From the NCBI RefSeq assembly GCF_001570365.1, contig NZ_BBYK01000054.1, positions 62,001 through 126,000 on the forward strand: 64,000 bases of DNA, in the 5' to 3' direction. Origin of the DNA: Microtetraspora fusca (GTDB lineage Bacteria > Actinomycetota > Actinomycetes > Streptosporangiales > Streptosporangiaceae). The notes under the pieces were generated by a model. That model was given only the letters and a program-made list of their open reading frames with translations. It did no database searches and was not told the DNA's origin. Shown here in pieces: positions 1 to 64,000 of the stretch (its first letter is position 1; every line of letters begins with the position of its first letter). Position numbers and translations under genes: made by a program.

Positions 1-546
1 CAGCACGGTCATGGCGTGGTCGTCCTTGAGGCGTCCCTCGGGGAACGCCGTCACGATCCCGCCGAGTGCGATGTCGGAGGGCCGCAGCGGCGCGCCGTCC
101 GCGTTCACGAGCCGGACGCCGTCACGCCACGCGGTACGGCGGAGCGCCCGCCAGGGCGTGGGCCCGTGGAACAGCAGCGACCGGATCGGGAACACGAGCG
201 CCACGCCGAGCGTGCCGAGGGCGAGCATGAGCATCCGGCGCGGCAGGGCCGCCCGGACGACCGGCTCCTGGTCCGCGTCCAACTCGGCGGTGAAGGCGCG
301 CCGGGCCTCGGGAGGCGAGATCATCGCCTCCCGTTCCTCCACGTACGGCCCCTGCGGGAGCAGGCGTGCGGCCCACACGGCGAACCCGGCGGCCAGGCCG
401 GCGAAGGCGAGGCACAGGGCGAGCCCGAGGAGCTGCGTCTGGTTCCCGAGGACGTAGACCGCGGCGAAGGAGACCGCGGCGAGCACGGTGAGCGCGAACG
501 CCGCCGCGACGAGCCGCTCCGCGGTCCGGCGTCCCCGCCCGTTCAT
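1..546 (-). CDS. qcrA: Rieske iron-sulfur subunit of cytochrome bc1 complex (N-terminal part)
   Basis: The gene runs off the left edge, so about 182 N-terminal residues are visible. It begins ATG overlapping the TGA of qcrC (ATGA). The protein opens with two hydrophobic segments (about residues 10-32 and 40-60), then an EEREAMISPPEARRAF stretch and a third membrane helix near 105-125. It then enters the soluble Rieske head with the W..G.RLVNADG.PLRPSDI..GG pattern of actinobacterial QcrA. The 2Fe-2S ligand motifs would lie outside the window. QcrA passes electrons from menaquinol to the cytochrome c subunit. The family call comes from this N-terminal signature. The position after qcrC matches the actinobacterial qcrC-qcrA-qcrB order, so qcrB is expected just beyond the edge. 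Confidence 0.85.
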   Translation of the reverse strand, partial: MNGRGRRTAERLVAAAFALTVLAAVSFAAVYVLGNQTQLLGLALCLAFAGLAAGFAVWAARLLPQGPYVEEREAMISPPEARRAFTAELDADQEPVVRAALPRRMLMLALGTLGVALVFPIRSLLFHGPTPWRALRRTAWRDGVRLVNADGAPLRPSDIALGGIVTAFPEGRLKDDHAMTVL

Positions 547-1307
547 CGCGCCCGCTTTCCGAGCGCCCGGATGACGAGCAGCAGCACGCCCAGGCCGAGC
601 ACCCACGCCACGACGCCCTCGGTGACCGGGCCGACCCCGCCGAGCGGCCAGCCGCCCGCGCCGGACGTGCGCGGCAGCGTGCGGATGTACGCGATGACCG
701 AGTTGAGCGCGCCGTCGCTGAGCGTCCCCCGGCCGAACTTCGGCATCGCCCCCGGCCCGAGTCGTACGGCCTCGGCGATCTGGACGGGCGCCGTCCCCGT
801 CAGGGACGGGGCGTACCGCCCGGCGGGCAGCGCGCCGCCCTCGCCGGTGGAGGAGTGGCAGGCGGCGCAGTCGCGCAGGTAGATCGTCAGACCCTGCTGT
901 ACGTTCCCCTTGCCCACGGCCGGGATGGCGGGGCCGGGCCCGAACGAGGCGACGTAGGAGACCAGGGCGTCGATGTCCCGCCGGCCGAAGGCGGGAGGGC
1001 CGTGTCTCGGCAGCGCCCGCGGGTTCGGCAGCGGCATCCGGCCGGTGGAGAGCCAGAAGTCCGCGCTCGCCGCTCCCACGCCTTTCAGGCTCGGGCCGTA
1101 CTGGGAGCCCTCGCCCCGCTGGCCGTGGCAGCTCGCGCAACTGATCCCGTACAGCTGCCGCCCCCGGACCATCGGCGACGGCGACGGCGCGGGAGCTGAA
1201 ACCGCGGCCGGACGCGGACCCGCCGCGGGCGCGGCGAAGGAGAGCAGGGGCGCGGCGAGCAGTGGCACGGTGAGCAGGGGCGCGATGATCTGTCGCTGGG
1301 TCGGCAC
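543..1307 (-). CDS. qcrC: Diheme cytochrome c subunit of cytochrome bc1 complex
   Basis: The 254-residue protein has an N-terminal signal or anchor of about residues 8-32. It carries two cytochrome c domains, each with a CXXCH heme motif (CASCH near 60, CAACH near 155), and a C-terminal membrane helix of about 225-245 followed by basic residues. This is the QcrC layout of actinobacteria, where two hemes relay electrons from the Rieske protein to the oxidase without soluble cytochrome c. The GTG start was chosen because it falls 2 nt after the TGA of the upstream cytochrome gene. A longer reading would run through that gene. It is part of the ctaC-to-qcrA operon. Confidence 0.9.
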   Translation of the reverse strand: MPTQRQIIAPLLTVPLLAAPLLSFAAPAAGPRPAAVSAPAPSPSPMVRGRQLYGISCASCHGQRGEGSQYGPSLKGVGAASADFWLSTGRMPLPNPRALPRHGPPAFGRRDIDALVSYVASFGPGPAIPAVGKGNVQQGLTIYLRDCAACHSSTGEGGALPAGRYAPSLTGTAPVQIAEAVRLGPGAMPKFGRGTLSDGALNSVIAYIRTLPRTSGAGGWPLGGVGPVTEGVVAWVLGLGVLLLVIRALGKRAR

Positions 1308-1309
1308 GG

Positions 1310-1708
1310 TCAGTCCAGGGTGAAGAGGTAGGCGGCGATGTCGCGCGCGTCCTGCTCGGTCACGCCGAGGTTCGGCATGGCCGTCCCCGGCTCGATCGCG
1401 GGCGGGTTGCGGATCCAGCGCTGCAGGTTCGGCCCGCTGTTCGGCAGCTCCCCGGCGATGTAGCCGCGCCGTCCGAAGGACGTGAGCGGCGGGCCCACGA
1501 GCGCGTCCCCCTCGACGCCGGGCACGGTGTGGCAGGAGGTGCAGCCGTACCGGCTGAGGAGGAGCCGCCCCTTCGCCGGGCTGCCGTCGGGCACCTCCGG
1601 CGGCGGCTCGCCGCCCGCGCCGCAGCCTCCGGCGCACGCCGCCAGCACCGCGAGCGCGACCGCGGCGATCACGCGGCGGCCGGGGACGGCGCCGCCCCGC
1701 CGCCTCAT
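1310..1708 (-). CDS. Small c-type cytochrome, probable lipoprotein
   Basis: A 132-residue exported monoheme cytochrome c. The N-terminus is basic, then hydrophobic, then has cysteines at VLAACAGGC that fit a lipobox, which suggests a membrane-tethered protein. The heme site is CTSCH near residue 56-60. A distal Met ligand is likely in the EPGTAMPNLG segment near 111. The domain resembles the cytochrome domain fused to CtaC in the same operon (IPNTPGYL...GNAMP against LPNSGPNL...GTAMP), so the two may have diverged from one domain. The start overlaps the stop of ctaG by ATGA. It probably shuttles electrons between the bc1 complex and the caa3 oxidase. That role is inferred from context. Confidence 0.82.
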   Translation of the reverse strand: MRRRGGAVPGRRVIAAVALAVLAACAGGCGAGGEPPPEVPDGSPAKGRLLLSRYGCTSCHTVPGVEGDALVGPPLTSFGRRGYIAGELPNSGPNLQRWIRNPPAIEPGTAMPNLGVTEQDARDIAAYLFTLD

Positions 1709-2628
1709 CGGCCGGCCTCCTCCGACGAGGACGCGGGCAGCGTCATGGCGTCGTTCCCCCTTTCCGCGGTCCCCATCCAGGCGAGGAAGAAGACCACGAT
1801 CGCGGCGAAGTAGACGACGTCCGCCGGCACCCACATCACCAGGCCGGCGAGCTGCTGGTCGGCCAGCGGGTTCGCGCCGGACGCGGCCGCGGCCGCCGCC
1901 TGGGACGGGTACAGCGGAGCGGGCGCCAGCGTGAGGACGGCGCCGAGCGCCGCCGCCGGCAGCGCGGTGACGAACAGGTAGAGCGTCGCGACCGGCGGGC
2001 AGAGGCGGTGCCGGGTGGGGGTGACTGTGTGCCACCACAGGAGCCAGGCGGCGGCGAGGAAGCAGGCGTGCTCGGCCACGTGCACCGGCTCGACGTCGAG
2101 CGCGAGGTCGTAGGCGGCCGGAAGGTGCCAGATCCACAGCACCGCCGAATGGACCGCCCAGGCCGTGACCGGGAAGTAGAGCGGCCGCAGCACTGTGCGG
2201 CTCCGGTGCCGGAGGGCGGCGAGCCGGGCACGCCATCGCGGCGGCAGGACGAGCGGGAGCACCAGCCCGGGGGCTCCGGCCGCGAGGAGCGGCGCGGCCA
2301 CGACCATGAGCAGCATGTGCTGCGCCATGTGCGCGGAGAACCGTTCGTCGGCCAGGTGGTCGAGCGGCGGCAGCAGCGCGGTGGCGAGCGCGAGCAGGCC
2401 GGCCGCGAAGGCGGCGACCCGCCACCGCCCGAGGCGCTTGGCGCCCGCCGCCGACAGCCGCATGACGTTTCGAGAGGGCCGCCCCGCCGGGACGGCAAGG
2501 GGCCGCCGTCCCGCGAAGACCCGCAGGCCGGCGAGGTAGCCGCCGGCCGCGACGACGATCCACGCGGTCACGGCGATCGCGTCCCAGCCCCAGGAGCCGG
2601 TGTCGTCGCCGTGCGCGAGCGCCGTCAT
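1705..2628 (-). CDS. ctaG: CtaG-family cytochrome c oxidase assembly membrane protein
   Basis: A 307-residue polytopic protein with about seven hydrophobic helices. It contains the HMAQHMLLM stretch and the later WIWHLP and AEHACFLAAAWLLWW segments typical of the caa3-type CtaG family (PF09678). These conserved histidines are thought to help assemble the copper or heme centre of the oxidase. The gene sits inside the oxidase operon and overlaps both neighbours by ATGA, which points to translational coupling. It is unrelated in sequence to Cox11, which shares the ctaG name in proteobacteria. An Ala-rich loop near 255-270 looks like low-complexity drift. Confidence 0.85.
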   Translation of the reverse strand: MTALAHGDDTGSWGWDAIAVTAWIVVAAGGYLAGLRVFAGRRPLAVPAGRPSRNVMRLSAAGAKRLGRWRVAAFAAGLLALATALLPPLDHLADERFSAHMAQHMLLMVVAAPLLAAGAPGLVLPLVLPPRWRARLAALRHRSRTVLRPLYFPVTAWAVHSAVLWIWHLPAAYDLALDVEPVHVAEHACFLAAAWLLWWHTVTPTRHRLCPPVATLYLFVTALPAAALGAVLTLAPAPLYPSQAAAAAASGANPLADQQLAGLVMWVPADVVYFAAIVVFFLAWMGTAERGNDAMTLPASSSEEAGR

Positions 2629-3041
2629 GTCACGCACGGCTGGAACGTCGCCACCGCGCCTCCGCCGAAGAGGATTATCACCGCGGCCAGGCCGTCGAGC
2701 CAGAGGCCGATCTGGGCGGTGAAGCGGATCCGGTCGGTCTTCCACTCCGCCCATCCGCCCAGTTCCCGGGAGGACGTCCACCAGGCCGTGGCCAGCGCCG
2801 CCAGCGCGATCGCCGCGGGCAGCACCGTGGCGGTGATGACCACGGCGTGCAGCGACATCCCGGCGACGGCCGTGTGGCCGCTGTGGCAGACCAGCTCGAC
2901 CAGCCCCCAGGCGGTGATCAGGTGGAGCGCCCAGGCGACGACGCCGCCGAGCACGCCGAACCACAGCAGCAGCCCGCGGAACCAGGACTTCCACGGCTGG
3001 GCCTCCTTGGCCGGGTGGGAGGTGCCGCTCATCGAGGTCAC
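2625..3041 (-). CDS. Four-helix membrane protein of the caa3 oxidase operon
   Basis: A 138-residue protein with four predicted membrane helices (about 22-45, 60-85, 88-105, 112-132) and no known enzymatic motif. I do not recognise the family. It ends with a Cys-containing FQPCVT tail and has a Cys-His pair (ELVCHSGH) at the start of the second helix, which could bind metal. It lies between ctaE and ctaG with an ATGA overlap to ctaG and only 10 nt after ctaE. A role as an accessory or small oxidase subunit (subunit IV-like) is therefore likely but inferred. The start given is GTG. An ATG nine bases downstream is an alternative. Confidence 0.7.
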   Translation of the reverse strand: MTSMSGTSHPAKEAQPWKSWFRGLLLWFGVLGGVVAWALHLITAWGLVELVCHSGHTAVAGMSLHAVVITATVLPAAIALAALATAWWTSSRELGGWAEWKTDRIRFTAQIGLWLDGLAAVIILFGGGAVATFQPCVT

Positions 3042-3051
3042 GCCCCCCCGC

Positions 3052-3684
3052 TCACAGCTTCGGACTGAGATAGATCGTGAACAGGATGAAGACCCACACG
3101 GCGTCCACGAAGTGCCAGTAGAACGCCACCAGCCGCACCCGTTCGTGGCGCTTGGCGCTGAACTTGCCGCGCAGCGCCGCCACGATCGTGAACAGGATCA
3201 TCACCAGCCCCACGGCCACATGCGTCCCGTGGAAGCCGGTGATGCCGTAGAAGAGCGAGCCGTACACGTTCTCGCTCCAGGAGAACTTCTTGAACTTCTC
3301 CATGTACTCGCTGCCCTGCAGGCCGAGGAAGGTCGCGCCGAGCAGCAGGGTCAGCGCCAGGCCGCCCTTGAGCTGCCCGGTGCGGCCGTGCCGTACGGCC
3401 CAGTCGGCCCACAGCATGGGCCCGCTGCTGCTCACCAGCAGCGCGGTCATCACGAGGGGCTTGGTCAGCTCGGGGTTCTCGATGCCGCCGGGCGGCCACG
3501 GCCCCCGGGTGGAGAACCGGATGTAGAAGTACGAGGCGAGCACGCAGGCGAAGAGCATGCCCTCCGTGGTGACGAACATGACCATGCCCCACCAGGCCGG
3601 GGTCCGGCCGCTGGGCGGGACCCTGCGGTGCGGAGCGGCCCTCCGCTTGCTCGCGGCGGCCCTCTGGCCTCGCGTGACGCTCAT
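3052..3684 (-). CDS. ctaE: Cytochrome c oxidase subunit III
   Basis: A 210-residue subunit III with five predicted helices. It has a WWGM.MFVTTEGMLFA start, the FLGLQGSEYMEKFKKF loop, and the FHGTHVAVGL and FYWHFVDAVWV signatures of the heme-copper oxidase subunit III family. The N-terminal 25 residues are basic and rich in Arg. Subunit III has no redox centre and stabilises subunit I and its proton uptake. The start overlaps the TGA of ctaD (ATGA). The five-helix form fits with ctaD carrying the two extra helices that are otherwise at the N-terminus of subunit III. Confidence 0.92.
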   Translation of the reverse strand: MSVTRGQRAAASKRRAAPHRRVPPSGRTPAWWGMVMFVTTEGMLFACVLASYFYIRFSTRGPWPPGGIENPELTKPLVMTALLVSSSGPMLWADWAVRHGRTGQLKGGLALTLLLGATFLGLQGSEYMEKFKKFSWSENVYGSLFYGITGFHGTHVAVGLVMILFTIVAALRGKFSAKRHERVRLVAFYWHFVDAVWVFILFTIYLSPKL

Positions 3685-5675
3685 GCGGACGCCTCCTCCC
3701 GCTCGCCTCCGGCCGAACCGCCGCCCTCGCCCTCGCCTCGCCGTTCGCCTCCGCCGGAGCTCCCGGGACGGTCCCTCGGCCACAGCCACCACATGAGGGA
3801 GAACCCGAAGACGGCCGCCCCCGCGATCGCCGCGAGGTATCCGCCGAGGAGCAGCGACGTGAACGCGATGAGGAGCCCGAACGCGGCCACGAACGGGACC
3901 GGCGTGTCCTCCGGCATCTCGACCCCGAGTTGCGGCTCGGCGTCGAGCTCGGTGGTGCGCAGCACGTCGTGGCCGTCGGCCTGCACGTGCAGCGGGGACC
4001 GGCTCTCCTCGTGGAACGAGTCCAGCGTCCGCTGGTCCCACAGCGGGTGCAGGCTGTACACGGTCGGGATGACGGCGAAGTCGTGCGTCGGCGGCGGAGA
4101 GGCGGTGGCCCACTCGAGCGTCTCGCCGCCCCAGGGGTCCGGCGGCGCCGGCGCCCCCCGCCGCAGGCTGTACAGCAGAGTGCTCAAGGTGACGAGCAGG
4201 CCCACGGCCAGCAGGTAGGCGCCGGCGGTGCTGAGCAGGTTCCACGCGTCCCACCCCAGCCCCGGGGAGAAGGTGTAGACGCGGCGCGGCATCCCGAGCA
4301 GCCCGGCGATGTGCATGGGAAAGAAGGTGAGGTTGAACCCGGCGAAGACCAGCCAGAACGACCAGAGCCCGGCCCGCACGCTCGTCGTCCGGCCGGTGAA
4401 CTTCGGCCACCAGTAGAAGACGCCGCCGATGATGGGGAAGACCGCGCCGCCGAACAGCACGTAATGGAAGTGCGCGACGACGAAGTAGGAGTCGGTGCTC
4501 TGCTGGTCGAACGGCACGATGGCGAACATCACACCGGTGACCCCGCCCAGCACGAACACCAGGATGAAGCCCAGCGCCCACAGCATCGGGACGGCGAGCA
4601 CGACCCGCCCGAGGAGCATCGTCCCCAGCCACGAGAAGATCTGGATCCCGGCCGGGATCGTGATGACGATGCTCGCCGCCGAGAAGAAGGTCATGGCGAG
4701 CTGCGGCAGCCCCACCGCGAACATGTGGTGGACCCACACGCCGAAGCTGATGATGCCGGTCGCCACCGTGGCCAGCACGATCACCGGGTACGCGGCGATG
4801 GGCCGCCGGGAGAACGTCGGCACGATCGCCGAGACGATGCCGAGCGCGGGCAGCACGATGATGTACACGTCCGGGTGGCCGAACAGCCAGAACAGGTGCT
4901 GCCACAGCAGCGCGTCCCCGCCGCCGGTGGGCACGAAGAACTTGGTGCCGAAGCGCCGGTCCAGGAACAGCATCGCGTTGGCGAGGTTCAGCGGCGGCAG
5001 CGCGAAGACCACCATGAACGAGGTCACCACCAGCGCCCACACGAACACCGGCACGCGGCTGAGCGTCATGCCCGGGGCGCGCAGCTTGAGCGCGGTCGCG
5101 ATGAAGTTGATCCCCGACCCAGTGGTGGAGATGCCGAGGAACAGCAGCCCCAGGGAGTACACGTCCAGGTTGAGGTCGGGCGTGTAGCGGGCGCCGCTCA
5201 GCGGGACGTACGCGAACCAGCCGGCGTTCGGCGCGACCCCGAACAGCAGGCTGGAGAACATGAACAGGCCGGCCGCCGCGAACACCCAGTAGCCGAACGC
5301 GTTGAACCGCGGGAAGGCCATGTCGCGGGTGCCCAGCATGAGCGGCAGCAGGAAGTTGCCGAACCCGAACAGCATCGGCGTGGCGAAGAAGAAGATCATC
5401 GCCGTGCCGTGCAGGGAGAAGAGCTGGTCGTACACGCCCGGCGAGACCACCTTGCCCTCCGGGAGGGTGAGCTGGGTGCGCATTACCAGCGCCTCGATGC
5501 CGGCCAGGGTGAAGAACACCGCGGCGGTCACCATGTAGCGCCGGCCGATCCGCTTGTGGTCCACCGTGGTGATCCAGCCGCGCAGGCCGTGGCCCTCGGG
5601 CCAGTGGCGGGCCACCCGCTCGCCGGCCGCCTCCTCCGCCGCCCGGTACGCCCCCGCCGCGTCCGCGATGCTCAT
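3681..5675 (-). CDS. ctaD: caa3-type cytochrome c oxidase subunit I, divergent
   Basis: A 664-residue catalytic subunit of a heme-copper oxidase, longer than the usual 550-580 because two extra C-terminal helices (about 600-640) are fused, as in Bacillus-type caa3 enzymes. Heme and copper ligands are visible: SLHGTAM (heme a), GHPDVY (CuB His and cross-linked Tyr), VWVHHMF (CuB His pair) and AHFHY (heme ligands). Three conserved positions are unusual. The Glu of GHPEVY is Asp. The Lys of the TGIK K-channel motif is Gln (PAGIQIFSW). The His of the HDTYF Mg-site motif is Thr (TDSYF). The active-site Tyr is kept, so oxygen reduction is the likely reaction. The ATG follows an SD of GGAGGG that overlaps the ctaC stop. 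Confidence 0.93.
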   Translation of the reverse strand: MSIADAAGAYRAAEEAAGERVARHWPEGHGLRGWITTVDHKRIGRRYMVTAAVFFTLAGIEALVMRTQLTLPEGKVVSPGVYDQLFSLHGTAMIFFFATPMLFGFGNFLLPLMLGTRDMAFPRFNAFGYWVFAAAGLFMFSSLLFGVAPNAGWFAYVPLSGARYTPDLNLDVYSLGLLFLGISTTGSGINFIATALKLRAPGMTLSRVPVFVWALVVTSFMVVFALPPLNLANAMLFLDRRFGTKFFVPTGGGDALLWQHLFWLFGHPDVYIIVLPALGIVSAIVPTFSRRPIAAYPVIVLATVATGIISFGVWVHHMFAVGLPQLAMTFFSAASIVITIPAGIQIFSWLGTMLLGRVVLAVPMLWALGFILVFVLGGVTGVMFAIVPFDQQSTDSYFVVAHFHYVLFGGAVFPIIGGVFYWWPKFTGRTTSVRAGLWSFWLVFAGFNLTFFPMHIAGLLGMPRRVYTFSPGLGWDAWNLLSTAGAYLLAVGLLVTLSTLLYSLRRGAPAPPDPWGGETLEWATASPPPTHDFAVIPTVYSLHPLWDQRTLDSFHEESRSPLHVQADGHDVLRTTELDAEPQLGVEMPEDTPVPFVAAFGLLIAFTSLLLGGYLAAIAGAAVFGFSLMWWLWPRDRPGSSGGGERRGEGEGGGSAGGEREEASA

Positions 5676-5683
5676 GGGCCCTC

Positions 5684-6730
5684 CTAACGCAGCGTTCCGA
5701 GGTAGGCGATGAGCGAGCGCAGGTCCTCGGGGGCCAGCGGCTGGGGCGGCATGGCGTTGCCCGGCTTGATCGACTGCGAGTCGGAGATCCAGCCGCCCAG
5801 GTAGCCGGGCGTGTTCGGGATCGCGCCCGCGGCCAGGAAGCGCCTGCCGCCCACGTGCGTCAGGTCCGGGCCGACCTTCCCGTCCGCCCGCGTGCCGCGC
5901 ACGGTGTGGCACGCCGCGCAGGACGACGCCTCCAGCACCCGCAGGCCGCGCGCCGGCGCGCCGCCCGCGGGGACGGCCGCCGGGCGCGCCTGCCCGGCCA
6001 GCCAGGACGCGAACTCGGCAGCGGGCTGGGCGATCACGTGGAAGGCCATGTGGCCGTGCTGGAGCCCGCAGTACTCGGCGCACTGGCCCCGGTAGACGCC
6101 GTCGTGCTCGGCGCGCAGCCACATCTCGTTCACCCGCCCGGCGATGAGGTCGGTCTTCACCGCGAGCTGGGGCACCCAGAAGCTGTGGTTCACGTCGGCC
6201 GTGCTCAGCCGGAGGCGGACGGTGCTCCCCGTCGGGACGTGGATCTCGTTGGCGGTCACGAAGCCGGAGGCGGGGTAGCGCACCTCCCACCACCACTGGT
6301 GGCCGACGACCTCGATCACCAGCGCGTGGGGATCGCGCGGAACGGCCAGGTCACGCAGGTCGCGCAGGCCGACCGCGTACACGAACGCGAGCACGATCGC
6401 GGGCAGCACCACCCCCATCGTCACGACGAACGCGCGGCCGGACCCGGTCCGCGCGTGCACCCCGGCCCGCGTGCGCCGGGCCATCACCCAGGCGAGCAGC
6501 ACCGCGACCAGCACGGCCACGACCACCGAGATGCCGAAGAGCAGCCACCACAGCCCCGCGACACGCCTCGCCCCCACGCCCGCCGGGGACAGCGTGGACG
6601 GCGCGGCGCCGCCGCACGAGGAGAGCAGCAGGAGCAGCGCCGGCGCGCCCGCCGCCCGGCACACGTGCCCGAGCCGCCGCCGGACGGAGGACGTCATCGG
6701 GGACGCCGCCCGTGCCGTCCGCCGTCCCAT
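5684..6730 (-). CDS. ctaC: Cytochrome c oxidase subunit II with fused cytochrome c domain
   Basis: About 348 residues. An N-terminal signal ends in a lipobox-like LLLLSSC, followed by two membrane helices (about 55-80 and 95-118). A cupredoxin domain carries the CuA site C-x3-C-x3-H-x2-M (CAEYCGLQHGHM) and an upstream NHSFWVPQ His. The C-terminal 95 residues form a cytochrome c domain with CAACH and a GNAMPP Met ligand. This fusion defines a caa3-type oxidase and differs from the CtaC of the usual actinobacterial bcc-aa3 supercomplex. The start is uncertain. ATG 6730 has GGAG 10 nt upstream, while GTG 6733 and ATG 6697 are alternatives. It is the first gene of the operon. Confidence 0.9.
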   Translation of the reverse strand: MGRRTARAASPMTSSVRRRLGHVCRAAGAPALLLLLSSCGGAAPSTLSPAGVGARRVAGLWWLLFGISVVVAVLVAVLLAWVMARRTRAGVHARTGSGRAFVVTMGVVLPAIVLAFVYAVGLRDLRDLAVPRDPHALVIEVVGHQWWWEVRYPASGFVTANEIHVPTGSTVRLRLSTADVNHSFWVPQLAVKTDLIAGRVNEMWLRAEHDGVYRGQCAEYCGLQHGHMAFHVIAQPAAEFASWLAGQARPAAVPAGGAPARGLRVLEASSCAACHTVRGTRADGKVGPDLTHVGGRRFLAAGAIPNTPGYLGGWISDSQSIKPGNAMPPQPLAPEDLRSLIAYLGTLR

Positions 6731-6984
6731 CACCCGCACGCTCCGTTCCCGCGCCGCCCGTTCCCCGCGCCGCGCGGGACGAGGTCATGCCTCTGCTCAC
6801 CGGCCGTACGCCGTCGGAGTGCGAACGGAGGGGGCGGACGGCGATCGGCCTGCCCGTGCCCGGCCGACCGGCCGATATGGCTCCGATACCAGGCGCTTCA
6901 CCAGCACAAACACCGCCCGGCGGAACGTGGGGAGAGACAGCGGGCGTGGTGACGGAGTCTTTGCCCGATCTTCGCCGCGGCGGT

Positions 6985-7004
6985 CTTCCCGCCGACCCGG
7001 GAAG
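6985..7004 (-). terminator. Hairpin after the ABC exporter operon
   Basis: A perfect 7-bp stem (CTTCCCG/CGGGAAG) with a 6-nt loop begins 13 bp beyond the permease stop codon. There is no strong U-tract, which is common for actinomycete terminators. The region 6731-6984 further left must hold the promoter of the oxidase operon. It contains a repeated CCGATA element near 6871-6890 but no clear consensus promoter. Confidence 0.5.
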
Positions 7005-7016
7005 CGCGCCGGGACG

Positions 7017-7877
7017 TCAGCGGGCGAGCCGGCCGAGCAGGCAGGACGCGGCGGTGATGCCGGCCGCCGCGGCGGCGAGCAGGACCAGGAAGTCCAGCAG
7101 CAGGTGGGAGGGCGTGCCCAGCAGCAGGCCGCGCAGGGCGTCGACCTGGTAGCTGAGCGGGTTGACCGCGCTGACCGCGCGCAGCCAGTCCGGCATGACG
7201 TCGACCGGGTAGAGCGCGTTGGACCCGAAGAAGAGCGGCATCGTGATCGCCTGGCCGACGCCCATCAACCGGTCGCGGGTCAGCACGATCCCGGCGATGC
7301 TCATCGACAGGCAGGAGAAGAACGCCGAGGCCAGGAGCACGGCCGCGGCAACGCCGAGCAGGCGCAGCGGGTTCCAGGTCAGGGCGACGCCGAGCAGGGT
7401 GGCGAGCACGAGGACGACCGCCGCCTGCATCAAGGACTTGACCCCGGACGCGAACGCCTTGCCGGCCACCAGTGCGGCCCGCGGGGTCGGCGTCACTAGG
7501 AGCTTGGTCAGCACGCCCGAGTCGCGCTCCCAGATGATCATGATGCCGTAGAAGATCGCGATGAACATCGCCGACTGGGCGATGATCCCGGGCGCGAGAT
7601 AGTCCAGGTACGGCACTCCTCCGGTCGGGATCGCCCGGATGCGGGTGAAGGTCTCGCCGAAGATCAGCAGCCACAGGGCGGGCTGGACGGCGCGCGTGTA
7701 CAGCTCGGTCCGGTCGTGGCGCAGCTTCTGCAGCTCCACGAGGCACATAGCGCCGACCCTGGCGGGCAGCACCCACCATCCGGGACGGGCGCGGGGCGTG
7801 GTGAGCAGCGGGGCGAGCCCCAGGGCCGCGGCGGGTTCAGCCGAGACGGGAGGCCGTCCGGCGGGTGCGGCGGACAT
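7017..7877 (-). CDS. ABC-2 type exporter permease (DrrB-like)
   Basis: A 286-residue permease with six predicted helices. It has the ABC-2 signature regions: VELQKLRHDRTELYTRAVQPALWLLIFG near the first helix, YLDYLAPGIIAQSAMF, and the conserved NPLSYQVDALR motif before the last helix. It forms a drug or lipid exporter with the ATPase encoded just upstream. The start codon (ATG, with a GTG directly before it) lies about 40 bp inside the ATPase gene, with GGGGGAG about 9 nt upstream. The substrate is unknown. Co-transcription with a MarR regulator suggests export of a toxic small molecule. Confidence 0.85.
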   Translation of the reverse strand: MSAAPAGRPPVSAEPAAALGLAPLLTTPRARPGWWVLPARVGAMCLVELQKLRHDRTELYTRAVQPALWLLIFGETFTRIRAIPTGGVPYLDYLAPGIIAQSAMFIAIFYGIMIIWERDSGVLTKLLVTPTPRAALVAGKAFASGVKSLMQAAVVLVLATLLGVALTWNPLRLLGVAAAVLLASAFFSCLSMSIAGIVLTRDRLMGVGQAITMPLFFGSNALYPVDVMPDWLRAVSAVNPLSYQVDALRGLLLGTPSHLLLDFLVLLAAAAAGITAASCLLGRLAR

Positions 7878-8796
7878 CACGGAAATCTCCCCCTTCTTCG
7901 CTCGCGCCGAGGTCGCCGCCGACGACGTCGCGGAAGACGTCCTCCAGCGTCGGCGCGGAGTCGTCCCCGCGGCGGTCGCGCAGCGCGGCCTTGAGCCGTT
8001 CCGGCGTGTCGAGCGCCTGGACGCGCCCGGCGTGCATGAGCGCGACGCGGTCGCAGTACTGGTCGGCTTCGTCCATGTAGTGCGTGGTGACCAGCACCGT
8101 CATCCCCGTGGCGGCCCGGATCGCGGTGATGTGCTCCCACACGCCGGTGCGCGCGATGGGATCGAGCCCGATCGTCGGCTCGTCGAGCATCAGCAAGCGC
8201 GGCGCGGTCACCAGGGCCTGGGCGAGTTCGAGCCGGCGGATCATGCCGCCGGAGTAGGTCCCCGCCATCCGGTCGGCGGCGTCGGCGAGGCCGACCGCCT
8301 CCAGCGCGAGCGCGACGCGCTCCGCCCGCTCGCGGCGGCGCACGTCGAACAGCCGGGCGAACAGGGCGACGTTCTCCCGTCCGGTGAGGCTCGCGTCCGC
8401 GGAGAGCTGTTGCGGGACGTACCCGATCATGCGCCGGACCGCCATCCGCTCCTTCGCCGCGTCGTGACCGAAGACCTGCACCGTCCCCGCCGGGACCGGC
8501 AGCAGCGTGGTGAGGCAGCGGATCGCGGTGGTCTTGCCCGCGCCGTTCGGGCCGAGCAGGCCGAAGACCTCGCCGGAGACGACCGTCAGGTCGACCCCGT
8601 CCACGGCCTTCGTCCGGCCGAAGGAGTAGCGCAGCCCGCGGCAGGAGACGGCGTCGGGGGCTACCCCACCGGTCGCCGTAGTTCCGGTCACGGGAGCGGG
8701 TGTCACGGTTCCGGTCGTCACCGGCTCGGGTGTCACGGTTCCGGTCGTCACGGGAGCGGGTGTCACGGGCTCGGGTGTCACGGCGTCGGGTGTCAC
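7837..8796 (-). CDS. ABC transporter ATP-binding protein (DrrA-like)
   Basis: A 319-residue ATPase. It has Walker A GPNGAGKTT near 83, the Q-loop at YVPQQ, an ABC signature read as YSGGMIRRLELAQAL, Walker B LLMLDEPTIGLD, and the H-loop VTTHYMDEAD. The C-terminal region matches the DrrA/daunorubicin-resistance subfamily. The first 45 residues are unusual: a Val-Thr-Pro repeat (VTPEP, VTPAP, VTTGT) encoded by 15- and 30-bp direct repeats. The true domain starts near residue 52. GTG overlaps the marR stop (GTGA). An internal start after the repeats is possible but no good ribosome site was seen there. Confidence 0.9.
   Translation of the reverse strand: MTPDAVTPEPVTPAPVTTGTVTPEPVTTGTVTPAPVTGTTATGGVAPDAVSCRGLRYSFGRTKAVDGVDLTVVSGEVFGLLGPNGAGKTTAIRCLTTLLPVPAGTVQVFGHDAAKERMAVRRMIGYVPQQLSADASLTGRENVALFARLFDVRRRERAERVALALEAVGLADAADRMAGTYSGGMIRRLELAQALVTAPRLLMLDEPTIGLDPIARTGVWEHITAIRAATGMTVLVTTHYMDEADQYCDRVALMHAGRVQALDTPERLKAALRDRRGDDSAPTLEDVFRDVVGGDLGASEEGGDFRDVRRTRRTASRLG
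8690..8796. repeat. 15/30-bp in-frame tandem repeats in the ABC ATPase N-terminus
   Basis: Two copies of a 24-bp unit starting GGGTGTCACGGTTCC occur 30 bp apart (8698-8721 and 8728-8751). Shorter GGGTGTCACGG copies follow toward 8796. The unit length is a multiple of three, so gain or loss keeps the reading frame and only changes the length of the Val-Thr-Pro-rich tail. Confidence 0.85.
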
Positions 8797-9257
8797 GGTC
8801 CCTCCACTTCCTCGTGCAGGCTCTCGGCGAGCCGCCGCAGCGCCGGAAGCGCGGCGGCGAGCGCGGCCCGGTCGCCCTCGCCGAGCCGTACGACGTGCTC
8901 CTGGAGGAGCGCGGCGCGCCGGTCCCGCCAGGCCCGCAGCCGTGTCTCGGCCTCGGGCGTGGCCGACAGCCGGGCGGAGCGGCGGTCGGCCGGGTCGGTC
9001 TCGCGGAGCAGCAGGCCGGCCGCGATGAGCTGGTTGACCAGCGTGGACACCGAGTTCGCGGCGAGACAGAGCTCCCTGGCCGCCGCCGACACCCCGATTC
9101 CGGGGTTGTCCGTCGCCAGACGCAGCAGTTCCACCTGCGCGCCGCGCAGCGGCGGCGCGGCCAGCCCGGAGCGCAGCCGTCGCCGGACCAGCCGCTGAAT
9201 GCCCGACAGGACGTCGGCGAGCGACACTGAAAGGAGCGAGCGGTCCGATTCGCTCAT
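8793..9257 (-). CDS. MarR family transcriptional regulator
   Basis: A 154-residue winged-helix regulator. The helix-turn-helix spans about residues 55-80 (GVSAAARELCLAANSVSTLV), and the wing ends in RETDPADRRSARLSATPE, the typical MarR D.R......T signature. It is the first gene of a three-gene unit with the ABC exporter (GTGA overlap), so it likely represses the exporter until a ligand binds. An imperfect palindrome lies just upstream of its start. The ligand is unknown. Confidence 0.88.
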   Translation of the reverse strand: MSESDRSLLSVSLADVLSGIQRLVRRRLRSGLAAPPLRGAQVELLRLATDNPGIGVSAAARELCLAANSVSTLVNQLIAAGLLLRETDPADRRSARLSATPEAETRLRAWRDRRAALLQEHVVRLGEGDRAALAAALPALRRLAESLHEEVEGP

Positions 9258-9265
9258 ATAAGGGA

Positions 9266-9282
9266 CGTTAGCTCTGCTTACG
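9266..9282. promoter_or_regulatory. Candidate MarR operator
   Basis: An imperfect inverted repeat CGTTAGC-TCT-GCTTACG (6 of 7 positions pair) ends 9 bp upstream of the marR start, a typical place for an autoregulatory operator. Only the symmetry and position support it. Confidence 0.45.
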
Positions 9283-9520
9283 AGGTATTTCTAGGCATCT
9301 AGCCCCACGGAACGGCAAAGACCTGGGAGAACACGGGGACGGCTCCGCCGCTCCGGGGATATGTCAGTGAGCACGGCGCACGAGGAGCCGGGGTGTCGGC
9401 TGTCCGGGCACGGCCGCTCGGGTCGCCGCACTCCGGCGCCGCGGCCGGTCGTCTCGGCCCCGGGACGCGATCGGCCGGGCATGGTTCTTCGCCCTCTGGG
9501 AGAACAGTGCAGCAGGGACT

Positions 9521-9546
9521 ATCATCTGATGGAATCATCGGATGAT
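9521..9546. promoter_or_regulatory. Tandem 13-bp palindromic elements before aceE
   Basis: Two directly adjacent copies of ATCATC-K-GATGxx occur. The second (9534-9546) is a perfect palindrome ATCATC-G-GATGAT and the first (9521-9533) shares nine or more positions. They end 32 bp upstream of the aceE ATG, a place where a repressor could block transcription. The cognate regulator is not known. Confidence 0.55.
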
Positions 9547-9578
9547 TGGCATTTCCCCAGGAAGTAAAGGCGGTGGCC

Positions 9579-12113
9579 ATGGCACTGTGGGACCAGATCC
9601 CCGACGCCGACCCGGAGGAGACGGCCGAATGGCGCGAGTCCCTGGAGGCGCTCGTACGGGAGGCGGGCCCCGACCGGGCCCGCTATCTGATGGGGCGGCT
9701 GCTCGACACGATCGGAGCGCCGACGGTCCCCTACCTGAACACCGTTCCCACCGCTGAGGAGCCCCCGTATCCGGGCGACCTGGCGATCGAGGAGCGGATC
9801 GCGGCCTACGACCGCTGGAACGCCGCCGCCATGGTGACGAGGGGCAGCAAGCTCGGCCTCGGCGGCCACATCTCCACCTACGCCTCGGCGGCATGGCTGT
9901 ACGAGGTGGGCTTCAACCACTTCTTCCACGGCACCGAGGACCAGGTCTACTTCCAGGGCCACGCCTCGCCGGGCATCTACGCCCGCGCGTTCCTGGAGGG
10001 GCGGCTGACCGAGGCCCAGCTCGACCGGTTCCGCCGGGAGGCCGGCGGGGGAGGGCTCCCGTCCTATCCGCATCCCCGGGCGATGCCGGACTTCTGGCAG
10101 TTCCCCACCGTCTCCATGGGGCTCGGCCCGCTGAACGCGATCTACCAGGCCAGGTTCAACCGCTACCTCGCCGCCAGGGGGATCAAAGACACCTCGCGCG
10201 GCCACGTGTGGGCCTTCCTCGGTGACGGCGAGATGGACGAGCCCGAGGCGACCGCCGCGCTCACCCTGGCCGCCAGGGAGAAGCTCGACAACCTCACCTT
10301 CGTGATCAACTGCAACCTGCAGCGGCTCGACGGGCCGGTACGCGGCAACACCCGCGTCGTACGCGAGCTGGAGAACGTCTTCCGCGGCGCGGGCTGGAAC
10401 GTCGTCAAGGCGCTCTGGGGCACGGAATGGGACGGCCTGCTCGGCCGCGACGTCGGCGGGCTGCTCGCCGCCCGCCTGGGCGAGGTGCCCGACGGGCAGT
10501 TCCAGACCTACGCCGCCTCCAGCGGCGCCTACATCCGCGAGCACCTGTTCCGCGGGCTGGAGGACCTGGCCGCGCCGTACGGCGACGAGGAGCTCGAACG
10601 CATCGTCGGCGGCTCGCGGGCCGGACACGAGCCGCGCAAGATCCACGCCGCCTACCGCGCGGCCCTGGACCACCACGACGGGCCCACGGTCATCCTGGTG
10701 CAGACCGTCAAGGGGTGGACGCTCGGCTCGGGCTTCGAGTCGCGCAACGCCAACCACCAGATGAAGAAGCTCACGCAGGACGAGTTCCGCGCCATGCGCG
10801 ACCGCCTCGACCTGCCCGTTCCCGACTCGGCGCTGGACGGGGAGCTGCCGCCGTACCTGCGGCCCGGCCCGGAGGAGCTCCGCTACCTCGCCGAGCGGCG
10901 GAACGCGCTGGGCGGCCCTGTGCCCCGGCGCTCCAGCGTGTACACCCCGGTGCCGCCCGCGCCGGACCGGCCGTTCGAGGCGCTGGCCAAGGGCGGTGCC
11001 ACCGTCGCCACCACGATGGCCTTCGTCCGCCTGGTCAAGGACCTGATGAAGGTGCCCGGCACCGGCGCGCGCTGGGTGCCCATCGTCCCGGACGAGGCCC
11101 GCACGTTCGGCATGGAGTCGCTCTTCCCCACCGCGGGGATCTACTCCCCGCTCGGACAGAGGTACGACGCGGTCGACCGGGAGCTGCTCCTGTCGTACAA
11201 GGAGTCGGCCTCCGGGCAGATCCTTAACGAGGGCATCACCGAGGCGGGCTGCATGGCCAGCTTCACCGCCGCCTCCACCAGCTACGCCACCCACGGCGAG
11301 CCGATGATCCCGTTCTACATCTTCTACTCGATGTTCGGCTGGCAGCGTACGGCCGACCAGATGTGGGCGCTCGCCGACCAGATGGGGCGCGGATTCCTGA
11401 TCGGCGCGACCGCGGGCCGCACCACCATGACGGGGGAGGGTCTGCAGCACGCCGACGGCCACTCGCAGCTCCTCGCCTCGGCCAACCCCGCGTGCCTCAG
11501 CTACGACCCCGCGTTCGCGTACGAGGTCGGGGTGATCGTCCGGGACGGTCTGCGCCGGATGTACGGCGAGGCGGCGGAGGACGTCTTCTACTACCTCACC
11601 GTCTACAACGAGCCGTCGCCCCAGCCGGCGATGCCCGAGGGCGTCGAGGAGGGCATCGTGCGCGGCATCTACCGCTACTCCTCCGGAGGCGGTCAGGCGC
11701 AGATCCTCGCCAGCGGCACCGCGATGCACTGGGCCCTGGAGGCGCAGCGGCTGCTCGCCGACGACTGGGGCGTGGGCGCCGACGTCTGGTCGGTCACCTC
11801 GTGGAGCGAGCTGCGCCGCGAGGCGATGGCCGCGGAGCACGAGCGCGTGCCGTACGTCACCGCGGCCCTGGGCGGGGCGGACGGGCCGGTCGTCGCGGTG
11901 AGCGACTGGATGCGGGCGGTCCCCGACCAGATCAGGCCGTGGGTCGAGCAGGAGTGGGTGTCGCTGGGCACCGACGGCTTCGGCCTGTCCGACACCAGGG
12001 AGGCGGCCCGCCGCCACTTCGGCGTGGACGCGCGGGCGATCACGGTGGCGGTGCTGCGGGCGCTCAAGCCCGAGCTCGCCGAGCAGGCCGCCCAGCAGTA
12101 CGCGTCCGCCTGA
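9579..12113 (+). CDS. aceE: Pyruvate dehydrogenase E1 component, homodimeric type
   Basis: An 844-residue thiamine-diphosphate enzyme that decarboxylates pyruvate and hands the acetyl group to the lipoyl E2 of the pyruvate dehydrogenase complex. The ThDP motif [10 protein letters not shown]...INCN is visible near 205-245, and [16 protein letters not shown] and [17 protein letters not shown] are signature stretches of AceE. Length fits the homodimeric AceE family rather than the split alpha/beta E1. ATG 9579 was preferred because AAAGG lies 8 nt upstream. A TTG further upstream would give 11 extra residues that overlap the operator repeats. The gene stands alone and ends in a bidirectional terminator. 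Confidence 0.95.
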
Positions 12114-12134
12114 ACGGAGGCTCTCCCGGCTCGC

Positions 12135-12158
12135 GGCAGTAGCCGCCCGGCTACTGCC
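12135..12158. terminator. Bidirectional terminator between aceE and tetR
   Basis: A perfect 10-bp stem (GGCAGTAGCC/GGCTACTGCC) with a GCCC tetraloop sits between the converging genes and includes the tetR stop codon. It can serve both strands. Confidence 0.75.
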
Positions 12159-12837
12159 TCGAGCCGAGGTGCGCCCGGATGGCGTCCATGACGTCGTCCG
12201 GGGAGGCCGAGCGTGGGAAGGCCGCCACGACCACCTGGTCCTCGCCCTCGCGCGGCCCCTCCATGTTCTCCAGGTGCCGGAACGTCCTGATGACGTACTG
12301 CAGGGCGTGGTCGAGCGGTTCGAAGGGGTCGTAGGAGCCGCCCGCCCGCAGCCAGCCGCGCAGCACCTGGTTGTGGGCCGCCACGACGGACGAGGCCATC
12401 AGCTCGGCGCGCAGCGGGGCGTCGGGCGTCCCGGCCAGCCAGTCGCCCACGTACTCACGGAACAGCCGCTGGTAGCGTGCGACGCTGGCGATCTCGCGGT
12501 GCCGCAGCGCGGGTACCCGGCCGACCAGGCGGTAACGCCGTAGCGACACCTCCGCGTCCTCGACGTAGTGCGCGAGGACGATGCGGACGGCGTCGCAGAT
12601 CGCCACGATCGCGGTGCCGGCCGTGGAGGCCCTCAGCCGGGCCTCGACCTTCGCCAGCAGCGCGTCGTGGTCAGGGAAGATCACCTCTTCCTTCGACCGG
12701 TAGTACCGGAAGAAGGTGCTGCGGCTCACGCCGGCACGGGCCGCGATGTCGTCCACGGTGGTCTCGTCGTAGCCGCGCTCGTTGAAGAGCCCGATCGCCG
12801 CGTCGGTGAGGCGCTGGCTGGTGGGCGATCGTGGCAT
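12151..12837 (-). CDS. TetR family regulator divergent from the acyl-CoA carboxylase operon
   Basis: A 228-residue TetR protein. The N-terminal HTH (about 8-55) contains RGYDETTVDDIAARAGVSRS followed by TFFRYYRSKEEV, the canonical TetR signature. The ligand domain shows no recognisable motif. The ATG was chosen for its SD (AGGGAG about 9 nt upstream). An earlier ATG would run into the pccB start region. It is divergent from pccB with a long inverted repeat between them, so control of the carboxylase operon is the likely role, possibly through an acyl-CoA or fatty-acid ligand. That last point is inference. Confidence 0.88.
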   Translation of the reverse strand: MPRSPTSQRLTDAAIGLFNERGYDETTVDDIAARAGVSRSTFFRYYRSKEEVIFPDHDALLAKVEARLRASTAGTAIVAICDAVRIVLAHYVEDAEVSLRRYRLVGRVPALRHREIASVARYQRLFREYVGDWLAGTPDAPLRAELMASSVVAAHNQVLRGWLRAGGSYDPFEPLDHALQYVIRTFRHLENMEGPREGEDQVVVAAFPRSASPDDVMDAIRAHLGSRQ

Positions 12838-12877
12838 CGGCCCATTCTCCCTAAATAGCGAACCTTGTCGAATGCTG

Positions 12878-12913
12878 TGAGACTCAGTATCGTACGCTTG
12901 GAACTCAGTCTCA
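12878..12913. promoter_or_regulatory. Inverted repeat between tetR and pccB, candidate operator
   Basis: Arms TGAGACTCAGT (12878-12888) and ACTCAGTCTCA (12903-12913) pair at 10 of 11 positions across a 14-nt spacer. The element lies between the divergent tetR and pccB starts and ends 16 bp before the pccB ATG, as expected for a TetR-type operator controlling both genes. Confidence 0.6.
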
Positions 12914-12929
12914 AGAGGTGTGGTGATCA

Positions 12930-14498
12930 ATGGATCTGCACAGTACGGCGGGCAAGCTCGCCCATCTCGAAGACCGGCGCGACGAGGCCGTACGGGTCGG
13001 ATCCACCGGTCGCGCGGCCGAGAAGCGGCGTGCCGAGGGCAAGATCAGCGCCAGGGAGCGGATCGAGCGGCTGCTCGACGAGGGCTCCTTCGTCGAGTTG
13101 GACGCGCTCGCCAAGCACCGCAGCACCGCCTTCGGGCTGGAGCGCAACCGCGTCCCCGGCGACGGCGTCATCACCGGATACGGCACGATCGACGGCCGGA
13201 ACGTCTGCGTCTTCGCGCAGGACTTCACCTTCCTCGGCGGTAGCCTCGGAGAGGTGTACGGCGAGAAGATCTGCAAGGTCATGGACCTCGCCGTGAAGAC
13301 CGGATCACCGATCATCGGCATCAACGAGGGCGCGGGGGCGCGCATCCAGGAGGGCGTCGTCTCCCTCGGCCTGTACGGAGAGATCTTCCGGCGCAACGTC
13401 CACGCCTCCGGCGTGATCCCCCAGATCTCCCTGATCATGGGCGCCTGCGCGGGCGGCCACGTGTACTCGCCCGCGCTGACCGACTTCACCGTCATGGTCG
13501 ACCAGACCTCGCACATGTTCGTCACCGGCCCCGAGGTCATCAAGACCGTCACCGGCGAGGACGTCACCTTCGAGGAGCTCGGCGGCGGCCTCACCCACAA
13601 CACCAAGAGCGGCAACGCCCACTACCTCGCCCACGACGAGGACGACGCGCTCGAATACGTGAAGGCGCTGTTGTCCTACCTCCCCCAGAACAACCTCGAC
13701 GACCCCCCGGTCTTCGACGAGGAGGCCGATCTCGAGGTCAACGACGTCGACCTCGCGCTCGACACGCTGGTGCCCGACTCGGCGAACCAGCCGTACGACA
13801 TGCGGACCGTCATCGAGTCCCTCCTCGACGACGGCGACTTCCTCGAGGTGCAGGCGCTGTTCGCGCCCAACATCATCATCGGCTTCGGGCGGGTGGAGGG
13901 CCGGCCGGTCGGCGTGGTCGCCAACCAGCCCATGCAGTTCGCCGGCACCCTCGACATCAACGCCTCGGAGAAGGCCGCGCGCTTCGTGCGGACCTGCGAC
14001 GCGTTCAACATCCCCGTGCTCACGCTCGTCGACGTCCCCGGCTTCCTGCCCGGCACCGACCAGGAGTGGAACGGCATCATCCGCCGCGGCGCCAAGCTCC
14101 TCTACGCGTACGCCGAGGCCACCGTCCCGCTGATCACCGTGATCACCCGCAAGGCGTACGGCGGCGCCTACGACGTGATGGGGTCCAAGCACCTCGGCGC
14201 CGACCTCAACCTCGCCTGGCCGACCGCGCAGATCGCCGTGATGGGCGCCCAGGGCGCGGTCAACATCCTCTACCGCAAGGAACTCGCCGGGGCCGACGAT
14301 CCCGAGGCGCTGCGTGCCAAACTGGTCACGGAGTACGAGGACACCCTGGCCAACCCCTACCAGGCGGCCGAGCGTGGCTACGTCGACGCGGTGATCGCCC
14401 CTCGCGAGACCCGGAGGGAGATCGTCCGCTCGCTGCGGCTGCTGCGCGGCAAGCGGGAGGGGCTGCCGCCCAAGAAGCACGGGAACATCCCGCTGTGA
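12930..14498 (+). CDS. pccB: Acyl-CoA (propionyl-type) carboxylase beta subunit
   Basis: A 522-residue carboxyltransferase that moves CO2 from carboxybiotin to an acyl-CoA. It shows the two crotonase-like halves. The first oxyanion region is [13 protein letters not shown] near 130, and the second is VDVPGFLPG with [12 protein letters not shown] near 410-420. The Asp in GGAYDVMGS (residue 415) corresponds, by comparison from memory, to the Asp that favours propionyl-CoA in Streptomyces PccB, where AccB has Ile. The C-terminus [10 protein letters not shown] is the standard family end. SD AGAGGTG precedes the ATG. It overlaps accE by GTGA, forming pccB-accE-accA. It supplies methylmalonyl-CoA or malonyl-CoA. 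Confidence 0.94.
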
Positions 14499-14707
14499 GC
14501 GAGCTGCGCGTGATCAAGGGCGAGCCCTCCGCGGAGGAGCTCGCCGCGCTGGTCATGGCGGTCGCCGCGCGTACGGCGACCGCCCCGGCCCCCGTGCCCG
14601 CGCCGCCACGTCGCTGGGCCGCCCGTCACCACATGATGCGCCGACCCCTCGTCGCCGGTCCCGGAGCCTGGCGCGACTCGAGCTGGAAGCTTGGAGGACT
14701 TCAGTGA
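14495..14707 (+). CDS. accE: Acyl-CoA carboxylase epsilon subunit
   Basis: A 70-residue small protein. It starts GTG overlapping the pccB stop (GTGA) and stops overlapping the accA start (GTGA), which is strong evidence for translation. The sequence starts [19 protein letters not shown], the hallmark of the AccE/PccE epsilon subunit. A Pro-Ala linker follows, and the end is W...ARHHMMRRP...GAWRDSSWK, also typical. In Streptomyces and mycobacteria this subunit stabilises the alpha-beta carboxylase complex and raises its activity. Confidence 0.92.
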
Positions 14708-16485
14708 GCAACTCTCCCGTCCTGCGCAAGGTGCTCGTCGCCAACCGCGGCGAGATCGCCGTGCGCGTCGTCCGCGCCTGCAAGGACGCCGGAATCGGCA
14801 GCGTGGCGATCTACGCCGACCAGGACCGCGACGCCCTGTTCGTGCGGATGGCGGACGAGGCGTACGCGCTCGGCGGGGCCAGCCCGGCGGAGACCTACCT
14901 CGACATCGAGAAGATCCTCGACGTGGCCCGCCGCACCGGCGCCGACGGCGTCCACCCCGGGTACGGCTTCCTCGCCGAGAACTCCGCCTTCGCCCAGGCC
15001 GTCATCGACGCCGGCCTCGTCTGGATCGGCCCCCCGCCCTCCGCGATCGACGCCCTCGGCGACAAGGTGCAGGCCCGGCACATCGCGCAGAAGGTGGGCG
15101 CGCCGCTGGTCGCCGGCACCAGCGACCCCGTGTCCGGCGCCGACGAGGTCGTCGCGTTCGCCCGCGAACACGGCCTGCCCATCGCCATCAAGGCCGCGTA
15201 CGGCGGCGGCGGGCGCGGGCTGAAGGTCGCCCGCAACCTGGAGGAGATCCCCGAGCTCTACGAGTCGGCCGTCCGCGAGGCGGTCACCGCGTTCGGGCGC
15301 GGAGAGTGCTTCGTCGAGCGGTACCTGGACCGTCCCCGCCACGTGGAGACCCAGTGCCTGGCCGACCGGCACGGCAACGTCGTCGTGGTCAGCACCCGCG
15401 ACTGCTCGCTGCAGCGCCGCCACCAGAAGCTCGTCGAGGAGGCCCCGGCCCCCTTCCTCTCGCGCAAGCAGATCGCCACGCTGTACGAGTCGTCCAAGGC
15501 GATCCTCCGCGAGGCGGGCTACGTCGGCGCCGGGACCTGCGAGTTCCTCGTCGGCCAGGACGGCACGATCTCGTTCCTCGAGGTCAACACGCGGCTCCAG
15601 GTCGAGCACCCGGTCAGCGAAGAGGTCACCGGCATCGACCTGGTCCGGGAGATGTTCCGGATCGCCTGCGGCGAGGAGATCGGCTACAAGGACCCCAAGG
15701 TCCGCGGGCACTCGATCGAGTTCCGGATCAACGCCGAGGACGCGGGCCGCGGCTTCCTGCCCGCGCCCGGCACGATCACCCGTTGGCACGCCCCCTCCGG
15801 CCCCGGTGTGCGGCTCGACGCCGGGTACGACCAGGGCGAGACGGTCCCCGGCTCCTTCGACTCGCTGGTCGCGAAGCTCATCGTCACCGGGCGCGACCGC
15901 ACCCAGGCGCTGGAGCGCTCGCGCCGCGCGCTGGCCGAGTTCGTCGTCGAGGGCATGCCGACCGTGCTGCCCTTCCACCGCGTGGTGGTCGACGATCCCG
16001 CGTTCATCGGCGACAGCAAGCGGTTCGACGTCCACACCCGCTGGATCGAGACCGAGTTCGACAACACGATCGCCCCGTACGCCGGTGAGACGGCGACCGC
16101 CGAGCCCGGCGCCGTCGAGCGCATCACGGTCGAGGTCGGCGGCAAGCGCCTGGAGGTCGTCCTGCCCGCCGGGCTGGGAGCGACCGGGGCGGTTTCGTCG
16201 GCCAAGCCGAACGGCGGACGGCAGAAGCGCGCCGGCGGCTCCCGCAAGGCCGGCGGCGGCGCGGCGAGCGGCGACGCGCTCACCTCGCCCATGCAGGGCA
16301 CGATCGTCAAGGTCGCGGTCGAGGACGGCGCCGTCGTCGCCGAGGGCGACGTGATCGTGGTGCTCGAGGCGATGAAGATGGAACAGCCGCTCACCGCGCA
16401 CAAGGCGGGCACCGTGACCGGGCTCTCCGCCCAGGTCGGGGCGGGTGTCACCGCCGGGTCCACGATCTGCGAGATCAAGGACTGA
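14704..16485 (+). CDS. accA: Acetyl/propionyl-CoA carboxylase alpha subunit (biotin carboxylase-BCCP)
   Basis: A 593-residue fused biotin carboxylase and biotin carboxyl carrier protein. Residues 8-120 form the N-domain ([13 protein letters not shown] start). The ATP-grasp domain carries the glycine-rich loop [12 protein letters not shown] near 165 and the [14 protein letters not shown] motif near 300. The C-terminal BCCP has the biotinylation motif EAMKM near 560. A Gly/Ala/Lys-rich linker lies around 505-530. GGAGGA precedes the GTG that overlaps the accE stop. It makes carboxybiotin for PccB, and in actinomycetes one alpha chain often serves several beta subunits. Confidence 0.95.
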
Positions 16486-16514
16486 CGTCGGAGCCGGGTC
16501 GCGCCCCCCGGCGT

Positions 16515-16539
16515 GCCGGACGGCCGGTCGCCGTCCGGC
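16515..16539. terminator. Hairpin after accA
   Basis: A perfect 10-bp GC stem (GCCGGACGGC/GCCGTCCGGC) with a CGGTC loop begins 29 bp after the accA stop. No U-tract follows, as is usual in this group. Confidence 0.6.
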
Positions 16540-16611
16540 CCGCCGGGGGAGTGACCGCCGGGCGGTGCCCCGATGCCGTTCTTGTGCGGTCGGCGTGTCA
16601 CCTGCCGCGGG

Positions 16612-16989
16612 TCAGGTCGTGCCGTTCTCCGGCGGACGGGCGACCTCCGATGGCGTCGCCGCAGGTCGTGGGTGGCCGGTCGAGCCGCGCGCGTGAACGC
16701 GCCGGACGACGCGGGCCAGCAACCACGTCTGGAGGGCGACGAGCAGGAGTCCCAGGAGGGTGCCCGTCAGCATCGCCTCCCCGAAGCCCGCCGACCCGCC
16801 GCAGTCCAGCACGCCGCCCCGTCCGTACGCGGAGCAGACGAGCACGCGTGTCGTCACCGTGCCGAGCACCCAGTCGACGACCGCGAGCGGCAGCAGGCAG
16901 ACGAAACCGATGAGCGCGACGACACGCGCGACCTCCTCTGGAGTGGTCCCTTCGCGGACCGGGACCGGTTCCGTCCGCCGCCCCGTCAT
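16612..16989 (-). CDS. Small two-helix membrane protein, unknown function
   Basis: A 125-residue protein with a short charged N-terminus and two predicted helices (about 22-45 and 68-93). Between them is an outside loop with two cysteines (LVCSAYGRGGVLDCGG) that could form a disulfide. A hydrophilic Pro-rich tail follows. I do not recognise the family. The ATG was selected for GAGG about 11 nt upstream. Longer N-terminal versions lack a good ribosome site. It stands alone between accA and the arsR-type regulator. Confidence 0.6.
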   Translation of the reverse strand: MTGRRTEPVPVREGTTPEEVARVVALIGFVCLLPLAVVDWVLGTVTTRVLVCSAYGRGGVLDCGGSAGFGEAMLTGTLLGLLLVALQTWLLARVVRRVHARGSTGHPRPAATPSEVARPPENGTT

Positions 16990-17384
16990 CGCCGCCGTCC
17001 CTCGCCCGCCGTGGCCGGCGTCTGAGAGGGGCGGATCCCCGGCCGACCTGCCATGCGCCCTCCTGGTGCCGCTCACGGCCCAGCCAAGCACGCGGATGTG
17101 AGAGGGGGAACGAGGAACCGTGCAGACTCAGCGCTGTTCGGGTGGGGGTCCGGCGCTGCCCCTGCGGCGGCTCTCCGGCTTCGCGCGGTCGCCGCGATGG
17201 ACGACCGAGCGCGTGATGGACTTGAAGAAGTTTTCAATTGGCTATCATGGCGTGTGACGAATTCTCGTTGTCAGCCGGTTCCGCATCAGGGAACGGAGAC
17301 GTGCATGTGTGACGTCGACGGGCCGCGCGCACCTCGACGAGCAGCCCCTCCAGCGGGGGCGGACGGCCGCAGGGGGAGGTGCTG
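16990..17384. other. Intergenic region before the ArsR regulator
   Basis: This 395-bp stretch has no convincing gene. Its middle is GC-rich without structure. Around 17221-17265 there is an unusually AT-rich patch (TTGAAGAAG followed by TTTTCAATTGGCTATCAT) that probably holds the promoter and operator of the ArsR gene, with a palindromic CAATTG at its core. Confidence 0.5.
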
Positions 17385-17729
17385 ATGCCCGTTCCCCTCT
17401 ACCAGGCGAAGGCGGATTTCTTCCGCACGCTCGGCCATCCCGTACGGGTCCGGGTCCTGGAACTTCTCCAGCACGGCCCCCTCCCGGTACGCGATCTGCT
17501 CGCCGGGATCGACGTGGAGGCGTCCAACCTGTCGCAGCAGCTCGCCGTGCTGCGACGAGCGGGTATCGTGACCTCGACGCGCGAGGGATCCACGGTCGTG
17601 TACGCGCTGAGCAGCAACGATGTGGCCGATCTGCTGCGAGCGGCGAGGCGCATCCTGACCGACATGATCGCCGGACAGGGCGAGCTGCTGGCGGAGTTGC
17701 GGGAGGCGGAGCACACGCGGCCCGGGTGA
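17385..17729 (+). CDS. ArsR family transcriptional regulator
   Basis: A 114-residue winged-helix repressor. The core FFRTLGHPVRVRVLELL...PVRDLL...EASNLSQQLAVLRRAGIV is the ArsR fold with the recognition helix near 50-62. The wing is TREGSTVVYAL. The ELCVCD-type metal-binding cysteines of classic ArsR/SmtB are missing, and the protein has no cysteine at all, so the signal is not a thiol-bound metal. GGAGG lies 5 nt before the ATG. No transporter is adjacent, so its target is unknown. Confidence 0.88.
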   Translation: MPVPLYQAKADFFRTLGHPVRVRVLELLQHGPLPVRDLLAGIDVEASNLSQQLAVLRRAGIVTSTREGSTVVYALSSNDVADLLRAARRILTDMIAGQGELLAELREAEHTRPG

Positions 17730-17966
17730 TCGGGCCTGGCACGTCGTACGGAAGGCGCGGCGTACCCGCCGAGGTGTCTCGGACGGCTCCAGGGCCGGCC
17801 GGTGCGCCGCGTCGCGACCTCCAGGGGACCCGCCCGGTCCCGCGGGCGCGAGCCGTACACCATGGACAAACCTATGCCCAACACCTAGACGGTGTGGGAA
17901 ATTGCATAATTCTTCAAATGATAGAGAATAGGGCGAAGCACGGCCTGTGTGACGGGAGGACGATCA

Positions 17967-18134
17967 ATGGGGCGGGGTCGGGCCAAGGCGAAGCAGACGA
18001 AGGTGGCTCGCCAGCTCAAATACGCCAACCACAACATGGATCTCGAGAGGTTGCGCCAGGACCTCGGCGTGGCCGACGAGCCCGTGCGTGATGACGAGAC
18101 CGATGCTCCCAACGACGGTGCGGGTCAGGCGTAG
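17967..18134 (+). CDS. DUF3073 family protein
   Basis: A 55-residue protein starting MGRGRAKAKQTKVARQLKY, the near-invariant start of the actinobacterial DUF3073 family. The N-terminal half is strongly basic and the C-terminal half acidic. Its function is unknown. The family is conserved across actinomycetes as a small, probably nucleic-acid-binding protein. GGGAGG lies 7 nt before the ATG and a strong hairpin terminator follows at once. A short inverted repeat ACACC-TAGAC-GGTGT at 17881-17895 lies upstream. Confidence 0.9.
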   Translation: MGRGRAKAKQTKVARQLKYANHNMDLERLRQDLGVADEPVRDDETDAPNDGAGQA

Positions 18135-18142
18135 GCGTGGAG

Positions 18143-18174
18143 AAGGACCGGTCCCTCCCTAGGGGCCGGTCCTT
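18143..18174 (+). terminator. Terminator after the DUF3073 gene
   Basis: A stem of AAGGACCGG/CCGGTCCTT with an inner CCCT/AGGG pairing starts 9 bp after the stop codon. It is isolated from other features and typical of an intrinsic terminator. Confidence 0.75.
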
Positions 18175-18192
18175 CCGCTTCCCGGTGCCTTC

Positions 18193-18708
18193 ATGACGTC
18201 CTCCCCGGCTCGGGCCTCCGCTCCCGGCGTGCCGGGCAAGGTCCGGTCCAGGCTTCGGATGCTGGCCCTGCTCGAAGCGGCCAACATCCCCTTTCAGGCG
18301 TGGGTCTGGTTCGGCGTGGCCGGCCTGCCGGTCACGGTGGCGAACGCCGTGGGATTCGCCCTGGCCGCGGCACTCCTCGTCCAGGGTTCGCTGTACTGGA
18401 TCGCCAAGCTCCGCCAGTTGCGGAGGCCGGGCCCTCTTCCTGCCGTTCGCGCCTTTCTGGTCGCGCGAGTGGCCGACGTTCCCCTCCTGATGGCCGGAGT
18501 GGCGTTCACCGCGTTCGCCGCGGCCGCCGACCCCGGACGCCCTTCCTGGCCCGGCGCGGCGTTCGCTCTCGTCGCGGTGCTCGAATACGTCAACTACTTC
18601 CACGTGCAGCTCATGCACGACACCGCGGCCGATCTCCGTCGGCTGGCGGCCGCCGGGCTGCGCCCGTCGCACTTGGCACGGGATCTCGCCCGCGCCCGGC
18701 GGAGGTGA
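18193..18708 (+). CDS. Four-helix integral membrane protein, unknown function
   Basis: A 171-residue protein with four predicted helices (about 28-50, 52-70, 88-112, 120-142). A YVNYFHVQLMHDTAADLRRL segment follows the last helix, and the C-terminus is basic. I do not recognise a named family. Similar small proteins occur as conserved hypotheticals in actinomycetes. The ATG lies 18 bp after the DUF3073 terminator without a strong ribosome site. Function cannot be inferred from its neighbours. Confidence 0.65.
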   Translation: MTSSPARASAPGVPGKVRSRLRMLALLEAANIPFQAWVWFGVAGLPVTVANAVGFALAAALLVQGSLYWIAKLRQLRRPGPLPAVRAFLVARVADVPLLMAGVAFTAFAAAADPGRPSWPGAAFALVAVLEYVNYFHVQLMHDTAADLRRLAAAGLRPSHLARDLARARRR

Positions 18709-18773
18709 GTCCGCGTTGGTCGAGGACGGCGTCGCCGTAGCGCATGTCCTCCGTGAGCGGGATGGCGGACAGA

Positions 18774-18816
18774 TGGCGACATGGTGTTGCTATTGTTGGC
18801 GACATGATGTCGCCAA
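18774..18816. promoter_or_regulatory. Tandem operators overlapping the MFS start codon
   Basis: A perfect palindrome spans 18796-18816: arm TTGGCGACAT, one central G, arm ATGTCGCCAA. It contains the MFS start codon. A second, imperfect copy begins at 18774 (TGGCGACAT then a degenerate right arm), 23 bp upstream. A TATTGT at 18791-18796 could be the -10 box, giving a leaderless or near-leaderless mRNA. A repressor bound here would cover the transcription start. Confidence 0.65.
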
Positions 18817-20435
18817 GTTCCCGTAAGGGCTGGCTGCCCCTCGTCGTGCTCGCGCTCGGGACGTCGATGATCGTCGTGGACGGGACGATCGTGAACGTCG
18901 CGGTTCCGGCGATCATCGCGGATCTGGGTCTGACCGCGACCGACGTGGAGTGGGTCAACTCCATCTACTCGCTGATGTTCGCGGCGCTGCTCATCCCGCT
19001 CGGGCGTATGGGCGACCTGCGCGGGAGGCGCCGCCTCTTCGCGTCCGGGGTCGCGGTGTTCCTGGCGGCCAGCCTCCTCGCGGCGGCCGCGGGCAGCGGC
19101 CCGGCCCTGATCGGTGCCCGGGTGATCCAGGGAGTGGGCGCGGCGATGGTCATCCCGATGACCCTCGCCATCATCAACTCCACGTACACCGGCAGACAGC
19201 GGGTGATCGGCTTCGCCGTCTGGGGATCGGTCATCGGCGGCATGGCGGGCGTCGGTCCGCTGCTCGGCGGCTGGCTCGTCACCGAGTACGGCTGGCGCTC
19301 CGCGTTCTGGGTCAACCTGCCCATCGGGGCGCTGATCCTCCTCGGCACTTTGCGTGTGCCCGACTCGCGGGACGAGCACGCCTCGGGGCACGACCCGCTG
19401 GGCATCGTGCTCGCCGTGATCGGCACCACCTCGGTCGTCTTCGCGCTGATCGAAGGCCAGAAGTACGGCTGGCTCACCCCGCTGCGGCCCGCCGACCTCC
19501 TCGGGCTGCGCTTCGAGAGCGTGACCCCCGTCCCCTTCGCGTTCGCGATCGGGATCGCGGCGCTGGTGGCACTGGTGCTGGTCGAACGGTCCCGGCAGCG
19601 GGCGGGGCGTCCGGTGCTGGTGGACCTGACCCTTTTCGCACTGCCCAGCTTCCGCTACGGCGCGATGGCGGCCATGGTCATCGCGCTGGGCGAGTTCGGG
19701 CTGATCCTCGTGCTGCCGCTGTTCCTGCAGTCGGCGCTCGGCTACAGCGCGTTCCAGACGGGCCTGGTGATCGCCACGCTGGCCCTCGGAACGTTCCTGG
19801 CCGGCGGCATGGTCCCCACCCTGGTCAGGAAGGCCAGTTCTCGCGCGGTGGTGCAGATCGGCATCGGCCTGGAGGTCGTCGGCGCGCTCGGCATAGCGCT
19901 CTCGCTCGACGCCGACATGAACGCGTGGCGTCCCGTCCCCTGGCTGGTGGTCTACGGGCTGGGGATCGGGTTCGCCTCGGCGCAGCTCACCAGCGTGCTG
20001 ATGGCCGATGTGCCGCCCAGCCAGTCGGGCCAGGCCTCGGGCATGCAGAGCACCGTACGCCAGGTGGGCGCCGCCCTCGGGGTCGCGGTGCTCGGCGCGG
20101 TGCTGGTCACGGGGCTCGGCTCGTCGGTCGAACGCCATCTGGACGGCGTCCCCTCGCAGGTGCGGACCGCCGTCGCGAGCGCCGTACAGGAGAGCGGCGG
20201 TGTGGCGATCAGGACGCTGCGCGATCCGGCGATCCACGCGGCGGCGGTGGCGGCCTCCGCCGAGACGACCCGCCGGGTCACTCTGATCGCGGCGCTGATC
20301 CTGCTCGCGGGGGTGGGGGCCACGCTCCTGCTCCCACGGGCCGCCGCGCCGGCTCACGGCGTGGGCGCGGAAGCGGCGAACGAGGACGCCGGGAGCACGG
20401 GCGGAGAGCACACGGACGCTCCCGCGCGAGGATGA
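18804..20435 (+). CDS. MFS multidrug efflux transporter, DHA2 (EmrB/QacA) type
   Basis: A 543-residue transporter with 14 predicted helices. It has the DHA2 signature MIVVDGTIVNVAVPAI in helix 1, motif A GRMGDLRGRRRLF in the loop 2-3, and motif C GVGPLLGGWLV in helix 5. A long hydrophilic C-terminus (about 510-543) follows. It likely uses the proton gradient to export drugs or endogenous products. Two ATGs (18804, 18807) lie in the palindromic operator and no SD is seen. An ATG 60 bp upstream is an alternative start without better support. A TetR gene follows 239 bp downstream. Confidence 0.9.
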   Translation: MMSPSSRKGWLPLVVLALGTSMIVVDGTIVNVAVPAIIADLGLTATDVEWVNSIYSLMFAALLIPLGRMGDLRGRRRLFASGVAVFLAASLLAAAAGSGPALIGARVIQGVGAAMVIPMTLAIINSTYTGRQRVIGFAVWGSVIGGMAGVGPLLGGWLVTEYGWRSAFWVNLPIGALILLGTLRVPDSRDEHASGHDPLGIVLAVIGTTSVVFALIEGQKYGWLTPLRPADLLGLRFESVTPVPFAFAIGIAALVALVLVERSRQRAGRPVLVDLTLFALPSFRYGAMAAMVIALGEFGLILVLPLFLQSALGYSAFQTGLVIATLALGTFLAGGMVPTLVRKASSRAVVQIGIGLEVVGALGIALSLDADMNAWRPVPWLVVYGLGIGFASAQLTSVLMADVPPSQSGQASGMQSTVRQVGAALGVAVLGAVLVTGLGSSVERHLDGVPSQVRTAVASAVQESGGVAIRTLRDPAIHAAAVAASAETTRRVTLIAALILLAGVGATLLLPRAAAPAHGVGAEAANEDAGSTGGEHTDAPARG

Positions 20436-20521
20436 CACTCGGAGGCCGTCGATCGGGACGAACCGCGACCTCGGCCGGGGACTGGAGGCGGGCTCCGGCC
20501 CTGCTCTCGGAGCAGTCAGGA

Positions 20522-20539
20522 GATACCCGCCGCGGTATC
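20522..20539. promoter_or_regulatory. Candidate operator upstream of the second TetR gene
   Basis: Perfect arms GATACC and GGTATC flank a 6-nt spacer, 135 bp before the TetR start. Related half-sites (CCGGTAT near 20576, GGATACTGG near 20643) recur in the same 240-bp gap. Confidence 0.35.
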
Positions 20540-20674
20540 CGGACCCGCCGACGTCCCCTCTGACGGACGACATCCCGGTATGGCTGGACAAGGGAGGACA
20601 TCGCGGGCGAGGAGGGACGCGGACGCGCGGCTCGCCGAAGGACCGGATACTGGAGGCCGGTCCAGGAGGTGGAG

Positions 20675-21295
20675 ATGCCAAAGATCAGCGCGGCGACCGT
20701 CGCCGACCATCGGGCGAACCAGCACGCCGCCCTGCTCGACGCGGCCCGTGCGATCCTCGCGGAGCAGGGGGTGCAGGCGCTCACACCGGCGGCCGTCGGA
20801 TCCCGGGTCGGCCTCGCCCGTTCCAGCGTCTACCGCTATTTCGCCTCGACGGCGGACATTCTCGCCCAGCTCGTCGAGGACGCGTTCCCTCGGTGGCTGG
20901 TCCGCCTGCGGGACGCGCTGCGGGACACGAGTGACGGCGCGACCCTCGACGACAGGATCCGCGCGTACGGCACGGCGGCGCTGGAGTTCGTCGTCAGCCC
21001 TGATTACGCGCTCGTCCCGATCCTTCAGGAGATCGGGCTGCCGGGCGAGTGCCGCGAGCGGGTCGACGAGCTGCACGAATCCCTGGTGGAGCCGCTCAGC
21101 GAGGCGTTGGAGGAGGGCGGGTACGACCACGCGAGCCTGCGCGCCCACCTGGCGTGGGGAGTGATCCGCGCCGGCGCTCGCCGCCTCGCGGACGAGAGAC
21201 GGAGTCGCGGCGGAGAGTACGGGCATCCGGGGGAGGAGCGTCGGGGCGAGATCGTCAGGATCACCCTGGACACACTCTGCCGAGCTCTTCGCTGA
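20675..21295 (+). CDS. TetR family transcriptional regulator
   Basis: A 206-residue TetR protein. The HTH (about 18-60) reads ILAEQGVQALTPAAVGSRVG followed by LARSSVYRYFASTADIL, with the conserved YRYF after the recognition helix. The C-terminal ligand-binding domain is helical and unspecific. AGGAGGTGGAG precedes the ATG. It lies downstream of the MFS exporter on the same strand but 239 bp away with possible own operators, so it may regulate itself and the exporter. That link is inferred. Confidence 0.87.
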   Translation: MPKISAATVADHRANQHAALLDAARAILAEQGVQALTPAAVGSRVGLARSSVYRYFASTADILAQLVEDAFPRWLVRLRDALRDTSDGATLDDRIRAYGTAALEFVVSPDYALVPILQEIGLPGECRERVDELHESLVEPLSEALEEGGYDHASLRAHLAWGVIRAGARRLADERRSRGGEYGHPGEERRGEIVRITLDTLCRALR

Positions 21296-21475
21296 TCGGA
21301 GCGACTCCTTTCACGGCAGCGTCGGAATCCCCGGCCACAACCGGTTCCAGGCCGGGGCGAGCACCCGCCACGCGTCCACTCCCGGCGTCACGCCGAGCAC
21401 CCACCCCAGGCCACTCCCAGCGCCGCGCCGAGCACGAGCGTCATCACGGCCGCTCCGGCCGAACCTCCGCCGGGC

Positions 21476-22369
21476 CTACATCCGGGCGCGTAGGCGACGC
21501 AGCATCCGCGGGTCGCCGAAGCCGGCTTCGCGGGCGGCGGTCTCAGCCGTCGCGCCTTGCCCGAGGAGGTGTTCGGCCCGTTCCAGCCGCAGCGCGGTCT
21601 GGTAGGCCAGAGGCGTGAGGCCGGTCGCATGCCGGAAGAGCCGGGTGACGGTCCGTTCGCTGCATCCGACCGCGTCGGCCAGCATCGAGAGCGTGAGCCG
21701 CTGGGTGAAACGCGCGTCGATCAGGTCCTGAATGTGGTGCACGGTCTCGTCGTTGTGACCGCGGTGCCGGAGCATCGCGCTGATCTGGGGCGAGGCTCCC
21801 TGACGGCGGCCGTACACCACCATGGCGCGGGCCACCTGGCTGGCGGCGTACGGGCCGCGCCTGGTGCCCAGCAGGTGGAGCGCCACGTCGATGCCGCTGG
21901 CCACGCCCGCCGAGGTCACCACCCGCTCGTCCTCGACGTAGAGCACGTCGCGCACAACCTCGGCCGTCGGATAGAGGCGGGCGAGCTCGTCCTGGGTGGC
22001 GTGGTGGGTGGTGCAGCGGCGGCCATCGAGCAAGCCGACCCGGCCGAGCGCGTCGGCGCCCGCGCAGATGCCCGCCACGGTGCCGCCGGCCGCGTGATGC
22101 TCGCGTAGCCGGCGCAAGGTGTCAGCGCCGGCCATGCGTGTCGGGCCGCGCCAGCCCGGCACGATGACGAGATCGTCCGGTTCCAGGTGGGGCCACACGC
22201 GCTCGGCGTGCAGGGGCAGTCCCTGCACGGTGGCGACGTGCGTGTCTTCGGACACGTACGACAGGGTGTGCTCGTAGCCGAGGTCGGCCGCGGTGGAGAA
22301 GACCTGGGCCGGTCCGGCCACGTCGAGCAGGTGCACTCGCGGAATGAGCAGGAAGACAACCCGGGGCAT
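21476..22369 (-). CDS. GlxA-type regulator (DJ-1/PfpI domain plus AraC HTH)
   Basis: A 297-residue regulator. The N-terminal DJ-1/PfpI domain (about 3-165) includes VFLLIPRVHLLDVAGPAQVF and the nucleophile elbow AGICAGADALGRVGLLDG with Cys near 101. The C-terminal AraC domain (about 205-297) has two HTHs, the second reading ARE.GF.DPRMLRR. Such proteins usually activate neighbouring catabolic genes. The hydrolase gene 11 bp upstream is co-transcribed. The 180-bp convergent gap to the TetR gene shows no clear hairpin. Confidence 0.88.
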   Translation of the reverse strand: MPRVVFLLIPRVHLLDVAGPAQVFSTAADLGYEHTLSYVSEDTHVATVQGLPLHAERVWPHLEPDDLVIVPGWRGPTRMAGADTLRRLREHHAAGGTVAGICAGADALGRVGLLDGRRCTTHHATQDELARLYPTAEVVRDVLYVEDERVVTSAGVASGIDVALHLLGTRRGPYAASQVARAMVVYGRRQGASPQISAMLRHRGHNDETVHHIQDLIDARFTQRLTLSMLADAVGCSERTVTRLFRHATGLTPLAYQTALRLERAEHLLGQGATAETAAREAGFGDPRMLRRLRARM

Positions 22370-22380
22370 GGCCGCCGAGC

Positions 22381-22965
22381 CTATGCCCCGGCCAGTTCAT
22401 CGACAGTGCGGATGGTGGCGAACCGTCCCGCGAGCGCGTACTCGGTGCGTGCGACGACATCGGCGACGCCCAGCGTCCGCGGGTCGCTCACCAGCCGCGA
22501 GAACGGCAGATCCTGCGGCGCGTCGCGGTGCGGGATGGGGGTGGTCGCGGTGGCGTCGGTGGCGAAGACGACGTCGAAGCCGAGGTCGGAGGCGATCCGG
22601 GTGGTGGTTTCGCAGCACTGCTCGGTACGGATGCCGCACATGGTCAAGCGCCGGATGCCGCGACTGGTAAGGATCTGGTGGAGGTTCGTTGTGGTGAAGG
22701 CATTGTGCGCGGTCTTGGTGATGAGCGGCTCGCCCAGGTGAGGCTCGAGCCCGTCCATCAGGCGGACGTGCCCCCGCGCCGGATCGAACACGGTGCCGGA
22801 CCCTGGCCGTGAGCCGAGCACCCACACCACCAGGTCGCCCTGTGCGCGGGCCGCGGCGACCAGACGGTTGACCTGACCGACGATGTCCGGCTGCGACACG
22901 AACTCCCAGTCCGGTAGCTGCCGGAAGGACTCCTGGACGTCGATGACGACGAGTGCGTTGTTCAC
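22381..22965 (-). CDS. Isochorismatase-like cysteine hydrolase
   Basis: A 194-residue hydrolase of the isochorismatase/nicotinamidase fold. The triad is visible: Asp9 (VVIDVQ), Lys84 (LITKTAHNAF) and Cys117 in GIRTEQC, with a second Cys next to it. This superfamily cleaves amide or vinyl-ether bonds (nicotinamide, N-carbamoyl compounds, isochorismate). The exact substrate cannot be told. The start is GTG with no clear SD. It forms a two-gene unit with the GlxA regulator, and direct repeats upstream may bind that regulator. Confidence 0.85.
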   Translation of the reverse strand: MNNALVVIDVQESFRQLPDWEFVSQPDIVGQVNRLVAAARAQGDLVVWVLGSRPGSGTVFDPARGHVRLMDGLEPHLGEPLITKTAHNAFTTTNLHQILTSRGIRRLTMCGIRTEQCCETTTRIASDLGFDVVFATDATATTPIPHRDAPQDLPFSRLVSDPRTLGVADVVARTEYALAGRFATIRTVDELAGA

Positions 22966-23011
22966 CCGTCAAGGGTGGAGCGATGAGGGGTGAGGGCTGA
23001 AGGTGTGAACC

Positions 23012-23039
23012 GGTCAGCCTGCGGAACGATCTGGTCAGC
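23012..23039. promoter_or_regulatory. Direct repeats, candidate AraC/GlxA site
   Basis: Two GGTCAGC repeats start 21 bp apart (two helical turns), 47-75 bp upstream of the hydrolase start. AraC-type regulators commonly bind such direct repeats. The rest of the 294-bp divergent gap becomes AT-richer toward 23260. Confidence 0.4.
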
Positions 23040-23259
23040 GGCCTTACGAGATGACACACCCCTTCTCGAGCACGTTCTGACGCGGTGAAGAAAGCGTTCA
23101 TGTGAGTTCTCTTGATCGTTCCCCTCGCGATGCAAGGCGAAGAGGGAGCGTATTCTCTTTCGTCACATTGTGAACTTCCGTTTCGCCAACAAGGTGGCGA
23201 CATTCTGGAATGATCGCGGGACATACCTCGTGTTCTTCGAGACTGATGGACAGTGACTG

Positions 23260-24546
23260 ATGCCCCCCATGGATCAAATCGCCGCCTTCACGTCGGATCA
23301 TCCAGTCGGTACCGCTGTTATCTGTGTATTCGCCCTGATCATCCTGATTTTGGGGTATTTCGCGCTCCGGGCCGCTTATCGGGCGATCATCGACCTATAT
23401 CGGCGTTTCGCCGCGCCGCGCCCCCCGGAGGACATCCTCACGATCGTCGCCGCGACCATCGCCACGGGCGTTTCCGCCCAGGGCATGTGGCGCTTCTCGG
23501 GTGACGTCCTGGGCTTCGACGGCCCCCTTCGCCTTCTGCTCTTCGCCTTCATCGAAGTCGCCGTGATCACCAGCGCCGTACGGGCCCGCCGGAACATGCG
23601 GGAGAACTATTCGGCCGGCATCGACGGCATCGCCGTGTGGGTGTTCACCTCCCTTTCGGCGGTGCTGTCCAGCATGGACGCCCGCAGCCTCCCCGAAGCC
23701 ATGTTCCGGCTGGCCGCCCCGCTCGTCGCGGCCTGGCTCTGGGAGCGCGGCATGGCGATCGAGCGGCACCGCATCACCGGACGGGCCCGCATCAACTGGC
23801 GGATCACCCCTGAGCGCGTCATGGTCCGCATCGGGCTCGCCGAGGCGGGCGACCGCACGGCCAGCGAGGTGGACGCGCACCGCCGGCTCACCCGCGTGGC
23901 GCTTGCCGCCAAGCGGGCCCGCGCGCTGCGCGCCGCCGGGGCGTCCGACCGGAAGATGCGCGCCGCGCTCAGGAAGCTCGACCGCGCGATGGACCAGGCG
24001 GTGGAGTACACGGGGCTGGCCGTGGACGCCGAGCGGCAGGAGGCGCTGCTGTCCCAGATCGGGGCGCTCTACAACACGTCCGCCCTGATCGACCTGAGCC
24101 CGCCCGTCCCGTGGGCGTCCGAAGAAGAGGAGGAGAAGCAGGCCGTACGTCCCATGCACGCCGCGCTCCTCGCCGCCGGCGCGCCGGGAGCGGCCGCGGC
24201 GCTCCTCGACGACGAGGACGACGACGAGGAGGGACGTGAGGCGGCCGAGCCGGCGCCCCCGGTCGACACGGCCCAGCGCGCCGCGCTGATGCGCGCGGCC
24301 CGCCAGTACTGGGACAGGGAGATCGAACGCCGGTTCGTGCCCCGCGCCGCCGACATCGCGCACGAGATCGGCATCCCGCTGGCGACCGCCCGTGAATACC
24401 GCGCGCTGTGGAAGCTGGAGCCCAAGGCCCACGCGCTGCTGGAGGCCGCGTACAACGAGCACGGGATCATCGACACCGGGACGTTCCCGGCGATCACCGC
24501 GCCGGAGAGCGTCGTGACGGTGAACGGTTCCGCGGCGAGCCGTTGA
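23260..24546 (+). CDS. DUF2637-like membrane protein with C-terminal HTH-like region
   Basis: A 428-residue protein. Its N-terminal third has about four or five helices (17-40, 60-80, 85-108, 122-142, 148-160), with the stretches ATGVSAQGMWRFSGD and AFIEVAVITSAVRARRNMRE. A basic middle part follows, then an acidic low-complexity stretch (EEEEEK, DDEDDDEE) near 285-325. The last 90 residues include IAHEIGIPLATAREYRALWKLEP, which looks like a helix-turn-helix. The membrane part resembles DUF2637/Spd-type proteins tied to actinomycete plasmid transfer, but no transfer genes are near. The 5' end is less GC-rich than its neighbours. No strong SD is seen. Confidence 0.6.
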   Translation: MPPMDQIAAFTSDHPVGTAVICVFALIILILGYFALRAAYRAIIDLYRRFAAPRPPEDILTIVAATIATGVSAQGMWRFSGDVLGFDGPLRLLLFAFIEVAVITSAVRARRNMRENYSAGIDGIAVWVFTSLSAVLSSMDARSLPEAMFRLAAPLVAAWLWERGMAIERHRITGRARINWRITPERVMVRIGLAEAGDRTASEVDAHRRLTRVALAAKRARALRAAGASDRKMRAALRKLDRAMDQAVEYTGLAVDAERQEALLSQIGALYNTSALIDLSPPVPWASEEEEEKQAVRPMHAALLAAGAPGAAAALLDDEDDDEEGREAAEPAPPVDTAQRAALMRAARQYWDREIERRFVPRAADIAHEIGIPLATAREYRALWKLEPKAHALLEAAYNEHGIIDTGTFPAITAPESVVTVNGSAASR

Positions 24547-24583
24547 GCCGCGTGGGCGGTGACGCCGACGCGGGCGTAGGCGA

Positions 24584-25165
24584 TCAGTAGCGGCGGGCCC
24601 AGCGCGGCTCGACGCTCGTCCAGGCCTCCTCCCAGCGCCTCCGGTTGAGGCGCCGCATGGTGCGACGGAGGAGGCCGACGAGCATCGCCGGCACCGCGGC
24701 GAGCCCGGAGAGCGCCGCGAGGGCGACGATCGCGGTCGCCATGATGATCTCCACGGCACCGGCGGGCTCCCGGGACGGCTCGTTGTGCGCGTCGACCCAG
24801 ATGTTCACCGTCGTGCCGACGGTGGCGGTGCCCCTGACCGGGATCACCGCTTGGTGGACCCTGCCGTCGGGCGTCTGCCAGCGGGCGCCGGCCCGGAGCT
24901 CGGCCGTGCCGCCCAGCCGCGACGCCTGGCTGGAGGAGGGCTGCTCGTACAGCGTCGCCGTCACCCGATGCTTGCCCGCGTTCTCCGACTGCGCGGTCAC
25001 GTACGCCGTGCGGGTGGCGAAGTAGGTCCCCACAGGAATGATCGCGGTGAAGAGGACGAGCAGCGTGATGAGGATCATCGATTCCACATGATCGGCCGTG
25101 CGGCGCAGGGGATTGTGATCCAGGCCCAGGAACCGGGCGAGCCTTGCTGATATCGGCGTATTCAT
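24584..25165 (-). CDS. Rv1733c-like transmembrane protein
   Basis: A 193-residue protein with two helices (about 28-52 and 140-165) flanking an exported domain with a KHRVTATLYE...G.TVNIWVD pattern. N-terminal RFLGLDHNPLRRTADHVE is characteristic of the Rv1733c family. Rv1733c is a DosR-regulated latency antigen in M. tuberculosis and its function is unknown. The ATG has GGAGG 6 nt upstream. It is divergent from the hsp20 gene across a region holding several DosR-box-like sequences, so co-regulation is likely. Confidence 0.8.
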   Translation of the reverse strand: MNTPISARLARFLGLDHNPLRRTADHVESMILITLLVLFTAIIPVGTYFATRTAYVTAQSENAGKHRVTATLYEQPSSSQASRLGGTAELRAGARWQTPDGRVHQAVIPVRGTATVGTTVNIWVDAHNEPSREPAGAVEIIMATAIVALAALSGLAAVPAMLVGLLRRTMRRLNRRRWEEAWTSVEPRWARRY

Positions 25166-25240
25166 CCCATACCTCCACACGTACCCGACCGTAGGGAACC
25201 GGCCGAGGCCGGGCACAGTGCTGATCGGCCCGGCTCTGGA

Positions 25241-25254
25241 GGGACCTTCGTCCG
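25241..25254 (+). promoter_or_regulatory. DosR-box-like site, Rv1733c-like gene side
   Basis: GGGACCTTCGTCCG matches the GGGAC-N4-G-N-CC core of the DosR box with both half-sites present (GGAC/GTCC). It lies 76 bp upstream of the Rv1733c-like start. Confidence 0.6.
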
Positions 25255-25350
25255 TACCCGCGCGGCGCGGTGTCGCGGCGCGTACGGACGCGTCCGGTGC
25301 GGCGTCGAGGTGTCTCCGGGATGTCCGAGTAGGGGCGGATCGGTGGTGAG

Positions 25351-25400
25351 GGGACAACCGGTCGCGGCCGATGGTCCCTGCGGTCCGGGACCTGAGGCCC
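25351..25400. promoter_or_regulatory. Cluster of three DosR-box-like sites before hsp20
   Basis: Three 14-mers are arranged close together: GGGACAACCGGTCG (25351-25364, plus), GGGACCATCGGCCG (25365-25378, minus) and GGGACCTGAGGCCC (25387-25400, plus). The last lies about 65 bp upstream of the chosen hsp20 start. Multiple boxes in tandem are typical of strongly induced DosR promoters such as hspX. Confidence 0.65.
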
Positions 25401-25464
25401 TGACACGGCACACACTCCCGGTGATGTCATGGAAGGGAAGGCTCGCATGCGAAGGGAGTCGGAG

Positions 25465-25917
25465 ATGGGTGCCATCGCACGCAGGGAGTCCGGATGGCCC
25501 TTCCCGGATCTGCTGGAACTGCTGGAATCGCCGCTGATGGGGATGCGCTCGTCCGCCGAGCTGATCCGAATCGAGGACTACGTGGAAGGCGACCGGTACA
25601 TCGTACGGGCCGAGCTTCCGGGCATTGACCCATCGCAGAATGTCGACATCACCCTCACCAACGGGGTGCTCGAAATACGCGCGGAGAAGAGTGAGGAGAC
25701 GAGGGAGCGCCGCCGCTCCGAGTTCCACTACGGGTCGCTCTACCGCTCCATCACGCTTCCGCCGGATGTTCAGGAGGACGACGTCCAGGCCACGTACAAG
25801 GACGGTGTCCTCGAGGTGAGCGTCGGCCTGGAGAAGGAGAAGAAGCCCGAGAGGCGGAGGATCCCGATCCAGCGGACGCCGGGCGAGGAAGGCCCGCAGA
25901 CCGGAGAGGCGACCTGA
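25465..25917 (+). CDS. hspX: HspX-like small heat shock protein (alpha-crystallin family)
   Basis: A 150-residue Hsp20. The alpha-crystallin domain (about 35-128) includes RAELPGIDPSQNVDITLTNG and the family end motif KDGVLEVSV. The N-terminal FPDLLELLESP and IRIEDYVEGDRY segments follow M. tuberculosis HspX closely (144 residues there). Such holdase chaperones protect proteins in dormancy. ATG 25465 was chosen because AAGGGAG lies 6 nt upstream and length matches HspX. In-frame ATGs at 25429 and 25447 are alternatives. Three DosR-like boxes lie upstream and a terminator follows. Confidence 0.88.
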   Translation: MGAIARRESGWPFPDLLELLESPLMGMRSSAELIRIEDYVEGDRYIVRAELPGIDPSQNVDITLTNGVLEIRAEKSEETRERRRSEFHYGSLYRSITLPPDVQEDDVQATYKDGVLEVSVGLEKEKKPERRRIPIQRTPGEEGPQTGEAT

Positions 25918-25931
25918 CTCCGAGACAATCG

Positions 25932-25957
25932 GGGCGGGGGCCGGTGGGCTCCCGCCC
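25932..25957. terminator. Terminator between hsp20 and the CBS-BON gene
   Basis: A GGGCGGG/CCCGCCC stem with partly paired interior is followed by TTT, 15 bp past the hsp20 stop and in front of the converging CBS-BON gene. Confidence 0.7.
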
Positions 25958-26099
25958 TTTCACTGTCACGGGAGCGACGCCGTCCACGCGCCTCGGGCGT
26001 CCGGTCCGTCTGGCCGTGATCTGCTCGTGGCTGCGCCGAGCGCCCTGGCCTGCTGGGACGGCGCGTCGGCCTCGCGGGTGGACGCGCCGGGGAGTGCAG

Positions 26100-26801
26100 T
26101 CAGCGGCGGCTCCACCGTGAGGTGTCGTCCTCTTCCCACTCCAGCTTGTCGACGACGTCGATCACGCCGTGGACCCGGCGGGCCATGGCGACCACGATGG
26201 CGGCGTCGCTGCGCCGGGTCGTCCACCCGGTCAGCGTGACGACCCCCTGACGCACGTCCGCCTCGATCCGCGAGTTCTCCGCCCACAGCGAGTGCCCGAC
26301 GACGTCCTCGTATATCTCCTTGGCGAGGTCGGCGTCGCTGCGTACGAACACCCGGAGCATGTCCTGGCGGCTGATGATGCCGATGAGGACGCCGTTCGCG
26401 TCCACGACGGGCAGCCTCTTCACCCCGTGCTGGTCCATCAGCCGGATCGCCGCGACGACGGAGGCGCCGGGCGGGACGGTCACCGCCGGGGACGTCATCA
26501 GCTCCGCGGCGGTCTCGCCGTGGGCGGTGTCCCTGATGCTGTGGTTCTTCTCGGTGAGGCGGTGCCGCAGGCGGGCGCGCAGCGGCGGATGGTAGCCCTC
26601 TCCGTAGTACTGCTCCTTGAACTGCTCCTTGCGCAGCAGATCGGCCTCGGAGATGACCCCGATCACGTGGCCCTCGTCATCCACCACCGGTACGGCGCTC
26701 ACACTGTGCGCGATGAGCACTTCCGCGACGTCCTTGAAAGAGGTGCCTCCGTCGACGGACACCACATGCGGGGCCATGACGTCCCTCACTTTGACGCGCA
26801 T
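26100..26801 (-). CDS. CBS-pair plus BON domain protein
   Basis: A 233-residue protein. The two CBS motifs lie at about 1-65 (VRDVMAPHVVSVDGGTSF...DEGHVIGVISEADLL) and 88-150 (ELMTSPAVTVPPGA...LIGIISRQDMLRVF). A BON domain lies at about 155-222 (EADVRQGVVTLTGWT). CBS pairs bind adenosine ligands. The protein is a relative of M. tuberculosis hypoxic response protein Hrp1, with BON added. GGAGG lies 6 nt before the ATG. A strong DosR-like box is 80-93 bp upstream, making it a likely DosR target. Confidence 0.85.
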   Translation of the reverse strand: MRVKVRDVMAPHVVSVDGGTSFKDVAEVLIAHSVSAVPVVDDEGHVIGVISEADLLRKEQFKEQYYGEGYHPPLRARLRHRLTEKNHSIRDTAHGETAAELMTSPAVTVPPGASVVAAIRLMDQHGVKRLPVVDANGVLIGIISRQDMLRVFVRSDADLAKEIYEDVVGHSLWAENSRIEADVRQGVVTLTGWTTRRSDAAIVVAMARRVHGVIDVVDKLEWEEDDTSRWSRR

Positions 26802-26880
26802 CACGTGCCTCCAAACACGGTCGGGAAAACGGTGGGAATGCCCGACCACCATCCAAGTGGCGCGGGGCGGCGGCGGGCAG

Positions 26881-26894
26881 AGGTCGGAAGTCCC
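26881..26894 (-). promoter_or_regulatory. DosR-box-like site before the CBS-BON gene
   Basis: On the minus strand GGGACTTCCGACCT fits the GGGACTT-N2-G-N-CC core, preceded by TTTC as in many DosR boxes. It lies 80-93 bp upstream of the CBS-BON ATG. Confidence 0.65.
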
Positions 26895-27000
26895 GAAACG
26901 GAGGGCACTTCGGACGTAGAGCGCAGCTCATGCCCGCCCCGGCCTCCCACCGCGGCAGGCCTCGGAGCGTACGGTCGGCGGCACGCGGGTTCCTCCTCCT

Positions 27001-28011
27001 CTACGGCAGGAGCACGGCCGCGCCCTCGACGCGGTCGGCGGCGAGATCGGCCAGGGCCTGGTCGGCGGCCTCGAAGGGGTAGGGCGTGGTCGCGACCCGG
27101 GGAGGGTGCAGCGCGGCGAGTTCGAGGAACGCCCGCCCGTCCGCGCGGGTGTTCGCCGTGACGCTGCGCAGGGTCCGCTCCTGGAACAGGTGGCGTTCGT
27201 AGTTGAGCACCGGGATGTCGGTCAGGTGGATCCCCGCCACGGCGAGCGTCCCGCCGCGGTCCAGGGCCGCGAGGGCGGGCGGCACGAGGTCGCCCACCGG
27301 CGCGAACAGGATGGCCGCGTCCAGCGGCTCGGGCGGCGGGTCCCATGCCCCGCCCGCCGACCGCGCGCCCAGCTCCAGGGCCAGCTCCCGCGCCTGCTCC
27401 GATCGCGTCATCACGTGCACGGCGGAGCCCTGGGCGATGGCGACCTGCGCCGTCAGGTGGGCCGAGGCGCCGAAGCCGTAGATCCCGAGACGGCCCCCGG
27501 GCGGCAGGTCGGCGCGGAGCAGGGCCCGATAGCCGATGATCCCCGCGCACAGCAGCGGCGCGAGCGTCTCGGCGGCGCCGTCGTCCGGCAGGGGGTACGC
27601 GAAGCCCGCCGGCACGGTGACGTACTCGGCGTAGCCGCCGTCGGCGTCCCAGCCGGTGTAGGTGGACGCCGGGCAGAGGTTCTCCGCTCCGCGCAGGCAG
27701 TAGCGGCAGCGTCCGCACGTCGAGCGCAGCCAGGCCACGCCCACCCTGGCGCCGAGCAGCGGGGCCTCCGCTCCGGGGCCGTGCGCGGCCACCCTGCCGA
27801 CGACCTCGTGGCCGGGGACGGTCCTCGGCCGCCGCGGAGGCAGGTCGCCCTCCGCCAGATGGAGGTCCGTACGGCAGACCGCGCACGCCTCGACACGTAC
27901 GAGCAGCTCGCCGGGGCCGGGGGTGGGGATCGGGAGCCGCGTCCGTTCGAGGGGACGCGTGGCGATCGGGCCCGGACGGGCGACCACCCAGGCGTCCATC
28001 CCGGCGTCCAT
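27001..28011 (-). CDS. Zinc-dependent alcohol dehydrogenase
   Basis: A 336-residue MDR-family dehydrogenase. Catalytic zinc ligands are visible in [12 protein letters not shown] and GHEVVG. The four structural-zinc cysteines are in [15 protein letters not shown] (about 95-110). The Rossmann dinucleotide loop [11 protein letters not shown] lies near 177. It probably oxidises or reduces alcohols and aldehydes with NAD(P), helping redox balance when oxygen is low. ATG 28011 has AGAGGA 9 nt upstream. A TTG at 28020 is an alternative. The gerW gene is 115 bp upstream on the same strand, so they may share a transcript. Confidence 0.87.
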
Positions 28012-28126
28012 GATGGTCAATCCTCTCGTCCTCCAGGTGCGTGGCGGTGTTCGGTACGCCGTTCCGGCGCAGTCGGGGGAGTCCTGACAGTGGGGTAGGC
28101 CCTCATGGCCGGCCGGGGAGCCGCGG

Positions 28127-28474
28127 TCAGCGTCTCCTCGCCCGGAGGCGCGCGATCGTCCGGATGGTCAACAGCGCGACCACCAGGACGAACTGGCCTC
28201 CTATGATCACCTTGTTGACGTCCACCACGGGTTGCCAGCGCACGGTGCCGTCTTTGATCACGAACACTCCGGCCGGGCTCGCGCCGAGGCCGAATCCGGC
28301 GCCCAGGCCCTCCGCGGGGTTGTCGCCCTCCTGCTTGCCGCTGCCGCCCCCTCCGCCTCCCGCGACCCGGGCGACCGGGATGACCGTTATGCCGTCCTGA
28401 ACGATCGGTTCGCCGAACACGCGTTTGACCGTGGCTTTGTCCTGTGCTTGCTCGATCATCTGGATGATGTCCAT
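28127..28474 (-). CDS. GerW/YtfJ family protein
   Basis: A 115-residue protein of the Spore_YtfJ (GerW) family. It has [19 protein letters not shown], then a Gly-rich segment (GGGGGGSG), [21 protein letters not shown] and a final hydrophobic helix of about 86-106 with a basic tail. In Bacillus the relative is spore-associated. In actinomycetes such proteins occur in stress and dormancy clusters, and the biochemical role is unknown. AAAGGGGG precedes the ATG. A DosR-like box is 14 bp upstream of the start. Confidence 0.82.
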
Positions 28475-28487
28475 CACGACCCCCTTT

Positions 28488-28501
28488 GCGGCGAATGTCC
28501 C
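28488..28501 (-). promoter_or_regulatory. DosR-box-like site between gerW and usp
   Basis: GGGACATTCGCCGC on the minus strand fits the DosR core. It lies between the divergent gerW and usp genes. A weaker left half-site GGGACCTGTGAGGG at 28572-28585 (plus) lies closer to usp. Confidence 0.5.
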
Positions 28502-28607
28502 TCTATCCATTCCCGCGTACGGCGACCGCGAAAGGCGGAAAACCGCACCTCCGGACGTGGCCGGGTACACAGGGACCTGTGAGGGTTCGCGATGAAGGAG
28601 AGAAAAG

Positions 28608-29462
28608 ATGATCATCGTTGGTGTCGACGGTTCCGCGGCGGGGCTGGAGGCCGCCGCCTGGGCGGCTCGTGAGGCGGCGCTGCGCGGCGCCCCTTTGCGC
28701 GTGGTCCACGCGATGCCGAAGTGGGCCTCCGAGATGCCTCCCCATGGTCCGTACACGGACGTGGCGAGGTGGATGCGCGAAGGGGCCGACTCCGTCGTCG
28801 CCGAGGCGTTGGACCGGATCGGCGAGCAGGAAGGCGACGTCGCCGTCGAGTCCGCCCTCTTGCCCGGGGACGCCCGGACCGCGTTGATCAAGGCCGCGAA
28901 GGAGGCGGAGCTGCTCGTGGTCGGCAACCACGGGCTCGGCGGCTTCCGCGGGCTTCTGCTGGGCTCCGTGGCGCTTGGTGTGGCCGGGAGGGCGCCGTCC
29001 CCTGTCGTCGTGGTCCGCACGCTCCCGGCGGAGGGCCGCCGCAGGATCGTGGTGGGCGTGGACGGGTCGCCGTCGAACGCCGACGCCGTCGAGTTCGCGT
29101 TCGCCGAGGCCGCCCTTCAGGACGTGGAACTGCACGCCGTCCACGCATGGCGGGGGCTGGTCGCCGGCGGCGGCTTCGAGGCCGCCGCGTCCGCGCAGGA
29201 GGAGGACGGCCTGCGCGCCATGCTGTCCGAGGCGCTGGCGGGCCCGGCGCGCCGCCATCCCGAGGTGAAGGTCACCGAGCACGTCGTCAACGGGCACCCG
29301 GTCGAGGTGCTGAAGGAGGCGTCGACCGGGGCGGGGCTCCTCGTCGTCGGGTCCCGGGGGCGCGGCGACCTGGCCGGGCTGGTGCTCGGCTCCGTCAGCA
29401 ACGCTCTCCTCCAGCACGCCGACTGCCCGGTGGCCGTGACCCCGCCGCCCCGGGAGCCGTGA
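28608..29462 (+). CDS. Tandem universal stress protein
   Basis: A 284-residue protein with two Usp domains (about 1-140 and 145-280). Each begins IIVGVDGS or IVVGVDGSPSN. The second ATP-binding loop is well kept (VVGSRGRGDLAGLVLGSVS). The first is GNHGLGGFRGLLLGSV. This is the layout of M. tuberculosis Rv2623, a DosR-regulated ATP-binding protein linked to growth arrest. GAAGGAG precedes the ATG. DosR-like sites lie upstream in the gap shared with gerW. Confidence 0.9.
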   Translation: MIIVGVDGSAAGLEAAAWAAREAALRGAPLRVVHAMPKWASEMPPHGPYTDVARWMREGADSVVAEALDRIGEQEGDVAVESALLPGDARTALIKAAKEAELLVVGNHGLGGFRGLLLGSVALGVAGRAPSPVVVVRTLPAEGRRRIVVGVDGSPSNADAVEFAFAEAALQDVELHAVHAWRGLVAGGGFEAAASAQEEDGLRAMLSEALAGPARRHPEVKVTEHVVNGHPVEVLKEASTGAGLLVVGSRGRGDLAGLVLGSVSNALLQHADCPVAVTPPPREP

Positions 29463-29547
29463 CCTCGCACGGCGCGATCCAGGCATGTACGGGCCTCCGC
29501 CCAGGGGAGTGATTCACCGCGCCCGGGAGCCGTGAGACGCGAACGGA

Positions 29548-29576
29548 GGCGGGGCCGGTTGTTCACCGGACCCGCC
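29548..29576. terminator. Bidirectional terminator between usp and the DUF1876 gene
   Basis: An 11-position stem with one mismatch (GGCGGG-g-CCGG against CCGG-a-CCCGCC) around a 7-nt loop lies between the converging genes. Confidence 0.65.
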
Positions 29577-29610
29577 CCCGTTCCAGATTCCGCGGGCGAC
29601 CCGAGAAGGC

Positions 29611-29877
29611 TCAGCGGGACCGGGACGCCGCGGCGAACTGGGCCACGTCCTCGGCGCCGTCCTCGATCAGTTTGGCCGCCAGGTCGGACAGGGCGCGCCC
29701 TGCCGCCAGCTCGTCCCCGATCTCCGGCACCGGCCGGTCATGCGGGTTACGCCGGGCGTGTGCCACGCTCTCGTGCCGGGTGCCGTCACCCGCGTGCAGC
29801 ACGGCCCTGGCCGTGGTCACCTGGTCGGTCTCGTCCTCGTCGATGAAGATCTCGACGTTCCATTCCTTGCGCTCCAT
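29611..29877 (-). CDS. Rv1738-like DUF1876 protein
   Basis: An 88-residue protein with KEWNVEIFIDEDETDQVTTA, then L.AGDGT and a C-terminal helix VPEIGDELAAGRALSDLAAKL, which are the marks of the DUF1876 family. Rv1738 is among the most strongly induced DosR genes in M. tuberculosis and folds like ribosome hibernation factors, so a role in quieting translation has been proposed. GGAGG lies 11 nt before the ATG. The best DosR-like box of the window is 52-65 bp upstream. Confidence 0.85.
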   Translation of the reverse strand: MERKEWNVEIFIDEDETDQVTTARAVLHAGDGTRHESVAHARRNPHDRPVPEIGDELAAGRALSDLAAKLIEDGAEDVAQFAAASRSR

Positions 29878-29928
29878 AGCGAACACACCTCCCGATTTCA
29901 GCGTCCCCTTGGTCCATGGCGAACGGAA

Positions 29929-29942
29929 GGGACTTTTGTCCT
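29929..29942 (+). promoter_or_regulatory. Near-consensus DosR box before the DUF1876 gene
   Basis: GGGACTTTTGTCCT is close to the palindromic DosR consensus (GGGACT-N3-AGTCCC type). It lies 52-65 bp upstream of the DUF1876 start in the gap after the HTH-flavin protein gene, which gives the DUF1876 gene its own promoter. Confidence 0.75.
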
Positions 29943-29981
29943 GGCATGTCGCTATTTGTGACTTTTGTGGAGAATTTACTG

Positions 29982-30650
29982 TCAAAAGCCGCGGATCCGG
30001 CGGCCGCTGATGGTGTGCGGCACGATCCTGATGTACGCCTCGCGCACGCCTCCGGCCCAGGGCTCCACCCCGGTGCCGGCCGCCTCCTCCAACTCGTCCG
30101 CCGAGACGTGGTGCGCGGGCCCCTGGACGAGGACGCTCCACCCCTCGCGGTTGACCTCGTCGATGTGGTCGACCTCGAAGCCGATCGTCAGCTCGACGCC
30201 CTCCAAACCGGTGCGCACCGCCTCCTCCATCGGCCCGCCGTACTGGGTGCGGAAGACGATCGCGCCCTTGTGGACCTTGAAATTCACGGGGAGGACCGTC
30301 GGCCCGGAGTGCCCGCTGAAGGCGACCCTGCCCACGCCGCCCGGCTCGATCAGGCGCATGCACTCCTCGGGGTCGAGCGCGTGCAGCACCGGGTGCGCCG
30401 CGGCCGGTCCCTGGCCGGGAGGCCGGTCCATGCCGGCGCCGAGCAGATCGTCGGTGGTGGTCTCCAGCGCCGCGGCGAGCCGCAGCAGCGCCTCCTCCGT
30501 GATCGAGGCGGCGGACTCCTCGACGTACTCCACGAAACCGGGCGCCATGCCCGCGCGCTCGGCCAGATCCTCACGGCTGAGTCCCAGGCGCTTGCGGTGA
30601 TGGGCGATGCGGCGGCCAAGGTCACCGGGCGAGACCGTTCGGCGGGACAT
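29982..30650 (-). CDS. XRE-type HTH fused to a PNPOx-like flavin split barrel
   Basis: A 222-residue protein. Residues about 10-65 form an XRE/Cro helix-turn-helix (LGRRIAHHRKRLGLSREDLA, then FVEYVEESAASIT). Residues about 88-215 form a pyridoxamine-phosphate-oxidase-like split barrel (VGRVAFSGHSGPTVLPVNFKV, GWSVLVQGPAHHV), a fold that binds FMN, F420 or heme. The combination suggests a redox- or cofactor-responsive DNA-binding protein. GAGGGGAG precedes the ATG. It is divergent from a CBS-BON gene across a region with a palindrome, a DosR-like box and a GC hairpin. Confidence 0.8.
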   Translation of the reverse strand: MSRRTVSPGDLGRRIAHHRKRLGLSREDLAERAGMAPGFVEYVEESAASITEEALLRLAAALETTTDDLLGAGMDRPPGQGPAAAHPVLHALDPEECMRLIEPGGVGRVAFSGHSGPTVLPVNFKVHKGAIVFRTQYGGPMEEAVRTGLEGVELTIGFEVDHIDEVNREGWSVLVQGPAHHVSADELEEAAGTGVEPWAGGVREAYIRIVPHTISGRRIRGF

Positions 30651-30740
30651 CGGCTCCCCTCTCTTCATCGGGGGTCATGACACCTTCAGAAGCGACGGTA
30701 CGCCGTGCCCGCCGCCGTCGTCGCGATACCCCTGCCAAGA

Positions 30741-30762
30741 CCGCTTATACCGCTCTAAGCGG
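30741..30762. promoter_or_regulatory. Palindrome between the HTH-flavin gene and CBS-BON gene
   Basis: Perfect 7-bp arms CCGCTTA and TAAGCGG flank an 8-nt spacer. It lies 9 bp left of the DosR-like box. It is a candidate operator for the adjacent HTH-flavin protein. Confidence 0.5.
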
Positions 30763-30770
30763 GGCATTCT

Positions 30771-30784
30771 GGGACCTAAGCCCT
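30771..30784 (+). promoter_or_regulatory. DosR-box-like site before the second CBS-BON gene
   Basis: GGGACCTAAGCCCT carries both half-sites of the DosR box. It lies 90 bp upstream of the CBS-BON ATG and about 120 bp from the divergent HTH-flavin gene. Confidence 0.65.
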
Positions 30785-30805
30785 GCGTGCGGAGGACGTA
30801 CGCCG

Positions 30806-30831
30806 CTGCCCGGGGGCTCCGCCCCGGGCAG
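30806..30831 (+). promoter_or_regulatory. GC hairpin in the CBS-BON leader
   Basis: A perfect 10-bp stem (CTGCCCGGGG/CCCCGGGCAG) with a GCTCCG loop lies 43 bp before the CBS-BON ATG and 22 bp after the DosR-like box, hence in the probable 5' UTR. It could stabilise the mRNA or attenuate it. Confidence 0.5.
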
Positions 30832-30873
30832 ACCCTGGTCGGGAGCGAGGGAGCGGCAGCGAGGGAGGACGCC

Positions 30874-31536
30874 ATGTCCGTCACCGTCAAAGACGTCATG
30901 GGACGTGTGGCCATCGCGGTCCAGGAGGACGCGGGCTTCGCGGACATCGCCGCCGCGATGGAGAGGTTCAGGGTGGGCGCGGTGGCGGTGATCGACGCCG
31001 AGCGCCGGCCCGTCGGCGTCGTCTCGGAGGACGACCTGCTGCTCCACGAGACCGGCGCGCCCGGAGGTCCCGGCGCGCTCCTGGACCCGGGCAGGCGGCG
31101 GCGCGAGCAACGCAAGGCGATCGGCGTCACCGCCGCCGAGATCATGACCACGCCGCCGGTGACCGTGACCCCGGGAACCCCCGTACGGGTCGCCGCGCGG
31201 CTGATGCACGAGAAGCGGATCAAGCAGCTTCCCGTGGTCGACCCGGTCAGCGGGCGCATCGCCGGGACCGTCCACCAGTCCGACCTGCTCCGGGTCTTCA
31301 ACCGGCCGGTGGAGGACATCCGCGCCGACATCGCCGAGGTGCTCGGGCGCGAGGCCGACCCGGAGTGCCTGGACGTCCTCATCGAGTGCGGCATGGTCAC
31401 CATCCGGGGCCGGGTGCGCAGGCGCTCGCAGATCTGCCACCTCGTCGAGGCGGTACGTGCGGTCGAGGGCGTGATCGGCGTGACGACCGAGATCACCTTC
31501 GCCAAGAACGACCTCGTGGTGCCGCCGCTGCACTGA
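30874..31536 (+). CDS. CBS-pair plus BON domain protein
   Basis: A 220-residue protein with CBS motifs at about 1-65 (VKDVMGRVAIAVQEDAGF...RRPVGVVSEDDLL) and 88-148 (EIMTTPPVTVTPGT...GTVHQSDLLRVF). A BON domain lies at about 150-215 (CGMVTIRGRVRRRSQ). It is a paralogue of the CBS-BON gene at 26.1-26.8 kb, sharing domain order and the ...LLRVF junction. GAGGGAGG precedes the ATG. Its promoter region carries a DosR-like box. It likely senses adenosine nucleotides during energy limitation, which is inference from the CBS family. Confidence 0.85.
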   Translation: MSVTVKDVMGRVAIAVQEDAGFADIAAAMERFRVGAVAVIDAERRPVGVVSEDDLLLHETGAPGGPGALLDPGRRRREQRKAIGVTAAEIMTTPPVTVTPGTPVRVAARLMHEKRIKQLPVVDPVSGRIAGTVHQSDLLRVFNRPVEDIRADIAEVLGREADPECLDVLIECGMVTIRGRVRRRSQICHLVEAVRAVEGVIGVTTEITFAKNDLVVPPLH

Positions 31537-31604
31537 TGCCAGAGCCCGAGGCCACGGGGCCCGGTGTTCCGCCGAGGCGCGGCGACGCCGGGCGTCCTCA
31601 AGCA

Positions 31605-31669
31605 CCGGTCACTCGCCGCGGTCGACCTTGAGGCCAGGGCCCCGGTCACTCCCCGCGGTTGACCTTGAG
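31605..31669. repeat. Imperfect duplication of the dosR 3' end
   Basis: A 28-nt segment at 31642-31669, covering the last codons and stop of dosR, is repeated at 31605-31632 with 26 of 28 identities and a 37-bp offset. The downstream copy would encode the same tail (LKVDRGE and stop, against LKVNRGE). Confidence 0.85.
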
Positions 31670-32287
31670 CCGCGCGGCCAGGGCCGCCGCCTGCGTGCGC
31701 CGCTGCATGTTGAGCTTGCTCAGCAGGTTGGACACGTAGTTCTTGACGGTCTTCTCGGCCAGGTAGAGCCGCTCGCCGATCTGCCGGTTGGTCAGCCCCT
31801 CGCCGATCAGCTCCAGGATGTGCCGCTCCTGCTCCGACAGGGCGGCGAGCGGATCGCGCTTGTCGGCCTGCTCGCGCAGGCGCTGCAGCATGGTCGCCGT
31901 CGTCTGCGGGTCGAGCAGCGACTGCCCGGAGGCCACCGTCCGTACCGCGCCGACCAGGTCGGAGCCGTGGATCTGCTTGAGCACGTATCCGGCGGCCCCG
32001 GCCATCACGGCGTCGAACAGCGCCTCGTCGTCGGCGAAGGACGTCAACATGAGGCAGGCCAGCTCGGGCATCCGCGAGCGCACCTCCCGGCAGACGTCGA
32101 CGCCGTTGCCGTCGGGCAGCCGTACGTCGAGGACGGCGACGTCCGGCTTGAGCGCCGGGATGCGGGCGATCGCGGACTCGGCCGTGCCCGCCTCGCCGAT
32201 GACCTCGATGTCGTCCTCGGCCTCGAGCAGGGCCGCCACACCGCGCCGCACGACCTCGTGATCGTCCAGGAGGAATACACGAATCAT
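31646..32287 (-). CDS. dosR: DosR/DevR response regulator
   Basis: A 213-residue NarL-family response regulator. The receiver domain has D8/D9, the phosphorylation site D54 (AVLDVRLPDGNG), T82 and K104. The LuxR-type HTH (about 147-205) has EKTVKNYVS with K179, K182 and N183, and T198. All of these share the numbering of M. tuberculosis DosR, whose C-terminal FAEKTVKNYVSRLL region it nearly repeats. That factor switches on dormancy genes under hypoxia, NO or CO. No sensor kinase is next to it. The start is ATG with a weak SD. A GTG three codons upstream is possible. DosR-like boxes upstream suggest autoregulation. Confidence 0.93.
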   Translation of the reverse strand: MIRVFLLDDHEVVRRGVAALLEAEDDIEVIGEAGTAESAIARIPALKPDVAVLDVRLPDGNGVDVCREVRSRMPELACLMLTSFADDEALFDAVMAGAAGYVLKQIHGSDLVGAVRTVASGQSLLDPQTTATMLQRLREQADKRDPLAALSEQERHILELIGEGLTNRQIGERLYLAEKTVKNYVSNLLSKLNMQRRTQAAALAARLKVNRGE

Positions 32288-32360
32288 GTGATGCACGCTA
32301 GCGTCCGATTCGCCTGGATGGGTAGGCGGCCGGGACGAGGCCGGTCGCTCCGCCACGCGG

Positions 32361-32396
32361 GAGGCGGAGGTCCCGGAATCATGGGACGTTCGGCCG
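32361..32396. promoter_or_regulatory. Two DosR-box-like sites between dosR and usp2
   Basis: GGGACCTCCGCCTC (32361-32374, minus strand) lies 74-87 bp upstream of dosR. GGGACGTTCGGCCG (32383-32396, plus) lies 63-76 bp upstream of the second usp gene. Both match the DosR core and each faces the gene it could control. Confidence 0.65.
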
Positions 32397-32458
32397 CTGG
32401 GCGGCCGAGAGCCGGATGATGGAATGGAACTTCACCGGCCCCGAGAAGGAGACGCGCC

Positions 32459-33349
32459 ATGACCGCACCCATCGTCGTCGGAGTGGACGGTTCCCCGCAG
32501 TCGACCGCGGCGGTGGACTGGGCCGCCGACGACGCGTCCCGCCGGGATGCGCCGCTGAAGATCGTGCACGTCCGCGAGCCGTGGGCGCACCGGTACCCCT
32601 TCCACGGCGTCGAGGGGTACGACCAGTCGCTCTCCGAACACTGCGAGGGTGTGATCAACGCGGCCGCGCAGCGGGCGCGGGAACGGGTCCCCGGGCTCTC
32701 CGTCACCGCGGAGCTGGCCTCCGGCACGGTCGTGGAGAAGCTGAAGGCCGAGTCCCGGAAGGCCGCCGCCATGGTGGTCGGCAGCCGGGGCATGGGCGGC
32801 TTCGCCGGGCTCGTGCTCGGCTCCGTCGGATTGGGCCTGGCAGGTCACGCCGCCTGCCCCGTCGTGATCGTGCGCGGACCGGGCAAGGACGTGCGCGGGC
32901 CGGACGAGGAGGCGGGGCGGGAGATCGTCGTCGGCTTCGACGGCTCCGAGAACTCCGAGGTCGCCATGCGGTACGCGTTCGAGGAGGCCGCGCTGCGCGG
33001 GGTCCCGGTGCGGGTGGTCCACGCCTGGCAGGTGCCCGCGTTCACCCCGTTCGCGATCGGCTACACGCGGGCGCTGGACGAGGTCTTCGAGCAGAGCGCG
33101 GACACCGCCCGCCGGCGGGTCGCGCCGTGGCACGACAAGTACCCCGACGTGCGGGTGGAGCAGTCCTTCGTCTGCGGGCACCCGATCGCGGTCCTGTCGG
33201 AGTTCTCGCGCCAGGCCGACCTTCTCGTGGTCGGATCCCGTGGCCTCGGCGCGTTCGGCTCCGCCGTGCTGGGATCGGTCGGCCACGGCGTCCTGCACCG
33301 GGCTCACTGCGCCGTCGCCGTCGTGGGCCGGGGAGAGGAGGAGCGATGA
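32459..33349 (+). CDS. Tandem universal stress protein
   Basis: A 296-residue protein with two Usp domains (about 1-142 and 155-292). Both nucleotide-binding loops are intact: VVGSRGMGGFAGLVLGSVG and VVGSRGLGAFGSAVLGSVG. Each domain starts IVVGVDGSPQ or IVVGFDGSEN. It is the second Rv2623-like protein of the cluster. GAGAAGGAG precedes the ATG. It overlaps the next CBS gene (ATGA) and lies divergent from dosR. Confidence 0.92.
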   Translation: MTAPIVVGVDGSPQSTAAVDWAADDASRRDAPLKIVHVREPWAHRYPFHGVEGYDQSLSEHCEGVINAAAQRARERVPGLSVTAELASGTVVEKLKAESRKAAAMVVGSRGMGGFAGLVLGSVGLGLAGHAACPVVIVRGPGKDVRGPDEEAGREIVVGFDGSENSEVAMRYAFEEAALRGVPVRVVHAWQVPAFTPFAIGYTRALDEVFEQSADTARRRVAPWHDKYPDVRVEQSFVCGHPIAVLSEFSRQADLLVVGSRGLGAFGSAVLGSVGHGVLHRAHCAVAVVGRGEEER

Positions 33350-33846
33350 GCGTGGAGGACCTGACCGCGGAGCAGATCATGACCCGTGTGCTCGTCACGG
33401 TCACCGCGGAGGAGTCGCCGCTGATGGCGTGGGAGTTGATGCGCCGCGCCGACGTCCACCACCTGCCCGTCGTGGACGACACCTGCCACGTCCTCGGCAT
33501 CCTGACCAGGGAGGACGTCGCCGCCACCTGGAGCGGCGGCGGCCCGGACGAGCACTCGCGCCGCCAGGTGCGCACCCTCCTCGGCCGGCGTCGCCTGCCG
33601 AAGGTGGGGCCGGATCACACGCTGTCGCGGATCACCTGCGTCATGCTCGACGTGGGCTGCGACGCCGTACCCGTCGTCTCCGCGGCGGGCAGGCTGCTCG
33701 GCCTGATCACGGTCAGCGACGTGCTGAAGGCGGTGGCGGGCCGCGCCTGCCGCGACGAGGAGCGGGGCGAGCAGGGCCGGACACGGGAGAGCGGCGAGGT
33801 GCGGACCGGGCTGTTCCACCTCAACCCCGTCCTCCCGCCCGACTGA
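33346..33846 (+). CDS. CBS-pair domain protein
   Basis: A 166-residue protein made of two CBS motifs (about 8-60 EQIMTRVLVTVTAEESP...HVLGILTREDVA, and 80-135 LPKVGPDHTLSR...RLLGLITVSDVLKAV) and a charged tail. There is no BON domain. It starts ATG overlapping the usp2 stop (ATGA), so the two proteins are made together. It likely binds AMP, ATP or a related nucleotide as an energy sensor. Confidence 0.85.
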   Translation: MSVEDLTAEQIMTRVLVTVTAEESPLMAWELMRRADVHHLPVVDDTCHVLGILTREDVAATWSGGGPDEHSRRQVRTLLGRRRLPKVGPDHTLSRITCVMLDVGCDAVPVVSAAGRLLGLITVSDVLKAVAGRACRDEERGEQGRTRESGEVRTGLFHLNPVLPPD

Positions 33847-33890
33847 GCGGTACCGCCGGCGCCGCCGGGGGACCAACGGCGCGCCCCGCA

Positions 33891-33904
33891 CCGACCTTCG
33901 GCCC
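33891..33904 (+). promoter_or_regulatory. Partial DosR-box-like site before the flavodoxin gene
   Basis: CCGACCTTCGGCCC keeps the right half-site and centre of the DosR core but lacks the leading GG. It ends 49 bp before the flavodoxin ATG. A weaker match GGGACCAACGGCGC is at 33869-33882. Confidence 0.4.
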
Positions 33905-33933
33905 TGACCGCCCTCCGTGCCCGTCCGGAGACT

Positions 33934-33950
33934 GATCACCGGAGGTGATC
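33934..33950 (+). promoter_or_regulatory. Hairpin that sequesters the flavodoxin Shine-Dalgarno site
   Basis: Perfect 7-bp arms GATCACC and GGTGATC around GGA. The right side contains the full-length SD GGAGGTGATC, and the left arm copies the 16S rRNA anti-SD (GAUCACC). The start codon is 3 nt further on, so the fold would hide the ribosome site. Confidence 0.55.
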
Positions 33951-33953
33951 TTG

Positions 33954-34439
33954 ATGGCACGGGTACTGGTCGCGTACGGCTCCACGAGGGGGGCCACGGC
34001 CGAGATCGCGGAATGGATCGGCCAGGCGCTGCGCGAGGAGGGCCACCACGCCGACGTCGTCGCGGCGGCGGACGCCCGCGAGGTGCGGGGACACGACGTG
34101 GTGATCCTCGGGGGCGCGCTCTACGCCCGGCGGTGGCACAAGGACGCCCGGAGGTTCGCCCTCCGCCACGCGGCGACCCTGCGGGCTCTGTCGGTGTGGC
34201 TGTTCAGCAGCGGCCCGCTGGACGACTCGGCCGTGGAGGAGGACATCCCGCCGACGCCGAACGTCGCCCGCTGGTGCGTCCGGCTGGAGGCCCTCGGCCA
34301 CGCCACGTTCGGAGGGCGGCTGGCGTCCGACGCCACCGGCTTCGCCGCGTCCGCGATGGCCAGGACCATGGCCGGGGACTTCCGCGACCGCGGGCAGATC
34401 ACGGCGTGGGCGAAGGCGGTCGCCCGCGAGCTGGGGTGA
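33954..34439 (+). CDS. Flavodoxin-domain protein (HemG-like)
   Basis: A 161-residue flavodoxin-fold protein. The FMN phosphate loop is VAYGSTRGATAEIAEWIG at the N-terminus, followed by VVILGGALYARRWHKDARRF and SSGPLD, the pattern of protoporphyrinogen oxidase HemG/MioC-type proteins. It probably carries electrons through FMN, linked to a menaquinone pool or heme synthesis. The exact role is open. The ATG follows an extended SD inside a palindrome, and a partial DosR-like box lies upstream. Confidence 0.82.
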   Translation: MARVLVAYGSTRGATAEIAEWIGQALREEGHHADVVAAADAREVRGHDVVILGGALYARRWHKDARRFALRHAATLRALSVWLFSSGPLDDSAVEEDIPPTPNVARWCVRLEALGHATFGGRLASDATGFAASAMARTMAGDFRDRGQITAWAKAVARELG

Positions 34440-34473
34440 CGAACCGGCCGCCCGCCGGGGTAGGAGCCCCCGC

Positions 34474-35448
34474 ATGGGGCACCTTCCGGCGTACGCGCCG
34501 ATGACGGCCCGGCTGGGGGAGCTGCCGCCGGAGTCGCAGGACGCGTTGTTCGGCTTCGAGATGAAGTGGGACGGCGTGCGCGCCCTCGGCTATGTCGAGG
34601 ACGGGCGGCTGCGGCTGATCTCGCGCAACGGGCTGGACGTCACGGTCGCCTATCCCGAGCTGGGGCCCCTCGCCGGCGCCGTCGTGGACGAGTCCGTGCT
34701 GGACGGGGAGATCGTCGCGTTCGGACCCCGGGGGCTGCCCAGCTTCGCCGCCCTCCAGCCGCGGATGCACCAGCGCGACCCCGCCAAGATCAGACTGCTG
34801 GCGCGGGCAACTCCGGTGACGTACCTGATCTTCGACATCCTGCACGTCGGGGGTGGATCGACGATCCGCCGGCCGTACGTCGAGCGGCGCGCACTGCTCG
34901 ACCGCACGGTGGTGGCGGGGGAGCGCTGGGACGTGCCGCCGTACTCCCCCGGAGGCGGCGCGACCGCCTTCGAGACCAGCCGCGAGCTGCTCCTGGAGGG
35001 CGTGGTCGCCAAGCGGCTGACCTCGACGTACCAGCCGGGGCGGCGCAGCGCGGACTGGATCAAGATCAAGCACTTCCGTACCCAGGAGGTGGTGATCGGC
35101 GGGTGGAAGCCGGGCGAGGGCAGACGCGCCAAGGGCATCGGCTCACTGCTGCTCGGCGTCCACGACCCGGAGGGACGGCTGGTCTACGCCGGACACGTGG
35201 GGACCGGCTTCACCGAGGCGATGCTCGCCGATCTGGGGGCGCTGCTGGCGCCGCTCGCCCGCGAGACCAGCCCGTTCGCGGACGAGGTGCCGCGCGAGCA
35301 CGCCCGCCACGCCCGCTGGACCGCCCCCGCCCTCGTCGGCGAGGTGCGGTACGCCGAGTGGACCGCCGACGGCCGGCTCCGCCACCCGAGCTGGCGCGGC
35401 CTGCGGCCGGACCGCCGCGCCGAGGACGTGGTCCGCGAGCCGGGCTGA
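34474..35448 (+). CDS. ATP-dependent DNA ligase, LigD-ligase-domain type
   Basis: A 324-residue ligase. The adenylation lysine lies in motif I FEMKWDGVRAL near 31. Motif III LDGEIVAF, motif IV LEGVVAKR and motif V DWIKIKH are present. The OB-fold part carries EVVIGGWKPGEGRRA and YAGHVGTGF. These are the hallmarks of the stand-alone ligase domain of bacterial NHEJ ligase LigD (LigC-like). Polymerase and nuclease domains are absent and no Ku gene is nearby. GGAG lies 7 nt before the ATG. It follows the flavodoxin gene by 34 bp, probably in one transcript. Confidence 0.88.
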   Translation: MGHLPAYAPMTARLGELPPESQDALFGFEMKWDGVRALGYVEDGRLRLISRNGLDVTVAYPELGPLAGAVVDESVLDGEIVAFGPRGLPSFAALQPRMHQRDPAKIRLLARATPVTYLIFDILHVGGGSTIRRPYVERRALLDRTVVAGERWDVPPYSPGGGATAFETSRELLLEGVVAKRLTSTYQPGRRSADWIKIKHFRTQEVVIGGWKPGEGRRAKGIGSLLLGVHDPEGRLVYAGHVGTGFTEAMLADLGALLAPLARETSPFADEVPREHARHARWTAPALVGEVRYAEWTADGRLRHPSWRGLRPDRRAEDVVREPG

Positions 35449-35658
35449 TCGGCGGCTCCGCCCGTACGGCGACGTCCGAAGCGGCGATCGGCGCGGCGGC
35501 GTGGGGCCGAGGATTTGGACGGCGCGACCGGCACGGCGGTCCAGGTGGGTGGGAACGCGCCGGGTCACCGGCCCGCGCGGCCCGTTACAGCCGAGACATA
35601 ACCTGGATTCTGTCGAGTCCGGTTTCCGTGCCCGGCGGTCCGCGAACTGAGGCGTTTG

Positions 35659-38034
35659 ATGGCGGCGATGACAACCCAGACATCGAAGCGTGCACACAAC
35701 AGGCTGCCCACCGAGGTGACGAGCTTCGTCGGCCGCCGCCACGAGGTGGCCGAGGCCAAGCGGATGCTGTCCCAATCCCGCATCGTGACGTTCACCGGCC
35801 CCGGCGGGGTCGGCAAGACCCGGCTCGCGCTCCGGATCGCCGCCGACGTGCGCCGGGCCTTCCCCGACGGCGTCTGGCTGGTCGAGCTGGCCGCGCTGGA
35901 CGACCCCGGCATGCTGTGCCGGACCGTGGCCGAGGCGCTGGAGATCCGCAACCAGTCGTCCCGCCCGTGCTTCGACGTGCTCGCCGACCACCTCAGGGAC
36001 AGGCAGGCGCTGCTGGTCCTGGACAACTGCGAGCACCTGCTGCCGGAATGCGCCGTGCTCGTGGAGACGCTCGCGCGGGCCACCTCCGACCTGCGGGTCC
36101 TCGTCACCAGCCAGCAGGCCCTGGGCGTCGCCGGGGAGCAGACGCTGGCCGTGCCCGCGATGTCGCTGCCCGACATGGACGGCGTCGTCCTGCCGCTGGA
36201 GACGCTCACCCAGCTCGACGCCGTACGCCTGTTCGCCGAGCGGGCCTCCGCCGTGGTGCCCGGATTCACCGTCACCGAGGCCAACCACGAGACGGTGGAG
36301 CGGATCTGCCGCAGGCTGGACGGCATACCGCTCGCGCTCGAACTGGCCGCGGTGCGGCTGCGGGCGCTCTCCCTCGACCAGTTGCTCGACCGGCTGGACG
36401 ACCGGTTCCGGCTGCTCACCGCGGGATCGCGCGCCGTGCTCCCGCGCCACCGCACGCTGCGCGCGCTGATCGACTGGAGCTACAGCCTCTGCACCGAGCA
36501 GGAGCGGCTGCTGTGGGCGCGGGTGTCGGTCTTCGCCGGAAGCCTCGACCTGGAGGCGGCCGAGGAGGTCTGCTCCGGCGACGGGATCGCCAGGGAGGAC
36601 GTCCTCAACCTGGTGATCGGCCTGGTCGACAAGTCCATCCTGATCCCCGACGAGCAAAGCCCGGCCATGCGGTACCGGATCCTGGACACCATCCGCCAGT
36701 ACGGCAGGGAGCGCCTGGAGGAGATCGGCCAGGAGGAGGCGCTGCGGCGACGGCATCGGGACTACTACCGGGACCTGGCGGCGGAGGCGGACCGGCTGCT
36801 CTTCGGCCCCGACCAGGTCGCCTGGTTCACCCGCCTGCAGCACGAGCACGCCAACCTGCGCACGGCCCTGGAGCACTGCTTCGGACAGGGGGAGACCCGC
36901 GCCGGCCTGGAGATGGCGACCGACCTCATCTACCACTGGACGACCGGCTACTACCTCGGAGAGGGCCGCGGCTGGCTGGAGAAGGGCCTGGCGGCGGAGA
37001 GCGAACCGAACCTGACCCGGGCCAGGGCCCTGTGGTGCGCGTCGTGGCTGGCGATCATCCAGACCGAGATCGCCGCCGCCGAGGACATGCTGGCGGAGGC
37101 GCGGGCCATCGGCGAGCGGCTGGAGCTGTCGCAGGTCCTCGCGTACGTCGCCCTCTTCTCCGGCATGACCGCGATGTGCCGGGACATGCCGGCCGAGGCG
37201 ATCGCGCTGTACGAGGAGGGGGTGCGCCGCGCCCACGAGATCGGCGACCCGGTGGCCGAGGCGCTCGCCCGCAACCGGCTCACCCTCGTCCGCTCGGTCG
37301 TCGGCGACTCGGACGCGGCGATCGCCGAGGGGGAGCGGTGCGTCGCCCTGTGCGACGCGTACGGCGAGCAGTGGCACCGGGCGTACGCGCTGATGGCGCT
37401 CGGGGTCGAGTACTGGCGGCGGGGCGACGCCGCCCGCGCCGCCGAGCTGGCCAAGGAGAGCCTGCGGTTCAACCGCTCCCTGGACGACATGCTGGGCGCG
37501 GGACTCAACATCGAGGTGCTCTCCTGGATCGCCGCGGGCCAGGAGCAGTACGAGCGGGCCGGACGGCTATGCGGCGTGCTGGGGACGATCTGGGAGTCCC
37601 TCGGCACGACCCTGTCGAGCTACGGATACCTGATGCCGTACCAGGAGGAGAGCGAGGACCGGACCCGCCGCGGGCTCGGGGAGACCGGATACCGCGCCGC
37701 GGTGCGGCGGGGCACCAGGCTCGCGTACGAGGAGGGGGTCGCCTACGCCCTGGAGGAGGCCCCGGAGGAGGAGCGGGTGGAACGGCCCGCCGACATTTCG
37801 CCGCTGACCCCGAGGGAGACGGAGATCGCCCAGCTCGTCGCGCAGGGCATGAGCAACAAGGAGATAGCCGCGACGCTGGTGATCGCGCAGCGCACCGCCG
37901 AGGGGCACATCGAGCACATCCTGAGCAAGCTCGGGTTCAACTCGCGCGCCCAGATCGCGGTCTGGGTCCGCGAGCGCGACCACGCCGCCGGGGAGCGCGC
38001 CGACAAGGGCGAGCGCGGCACCGGCGGCCCCTGA
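35659..38034 (+). CDS. STAND ATPase-LuxR transcriptional regulator
   Basis: A 791-residue signal-transduction protein. After a short N-terminus (RLPTEVTSFVGRRHEV) the NB-ARC-like ATPase has Walker A GPGGVGKT near 48 and Walker B LLVLDNCEHLL near 110, with CRRLDGIPLALELAA further on. A helical TPR-like region spans about 380-670. The C-terminal LuxR HTH lies at about 715-775 (LTPRETEIAQLVAQGMSNKE). Such regulators use nucleotide-dependent oligomerisation on sensing a ligand. GAGG lies 7 nt before ATG 35659. It has no partner genes nearby, so its targets are unknown. Confidence 0.9.
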   Translation: MAAMTTQTSKRAHNRLPTEVTSFVGRRHEVAEAKRMLSQSRIVTFTGPGGVGKTRLALRIAADVRRAFPDGVWLVELAALDDPGMLCRTVAEALEIRNQSSRPCFDVLADHLRDRQALLVLDNCEHLLPECAVLVETLARATSDLRVLVTSQQALGVAGEQTLAVPAMSLPDMDGVVLPLETLTQLDAVRLFAERASAVVPGFTVTEANHETVERICRRLDGIPLALELAAVRLRALSLDQLLDRLDDRFRLLTAGSRAVLPRHRTLRALIDWSYSLCTEQERLLWARVSVFAGSLDLEAAEEVCSGDGIAREDVLNLVIGLVDKSILIPDEQSPAMRYRILDTIRQYGRERLEEIGQEEALRRRHRDYYRDLAAEADRLLFGPDQVAWFTRLQHEHANLRTALEHCFGQGETRAGLEMATDLIYHWTTGYYLGEGRGWLEKGLAAESEPNLTRARALWCASWLAIIQTEIAAAEDMLAEARAIGERLELSQVLAYVALFSGMTAMCRDMPAEAIALYEEGVRRAHEIGDPVAEALARNRLTLVRSVVGDSDAAIAEGERCVALCDAYGEQWHRAYALMALGVEYWRRGDAARAAELAKESLRFNRSLDDMLGAGLNIEVLSWIAAGQEQYERAGRLCGVLGTIWESLGTTLSSYGYLMPYQEESEDRTRRGLGETGYRAAVRRGTRLAYEEGVAYALEEAPEEERVERPADISPLTPRETEIAQLVAQGMSNKEIAATLVIAQRTAEGHIEHILSKLGFNSRAQIAVWVRERDHAAGERADKGERGTGGP

Positions 38035-38159
38035 CCGGACGCGGCACGAGGTGTCGCGCGGCCGGCGCGGGCCTCGGCGGGCAGGCCAGGCGCGTGCCCA
38101 ATGCCCATGACCACGACGGGCGGGCCCGTCGCAACGGCCTGTGGTGCGCGGCGGCGCGG

Positions 38160-38801
38160 TCAGCGCCGTGTGGTGTCGTGAGCGTGGCGGGGACGTCCCA
38201 CGGACGGGAACTCGGCCCAGACGGCGACGCCCGTGGCCGTGTGGACCCGGCCCCAGCAGCAGGCGAGCCGTTCGAGCGCCTGCCGATCGACCACGTCGGC
38301 CCGTCCCCGAGCCGGGGAGGCGACGCGTCCCCCACGGCGGCCCGCGCCGAGGGGCTCGGCCTCGGGGCACGTCCCCGAGGAGGGCCGGGCATCAGCGTCC
38401 TCGGCCTCGACCTCCGCGCGGAGCGTGTCGTCGACGAGGTAGAGGCTGAGCCGCATCGGCCCGCCCGCGAGCCGCAGGGCTTCGCCGACCAACTCCGTCA
38501 CCAGCGGGTCGGCCACGCCGCGCCGGTCGCGCAGCCCCCAGAGGCCGAGCTGGTCGCGGACCAGCCGCCGGGCCCGGCGTACGCAGGACGCGTGCCCCTC
38601 GAGCACCCAGGACGCGCTGTCCGGCTCGCCCTCCCCAGGTGACGGGGCGTGCCGACCGCCGTCTCCGAAGGCGAGCCCCAGAGCATGCGCGAAAGCCTGT
38701 GCCAACGTTCGCCGGCCGTGCCCGAAACGACGATCGGCGCCGTGACGGCCTTCCTGGTCGACAGTGTCCGCCGGCGCGGACGGTGACGCGTGCTCGCCCA
38801 T
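38160..38801 (-). CDS. Degenerate GHKL (anti-sigma-like) ATPase-domain protein
   Basis: A 213-residue protein related to the RsbW-like ATP-binding proteins that are abundant in actinomycetes. The family core is recognisable: WVLEGHASCVRRARRLVRDQ, DPLVTELVGEALRLA, MRLSLYLVDDTLRAEVEAED and a final VAVWAEFP. The Asn of the N-box (ELVTNALRH in active members) is replaced (ELVGEALRLA), and the G-rich ATP-lid is not evident, so nucleotide binding may be lost. It may act by binding a partner. GGGGGGA precedes the ATG. It stands alone. Confidence 0.65.
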   Translation of the reverse strand: MGEHASPSAPADTVDQEGRHGADRRFGHGRRTLAQAFAHALGLAFGDGGRHAPSPGEGEPDSASWVLEGHASCVRRARRLVRDQLGLWGLRDRRGVADPLVTELVGEALRLAGGPMRLSLYLVDDTLRAEVEAEDADARPSSGTCPEAEPLGAGRRGGRVASPARGRADVVDRQALERLACCWGRVHTATGVAVWAEFPSVGRPRHAHDTTRR

Positions 38802-39239
38802 GACTCATTCCCCCCGGGTCCTCGTCCGCGTGGGACCTCCCCGGGACACCTTCTTCCCGGACCCCCGCTCAAGGAATGGGGATAAATCCCCGTATAAGTA
38901 CCTATCTCGCACTAAAGCGCCTCATAGGGCGGGTCACGTGTGACGGTACGGACGAAGAGGGACAGGCGGGAACGGGTGACCGGCCGGATCGGGCGGCGAC
39001 ATCGGCGACCTTCCCGATGAGATCCGTACGCGGCGGCCGAGGGCCGAGTCGCCCGAGGCGCCTGGGCGCGGAAAGCGAACTGTGATCGATGAGATGGGGG
39101 ATAAGCGCGCGAATTCGCCTCGACGGCACCGGTAGCATCGGAAGGTAACCATCGGAAGGTGAGGTGCCGCGAGCGCGTCGCACTCCTGCGCGGCTCCGCC
39201 GGTCGTCTCATCCATCGGGAATCGAGCAAGGAGCTACCC
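38802..39239. other. Divergent intergenic region before thrS
   Basis: This 438-bp stretch has no convincing gene. It holds a 14-bp palindrome GGGGAT-AA-ATCCCC at 38878-38891. At the thrS end there is a TAGCAT -10-like box (39133-39138) overlapping two direct repeats ATCGGAAGGT (39137-39146 and 39151-39160). The thrS leader would be about 95 nt. No T-box specifier or antiterminator was recognised. Confidence 0.55.
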
Positions 39240-41216
39240 GTGTCTGCCGCCCTCGAAATACGCATCACCCTCGCCGGAGCCGAGCGCGTGGTGGCGGCGG
39301 GCACGACGGCCGGGCAGGCGCTCGACGCCGACGGCCGGTCGGTCATCGCCGCCCGGGTCAACGGAGAGCTGCGCGACCTGGCCGCCGAGGTGGCCGACGG
39401 CGACGTGATCGAGCCGGTCGCCATCGACAGCGCCGACGGCCGCGCCATCCTGCGCCACTCCACCGCGCACGTGATGGCCCAGGCCGTGCAGGAGATCTTC
39501 CCGGAGGCGAAGCTCGGCATCGGCCCGCCGGTGGAGAACGGCTTCTACTACGACTTCGACGTCCAGGAGCCCTTCACCCCGGACGACCTCAAGCGCGTCG
39601 AGAAGCGGATGCGCGAGATCGTCAAGCAGGGCCAGACCTTCCGACGGCGCCCGGTCGGCGACGAGGAGGCCCGCGAGGAGCTCGCCGGCGAGCCGTACAA
39701 GCTGGAGCTGATCGGTCTCAAGGGCGGCGCGGCCGACGCGGCCGACGGCGCGGACGTCGAGGTCGGCGGCGGCCAGCTCACCATCTACGACAACCTCGAC
39801 CCCAAGTCGGGCGAGCTGTGCTGGAAGGACCTGTGCCGGGGCCCGCACCTGCCGTCCACCCGGGTCATCCCGGCGTTCAAGCTGATGCGCAGCGGCGGCG
39901 CGTACTGGCGCGGCAGCGAGAAGAACCCGCAGCTCCAGCGCATCTACGGCACCGCCTGGGAGTCGCGGGACAAGCAGGACGAGTACCTCCGCATGCTTGA
40001 GGAGGCCGAGAAGCGCGACCACCGCAAGCTGGGCGCCGAGCTCGACCTGTTCTCCTTCCCCGACGAGCTGGGCTCGGGCCTGCCGGTCTTCCACCCCAAG
40101 GGCGGTGTGATCCGGCGGGTCATGGAGGAGTACTCGCGCCGCAAGCACGAGGAGGCGGGGTACTCCTTCGTCAACACCCCGCACATCACCAAGGAGAACC
40201 TCTACAAGATCTCCGGTCACCTCGACTGGTACGCGGACGGCATGTTCCCGCCCATGGAGCTTGAGGGCGCGCGGTACTACCTCAAGCCGATGAACTGCCC
40301 GATGCACAACCTCATCTTCCGGGCCCGCGGCCGTTCCTACCGTGAGCTGCCGCTGCGCCTGTTCGAGTTCGGCACCGTCTACCGGTACGAGAAGTCCGGC
40401 GTGGTCCACGGCCTGACCCGGGTGCGCGGGCTCACCCAGGACGACGCGCACATCTACTGCACCCAGGAGCAGATGCGCGACGAGCTGAAGTCGCTGCTGC
40501 GGTTCGTGCTCGACCTGCTCCGCGACTACGGCCTCGACGACTTCTACCTGGAGCTGTCCACCAAGGACCCGGAGAAGTACGTCGGCTCCGACGAGGTGTG
40601 GGAGGAGGCCACCCAGACGCTGCGCGAGGTGGCCGAGTCCGAGAAGCTCGAACTCGTCCTCGACCCGGGCGGCGCGGCCTTCTACGGCCCCAAGATCTCG
40701 GTGCAGGCCCGGGACGCCATCGGCCGCTCCTGGCAGATGTCGACCATCCAGCTCGACTTCAACCTGCCCGAGCTCTTCGAGCTGGAGTACCAGGCGGCCG
40801 ACGGCAGCCGGAAGCGGCCGGTCAAGATCCACCGCGCGCTGTTCGGCTCGATCGAGCGGTTCTTCGGCGTGCTGGTCGAGCACTACGCGGGCGCCTTCCC
40901 TCCGTGGCTGGCCCCGGTCCAGGTCGTCGGCATCCCGATCGCCGACGCGCACGCACCGTACCTGCAGGATGTCGCCAAGCGGCTGCGGGAGCGGGGTGTC
41001 CGGGTCGAGGTCGACACGGCCGACGACCGGATGCAGAAGAAGATCCGCAACGCGCAGAAGGCCAAGGTGCCGTTCATGCTGCTCGCGGGTGACGACGACA
41101 TCGCCAGCGGCGCGGTCTCCTTCCGCTACCGCAACGGCGAGCAGAAGAACGGGGTGCCGATCGACGAGGCGATCGCCGAGATCGTCGACGCGATCGACCG
41201 CCGGATCCAGGTCTGA
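39240..41216 (+). CDS. thrS: Threonyl-tRNA synthetase
   Basis: A 658-residue class II synthetase. It has an N-terminal TGS domain (about 3-62) and an editing/SAD domain with [13 protein letters not shown] and the later CXXXH-like region. The catalytic core has motif 2 ([27 protein letters not shown]) and motif 3 ([15 protein letters not shown]). The anticodon-binding domain lies at about 550-650. Zinc ligands are in MNCPMHN. It charges tRNA-Thr. The GTG start with AAGGAG 6 nt upstream gives the usual length. It opens the block conserved with M. tuberculosis. Confidence 0.96.
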
Positions 41217-41265
41217 TCACAGCCGGGCGCCGTTCCCCTCACGGGAGCGCCGCCCGGCCGTCGCG

Positions 41266-41298
41266 AGCCCCCGCCGCCCGGAAGGAGCGGCGGGGGCT
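41266..41298 (+). terminator. Strong terminator after thrS
   Basis: A perfect 12-bp stem (AGCCCCCGCCGC/GCGGCGGGGGCT) with a 9-nt loop, followed by TTTC. A weaker imperfect hairpin lies just upstream. It also faces the end of the converging Asp23 gene. Confidence 0.88.
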
Positions 41299-41321
41299 TT
41301 CGCGTCCGGACGGCGGAGGGG

Positions 41322-41855
41322 TCAGGTCGCCTCGTCGTCCTCGGCGGCGCGGCCGTTCCGGCCCTCGCCCGGCAGGCGCACGTCGTCCACGGTCACGTTG
41401 ACCTCGACGACCCGCATCCCCAGCATCCGGCTCACCGACCTGGCCACGTTGACCTTGACCTCGGCGGCCACGTCCATCACCACGTGCCCGTACACGATGA
41501 CGATGGTCACGTCCACCGCCACCTGCTGGTTCTCGATCTGCGCGCGCACGCCCTGGGTCGCCCGCTTGGAGCCGACGCCGATGCGGTCCCGGACCGCCTC
41601 GAAGGCGCGCTCGAAGTCGCCGCCCAGGTCGGCCACACCGGGGATCTCCAGCGCGGCGAGCGCCGCGACCTTCTCGACCACCTCGTCGGCGACCTTGATG
41701 CGGCCCTTGACGACGGACGCTCCCAGCAGGCCGGACACGCCGTCGCCCGCCGTGCCATCGGAGGTCTCCCGTGCGGCGCCCGGATCGGCCGGACCGCCGA
41801 CGGGCTCCTCGGCCCGCTCCTCGACCGGTTCCTCGATGGTGGCGACATCGGACAT
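41322..41855 (-). CDS. Asp23/Gls24 family envelope stress protein
   Basis: A 177-residue protein. An acidic N-terminal 40 residues is followed by the Asp23 domain: VVKGRIKVADEVVEKVAALAALEIPGVADLG, then VDVTIVIVYGHVVMDVAAEVKVNVARSV near 115-145. Members in firmicutes sit under the membrane and relate to cell-envelope stress. In actinomycetes the role is unclear. GAGGAG lies about 8 nt before the ATG. It is monocistronic between thrS and the HIT gene and converges with thrS. Confidence 0.88.
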   Translation of the reverse strand: MSDVATIEEPVEERAEEPVGGPADPGAARETSDGTAGDGVSGLLGASVVKGRIKVADEVVEKVAALAALEIPGVADLGGDFERAFEAVRDRIGVGSKRATQGVRAQIENQQVAVDVTIVIVYGHVVMDVAAEVKVNVARSVSRMLGMRVVEVNVTVDDVRLPGEGRNGRAAEDDEAT

Positions 41856-41998
41856 CTGAACACTCCTCGGAGAATGGAAGATCCGTGGGCTCGCTCAGCA
41901 CGTGATTCTGCCGGAACCTGATGTGATTTATCCGGTATCTACGGATCTCGCCGGAGCCGTACGCGAGGCCCGCCATGGGCCGCAATATGCTGGCCCGC

Positions 41999-42547
41999 AT
42001 GACGAACGAGCCGGAGCTGCAGCCGGGAGCGGGAGTGCCTGACGCGTTTGGGAGGCTCTGGACTCCGCACCGCATGGCCTACATCAAGGGGGAGAACAAG
42101 CCCAGCGGGTCGGGGCCCGGGGACGGCTGCCCGTTCTGCGAGATCCCCGCGATGAGCGACGAGGACGGCCTCATCGTGGCCAGGGGCTCCGCCGTTTTCG
42201 CCGTGCTCAACCTCTATCCGTACAACTCGGGCCACCTGATGGTGTGCCCGTACCGGCACGTCGCCGACTACGCCGACCTGGACGAGGCGGAGACCGCCGA
42301 GCTGGCCGACTTCACCAAGCGGTCGCTGCAGGCGCTGCGCAAGGCGAGCGGCGCCCAGGGGTTCAACGTGGGCATGAACCTGGGCCAGGTGGCGGGCGCC
42401 GGCATCGCCGCCCACCTGCACCAGCACGTGGTGCCGAGGTGGGGCGGCGACACGAACTTCATGCCGGTGGTGGGGCAGACCAAGGTGCTGCCGCAGCTCC
42501 TGCGCGACACCCGGGAGCTGCTCGCCGACGCCTGGCCCTCCGCCTGA
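41999..42547 (+). CDS. HIT family protein, Ap4A phosphorylase-like
   Basis: A 182-residue HIT protein. The zinc-type CPFCEIP motif is near 43. The histidine triad is HLHQHVVPRWGGD near 137-150, and FNVGMNLGQVAGAGI lies before it. It matches M. tuberculosis Rv2613c, an Ap4A phosphorylase, in sequence style and gene order. It likely removes diadenosine polyphosphates. No SD precedes the ATG. A TATGCT at 41985-41990 is at -10 distance, so the mRNA is probably leaderless. Upstream in-frame ATGs (41975, 41987) are less likely. Confidence 0.9.
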   Translation: MTNEPELQPGAGVPDAFGRLWTPHRMAYIKGENKPSGSGPGDGCPFCEIPAMSDEDGLIVARGSAVFAVLNLYPYNSGHLMVCPYRHVADYADLDEAETAELADFTKRSLQALRKASGAQGFNVGMNLGQVAGAGIAAHLHQHVVPRWGGDTNFMPVVGQTKVLPQLLRDTRELLADAWPSA

Positions 42548-42629
42548 AACCCGAAGGTCTCCCGGCCTGGAAAGGTCGCGACCGGGGAGGGCGGCGTGAG
42601 AGACGTCGCCCGGACGGACGCCGCCCGGA

Positions 42630-44255
42630 TCAGGGGAGCTTGACCGTGACCCGCGCGGCGTCGCTCTCGTTGTTCAGCCGGTCGAGGGCGGTGACGAAGT
42701 AGTCGCCGCCCTCCTTCGCCGCGTACGCCGGGCTGCCTTCGGCCGGGACGAGTGCCACCAGGTGCCGCGCGTCCACGGTCGCGCAGTCGGCGTTCTTGCC
42801 GTCGGCCCGGTAGACGGCGTACGCCCGCGCGCCGTCCGCCGGGCTCCAGGTCAACGTCCCGGCGGAGCTCTTCAGGTTCGCCGGCGTGGCCGGGGCGCCG
42901 GCCGGCAGGCCCTTGATCAGCGGAAGCAACGCGGGGCGCGTGTAGTGGTTCTTCTCGAGCCGGTCCAGCACGCCCAGCGGGTTGGCGGCCAGGCCCTTGG
43001 CGCTGAAGTAGACGTCGCCCTTCACCTCGGGGTAACGCCGGTTCACCGTCAGGTGGGAGGGCATCTCCGCCGGTTTCGTCCAGGCGGGGGTATCCCTGGT
43101 GCCGACGCGGTAGAGCGCCTGGCCGATGTAGAGATCGACGTCGGTGCCGCGCACCGCCTCGGCCCACCAGGGCACCAGCGCGTCGTAGTCCGCCGCGGCG
43201 AACCCGCGCGGCCAGTAGAGCTGCGGGATGAGGTAGTCCACCGACCCCGCCTTGATCCACGCCTTCGCGTCCGCGTAGATCGCGTCGTAGGCCGACATGC
43301 CCTTGGTGGCCGATCCCTTCGGGTCGTCCGACTCGTTGCGCCAGATGCCGAACGGGCTGATCCCGAACTTCACGTACGCCTTCGTCTTGTGCACGGCCGA
43401 GGACACCTGCGCGACGAGCTTGTTGACGTTCTCGCGGCGCCAGTCGGCCAGCTTGACGCCCTTGCCGTACTTGGCGTGCGCCGCGGCGTCGGCGAACCGG
43501 GTGCCGTTGCCCGGATACGGATAGAAGTAGTCGTCGAAGTGGACCCCGTCCACGTCGTAGCGGCGCACCACGTCGGTGACGACCCTGGTCACCCAGGCGC
43601 GCACCTGCGGCAGCCCGGGGTTGTAGTAGAGCTTCCCCTCGTGGCTGACCGTCCAGTCGGGGTGGAGCCGCGCCGGGTGCCCGGCCGGGAGCGCCGCGGC
43701 GTTCGCCGCCCCGTCCGCCGCGCGGTACGGGTTGAACCAGGCGTGGAACTCCAGGCCGCGCTTGTGCGCCTCGGAGATCAGGAACGGCAGCGGGTCCCAG
43801 CCCGGGTCCTTGCCGGCGGTGCCGGTGAGGTACTTCGACCAGGGTTCGAGCGAGGAGCGGTAGATCGCGTCCGACTCCGGCCGGACCTGGACGAACACCG
43901 CGTTGAGCCGACGCTGGACGGCCTCGTCGAGGATCTTGACGTACTCGGCCTGCTGCCGGGCGGGGGAGAGGCCGGGCTTGGAGGGCCAGTCCGTGTTGTG
44001 CACGGTCGCGATCCACACCCCGCGAAGCTGCCGCTTGGGATGGGAGCCGCTCGCCGTGCAGGTCTCCGCCGCCGTGGCGGCCCGCACCGTCGTGGTCTTC
44101 TTCGGGGCGGGCTGGGGGCCGAACGCGTAGGCGGCTCCGGCGCTCGCCCCCGCGATGACCAGGCTCGCCAGAAGCGGGACGCGTATCGACCGCGGCCGAT
44201 CCGGCGCGCCTTCCTCACTGCTCGCCCGCATGCGGCGGCCCTCCCGATTCGCCAT
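42630..44255 (-). CDS. Secreted GHL10-type glycosyl hydrolase with fibronectin-like C-terminus
   Basis: A 541-residue exported enzyme. A hydrophobic signal at about 25-45 precedes the glycosyl hydrolase-like 10 domain (about 72-410). That domain contains RGVWIATVHNTDWPS, FVQVRPESDAIY, FHAWFNPYR and DGVHFDDYFYPYP, where the Asp pair is at the expected catalytic strand. The last 90 residues form an FnIII-like domain. Such enzymes act on peptidoglycan or surface polysaccharides, but the substrate is uncertain. GAGGA lies close to the ATG. It is inserted, with EF-G2, between HIT and pgsA, which are neighbours in M. tuberculosis. Confidence 0.88.
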   Translation of the reverse strand: MANREGRRMRASSEEGAPDRPRSIRVPLLASLVIAGASAGAAYAFGPQPAPKKTTTVRAATAAETCTASGSHPKRQLRGVWIATVHNTDWPSKPGLSPARQQAEYVKILDEAVQRRLNAVFVQVRPESDAIYRSSLEPWSKYLTGTAGKDPGWDPLPFLISEAHKRGLEFHAWFNPYRAADGAANAAALPAGHPARLHPDWTVSHEGKLYYNPGLPQVRAWVTRVVTDVVRRYDVDGVHFDDYFYPYPGNGTRFADAAAHAKYGKGVKLADWRRENVNKLVAQVSSAVHKTKAYVKFGISPFGIWRNESDDPKGSATKGMSAYDAIYADAKAWIKAGSVDYLIPQLYWPRGFAAADYDALVPWWAEAVRGTDVDLYIGQALYRVGTRDTPAWTKPAEMPSHLTVNRRYPEVKGDVYFSAKGLAANPLGVLDRLEKNHYTRPALLPLIKGLPAGAPATPANLKSSAGTLTWSPADGARAYAVYRADGKNADCATVDARHLVALVPAEGSPAYAAKEGGDYFVTALDRLNNESDAARVTVKLP

Positions 44256-44385
44256 GGGTCCTCAGTTTGTCATCGACCGGCCGATGGTTTGGCCGGAAGA
44301 GCAAACCCGATGGCGAAAACGCGGGGATCGTCCCGTACCGGCGGCCGGGCGCCGGTGGTCCGGCGCCCGGCCCGCGGGTACGGGA

Positions 44386-46518
44386 TCAGTGCTCGGCCGC
44401 GGCCGCGACCTTCTCCGCGAGGTGGGCCGGGAGCGGCTCGTAGCGCAGGAACTCCCGGTGGAACGTCCCCGTCCCGTGGGACATCGAGCGCAGGTCCACC
44501 GCGTACCGGGTGATCTCCAACTCGGGGACCTCGGCCTTGACGAGGGTGCGTCCCCCGCCCGCCGGCTCGCTGCCGAGCACGCGGCCGCGACGCGAGGACA
44601 GGTCCGACATCACGGCGCCGACGAACTCGTCGGACACCAGGACGGAGACCTCGTCCACGGGTTCGAGCAGCAGTGCGGACACCTTGGCCGCCGCCTCCTT
44701 CAACGCGAGCTGCCCCGCGACCTGGAAGGCCATGTCCGAGGAGTCGACGGAGTGGGCCTTCCCGTCGTAGAGCGTGACGCGGATGTCCACCACCGGATAT
44801 CCGGCCAGCACGCCGCGTTCCATCTGCGCCCGCACGCCCTTCTCCACGGACGGGATGAACTGGCGGGGCACCACGCCGCCGACGATCTTGTCGACGAACT
44901 CCAGGCCGCCTCCCGAGGGCAGCGGCTCGACCTCGATGTGGCAGATCGCGTACTGTCCGTGGCCGCCGGTCTGCTTGACGTTGCGGCCCATGCCCTGGGC
45001 CCGGCCGCCGAAGGTCTCGCGGAGCGGCACCCGGAGCGGGATCCGCTCCACCTCCACGCCGTACCGCCGGGACATCCGGTCGAGCAGGACGTCGGCGTGC
45101 GCCTCTCCCATGCACCACAGCACGAGCTGGCGGGTCTCGGCGTTGTTCTCCAGCCGGAGCGTCGGATCCTCGGCCACCAGGCGGGCCAGCGCCTGGCTGA
45201 GCTTGTCCTCGTCCGCCTTGGACCGGGCCTGGATCGCGACCGGCAGCAGCGGCTCGGGCATGTCCCAGGCCTTCATCAGCAGCGGCCGGTCCTTGTCCGA
45301 CAGGGTGTCGCCGGTCTCGGCCCGGGACAGTTTGGCGATCGCGCAGATGTCCCCGGCGACGCACTTGGACACCGGGCGCTGCGTCTTGCCCAGCGGCGAG
45401 CCGAGCCCGCCGATGCGCTCGTCCACGTCGTGGTCCTCGTGCCCGCGGTCGGCGAGCCCGTGTCCCGACACGTGGACGAGCATGTCCGGGCGCAACGTTC
45501 CGGAGAACACCCGGACCAGGCTGATCCGCCCGACGTACGGGTCGCTCGTGGTCTTGACGACCTCGGCAACGAGCGGGCCGTCGGGATCGCAGGTGATGTT
45601 CGTCACGGCCTTGCCGTCGATCGTGGTGATCTCGGGCAGCGGGTGCTCCAACGGTGACGGGAAGCCCTGCGTGACGACCTCGAGGATCTCGATCATCCCC
45701 GTTCCCGGGGCGGCCGCCAGCACCGGATAGAAGCTGCCCCGCGCGACGGCCTTCTCCAGGTCGTCGATAAGGATCTTGGTGTCGATGGACTCGCCCGAGA
45801 GGTAGCGGTCCATCAGGGACTCGTCCTCGCTTTCCTGGATGATCCCCTCGATCAGGTCGCCGCGGTACTGCCCGATCAGGGCGAGCTGCTCCGCGTCGGG
45901 CTCCCGGTCGGCGCGGGCGCCGCCGGAGTAGTCGAGGAACCGCTGGGACAGCAGGCCGAGCAGCCCCCTGCCGTCGACCGGCAGGTACAGCGGGGCCACG
46001 CCGTCGCCGAACGCGTCCTGGCAGCTCGCGAGCACCTCGTCGAAGTTCGCGCGGTGGTGGTCGATCTTGGTGATGACCACGGCGCGCGGCATGCCGACCA
46101 GGCCGCACTCCTCCCAGATCATCCGGGTGAGCCCGTCCACGCCGTCCACGGCGGAGACGACGAAGAGCGCCGCGTCCGCCGCCCGGAGCCCGGCGCGAAG
46201 GTCGCCGACGAAGTCCGCGTATCCCGGCGTGTCGAGAAGATTGATCTTGATGCCGTTGTGTACGAGCGGGGCGAGAGAGAGGTTGACCGAGCGCTGCTGG
46301 CGCACCTCCACCTCGTCGAAGTCGCTGACCGTCGTGCCGTCCTCCACCCGTCCGGGGCGGGGGACGGTGCCCGTCGCCGCCAGCAGCGCCTCGATCAGCG
46401 TGGTCTTGCCGGCTCCGGAATGGCCGACCAGCACGACATTGCGCACCATGTCCGGCCGATCGGCCGAGGGTGCCCTGCCCGCGGCCCCTGCGGGGCCGCC
46501 GTTCGCCTTTTCCGCCAC
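44386..46518 (-). CDS. fusA2: Elongation factor G-like protein EF-G2
   Basis: A 710-residue EF-G paralogue. Its GTPase domain has GHSGAGKTT (P-loop), DTPGYADF and the non-standard ITKIDHH in place of NKXD. EF-G domains II-V follow, with GRAQGMGRNVKQTGGHGQY in domain IV. It corresponds to the M. tuberculosis FusA2 class, which is distinct from translocase EF-G and of unsettled function (possibly ribosome quality or stress). GTG 46518 was chosen because GGGAGG lies 5 nt upstream. An ATG 63 bp upstream is in frame. It is divergent from pgsA. Confidence 0.9.
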   Translation of the reverse strand: MAEKANGGPAGAAGRAPSADRPDMVRNVVLVGHSGAGKTTLIEALLAATGTVPRPGRVEDGTTVSDFDEVEVRQQRSVNLSLAPLVHNGIKINLLDTPGYADFVGDLRAGLRAADAALFVVSAVDGVDGLTRMIWEECGLVGMPRAVVITKIDHHRANFDEVLASCQDAFGDGVAPLYLPVDGRGLLGLLSQRFLDYSGGARADREPDAEQLALIGQYRGDLIEGIIQESEDESLMDRYLSGESIDTKILIDDLEKAVARGSFYPVLAAAPGTGMIEILEVVTQGFPSPLEHPLPEITTIDGKAVTNITCDPDGPLVAEVVKTTSDPYVGRISLVRVFSGTLRPDMLVHVSGHGLADRGHEDHDVDERIGGLGSPLGKTQRPVSKCVAGDICAIAKLSRAETGDTLSDKDRPLLMKAWDMPEPLLPVAIQARSKADEDKLSQALARLVAEDPTLRLENNAETRQLVLWCMGEAHADVLLDRMSRRYGVEVERIPLRVPLRETFGGRAQGMGRNVKQTGGHGQYAICHIEVEPLPSGGGLEFVDKIVGGVVPRQFIPSVEKGVRAQMERGVLAGYPVVDIRVTLYDGKAHSVDSSDMAFQVAGQLALKEAAAKVSALLLEPVDEVSVLVSDEFVGAVMSDLSSRRGRVLGSEPAGGGRTLVKAEVPELEITRYAVDLRSMSHGTGTFHREFLRYEPLPAHLAEKVAAAAEH

Positions 46519-46761
46519 TTCGCCTCCCGGATCTGCGAGCGGCCGGGGCGCCGGCCGCTCTGCCGTCGCTGCGCGCGCCACCCGGACGCCGGCGGAGCCC
46601 CTCGCCCCGGGTCGTCCTGGCCGGGCGGCCCGTCCTCCCCGCCGGGAATCCCAGGCGCGTGTTCTTCACCTTTTACCCATGTGGCGCAGATCACAAGACC
46701 TATCTCCGGAATGGGCTTGGTCGCCTCACCAGGCGTTCCATGGCCTACGATCGGGAGCGCG

Positions 46762-47370
46762 ATGCTGAACATCCTGCGCCCCGTCGTCACCCGAGTGCTG
46801 ACCCCCCTGGGGCGGGTGCTCGCCCGCCACGGGATCTCCCCCGACGTCGTCACCGCGGTCGGCACGCTGGGCGTGGTGGCCGCGGCGCTGACCCTCTTCC
46901 CCATGGGCCACCTCTTCTGGGGTGCGCTCGCGATCACGATCTTCGTCCTCGCCGACCTGCTCGACGGCGTGCTCGCCAGAATGAGCGGCGGCACGGGCAG
47001 CAAGTGGGGGGCCTTCCTCGACTCGACCCTCGACCGGCTCGGCGACGCCGCGATCTTCTCCGGGCTCATCCTCCACTTCATCCTTGAGGACGAGCCGGAG
47101 ATCGTCCTCGCGGGCGTGGCGCTCTTCTGTCTCGTCGCGGGAGCATTGGTGTCATACGCCAAGGCTCGGGCGGAGGGGCTCGGGATGACGGCGAACGTCG
47201 GGATCGCCGAGCGCGGCGAACGGCTCGTCGTCATCCTCGTCGCGACCGGGCTCTCGGGCCTGGGCGTGCCGTACATCCTGGCGGCCGGGCTGTGGCTGCT
47301 CGCGGCGGCGAGCGCGGTCACGGTCGTCCAGCGGATGGTCCACGTCTACCGACAGGCGGTGGTCAGGTGA
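46762..47370 (+). CDS. pgsA: Phosphatidylinositol phosphate synthase
   Basis: A 202-residue CDP-alcohol phosphatidyltransferase with six helices. The motif D-x2-D-G-x2-A-R-x8-G-x3-D-x3-D is complete (DLLDGVLARMSGGTGSKWGA, then FLDSTLDRLGD). In actinomycetes this enzyme joins CDP-diacylglycerol and inositol-phosphate, giving PIP for phosphatidylinositol and PIM synthesis. The ATG has GGGAG upstream, and TACGAT near 46749 could be its -10. It overlaps the acyltransferase gene (GTGA) and starts the pgsA-patA-pimA operon. Confidence 0.93.
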   Translation: MLNILRPVVTRVLTPLGRVLARHGISPDVVTAVGTLGVVAAALTLFPMGHLFWGALAITIFVLADLLDGVLARMSGGTGSKWGAFLDSTLDRLGDAAIFSGLILHFILEDEPEIVLAGVALFCLVAGALVSYAKARAEGLGMTANVGIAERGERLVVILVATGLSGLGVPYILAAGLWLLAAASAVTVVQRMVHVYRQAVVR

Positions 47371-48311
47371 ATCGCCCCGACGGGCGGCTTCCCGTTGCCG
47401 ATCGGATCGTCGCGGCGAGCTACTCCGCGGGATGGGTGGTGGTCCGGCGCCTCCCCGAGCGCCTGGCCCGATGGATCTTCCAGAGCATCGCCGACGTGAT
47501 GTGGCGCCGGCGGGGCAAGGCCGTACGCCGGCTGGAGTCCAACCTGGCCCGCGTCGTCGGCGCCGACGCCGGCTCCGCGGCGGTGCGCGAGCTCAGCCGG
47601 GCCGGGCTGCGTTCGTACTTCCGCTACTGGGTCGAGGCGTTCCGCCTCCCCTCCATGAATCGCGAGCGGATCCTCCGTGGCACCCGCGCCGGCGGCGAGC
47701 AGGCGATCTTCGACAACCTCGCCAGGAACCGCGGCGTGGTGCTCGCCCTGCCGCACATGGGCAACTGGGACGTCGCCGGAGCCTGGCTGGTGCACAAGGG
47801 GCACCCGTTCACCACCGTGGCCGAGCGGCTCAAGCCCGAGTCGCTGTTCGAGCGCTTCCTCGCCTACCGGCAGAGCCTCGGCATGGAGGTGCTGCCGCTC
47901 ACCGGCAAGGACGGCGGCAGCGGCATGGCGTTCGGCACGCTCGCCCAGCGGCTGCGGGCGGGCCGCGCGGTCTGCCTGCCCGCCGACCGCGACCTGACCG
48001 CGTCCGGTGTCGAGGTCGACTTCTTCGGCGCGCGCACCCGGATGGTCGCCGGGCCCGCGCTGCTCGCGATCCAGACCGGGGCGGCCCTGTTGCCCGCCAC
48101 CCTGTGGTTCGAGGAGTCCGGCTGGGGGTTGCGGGTCCACGAGGAGATCCCGATCCCCGAGGAGGGCACGCGCCGGGACAAGGTCGCCGTCATGACCCAG
48201 CAGATGGCGTCCGTGTTCGAGAAGGGCATCGCCGAGCACCCGGAGGACTGGCACATGCTCCAGCGGCTGTGGCTCGACGACCTGGAGCCGCGACCCGCGG
48301 GCGCGTCATGA
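47367..48311 (+). CDS. patA: PIM acyltransferase
   Basis: A 314-residue lysophospholipid-acyltransferase-like protein. The catalytic HX4D motif is HMGNWD near 128, followed by AERLKPESLFERFLAYRQSLGMEVLPL and PADRDLTASGVEVDFFG, all typical of the LpxL/HtrB-related PatA group. PatA adds a palmitoyl chain to the mannose of PIM on the cytosolic membrane face. The GTG start overlaps the pgsA stop and its end overlaps pimA (ATGA), matching M. tuberculosis Rv2612c-Rv2611c-pimA order. Confidence 0.92.
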   Translation: MNRPDGRLPVADRIVAASYSAGWVVVRRLPERLARWIFQSIADVMWRRRGKAVRRLESNLARVVGADAGSAAVRELSRAGLRSYFRYWVEAFRLPSMNRERILRGTRAGGEQAIFDNLARNRGVVLALPHMGNWDVAGAWLVHKGHPFTTVAERLKPESLFERFLAYRQSLGMEVLPLTGKDGGSGMAFGTLAQRLRAGRAVCLPADRDLTASGVEVDFFGARTRMVAGPALLAIQTGAALLPATLWFEESGWGLRVHEEIPIPEEGTRRDKVAVMTQQMASVFEKGIAEHPEDWHMLQRLWLDDLEPRPAGAS

Positions 48312-49441
48312 GGATCGGCATCGTCTGTCCGTACACCTGGGAGGTGCCGGGCGGCGTCCAGGCCCACGTGCGCGACCTCGCCGAGGCGCTCATCGCCGAC
48401 GGCCACTTCGTCTCGGTCATGGCCCCGGCGGGCGACGACGCCCCGCTGGAGCCGTACGTCGTCTCGGCGGGCCGCGCGGTGCCGGTGCCGTACAACGGGT
48501 CGGTGGCGCGGCTGGCGTTCGGCTTCCTGTCGGCCGGGCGGGTCCGCAAGTGGATCCGCGAGGGCCGGTTCGACGTGCTGCACGTCCACGAGCCCGCCGT
48601 GCCGTCCCTCGGCCTGCTCGCCTGCTGGGTGGCGCGCGGCCCGATCGTGGGGACGTTCCACGCCTCCTACGAGCGCTCCCGCGCCATGTCGGTGGCGGCG
48701 CCGATGCTGCAGAGCGCGCTGGAGAAGATCACCGCGCGCATCGCGGTCTCCGACGCGGCGCGCAAGACCCTGGTCGAGCACCTCGGCGGCGACGCCGTGC
48801 TGATCCCCAACGGCGTCACCGTCAGCCGGTACGCCGAGGCCGAGCCGCTGCCCGGCTGGGGGCCGGACGGCGGCGTCATCGGCTTCCTCGGGCGGATGGA
48901 CGAGCCGCGCAAGGGGCTGCCCGTCCTGCTGTCGGCCTTCGAGATCCTCGCCGAGGAGCGGCCGGACGTGCGGCTGCTGATCGCCGGCCCCGGCGACGCG
49001 GCCGACGTGCTCGGCCGCCTGCCCGAGCGGCTCCACGACCGGGTCGGGCTGCTCGGCATGGTCAGCGAGGGCGACAAGGCGCGCGCCTACCACTCCGTGG
49101 ACGTCTTCTGCGCGCCCAACCTGGGCGGTGAGAGCTTCGGCATCGTGCTCACCGAGGCGATGTCGGCCGGAGCGCCCATCCTGGCCAGCGACATCCCCGC
49201 GTTCCGGCGGGTGCTCGGTGACGGCCAGGCCGGCGCGCTGTTCGCCACCGGCGACGCGGCCGCCCTGGCCAAGGAGGCGGCCCGGCTCCTCGACGACCCC
49301 GGGTGTCGCGCCAAGTTGTCCGACGAGGCGCGGCAGGCGGTGCGCAAGTACGACTGGTCCACCGTCGCCCGCGACGTGTCGCGCGTCTACGAGACCGTGA
49401 CCGACGCGACCGCCGGTGTGGTGGAGGACGACGCTTCGTGA
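48308..49441 (+). CDS. pimA: Phosphatidylinositol alpha-mannosyltransferase
   Basis: A 377-residue GT4 (GT-B fold) enzyme. The N-terminal GDP-mannose/PI loop is CPYTWEVPGGVQAHV. Later motifs are HVHEPAVPSLGLL, FHASYERS, and the nucleotide-binding E-x7-E in GGESFGIVLTEAMSAG near 280. It adds the first mannose to phosphatidylinositol. Length and motifs match PimA. It overlaps patA (ATGA) and the following small protein gene (GTGA), so the operon is translationally coupled. Confidence 0.94.
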   Translation: MRIGIVCPYTWEVPGGVQAHVRDLAEALIADGHFVSVMAPAGDDAPLEPYVVSAGRAVPVPYNGSVARLAFGFLSAGRVRKWIREGRFDVLHVHEPAVPSLGLLACWVARGPIVGTFHASYERSRAMSVAAPMLQSALEKITARIAVSDAARKTLVEHLGGDAVLIPNGVTVSRYAEAEPLPGWGPDGGVIGFLGRMDEPRKGLPVLLSAFEILAEERPDVRLLIAGPGDAADVLGRLPERLHDRVGLLGMVSEGDKARAYHSVDVFCAPNLGGESFGIVLTEAMSAGAPILASDIPAFRRVLGDGQAGALFATGDAAALAKEAARLLDDPGCRAKLSDEARQAVRKYDWSTVARDVSRVYETVTDATAGVVEDDAS

Positions 49442-49980
49442 CGACCACGGTCCTGATCCTCGTGGTGGGCGTGATCGTCGTGCTCACCGCCGTCTACATC
49501 TCCTGGCGGGCCGGCCGGCTCGACCGGCTGCACATCCGGCTGGAGACCGCGCAGGCCGCGCTCGACGCGTCCCTGCTGCGGCGGGCGGCGGTCTGCCTGG
49601 AGCTCGCCGGGTCGCGCATCCTCGACCCCGCGACCTCGCTCGTGCTCGCGGCCGCCGCCCACGAGGCCCGTACGGCGGGGCCGGACGAGCGCGAGCACGC
49701 CGAGAGCGACCTGTCCCGGACGTTGCGCGCGGTCGTCGGCCAGGACCGGTTCCGGGAGAGGCTGGCCGAGCACGCCACCGGCCCGGAACTGCTGGAGGAA
49801 CTCGACGCCGCGGTGGCCAAGGTGGTCTACTCCCGGCGCTTCTACAACAACGCCGTCGACGTCACCCGCACGGCGCAACGCCGATGGCTGGCGCGTACGC
49901 TCCGCCTGGCGGGTCACACGGAATATCCTCGGTTCTTCGAGATCGACGACGCGCCTCCGGCGGCCCTCGCGGCGGAATAG
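49438..49980 (+). CDS. LemA-like membrane-anchored protein
   Basis: A 180-residue protein with one N-terminal helix (about 5-25) and a helical body. It includes RLDRLHIRLETAQAALDASLLRRAA and VVYSRRFYNNAVDVTRTAQRRWLAR, which resembles the LemA RFYN-x-AV-x-x-YN signature. M. tuberculosis has a NUDIX protein (Rv2609c) at this place with a similar N-terminal part. The NUDIX domain is absent here. The role is unknown. The GTG start overlaps the pimA stop. Confidence 0.8.
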   Translation: MTTTVLILVVGVIVVLTAVYISWRAGRLDRLHIRLETAQAALDASLLRRAAVCLELAGSRILDPATSLVLAAAAHEARTAGPDEREHAESDLSRTLRAVVGQDRFRERLAEHATGPELLEELDAAVAKVVYSRRFYNNAVDVTRTAQRRWLARTLRLAGHTEYPRFFEIDDAPPAALAAE

Positions 49981-50112
49981 CCGCTTTTGACCGTTCCAAG
50001 CGGGATCTACTATCCGGCACCGGTAAGCTCGTTGCCATTTCGCGGCGCGAGCCGGTCCAGATACGGCGTTTCCTGCTGGTCTCGGCTGGTTCTCCAAGGG
50101 AGGAGCTTGAGG

Positions 50113-51120
50113 GTGCGGGCGCAACGGATGATCGGTGTCACGCTTGGTCTGGGGGCGGTTCTCGCCGGCGCCGCGTGCTCCTCGGACAGTGACAAGCCGC
50201 CGGTCGCGCAGCCCCAGGCCGCGACCGCCTCCCCGTCGCCGACCCCGCCGCCCGAGCACCCGTTCACCGGCCGCCCGGTCACGCAGCGCCGTCCGGTGCT
50301 CGCCGTGAAGATCGAGAACACCTCGGCCGGCAAGCCGCAGATGGGCGTGCGCAGCGCCGACATCGTCTACGTCGAGCAGGTCGAGGGCGGGCTCACCCGT
50401 CTCATGGCGATCTTCTCGTCGAAGCTGCCCACCCAGGTGGGGCCGGTCCGCAGCGCCCGGATCTCCGACCTGCACATCCTGCCGCAGTTCGGCAAGCCCG
50501 CCCTGGCGTACTCGGGTGTGCAGACCAAGATGATCCCGTACGTGCAGAAGGCGTCGCTGTTCGACGTCTCCGACAGCAGCACGCCCGGCGCCTACTTCCG
50601 CGCCCAGGGCCGGTACGCGCCGTACAACCTGTTCGCCACCCCCCGCAAGCTGCTGGCGAAGGCGTCCCAGGCGACCAAGGCGGACGACGTCGGCTTCGTT
50701 TTCTCCGACGAGCCGCCCGCCGGGGGAGTGCCGCAGAAGAAGGTACGCGTGCGCTACCCCGCGGCGAACTTCGAGTTCGCCTGGTCGGAGACGCAGAAGC
50801 GCTGGCTGGTCACCCAGGACGGCAAGAAGGACATGGCGGCCGAGGGCGGCCAGCAGGGCGCGCCGACGATCGTGGTGCAGTGGGTGAAGACCGAGAGGTC
50901 GGAGTTCCACGACTTCACCGGCAGCTACACGCCCCTGGTCCACAGCGTCGGCAAGGGCACCGGCGTCGTGCTGCGGGACGGCATGGCGTACAAGGTCAGG
51001 TGGGAGCGCCCCTCCGAGGAGGGGGGCACCACCTACACCATGGCCGACGGGTCGCCGATGCCGTTCGCGCGCGGCCAGGTCTGGGTCGTGCTCGCCTCGC
51101 GCAAGCCCATCGCCCCCTGA
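50113..51120 (+). CDS. DUF3048 lipoprotein (YerB-like)
   Basis: A 335-residue exported protein. The signal ends in a lipobox LAGAAC near 21, followed by a Pro/Ser-rich linker (SPSPTPPPEHP). The DUF3048 domain starts at about 55 (RRPVLAVKIENTSAGKPQMG, VYVEQVEGGLTRLMAIF, VGPVRSARISDL). The C-terminal part includes VVLRDGMAYKVRWERPSE. Members are lipoproteins on the cell surface with no settled function. GTG 50113 and ATG 50128 are the candidate starts, with GGGAGGAG upstream. A TTGACC -35-like box occurs near 49987. Confidence 0.88.
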   Translation: MRAQRMIGVTLGLGAVLAGAACSSDSDKPPVAQPQAATASPSPTPPPEHPFTGRPVTQRRPVLAVKIENTSAGKPQMGVRSADIVYVEQVEGGLTRLMAIFSSKLPTQVGPVRSARISDLHILPQFGKPALAYSGVQTKMIPYVQKASLFDVSDSSTPGAYFRAQGRYAPYNLFATPRKLLAKASQATKADDVGFVFSDEPPAGGVPQKKVRVRYPAANFEFAWSETQKRWLVTQDGKKDMAAEGGQQGAPTIVVQWVKTERSEFHDFTGSYTPLVHSVGKGTGVVLRDGMAYKVRWERPSEEGGTTYTMADGSPMPFARGQVWVVLASRKPIAP

Positions 51121-51283
51121 CGAGCGCATACGGAAACCCGCGCCGGGGCCGGGCGCGACGGAGGAATGGGCGCGGCGTACAAAACGCGGCATGAACCCTT
51201 ACAGGATGGTGCGTCGGGCCAAGGTTCGGTCAGGACCTACCATGGGAAGGGAATCCACCGATCAGCCGTCGTGAGGTAGCAAC

Positions 51284-52195
51284 GTGTCCAGCAGCACGCC
51301 CGAAGTCAACGAGACCGCCGTCGGCACCGCCCGCGTGAAGCGGGGCATGGCCGAGATGCTCAAGGGCGGCGTCATCATGGACGTCGTCACGCCCGAGCAG
51401 GCCAAGATCGCCGAGGACGCGGGAGCGGTCGCGGTCATGGCGCTGGAGCGCGTCCCCGCCGACATCCGCGCCCAGGGCGGGGTTTCCCGGATGAGTGACC
51501 CCGACATGATCGAGGGCATCATCAGCGCCGTGTCGATCCCGGTGATGGCCAAGGCCCGGATCGGCCACTTCGTCGAGGCCCAGGTGCTGCAGGCGCTTGG
51601 CGTCGACTACATCGACGAGTCCGAGGTCCTCACCCCCGCCGACTACGCCAACCACATCGACAAGTGGCGTTTCACCGTCCCCTTCGTCTGTGGGGCCACC
51701 AACCTGGGTGAGGCGCTGCGCCGCATCACCGAGGGCGCCGCGATGATCCGCTCCAAGGGCGAGGCCGGCACCGGCGACGTCTCCAACGCCGTCACCCACA
51801 TGCGCACGATCCGCGCCGAGATCCGGCGGCTCACCTCGCTGGCCGAGGACGAGCTGTACGTCGCGGCCAAGGAGCTGCAGGCGCCGTACGAGCTGGTCGC
51901 CGAGGTGGCCAAGACCGGCAAGCTCCCGGTCGTGCTGTTCACCGCGGGCGGCATCGCCACCCCGGCCGACGCCGCGATGATGATGCAGCTCGGCGCCGAG
52001 GGCGTCTTCGTCGGCTCCGGCATCTTCAAGTCCGGCGACCCGGCCAAGCGCGCCGCCGCCATCGTCAAGGCGACCACGTTCTACGACGACCCGGACGTCG
52101 TGGCGAAGGTGTCGCGCGGCCTGGGCGAGGCCATGGTCGGCATCAACGTGGACGACATCCCGGTGCCGCACCGCCTGGCCGAGCGCGGCTGGTGA
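51284..52195 (+). CDS. pdxS: Pyridoxal 5'-phosphate synthase subunit PdxS
   Basis: A 303-residue TIM-barrel lyase that builds PLP from ribose 5-phosphate, glyceraldehyde 3-phosphate and ammonia from PdxT. The two catalytic lysines lie in VMAKARIGH (near 87) and [20 protein letters not shown] (near 153). [16 protein letters not shown] forms part of the phosphate site. It is highly conserved with SnzP of M. tuberculosis. The GTG start has GAGG upstream. A strong terminator follows, so it is not co-transcribed with pdxT. Confidence 0.96.
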
Positions 52196-52229
52196 CCCGC
52201 GTGTGATCTCGCCGGTCTGATCCGCTGAG

Positions 52230-52261
52230 AAACGGCGGCCCCGCCACCGGGGCCGCCGTTT
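52230..52261 (+). terminator. Strong terminator after pdxS
   Basis: A perfect 13-bp stem (AAACGGCGGCCCC/GGGGCCGCCGTTT) with a 6-nt loop, 34 bp after the pdxS stop. The A-tract and U-tract at the stem ends favour termination on the plus strand. Confidence 0.92.
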
Positions 52262-52322
52262 CGCTTTCCGGAAGCTCCTGGAATATCAGGCATATGAGGG
52301 GCCCTCCGGGCGAATAGTTAGT

Positions 52323-52347
52323 CAGGCTAAGTTAGTATGGCAAACTA
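52323..52347 (+). promoter_or_regulatory. Leaderless promoter and operator of the second marR
   Basis: A TAGTAT -10-like box (52333-52338) ends 8 nt before the marR ATG and no SD is present. Two short palindromes overlap it: TTAG-TCAGG-CTAA just upstream and TAGT-ATGGCAA-ACTA over the start. These fit MarR autoregulation. Confidence 0.5.
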
Positions 52348-52772
52348 TGACGACGGATGACACGCAGGCGCTGGCCGAGCGCCTGTCCCGCGAACTGCGC
52401 CACCTGGTGATGCTGCTGCGCCGCACGACGGCGGGCCAGCCGATCACCACCCAGCAGTACGGCGTGCTCGGCTCCCTGGAGGGCGGCGGCCGGCGGATGA
52501 CCGAGCTGGCCGAGGAACACGGGGTGCAGCTCCCCACCATGACGGTGCAGATCAACCGGCTGGAGGACGCCGGGCTCGTCGCGCGCGCCGCCGACCCGGC
52601 CGACGCCCGCGTGCGCACCGTCGAGCTCACCGAGGAGGGCCGCGCCCGGCTGCACGCCGTAAGGGAGGCGAGGATCGCTTATCTCAGCCGCCAGCTCGGC
52701 TCCCTCACCCCCGAGGAGCGCGCCGCCATCGACGTCGCCCTGCCCGCCCTCGCCAAGCTCGGCCGAAGCTGA
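52347..52772 (+). CDS. MarR family transcriptional regulator
   Basis: A 141-residue winged-helix protein. Its HTH (about 48-75) is MTELAEEHGVQLPTMTVQIN and the wing is RAADPADARVRTVELTEEGR, the standard MarR signature with D.R. It is probably translated from a leaderless mRNA. It is followed after 11 bp by an MFS transporter, so it likely represses that exporter and itself. The pair interrupts the pdxS-pdxT neighbourhood. Confidence 0.9.
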   Translation: MTTDDTQALAERLSRELRHLVMLLRRTTAGQPITTQQYGVLGSLEGGGRRMTELAEEHGVQLPTMTVQINRLEDAGLVARAADPADARVRTVELTEEGRARLHAVREARIAYLSRQLGSLTPEERAAIDVALPALAKLGRS

Positions 52773-52783
52773 AGGAGTACCAG

Positions 52784-53992
52784 TTGTCGCAGCCATCCGG
52801 AGGACTCCTCCGTCAGCCCGTCTCGGTGTGGGCCACCGCGTTCGCCGCGGTGGTGGCCTTCATGGGGATCGGGCTCGTCGACCCCATCCTCCCGTCGATC
52901 GCGCAGGGCCTGCGGGCCACGCCCAGCCAGGTGTCGCTGCTGTTCACCAGCTACTTCCTGGTCACCGCGGTCGCGATGCTGATCACCGGCTGGTTCTCCA
53001 GCCGGATCGGCGGCAAGCGCACCCTCCTGCTCGGCCTCGCGCTCGTCGTCGTCTTCGCCGCGCTGGCCGGGACCTCCGACACGGTCGGCCAGCTCGTCGG
53101 CTTCCGTGCCGGATGGGGCCTCGGCAACGCGCTCTTCGTGGCCACCGCGCTCGCCGTGATCGTCGGCGCGGCCAGCGGCGGCGCGGAGAAGGCGATCATC
53201 CTCTACGAGGCCGCGCTCGGCCTCGGCATCTCCCTCGGCCCGCTGGTCGGGGCGCTGCTCGGCGACTGGAACTGGCGCGCGCCCTTCTTCGGCACGGCGA
53301 CGCTGATGGCCGTCGGGTTCGTCCTGATCGTGACCCTGCTCGCGCCGACGCCCAAGCCTGCCGTACGGACCCGGCTGAGCGACCCGATCCGCGCGCTGGC
53401 CCACGGCGGCCTGTCCACCACCGCCTTCACCGCGCTCTTCTACAACTTCGCGTTCTTCACCGTGCTGGCGTTCACGCCGTTCATCCTCGGCATGTCCGCG
53501 TACGGCATCGGCGCGGTGTTCTTCGGATGGGGCGTGTGCGTGGCGCTGGCCTCCGTCTTCGGCGCGCCGTGGCTGCAGCGCCGCCTCGGGTCGGTCCGCG
53601 TGCTGCTGCTCTCCCTCGCGCTGCTCGCCGTCCTCCAGGTGGGCATCGCCCTCTCCGGGCAGGCCGGGACCGTGGTCTTCGTGATCCTGTGCGGCATCCC
53701 GATCGGGTTCAACAACACGATCTTCACCGAGGCCGCGATGGAGGTGTCGGACGCGCCCCGTCCCGTCGCCTCGGCCGGCTACAACTTCGTCCGCTGGATG
53801 GGCGGGGCGCTCGCGCCGTACATCGTGACCAAGCTGGGTGAGGAGTTCGGCGAGGCCGTGCCGTACTACGTGGGGGCGGCCTGCTGCGTGGTCGGCATCG
53901 CGATCCTGTTCGCCCGGCGGCACCATCTGGCCGCGCTCGACCACGTCGACACCGATCACACCTTCCAGGACGCGTCGCCCGCACAGGCATAA
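52784..53992 (+). CDS. MFS efflux transporter (12 helices)
   Basis: A 402-residue major facilitator with 12 predicted helices. The start is [21 protein letters not shown] (helix 1, DHA1-type), motif A is [14 protein letters not shown] and motif C is [17 protein letters not shown]. The C-terminus is ...[15 protein letters not shown]. It likely exports small toxic compounds with proton exchange. The start is TTG, which is supported by AAGGAG 6 nt upstream. It forms an operon with the marR gene. Confidence 0.9.
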
Positions 53993-54060
53993 AACATGCG
54001 GTTTGGGACGTTCTGCGCCTTGGTTCTACGCTGGGACCACCGCCGGACGAAAGGATGACC

Positions 54061-54651
54061 GTGACGACTGCGCCGCTTATCGGCGTGCTCGCCCTGCAGG
54101 GCGACGTGCGCGAGCACGCCCGCGCCATCGAGGACGCGGGGGCGAGGGCGATGGCCGTACGCCGCAGGAGCGAACTGGACGCGGTCGACGCGTTGGTCAT
54201 CCCGGGCGGGGAGTCCACCACGATGTGGAAGCTCGCGACCGCGTTCGACCTGCTCGAACCGCTCAAGCTGCGCATCAAGGAGGGGCTGCCCACGTACGGC
54301 TCCTGCGCGGGGATGATCATGCTGGCCGACCGCATCGAGGGCGGCGTCGAGGGCCAGGAGACGATCGGCGGCATCGACATGGTCGTCCGCCGCAACGCCT
54401 TCGGCCGCCAGGTCGACTCCTTTGAGGCCGACCTCGACTTCGCCGGACGCGGCACCGTCCGGGCGGTTTTCATCCGCGCACCCTGGGTCGAGTCGGTCGG
54501 CGCCGACGTGGAGGTGCTGGGCACAGCCGAGCCCGGGGGTAGGATCGTCGCGGTCCGACAGGGACCTCTGCTCGCGACGTCCTTCCACCCCGAGCTGACG
54601 GGCGACGCGCGGGTTCACTCGTATTTTGTCGAAATGGTGAGGGAGTTCTAG
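54061..54651 (+). CDS. pdxT: Pyridoxal 5'-phosphate synthase glutaminase subunit PdxT
   Basis: A 196-residue class I glutaminase that supplies ammonia to Pdx[13 protein letters not shown] is the family start. The nucleophile Cys is in GSCAGMIML near 81. The His-Glu pair is in SFHPELTGD near 180, and [10 protein letters not shown] is near 48. GTG 54061 has AAAGGA 5 nt upstream. An ATG two codons earlier is the alternative. It is 4 bp from yebC and 1.9 kb from pdxS, with the MarR-MFS pair between. Confidence 0.94.
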
Positions 54652-54654
54652 GCG

Positions 54655-55410
54655 ATGTCCGGCCACTCCAAATGGGCGACGACGAAGCACAAGAAGGCCG
54701 CGCTCGACTCCAAGCGCGGCAAGCTGTTCGCCAAGCTCATCAAGAACATCGAGGTCGCGGCCCGGACCGGCGGCCCCGACCCGGACGGCAACCCGACCCT
54801 CTACGACGCCATAACGAAGGCGCGTAAGAACTCCGTCCCCATCGACAACATCGAGCGGGCGCGCAAGCGCGGCGGCGGCCTGGAGGCCGGCGGCGCCGAC
54901 TGGCAGACCATCATGTACGAGGGCTACGCCCCGGGCGGCGTGGCCGTCCTGATCGAGTGCCTCACGGACAACCGCAACCGCGCGGCGTCCGAGGTCCGGG
55001 TCGCGCTGACCCGCAACGGCGGCTCGCTGGCCGACCCGGGTTCGGTGTCGTACATGTTCAACCGCAAGGGCGTCGTCCTCGTGCCGAGGGCCGGCGACCT
55101 CTCCGAGGACGACGTGCTGCTGGCCGTCCTCGACGCGGGCGCCGAGGAGGTCAACGACCTCGGCGACAACTTCGAGGTGGTGTGCGAGGCCACGAACCTG
55201 GTCCCGGTCCGCTCCGCCCTCCAGGACGCCGGCATCGAGTACGAGTCGGCCGAGCAGAGCTTCCTGCCGAGCATGAACATCCCGCTCGACGAGGAGGGCG
55301 CCCGCAAGGTCTTCCGCCTCATCGACGCCCTCGAGGACAGCGACGACGTGCAGAACGTCTGGGCCAACTTCGACGTCTCCGACGAGATCATGGAGAAGCT
55401 CGAGGCGTAG
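54655..55410 (+). CDS. yebC: YebC/PmpR family protein
   Basis: A 251-residue protein starting [24 protein letters not shown], the YebC/TACO1 signature. The body contains [15 protein letters not shown] and the C-terminal [13 protein letters not shown] and [13 protein letters not shown]. The family was annotated as transcription factors and is now also linked to ribosomes stalling on proline stretches. GGGAG precedes the ATG. It is co-directional and 3 bp from pdxT, as in M. tuberculosis Rv2604c-Rv2603c. Confidence 0.95.
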
Positions 55411-55470
55411 ATTCGCCCGTGGGTCCCGCCGCCGCCCTGTGAGCGGCGCGCGGGTCACACGGAAAATCGA

Positions 55471-55509
55471 TTGGCGCGGGACCGGTCGTCAGCATATTTT
55501 GTCCGATCG
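55471..55509 (+). promoter_or_regulatory. Promoter of the Eis-like gene
   Basis: TTGGCG (55471-55476) and TATTTT (55495-55500) are spaced by 18 bp. The start of transcription would fall at or next to the GTG at 55509, and no SD is present, so the mRNA is probably leaderless. Confidence 0.6.
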
Positions 55510-56663
55510 TGGACATTCGTGACCTCACCGTCGATGATCTCGACGCGGTGCTCGACAACCGTAAGCGGGCCTTCGGCCCCATCTCCGGCAGCGACGTCGA
55601 GACGTGGCGCGAACTGGTGGTGCCCGTGTTGCCGACCGGGCGCTTCATCGGCGCCTTCGACGGTCCCCGCCTGGTCGCCACGGCTCGGATCAACGCGTTC
55701 ACCCAGTGGTGGCACGGCCGGCCGATGCCGATGGGCGGCGTCGCGAGCGTCACCGTCGCCCCCGAGGACCGGGGCCGCGGCGTGGGCCGGGCGATCATGC
55801 AGGCCGTCATCGAGCGTACGGCCGAGCTCGGGGACGTCGTCTCCGCGCTCTACCCCGCCACCACGCCGCTCTATCGGAGCATGGGCTGGGAGCACGCGGG
55901 CGGCCTGACCAGGGCCACCCTCCCCACCGAGGCGCTGCGCGGGCTCGGCACGGACGGCCCCGGCGTCAAGCTGCGCCGGATGGGCCCCGACGACGCGCCG
56001 GAGCTGATCGCGACCATCGGGCGGATCAACGCCGCGACCCGCGCCTCCGGCCCGGTGTGCTACGACGAACGCACGTGGCGGCTGTGGCTGGCCGAGGACG
56101 ACGACTTCTGTTACATCGCCGACGACGGATTCCTGATCTACCGGTGGGACAGCGGTGACATCGAGGTCGACAACTGCGTGGCCGGATCCGAGGCCACCGC
56201 GCGGGCCCTGTGGTCCATGGTCGGCAGCGCCTCCTCGATCGCCAAGTCCGTCACGGCGATCGTCGACCCGTACGACCCGGTGCTCTGGCTGCTCCGGGAG
56301 CGGAGCAAGGACGAGATCCGGCAGACGCGCTGGATGTTCCGCGTGATCGACCTGGCCGCCGCCGTCGCGCGGCGCGGCTTCCCCGCCGGGATCTCGGTGG
56401 ACACCGTCATCCAGGTGGAGGACCCGCAGCGGCCGGCGAACAGCGGCGCCTGGCGGCTGGAGATCTCCTCGGGGGCGGGATCCGTCACCCCGTCGTCGGG
56501 AACCGGGCCCGCCTTCGGCGTCCGCGGCCTGTCCGCGCTGTTCGCGGGCGTCCCCATGGCCGCGCTGCGCCGTACCGGCCTGGTCGCGGGCGGCACCGCC
56601 GAGGACGACGAGGCGCTCGACGCGGCCTTCCACTGCGCCGCGTACATGCTCGACTACTTCTGA
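55509..56663 (+). CDS. Eis-like GNAT N-acetyltransferase
   Basis: A 384-residue protein with the three-part Eis layout. An N-terminal GNAT domain has the acetyl-CoA loop VAPEDRGRGVGRAIM near 80. A second GNAT-like domain follows, then a sterol-carrier-like C-terminal region (SGAWRLEISSGAG, RGLSALFAG) ending ...YMLDYF. In Eis the terminal Phe carboxylate acts as general base, and an aromatic terminus is kept here. Substrates in the family include aminoglycosides and polyamines. Here they are unknown. The start is GTG with a predicted leaderless promoter. Confidence 0.88.
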   Translation: MDIRDLTVDDLDAVLDNRKRAFGPISGSDVETWRELVVPVLPTGRFIGAFDGPRLVATARINAFTQWWHGRPMPMGGVASVTVAPEDRGRGVGRAIMQAVIERTAELGDVVSALYPATTPLYRSMGWEHAGGLTRATLPTEALRGLGTDGPGVKLRRMGPDDAPELIATIGRINAATRASGPVCYDERTWRLWLAEDDDFCYIADDGFLIYRWDSGDIEVDNCVAGSEATARALWSMVGSASSIAKSVTAIVDPYDPVLWLLRERSKDEIRQTRWMFRVIDLAAAVARRGFPAGISVDTVIQVEDPQRPANSGAWRLEISSGAGSVTPSSGTGPAFGVRGLSALFAGVPMAALRRTGLVAGGTAEDDEALDAAFHCAAYMLDYF

Positions 56664-56758
56664 TCCGCCGTTACCCGTGATCTCGCGCCTCCGCCGGGAG
56701 TAGAGTTCTTCGCCGAACACGTGTTCGGCGAAGAGTGGATCCCGGGGGAGGCGTTCTC

Positions 56759-57343
56759 GTGCGGTTGCCCGAGCTGAGGGTGATGGGGGTCGATCCGGGG
56801 CTGACCCGGTGCGGCCTCGGAGCGGTCGAGGGCCGTCCGGGCGCGCCGCTGCGCATGGTGGCCGTCGGCGTGGTGCGCACGCCCGCCGAGGACGACATCG
56901 GCGCCCGGCTGGTCGCCATCGAGGCCGAGATCGAGCGCTGGCTCGACGAGATCAAGCCCGACGCGGTGGCCGTGGAGCGCGTCTTCGCCCAGCACAACGT
57001 GCGCACGGTCATGGGCACCGCGCAGGCGTCCGCGGTCGCCATCACCTGCGCCGCGCGGCGCGGCCTGCCGGTCGCGCTGCACACGCCGAGCGAGGTCAAG
57101 GCCGCCATCACCGGGAACGGCAACGCCGACAAGAAGCAGGTCGGCACCATGGTGACCCGCGTGCTCAGGCTCGACGCCATGCCGAAGCCCGCCGACGCCG
57201 CCGACGCCCTGGCCCTCGCCATCTGCCACGTCTGGCGCGGCGGCGCGCAGAACCGGCTGGCCCAGGCCCTGGCCGGGCGGGGACGACCCGGCGCGGCCGT
57301 CGCGCTCCAGCCGGGGTACCGCCATCCCGGGGCCGGGCGGTGA
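56759..57343 (+). CDS. ruvC: Holliday junction endonuclease RuvC
   Basis: A 194-residue RNase H-fold resolvase that nicks Holliday junctions. Acidic residues are in [12 protein letters not shown] (near 12), [12 protein letters not shown] (near 72) and the C-terminal [14 protein letters not shown] (near 142-145), and KKQVG..VTRVL is also typical. GTG 56759 was picked because GGGGGAGG lies 7 nt upstream and length fits RuvC. A perfect-looking inverted CGAACACGTGTTCG lies in the leader at about 56713. It is first in ruvC-ruvA-ruvB. Confidence 0.95.
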
Positions 57344-57437
57344 CCCGGGAGACGTCGCCGGCCGCGGCGATGTCGGCGGCTTCTGGTAGGACTGGGGTCC
57401 GCGAGGCAGGGCGGGCCGATGGGGGAGGGAACGCGCA

Positions 57438-58061
57438 GTGATCGCATCCGTGGCGGGCCGGGTGGCCGGGGTCGGGCCGGAGGCCGCCGTGATCGAGGTC
57501 GGCGGGGTCGGCATGCTGGTGCACTGCACGCCCGGCACGCTGGCCGGGTTGCGGGTGGGCGAGCCCGGCAGGCTCGCCACCTCGCTCGTGGTTCGCGAGG
57601 AGTCGCTCACGCTGTACGGCTTCGCCTCCGAGGACGAGCGGACCGTGTTCGAGATGCTGCAGACGGCGAGCGGAGTGGGGCCGCGCATCGCGCTCGCCAT
57701 GCTTGCCGTCCACACGCCGAGCGCGCTGCGGGTGGCCGTCGCGACCGCCGACATCAAGGCGCTGACCATGGTCCCCGGCATCGGCCAGAAGGGCGCCCAG
57801 CGCATCGTCCTGGAGCTCAAGGGCAAGCTCGGCACCCCGGAGGACGCGGTCAACGCCGCGCTCGGCGGCGGCGCGCCGGTGCCGCCTCCCTGGCGCGACC
57901 AGGTCCACTCCGGCCTGGTCGGCCTCGGATACTCGGCCAAGGACGCGGACGAGGCCGTCGCCGCGGTGGCGCCCGAGGCCGACGCAGAGGTGGCGGCCGG
58001 CCGGTCCCCCCAGGTCGCCGTGCTGCTCAAGTCGGCCCTGCGGGCGCTGAGCGTCCGGTGA
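57438..58061 (+). CDS. ruvA: Holliday junction helicase subunit RuvA
   Basis: A 207-residue protein. The N-terminal OB domain is [25 protein letters not shown]. Two helix-hairpin-helix motifs include [15 protein letters not shown] and [20 protein letters not shown]. The C-terminal domain III is at about 145-205 ([16 protein letters not shown]). It binds the four-way junction and loads RuvB. GTG has GGGGGAGGGA upstream. The 94-bp gap to ruvC holds no hairpin of note. Confidence 0.96.
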
Positions 58062-58110
58062 GTCGTCCGATGAACGTTTCAGCGCGCCACCGGCGACGGG
58101 GGAGGCAGTC

Positions 58111-59127
58111 ATGAGCATCGAGCGCGACCTGGTGTCGCCCGACGCCGAGGGGGACGAGCACGCCATCGAGGCGGCGCTGCGTCCCCGCCGCCTGGAGGAG
58201 TTCATCGGCCAGGGGAGGGTGCGCGAGCAGCTCTCGCTGGTGCTGGAGAGCGCCCTGCGCCGCAACCGGCCGCCGGACCACGTGCTGATGAGCGGCGGCC
58301 CTGGCCTGGGCAAGACCACGCTCGCCATGATCATCGCGGCCGAGCTGGGCGCGCCGCTCCGGATGACCTCCGGCCCGGCGCTGGAACGCGCCGGCGATCT
58401 CGCCGCGATCCTCTCGACCCTCTCCGAGGGCGAGGTCCTCTTCATCGACGAGATCCACCGCATGGCCCGCCCGGCCGAGGAGATGCTGTACCTCGCGATG
58501 GAGGACTTCCGGGTCGACATCGTGGTCGGCAAGGGGCCGGGCGCCACGTCCATCCCGCTGGACATCGCGCCGTTCACGCTGGTCGGGGCGACCACGCGCG
58601 CCGGGCTGCTCCCGGCGCCGCTGCGCGACCGCTTCGGCTTCACCGCCCACATGGACTTCTACGAGGTGCCGGAGCTGGAGCAGGTGCTGCACAGATCCGC
58701 GCGGCTGCTGTCCGTCGATCTTCCCGGCGAGGGCGCGCACGAGATCGCCCGCCGGTCCCGCGGGACGCCCCGCATCGCCAACCGCCTGCTGCGCCGGGTT
58801 CGCGACTTCTCCGAGGTGCGCGCCGAGGGCGTGGTCACCCGCGAGGTGGCCGCCGCCGCGCTCAACCTCTACGAGGTGGACGGCGAGGGCCTGGACCGGC
58901 TCGACCGCGCCGTGCTCGGGGCGCTGCTGCGCAAGTTCGGCGGCGGCCCGGTCGGGTTGTCCACGCTCGCCGTGGCGGTGGGGGAGGAGCCGGAGACCGT
59001 GGAGGTGGTGGCGGAGCCGTTCCTCGTTCGGCAGGGCCTGCTGGCCCGCACACCGCGGGGTCGCGTGGCGACCGCGGCGGCCTGGACGCACCTCGGCCTG
59101 ATCCCGCCCCCGGACGCCCCCTTCTGA
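58111..59127 (+). CDS. ruvB: Holliday junction branch-migration ATPase RuvB
   Basis: A 338-residue AAA+ motor. The conserved start [20 protein letters not shown], Walker [12 protein letters not shown], Walker [11 protein letters not shown], sensor 1 LVGATTRAG and the arginine finger in LRDRFGF are visible. The C-terminal winged helix ends ..[15 protein letters not shown]. It drives branch migration with RuvA. GGGGGAGG precedes the ATG. It lies 49 bp after ruvA. Confidence 0.97.
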
Positions 59128-59477
59128 ACCGCGCGGCCGTTCCGCTTCCGCTGGAGGAGTGGCGGAGCCGTGAATGACCGACGACGAAAGCCGTGCATTT
59201 CTTGAATGACGGAGAAATATCAGGGGGGCCGAAGTCGGTCGAGAAGGGCGCATCAGCCGTGCATGGTCACAGATCGGTTGCAAAGACGCTGAAATGGGCA
59301 CTTTCCCGCGTGCCATATCGTGGGTTCGTTGCCGCTCTTCGAGCGGCTCGCCTACACTGCGTGGCTTGACCGGCCGCTTACGCTGACACTTCTCGGCGAC
59401 GCGGTCGCGGCGCGCAAAACGCCTAACTGGACCTCCGGTGTCAAGCCGGTTCATCACCTAATGGAAGGGTGGCCCCC
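59128..59477 (+). other. Intergenic region between ruvB and yajC
   Basis: This 350-bp stretch has no convincing gene. It contains two short repeats TGAATGAC-x-GA near 59172 and 59203 and a probable promoter at 59329-59358. A second TTGACC is near 59366. The expected yajC leader is about 115 nt. Confidence 0.55.
59329..59358 (+). promoter_or_regulatory. Promoter of the yajC-secD-secF operon
   Basis: TTGCCG (59329-59334) and TACACT (59353-59358) are separated by 18 bp, close to a main-sigma-factor promoter of actinomycetes. Confidence 0.5.
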
Positions 59478-59903
59478 GTGGGCAACAACCCGCTTGGGAC
59501 GTTTCTGCCACTGATCTTGCTGGTAGTGGTGTTCTACTTCCTGCTGATCCGCCCCCAGCGCAAGCGTCAGCAGGAGCAGCTGCAGATGCAGAACACGCTT
59601 ACGCCGGGCGCGCGCGTCATGACCACCACGGGTCTGTTCGGCACCGTGGTGGGCCTCCAGGACGAGGACGTCATCCTGGAGATCGCGCCGGGTGTGGAGA
59701 CCCGCTGGGTCAAGGCCGCGATCGGTCGCGTTGTGACTCCCGTTGACGGTGCCGACGCCGACGAGACGGATGCTGCCCAGTCCGTGGCGCAAGAGGGCGT
59801 TCGCGACGACGCCCATGAGGACATTCAGAAAGACAAGGGCGAGCAGGTGACCGAGACCTCCGAAGACGGGGGCGCCAAGGACTCGAGCACCAAGCAGTCC
59901 TGA
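59478..59903 (+). CDS. yajC: Preprotein translocase subunit YajC
   Basis: A 141-residue protein. One helix (about 8-27, PLILLVVVFYFLLIRPQRKRQ) is followed by the conserved NTLTPGARVMTTTGLFGTVV and a long acidic tail with many Asp/Glu/Lys residues. YajC joins SecDF-YidC at the translocon. GTG 59478 has GGAAGG 9 nt upstream. A GTG at 59469 sits directly on that SD. The acidic tail is longer than in most bacteria, as usual in actinomycetes. Confidence 0.92.
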   Translation: MGNNPLGTFLPLILLVVVFYFLLIRPQRKRQQEQLQMQNTLTPGARVMTTTGLFGTVVGLQDEDVILEIAPGVETRWVKAAIGRVVTPVDGADADETDAAQSVAQEGVRDDAHEDIQKDKGEQVTETSEDGGAKDSSTKQS

Positions 59904-59945
59904 CCACGCTCACTGAAGATCCCTTGACGAAAGAGTCGACCACCA

Positions 59946-61667
59946 GTGGCCCCACCGACCAGTAGCCAGATCAGGCCAGGACGCACGCTCCTGGCCCTTC
60001 TGGTGATCATCCTCGCCATGGGGGCGTCGATCGTCTTCCAGAAGGCGTTCGTCCCCAAGTTCGGTCTCGACCTCGCGGGCGGCACGACGGTGACGCTGTC
60101 GCCCGTGACCGCGGACGGCAAGGCCCCGCCGCAGGAGAGCCTCGACCGGGCCGTCAACATCATCCGGGACCGCGTGAACGGCACCGGCATCTCCGACGCC
60201 GAGGTCGCCAGGTCCGGCGACAACATCGTCATCTCGGTGCCGGGCGCCGGCCGCGACGAGGCCATCAAACTGGTCGCCACCACCGCGGAGATGCGTTTCC
60301 GCCAGGTGCTCGCGGTGGCCGCGGCCACGACTCCGCCGGCCGCCCTTCCCACGACCGCGGCAACGCCGAGTTCGTCGGCCGTGACCCCGTCCCCCGGCGC
60401 CACGCCGGCCGGGCGCGCGGTCTCCAAGGCCGTTGCCGAGCCCACACCGACGCCGGGCGTGACCAGGCGGGCGAGGTCGCATACCGCCACCGGTGAGAGG
60501 TCGGCGGCCGGGACACGGGCCAAGGCGACTCCGTCGCCCTCGCCCTCGGCCACCGCCGGCGAGGAGGACCCACTCGCCGGGCAGGACGTCTCCGGCATCG
60601 ACCCGGCTGTCCTGGAAGCGTTCCGCAAGATCAACTGCACCGCGAAGGACCGCGGCCAGGGCGCTCAGGACGACCCGAACAAGCAGATCGTGGCCTGCAG
60701 CCAGGACGGCTCCGCGAGGTACATCCTCGACAAGGCCGCCGTGCAGGGCTCCCAGATCACCACCGCGTCGGCCGGCGTACGCCAGGACACCGGCGAGTGG
60801 GTGGTCAACCTCGACTTCAAGAGCCAGGGCGCGTCGCAGTGGAGCGACCTCACCGCCAAGGCCTTCGGCGCCCAGGCGCCGCGCAACCAGATCGGCGTCG
60901 TCCTCGACGGCCTCGTGATCACCGCCCCCTCCTCGAACGGCCGGATCCCCGGCGGCAAGACCGAGATCTCGGGCGGCTTCACCCAGCAGACCGCGACCGA
61001 GCTCGCCGACCAGCTCAAGTACGGCGCGCTGCCGCTCAAGTTCGTGCAGAGCTCCGTCGTCTCCGTCTCCTCGACGCTCGGTCAGGACCAGCTCCGCGGC
61101 GGCCTCGTCTCCGGCGCCATCGGTCTGCTGATCGTCATGCTCTACCTGCTGCTCTACTACCGGGGCCTCGGCGCGATCGGCATCGCCAGCCTGGGGGTGG
61201 CGACGATCGCCACCTACCTGTCGGTGGCCGTCCTCAGCGCGAACGTCGGCTTCCGATGGTCGCTGCCACACATCATCGGCCTCGTGGTCTCGATCGGCAT
61301 CACCGCGGACTCGTTCATCGTCTACTTCGAGCGCATCCGTGACGAGATGAAGGAAGGCAGGCGCACTCTCCGCGCCGCCGTCGAGGTCGCCTGGCGGCGG
61401 GCCAAGCGGACGATCCTGGTCGCGGACGCGGTCATGTTCATCGCCGCGGTGGTGCTCTACTTCCTCGCCGTCGGCGGTGTCGCCGGGTTCGCGTTCGCCA
61501 TGGGCCTGACCACGCTCATCGACATCGTGGTGGTCTTCCTCTTCACCAAGCCGCTCATGTCGCTGGCCGCGCGGCTGAAGTTCTTCTCGAAGGGCCACAA
61601 GCTGTCCGGGCTCGACGCCGAGCGCATGGGCCGCAGCGGTGCCGAGCAGACCCTGCAGGAGGCGTGA
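59946..61667 (+). CDS. secD: Protein translocase subunit SecD
   Basis: A 573-residue RND-type protein with six helices. The N-terminal helix is at about 13-32. The PKFGLDLAGGTTVTL motif follows, then the periplasmic P1 head. The conserved GGFTQQTATELADQLKYGALPL comes before the membrane block at about 385-540. A low-complexity Thr/Ala/Ser/Pro insertion (about 122-205) interrupts the P1 domain, with many PSPS and TPTP elements. It uses the proton force to complete protein export with SecF. The GTG start has weak SD signals. Confidence 0.95.
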   Translation: MAPPTSSQIRPGRTLLALLVIILAMGASIVFQKAFVPKFGLDLAGGTTVTLSPVTADGKAPPQESLDRAVNIIRDRVNGTGISDAEVARSGDNIVISVPGAGRDEAIKLVATTAEMRFRQVLAVAAATTPPAALPTTAATPSSSAVTPSPGATPAGRAVSKAVAEPTPTPGVTRRARSHTATGERSAAGTRAKATPSPSPSATAGEEDPLAGQDVSGIDPAVLEAFRKINCTAKDRGQGAQDDPNKQIVACSQDGSARYILDKAAVQGSQITTASAGVRQDTGEWVVNLDFKSQGASQWSDLTAKAFGAQAPRNQIGVVLDGLVITAPSSNGRIPGGKTEISGGFTQQTATELADQLKYGALPLKFVQSSVVSVSSTLGQDQLRGGLVSGAIGLLIVMLYLLLYYRGLGAIGIASLGVATIATYLSVAVLSANVGFRWSLPHIIGLVVSIGITADSFIVYFERIRDEMKEGRRTLRAAVEVAWRRAKRTILVADAVMFIAAVVLYFLAVGGVAGFAFAMGLTTLIDIVVVFLFTKPLMSLAARLKFFSKGHKLSGLDAERMGRSGAEQTLQEA

Positions 61668-62728
61668 TGCCGGGCATTATCAGCCGCCTGTACCGCGGCG
61701 ACATCGACATCGACTTCGTCGGCAAGCGGAAGCTCTGGTACGGCCTGTCGGCCCTGCTGATGGCGGTCTCCATCCTGGGCATGGTCATCCACGGCCTCAA
61801 CCTCGGCGTCGAGTTCAGGGGCGGCTCGGTCTTCGAGTTCCCCCGGGCGGCGAGTTCCAGCGTCGAGGAGGTCAGGGAGACCATCCACGAGACCGGGGTC
61901 CACCAGACCATCGTGCAGCAGGCCGGGGCGAACTGGCGGGTCACCACCGAGAGCCTGGACACCAACGAGGTCCCCAAGGTCCAGCAGGCGGTCGCGCAGA
62001 AGTACCACATCGACGTGAACGAGGTCAGCACCCAGGTCATCGGTGCGACCTGGGGTGGCGAGGTCGCCCAGAAGGCGTGGATCGGCCTGGCCGTCTTCAT
62101 GCTCGCGATCATGCTGTACCTCAGCCTCGCGTTCGAGTGGCGGATGGCGCTCGCCGCCATCGTGGCCCTGGTCCACGACCTCGTGATCACCGCGGGCATC
62201 TACGCCTGGTCCGGCTTCGAGGTCACCCCGGCCACCATGCTGGGCTTCCTCACGATCCTCGGCTATTCGCTGTACGACGCGGTCGTCGTCTTCGACATGA
62301 TCAAGGAAGTGACGGGCAAGCTCGGCACGAGCGCGAAGATGACCTACACCCAGGCCGCGAACAACGCGCTCAGCCACACGCTGATCCGGTCGCTGAACAC
62401 CTCCCTGGTCGCGATCCTGCCGGTGGCGGCGATCCTGTTCATCGGCACCACGCTGCTCGGCGCGGGCACGCTGAAGGACCTCTCCCTGGCGCTGTTCGTC
62501 GGCATGGTCGTCGGCACGTACTCCTCGCTGTGCGTGGCCACGCCCATCCTGGTCACGCTCAAGGAGCGCGAGCCGCAGTGGCAGGCCCTGGCCAAGCGGG
62601 TGGCCCAGCGCGAGGCCTCCGCCGCCAAGGCGGCCGCGGCCGACGCGCGCGCTGCCAAGCAGCCGGTGGGCGCGGGGTCGCAGAACGGGACCTCGGCGAC
62701 CGAGGACGACAAACGCAAGAAGCGCTGA
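61667..62728 (+). CDS. secF: Protein translocase subunit SecF
   Basis: A 353-residue partner of SecD with six helices. The start MPGIISRLYRGDIDIDFVGKR leads to the first helix at about 24-45. LGVEFRGGSVFEF is the signature, and GYSLYDAVVVFDMIKE and NTSLVAILPVAAILF form the membrane core. The C-terminus is Ala/Lys-rich. The ATG shares its A with the secD TGA stop (TGATG), and GGAGG is upstream, so translation is coupled. A GTG one codon earlier is possible. Confidence 0.96.
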   Translation: MPGIISRLYRGDIDIDFVGKRKLWYGLSALLMAVSILGMVIHGLNLGVEFRGGSVFEFPRAASSSVEEVRETIHETGVHQTIVQQAGANWRVTTESLDTNEVPKVQQAVAQKYHIDVNEVSTQVIGATWGGEVAQKAWIGLAVFMLAIMLYLSLAFEWRMALAAIVALVHDLVITAGIYAWSGFEVTPATMLGFLTILGYSLYDAVVVFDMIKEVTGKLGTSAKMTYTQAANNALSHTLIRSLNTSLVAILPVAAILFIGTTLLGAGTLKDLSLALFVGMVVGTYSSLCVATPILVTLKEREPQWQALAKRVAQREASAAKAAAADARAAKQPVGAGSQNGTSATEDDKRKKR

Positions 62729-62754
62729 CCGGTACGGTTGACGCATAAGTACGG

Positions 62755-62820
62755 CGACGGCGCTCCTGTGCCGCCTCCGGCGATGCCCGGCATCGCGGGA
62801 GGGACGCGGGGGCGCCGTCC
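62755..62820 (+). terminator. Long hairpin between secF and apt
   Basis: Outer arms GACGGCGC (62756-62763) and GCGCCGTC (62812-62819) enclose an inner stem CCTCC/GGAGG and CGATGCC-C-GGCATCG (62774-62802). It ends 19 bp before the apt ATG, so it could terminate secF transcripts or act as an apt leader structure. Confidence 0.6.
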
Positions 62821-62838
62821 TCATGAAGTGGGCGGAAA

Positions 62839-63345
62839 ATGACCGAGTGGGTCTCCCTGATCAGAGACGTTCCCGACTACCCGAAGCCGGGCGTCGTGTT
62901 CAAGGACATCACCCCGCTGCTGGCCGACCACAGCGCGTTCACGCAGGTGGTGGACGAGCTGGGCGCCGGCCTGGCGTTCGACAAGGTGGTCGGCATCGAG
63001 GCGCGCGGCTTCATCCTGGCCGCCCCGGTGGCGTACCGGGCGGGGGCCGGGTTCGTCCCCGTGCGCAAGAAGGGCAAACTGCCTGCACAGACGTTCGAGG
63101 CGAACTATGATCTGGAGTACGGCTCCGCGACGGTGGAAGTGCACTCCGACGCCTTCGCCCCGGGCGAGCGGGTGCTGATCGTGGACGACGTGCTCGCCAC
63201 GGGAGGCACCGCCAACGCGACCGTGGAGCTGGTCAGGAGAGCGGGCGCCCACATCATCGGGGTGTCCGTCCTGATGGAGCTGTCCTTCCTCTCCGGCCGC
63301 GACCGGTTGCCTGGCCTGGAGGTCCGTTCCCTGGTGACCGTCTGA
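62839..63345 (+). CDS. apt: Adenine phosphoribosyltransferase
   Basis: A 168-residue purine salvage enzyme that makes AMP from adenine and PRPP. PDYPKPGVVFKDITPLL is the conserved start. EARGFILAAPVAYRAGAGFVPVRKKGKLP follows, and the PRPP-binding loop is VLIVDDVLATGGTANATVEL near 118-135. The length is standard. No strong SD precedes the ATG. It lies between secF and relA as in M. tuberculosis secF-apt-relA. Confidence 0.95.
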   Translation: MTEWVSLIRDVPDYPKPGVVFKDITPLLADHSAFTQVVDELGAGLAFDKVVGIEARGFILAAPVAYRAGAGFVPVRKKGKLPAQTFEANYDLEYGSATVEVHSDAFAPGERVLIVDDVLATGGTANATVELVRRAGAHIIGVSVLMELSFLSGRDRLPGLEVRSLVTV

Positions 63346-63422
63346 ACCGACCGCATCCAGGCGAAAAGCGGGCATACGGCGCGGATACACTGGGGAGCCT
63401 GGACTCGACGTGAGGAGTCTGT

Positions 63423-64000
63423 GTGCCCCGTGATGTGGTCGTGCCCGACGGCGTGCGGGCCCGGAGTGAGTCCTGGCCCGCCGAGGCCGAGGAGACGGTA
63501 GTCGCGCGCGACGCATCGGAGGCAGTGGAGGAGAGACCCGCGCCTGCCCAGCGACGGCGGCGGGCGCGGTTCGGGGGGCAGTGGGGTGCTATGAATCCGG
63601 TGTTGGAACCGCTCTTCAAGACGGTTCGCGCGACCCATCCCAAGGCGGATCTCCGGCTGATCGAGCGCGCCTACGATGTCGCCGCCCACCATCACCGCGA
63701 CCAGAAGCGCAAGAGCGGCGATCCGTACATCACGCACCCCCTGGCCGTGGCGACGATCCTGGCCGAGCTCGGCACCGACGACGAGACGCTCTGCGCGGCG
63801 CTCCTGCACGACACGGTCGAGGACACCGCCTACAGCCTGGAGGAGCTGCGCGCCGACTTCGGCGAGAGCATCGCCCTGCTGGTCGACGGCGTGACCAAGC
63901 TGGACAAGGTCAAGTTCGGCGACGCGGCGCAGGCCGAGACCGTCAGGAAGATGGTCGTCGCCATGGCGCGCGACATACGCGTGCTGGTCATCAAGCTGGC
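63423..64000 (+). CDS. relA: Bifunctional (p)ppGpp synthetase/hydrolase RelA, N-terminal part
   Basis: The gene continues beyond the right edge; about 192 residues are visible. After a variable 56-residue N-terminus, [20 protein letters not shown] begins the conserved part. The HD hydrolase domain has [20 protein letters not shown], then [10 protein letters not shown] (HD motif) and [12 protein letters not shown]. It makes and degrades the stringent alarmone. The GTG start has GAGGAG 5 nt upstream. A shorter reading from ATG 63591 is possible. A TACACT box lies at 63386-63391. Confidence 0.94.

What the first reader, a model, noticed from the sequence alone, without database searches (positions are those of the whole stretch)
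24584..35448. A DosR-type dormancy regulon packed into one locus of a non-mycobacterial actinomycete
A 213-residue DosR orthologue keeps D54, T82, K104, K179, K182 and N183 at the same positions as in M. tuberculosis. Around it are relatives of many DosR targets (Rv1733c, HspX, Hrp1-type CBS, Rv2623-type USP, Rv1738). Genes not in the classic set are also present: GerW, HTH-flavin protein, HemG-like flavodoxin, LigD-like ligase and zinc ADH. About ten intergenic 14-mers fit the DosR-box core. In M. tuberculosis these targets are scattered, so a compact island points to a self-contained survival programme similar to the S. coelicolor OsdR region. The extra members may link redox control and DNA end repair to dormancy.
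Basis: partly seen in the sequence, partly recalled or inferred. Interest (0 to 1): 0.88.

Follow-up and report, generated by a model that had tools for sequence, protein, structure and literature searches.

The report
Split DosR-type dormancy gene cluster
This stretch of a soil actinomycete's chromosome holds a genuine relative of the tuberculosis bacterium's low-oxygen dormancy switch with many of its usual target genes, but it is a known kind of system and is not self-contained, because the sensor that should turn it on sits in a second cluster elsewhere in the genome.

Summary
The finding is largely real. The 213-aa regulator at 31646-32287(-) and M. tuberculosis DevR/DosR are best matches both ways (124/211 identical; 272 bits; next regulator in this genome 147). 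Around it lie Rv1733c-, HSP20-, Rv1738/Rv2632c-, tandem-USP- and CBS-family genes. A box matrix trained only on sites outside the window scores >=9 at 7 of 1,998 intergenic positions of the island, against 3 of 54,763 in background stretches and 0 of 6,805 in the rest of the window. Boxes often come in pairs exactly 22 bp apart, also the commonest spacing in 79 other actinomycete DosR loci. The reading needs correction. The island is not self-contained: the only DosS/DosT-type kinase found in the genome is on another contig, in a second box-bearing cluster with phosphoketolase, acetate kinase, PPOX and USP; another palindromic box precedes rtcB. Kinase and DosR lie on different contigs in 5 of 5 genomes of this clade, but within 1.5 kb in 39 of 80 DosR loci. 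Zinc ADH and PPOX are already in the published OsdR regulon, the names GerW and HemG fail curated cut-offs, and the ligase link is weak. Verdict: a new member of the DosR/OsdR kind, with a split layout and a probable phosphoketolase arm.

The parts
24584..25165 (-). Rv1733c-family membrane protein, 193 aa
   Evidence: NF050032 118.3 bits over cut-off 80; start re-set by SD and homology; box 25240-25255 lies 75 bp upstream
25240..25255 (.). DosR box AGGGACCTTCGTCCGT, score 18.3, upstream of Rv1733c
   Evidence: box kept in G002, G003 and G041
25364..25401 (.). Tandem DosR boxes 25364-25379 (10.8) and 25386-25401 (12.8), 22 bp apart, upstream of HSP20
   Evidence: pair also in G003, one box >=5 in G001 and G041
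25447..25917 (+). HSP20/alpha-crystallin small heat-shock protein
   Evidence: PF00011 69.1 bits; box >=10 before HSP20 in 3 of 3 genes tested in other-species DosR loci
26100..26801 (-). CBS-CBS-BON protein 1
26880..26917 (.). Weak tandem boxes (3.8 and 0.2), 22 bp apart, upstream of CBS-BON 1
   Evidence: stronger pairs in G001 (12.5/5.2), G003 (7.6/5.2) and G041 (6.5/5.6), none >=5 in G002
27001..28011 (-). Zinc-binding alcohol dehydrogenase, TIGR02822 family; no own box
   Evidence: 547.9 bits over cut-off 283.5; no box >=5
28127..28474 (-). Spore_YtfJ-domain protein (fails the GerW equivalog cut-off); no own box
28608..29462 (+). Tandem-domain universal stress protein 1; only a half box seen by eye near 28569, no box >=5
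29611..29877 (-). Rv1738/Rv2632c-like small protein
   Evidence: PF08962 92.9 bits; PDB 4wpy Rv1738 E 1e-10
29928..29943 (.). DosR box AGGGACTTTTGTCCTG, score 15.7, 51 bp upstream of the Rv2632c-like gene
   Evidence: kept in G001 and G003, degraded in G002 and G041
29982..30668 (-). XRE-type HTH + pyridoxamine-oxidase-like (PPOX) protein
   Evidence: PF12900, PF13560
30770..30807 (.). Tandem DosR boxes (10.1 and 5.4), 22 bp apart, between HTH-PPOX and CBS-BON 2
   Evidence: pair kept in G002, G003 and G041, single box >=5 in G001
30874..31536 (+). CBS-CBS-BON protein 2
31646..32287 (-). DosR/DevR orthologue, 213 aa
32360..32397 (.). Tandem boxes (0.8 and 7.0), 22 bp apart, between dosR and USP2
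   Evidence: both boxes score 7.0-8.8 at 22 bp in G001, G003 and G041, one box 5.1 in G002
32459..33349 (+). Tandem-domain universal stress protein 2
33346..33846 (+). CBS-pair protein overlapping USP2 (operon)
33868..33905 (.). Tandem DosR boxes (9.1 and 9.2), 22 bp apart, upstream of flavodoxin-ligase
   Evidence: pair in G041, single box >=5 in G001 and G003, absent in G002
33954..34439 (+). Flavodoxin_5-domain protein (fails the HemG equivalog cut-off)
34474..35448 (+). LigD-type ATP-dependent DNA ligase domain protein, 34 bp after the flavodoxin
   Evidence: TIGR02779 260.6 bits over 227.75; best PDB match 1vs0, Mtb LigD (Rv0938) ligase domain

Best explanation
24584-35448 is the regulator-bearing half of a DosR/OsdR-type regulon in a Streptosporangiaceae actinomycete (Microtetraspora clade). 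The proposed mechanism has three steps. (1) A DosS/DosT-type GAF-GAF histidine kinase, encoded in a second cluster on another contig, senses O2/NO/CO or redox at a heme in its first GAF domain and phosphorylates DosR on D54 (inferred from conserved residues and co-occurrence). (2) DosR~P dimers bind GGGAC-N4-GnCC(C) palindromes, often as cooperative pairs exactly two helical turns (22 bp) apart, upstream of about six promoter regions in the window, including its own, and of the kinase cluster and rtcB (sites and spacing are shown; binding is inferred). (3) The induced set gives protein and ribosome protection (HSP20, Rv1738-like, USPs, CBS proteins) and flavin-linked redox proteins, plus, from the second cluster, phosphoketolase and perhaps acetate kinase, which would make ATP from sugar phosphates when respiration fails (inferred).
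For: Best matches both ways: the window protein's best solved-structure match is DevR at 272 bits, next 155; DevR's best match in this genome is the window protein at 271.6 bits, next 147. Local box enrichment by three counts: exact core, strict core (5 sites in the island and 3 in the kinase cluster out of 59 strand hits genome-wide), and a matrix trained outside the window (7 of 1,998 against 3 of 54,763, odds ratio 64, Fisher 7e-9). Boxes largely kept in orthologous loci of four related genomes. 22-bp pairing: 4 of 6 window anchors, 11 of 22 in four orthologous loci, 57 of 186 in 79 other DosR loci (3.2 expected if uniform), against 3 of 94 background anchors and 0 or 1 in each of 30 column-shuffled matrices. 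Kinase: one match in the genome at E<=1e-30, DevS/DosT GAF hits of 165-176 bits with the aligned His and Tyr of the GAF pocket and the phospho-His kept. Co-occurrence in 150 family genomes: both 134, DosR only 2, kinase only 3, neither 11; Fisher 1.8e-12. Phosphoketolase: a box >=10 upstream of 6 of 6 genes testable in other-species DosR loci, against 92 of 897 unassigned genes.
Against: No expression or binding data. ADH, YtfJ-domain protein and USP1 have no box >=5; CBS-BON 1 boxes are weak in this genome. In other-species loci boxes >=10 are not above the rate of unassigned genes for ADHs (2 of 10), flavodoxins (1 of 3) and acetate kinases (1 of 4), and only marginally for the kinase gene (10 of 52). 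The core motif is not enriched genome-wide. Training sites come from four promoters (one of the 14 sites lies in a called gene in G041, probably a start called too early) and were picked with the same core, so the matrix tests location, not the core. Two sites >=9 outside the island in the window lie inside genes, one of 12.1 at 24139 just left of it. The 79 loci and the 150 genomes are not phylogenetically independent, and the genome searches scored only the top 20 or 9 candidates per genome.
Confidence: 0.87

Rival explanations
1. A self-contained survival island: the compact locus alone senses and executes dormancy.
For: Regulator and many targets are together and share boxes.
Against: No kinase found among the island's genes; the only DosS/DosT-type kinase found is on another contig with its own boxes, and DosR and kinase are on different contigs in 5 of 5 genomes of the clade. 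A further palindromic box lies before rtcB.
Confidence: 0.07
2. A general stress-gene neighbourhood (USP, CBS, HSP20) that collected near an unrelated NarL-type regulator; the boxes are chance in GC-rich DNA.
For: The genome has 96 matches to the regulator at E<=1e-10, and the core motif is common genome-wide (799 hits).
Against: Best matches both ways with DevR, local intergenic box enrichment, 22-bp pairing, conservation in related genomes.
Confidence: 0.02
3. DosR here works mainly as a developmental regulator (sporulation timing), as deletion phenotypes suggest for S. coelicolor OsdR, with hypoxia as a minor input.
For: OsdR deletion accelerates sporulation and alters many developmental genes, and OsdR bound ssgB and whiE DNA without a predicted site (PMC5069765, parts 1-4 of 9 read). 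A Spore_YtfJ-domain gene lies in the island.
Against: The YtfJ-domain gene has no box >=5. The kinase keeps the aligned DevS-type GAF pocket residues. Developmental genes of this genome were not tested here, so this rival is not excluded.
Confidence: 0.15

Closest known systems
DosR/DevR regulon of M. tuberculosis (DevS, DosT, DevR)
   Same: Orthologous regulator (124/211 identical), DevS/DosT-type kinase, same box core, close-packed boxes, Rv1733c-, Rv1738-, USP-, HSP20- and rtcB-type genes with boxes. PMC3029386 (passages) describes close packing of sites; PMC5309233 (passages) lists nine scattered blocks including Rv2623-Rv2631, with Rv2631 as RtcB.
   Different: Sites found here concentrate in two clusters plus rtcB; no linked kinase; phosphoketolase and acetate kinase in the second cluster; two of the three CBS proteins carry a BON domain (Hrp1 without one is recalled).
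OsdR/OsdK core region SCO0167-SCO0219 of Streptomyces coelicolor (PMC5069765, parts 1-4 of 9 read plus a term search)
   Same: A compact island around the regulator rich in USPs, with Zn-dehydrogenases, a PPOX protein and a box upstream of the regulator itself.
   Different: osdR-osdK form an operon there; box consensus AGGGCCGATCGGCCCT rather than GGGAC-rich; nitrate reductase and PPDK there; the paper's text has no 'phosphoketolase', 'CBS', 'flavodoxin' or 'ligase'.
DosR loci of 79 other actinomycetes (L039-L117)
   Same: Within the fetched flanks of all 80 loci (L038 included): USP in 34, PPOX in 34, CBS in 15, phosphoketolase in 7, against 0 of 17 background stretches each; same boxes, and 22 bp the commonest spacing.
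   Different: The kinase lies within the flanks in 46 of 80 loci and within 1.5 kb in 39, whereas the Microtetraspora clade has it on another contig.

Membership tests
DosR/DevR response regulator | Orthology to M. tuberculosis DevR | tested here: met
   Best match both ways (PDB one way, this genome the other), 124/211 identical, 272 and 271.6 bits; M. tuberculosis's other regulators were not searched
DosR/DevR response regulator | Phospho-Asp54, T82, K104 and recognition residues K179, K182, N183 | tested here: met
   Positions checked; roles other than D54 and T82 recalled
DosR/DevR response regulator | Phosphorylation-dependent binding and activation under hypoxia/NO | not testable with these tools
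   Needs protein and RNA work
DosR regulon locus | GGGAC-type palindromic boxes upstream of targets above background | tested here: met
DosR regulon locus | Closely spaced paired boxes for cooperative binding | tested here: met
   22-bp pairs at 4 of 6 anchors; Rv1733c and Rv2632c boxes have no partner at 22 bp; literature passages
DosR regulon locus | Cognate DosS/DosT-type heme GAF kinase in the genome | tested here: met
   One orthologue at C38, unlinked; heme binding itself not testable
Self-contained island | Sensor kinase within the locus | tested here: not met
GerW | TIGR02874 equivalog cut-off 116.3 | tested here: not met
   21.8 bits; only the Spore_YtfJ domain PF09579 is met
HemG | NF008316 equivalog cut-off 142 | tested here: not met
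   28.1 bits
LigD-type NHEJ ligase domain | TIGR02779 cut-off 227.75 | tested here: met
   260.6 bits; ligase domain only; the genome's Ku gene lies on another contig, C41
HspX orthologue | Closer to M. tuberculosis Hsp16.3 than to other HSP20s | tested here: inconclusive
   HSP20 family only; no direct comparison with HspX made
Hrp1-type CBS protein | CBS pair without added domain (recalled for Hrp1) | tested here: inconclusive
   26100 and 30874 genes carry a BON domain, 33346 gene does not; not compared with Hrp1

The most novel reading that the evidence does not exclude
The split DosR regulon contains a metabolic feed-forward loop: DosR~P switches on phosphoketolase in the kinase cluster, whose product acetyl phosphate both yields ATP through acetate kinase and directly phosphorylates DosR (acetyl phosphate is the in vitro phosphodonor used for OsdR, PMC5069765), so that carbon flux could lock the dormant state on even without the sensor. 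DosR-linked phosphoketolase would be a recurrent actinomycete feature (found in 7 of 80 DosR loci, with a box upstream in 6 of 6 that could be tested). Against it: acetyl phosphate also acetylates proteins, and two cited titles report that acetylation of DosR (one names K182, kept here) affects its activity (reference list seen), so the same product could act as a brake.
Probability: 0.2. Interest if true: 0.75.

Novelty: new member of a known kind. Interest (0 to 1): 0.5.

Why it matters
It shows that the dormancy switch best known from the tuberculosis bacterium is present in 136 of 150 genomes sampled from this family of actinomycetes, with the same DNA boxes and a measurable promoter rule (two palindromes 22 bp apart). 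The rule and matrix can be used to read DosR regulons from sequence in harmless bacteria. They also point to an energy-metabolism arm (phosphoketolase, perhaps acetate kinase) that my three searches on it did not find connected with DosR in print: one search gave one paper, a review of protein acetylation whose passages name phosphoketolase and DosR separately; no paper held all four terms; none of the 8 listed of 30 holds 'phosphoketolase'.

Tried and rejected
A regular-expression search for histidine kinases near DosR found 1 and then 6 of 109 loci and suggested that DosR is mostly an orphan. It was wrong: it missed the IAKDLHD form. A tblastn with the real kinase found it in 46 of 80 loci, and only that count is used.

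The search for near-consensus 14-mers with up to 2 mismatches (269 hits against 365 for the control) was too loose to be informative beyond the kinase cluster.

Treating the 46 other strict-motif sites as scattered regulon members was rejected: 37 of 46 lie inside called genes, and of the 9 intergenic ones only that before rtcB is a full palindrome. The ligase gene of L100 has a strong box upstream (17.8), but it lies between that gene and a divergent gene that looks like a PPOX protein, so it is not counted as support.

The strong claim that DNA end repair is part of the regulon was rejected: G002 lost the flavodoxin and has no box >=5 before the ligase. Whether the 22-bp spacing is already in print for M. 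tuberculosis could not be settled: the two papers most likely to say so are not held, and six held papers searched for box or spacing terms gave no figure in the passages shown. I therefore claim no novelty for the spacing.

Rows dropped: of the 7 loci with phosphoketolase near DosR, L058 was not testable because the gene runs off the end of the locus. L038 was left out of the 79-locus tests because it belongs to the window's clade. L210 and the ligase and Ku loci L211-L214 were fetched but not analysed further. The 17 background stretches were chosen by hand at round coordinates, not at random.


Full report
What is there. The window is G000:C53:62001-126000 of a 9.02-Mb genome. The closest named DosR locus is from Microtetraspora sp. 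NBRC 16547 (99% DosR identity), where every island gene is found in the same order. My gene calls (starts corrected) and Pfam/NCBIfam scans give, from left to right: Rv1733c family (24584-25165, -), HSP20 (+), CBS-BON (-), TIGR02822 Zn-ADH (-), Spore_YtfJ-domain protein (-), tandem USP (+), Rv1738/Rv2632c-like (-), HTH-PPOX (-), CBS-BON (+), DosR (-), tandem USP and CBS pair (+), flavodoxin-domain protein and LigD-type ligase (+). A STAND-LuxR regulator and then a threonyl-type tRNA synthetase gene follow to the right.

The regulator. It aligns without gaps to DevR 3c3w over residues 1-211, 272 bits; the next solved structure, VraR, scores 155. Searching the genome with the DevR sequence returns this gene first at 271.6 bits and the next at 147. 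124 of 211 residues are identical.

Boxes in the window. Exact GGGAC-N4-G-N-CC: 13 in 64 kb, 8 in the island, 7 of those intergenic. The genome holds 799, so 0.96 would be expected in the island (P about 8e-6). The motif is not enriched genome-wide (reversed control 965). With the stricter GGGACNWWNGNCC the genome has 59 strand hits (reversed control 74): 5 sites fall in the island, 3 sites (5 strand hits) in one 3-kb stretch of contig C38, 1 in the gene left of the island, and 46 sites (48 strand hits) elsewhere. All 46 were fetched: 37 lie inside called genes and 9 are intergenic. One of the 9, GGGACTTTCGTCCC, is a full palindrome beginning 67 bp before rtcB, which is followed by an archease gene (PF01139, PF01951). 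Rv2631 of the M. tuberculosis DosR regulon is annotated RtcB (PMC5309233, passages).

An independent test of location. A palindromic matrix was trained on 14 sites, all outside the window (kinase clusters of five genomes and the rtcB promoter). At score >=9 it finds 7 sites in 1,998 intergenic positions of the island (taken to 35658) and 0 in its 9,078 genic positions. It finds 0 in 6,805 intergenic positions of the rest of the window (plus 2 inside genes there), and 3 in 54,763 intergenic and 12 in 284,982 genic positions of 17 background stretches (340 kb, chosen by hand). Fisher P is 7e-9 against background intergenic and 3e-5 against the rest of the window. The training sites were chosen with the same core, so this tests where sites lie, not the core. 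Results against: USP1, YtfJ-domain protein and ADH have no site >=5, CBS-BON 1 scores only 3.8 and 0.2 in this genome, and a site of 12.1 lies inside the gene left of the island.

Conservation and pairing. In the orthologous loci of G001, G002, G003 and G041 the sites are largely kept. Exceptions: the Rv2632c box is degraded in G002 and G041, the CBS-BON 1 boxes are below 5 in G002, and G002 has lost the flavodoxin gene with the boxes before it. Second sites lie exactly 22 bp from the first at HSP20, HTH-PPOX/CBS-BON 2, dosR/USP2, flavodoxin, and weakly CBS-BON 1; the Rv1733c and Rv2632c boxes have no such partner. Counting one anchor per promoter, the best partner within 12-70 bp is at 22 bp for 4 of 6 anchors in the window, 11 of 22 in the four orthologous loci and 57 of 186 in 79 other DosR loci (3.2 expected if uniform); in background it is 3 of 94 anchors anywhere and 1 of 13 intergenic. 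Thirty column-shuffled matrices on the same 79 loci gave 0 or 1 each, from 4-40 anchors. In those 79 loci sites >=10 number 201 in 278,658 intergenic against 28 in 1,146,107 genic positions. The loci are related, so P values overstate independence. Cooperative binding to tandem or closely packed sites is described for DevR, with T82 needed for it (PMC4973870 and PMC3029386, passages); one promoter with a single clear site and only a weak putative second one is also described (PMC5360333, passages).

The missing kinase. No kinase was found among the island's genes. A DevS-like kinase from a Nocardiopsis DosR locus (L073) has one match in this genome at E<=1e-30, C38:494028-495671. The 549-aa protein is GAF-GAF-HisKA_3-HATPase. 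Its first GAF domain matches DevS and DosT structures at 165-176 bits, with the histidine of GHPPMRSFLGVP and the tyrosine of NLYLTEK aligned and the phospho-accepting histidine present (their roles are recalled). It sits in a cluster of Zn-dehydrogenase, two PPOX proteins, a membrane protein that I read as DoxX-like (no Pfam match), the kinase, phosphoketolase, acetate kinase and USP. Boxes of 22.2 and 18.2 lie before PPOX/DoxX-like, 21.9 before phosphoketolase and 10.6 before the USP. By gene order and length the cluster is present in G001, G002, G003 and G041; by the exact core the phosphoketolase box is kept in 5 of 5 genomes and each of the two PPOX/DoxX-like boxes in 4 of 5.

DosR and kinase are on different contigs in 5 of 5 genomes of the clade; the places and contig lengths put them at least about 54 kb apart in each. 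In 80 DosR loci tblastn finds the kinase within the fetched flanks in 46 (32 of the 55 with full flanks), within 1.5 kb in 39 and within 3 kb in 42. These include two Sphaerisporangium loci (L050, L055) where DosR, HSP20 and Rv2632c lie near thrS as here. By parsimony the kinase moved away in this clade (inference). In 150 genomes of the family, DosR (E<=1e-55) and kinase (E<=1e-90) are both present in 134, DosR only in 2, kinase only in 3, neither in 11 (tallied; Fisher 1.8e-12). Those searches scored only the best 20 and 9 candidates per genome, so a few absences may be false.

Which genes belong. Over the 79 other loci, a box >=10 lies in intergenic DNA within 250 bp upstream of 6 of 6 phosphoketolase genes, 24 of 33 PPOX, 3 of 7 HTH-PPOX, 26 of 51 USP, 3 of 3 HSP20, 9 of 15 DoxX-like, 8 of 16 CBS, 32 of 81 DosR and 10 of 52 kinase genes, against 92 of 897 genes not assigned to these families. 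It is not above that rate for ADH (2 of 10), flavodoxin (1 of 3), acetate kinase (1 of 4) or Rv2632c (0 of 2). Divergent genes share boxes and are both counted. Phosphoketolase lies near DosR in 7 of 80 loci; the seventh, L058, runs off its contig and could not be tested.

Relation to what is known. The OsdR paper (PMC5069765, parts 1-4 of 9 read, plus a term search) already describes a compact regulon island round osdR with USPs, Zn-dehydrogenases (SCO0199, SCO0179), a PPOX protein (SCO0214) and a box before osdR itself. So compactness, ADH and PPOX are not new. New here, to the extent of the searches made, are the Streptosporangiaceae member, the two-cluster layout with the kinase unlinked, and phosphoketolase as a box-bearing member. 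DosT is unlinked in M. tuberculosis too (recalled), so an unlinked kinase is not unprecedented.

Mechanism, shown and inferred. Shown: orthology, box positions, pairing, conservation, co-occurrence. Inferred: heme sensing, phosphotransfer, DNA binding, induction under low oxygen, and the role of phosphoketolase in ATP supply. That phosphoketolases make acetyl phosphate is stated in PMC6456759 (passages).

Noticed in passing
L148/L209 (G000:C54, box at C54:31707-31720): A full palindromic DosR-type box beginning 67 bp before rtcB, followed by an archease gene and, convergently, an RNA-ligase-domain gene; parallels Rv2631 (RtcB) in the M. tuberculosis DosR regulon.
   Followed up: partly
L123 13409-19901, L124 and L215 (G000:C38): Second box-bearing cluster with DosS/DosT-type kinase, two PPOX, DoxX-like protein, phosphoketolase, acetate kinase and USP, present in four related genomes.
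   Followed up: yes
L119 13558-15184 (G002; coordinates of the locus oriented as the window): Flavodoxin gene deleted between CBS protein and ligase, with only its 3' end left and no DosR box >=5 before the ligase.
   Followed up: yes
window 35659-38034: 791-aa STAND-ATPase/LuxR-type regulator between the island and the tRNA synthetase gene, without a DosR-type box >=5 upstream.
   Followed up: no
L121 16806-16821 (G041; coordinates of the locus oriented as the window): A box scoring 12.6 beyond the STAND regulator in G041 with no counterpart >=5 in the window.
   Followed up: no
window 24139-24154: A box-like site scoring 12.1 inside the gene left of the island (23485-24546).
   Followed up: no
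window 543-1172 (-): Protein with a CASCH motif, so a likely c-type cytochrome, among other genes at the left end of the window.
   Followed up: no
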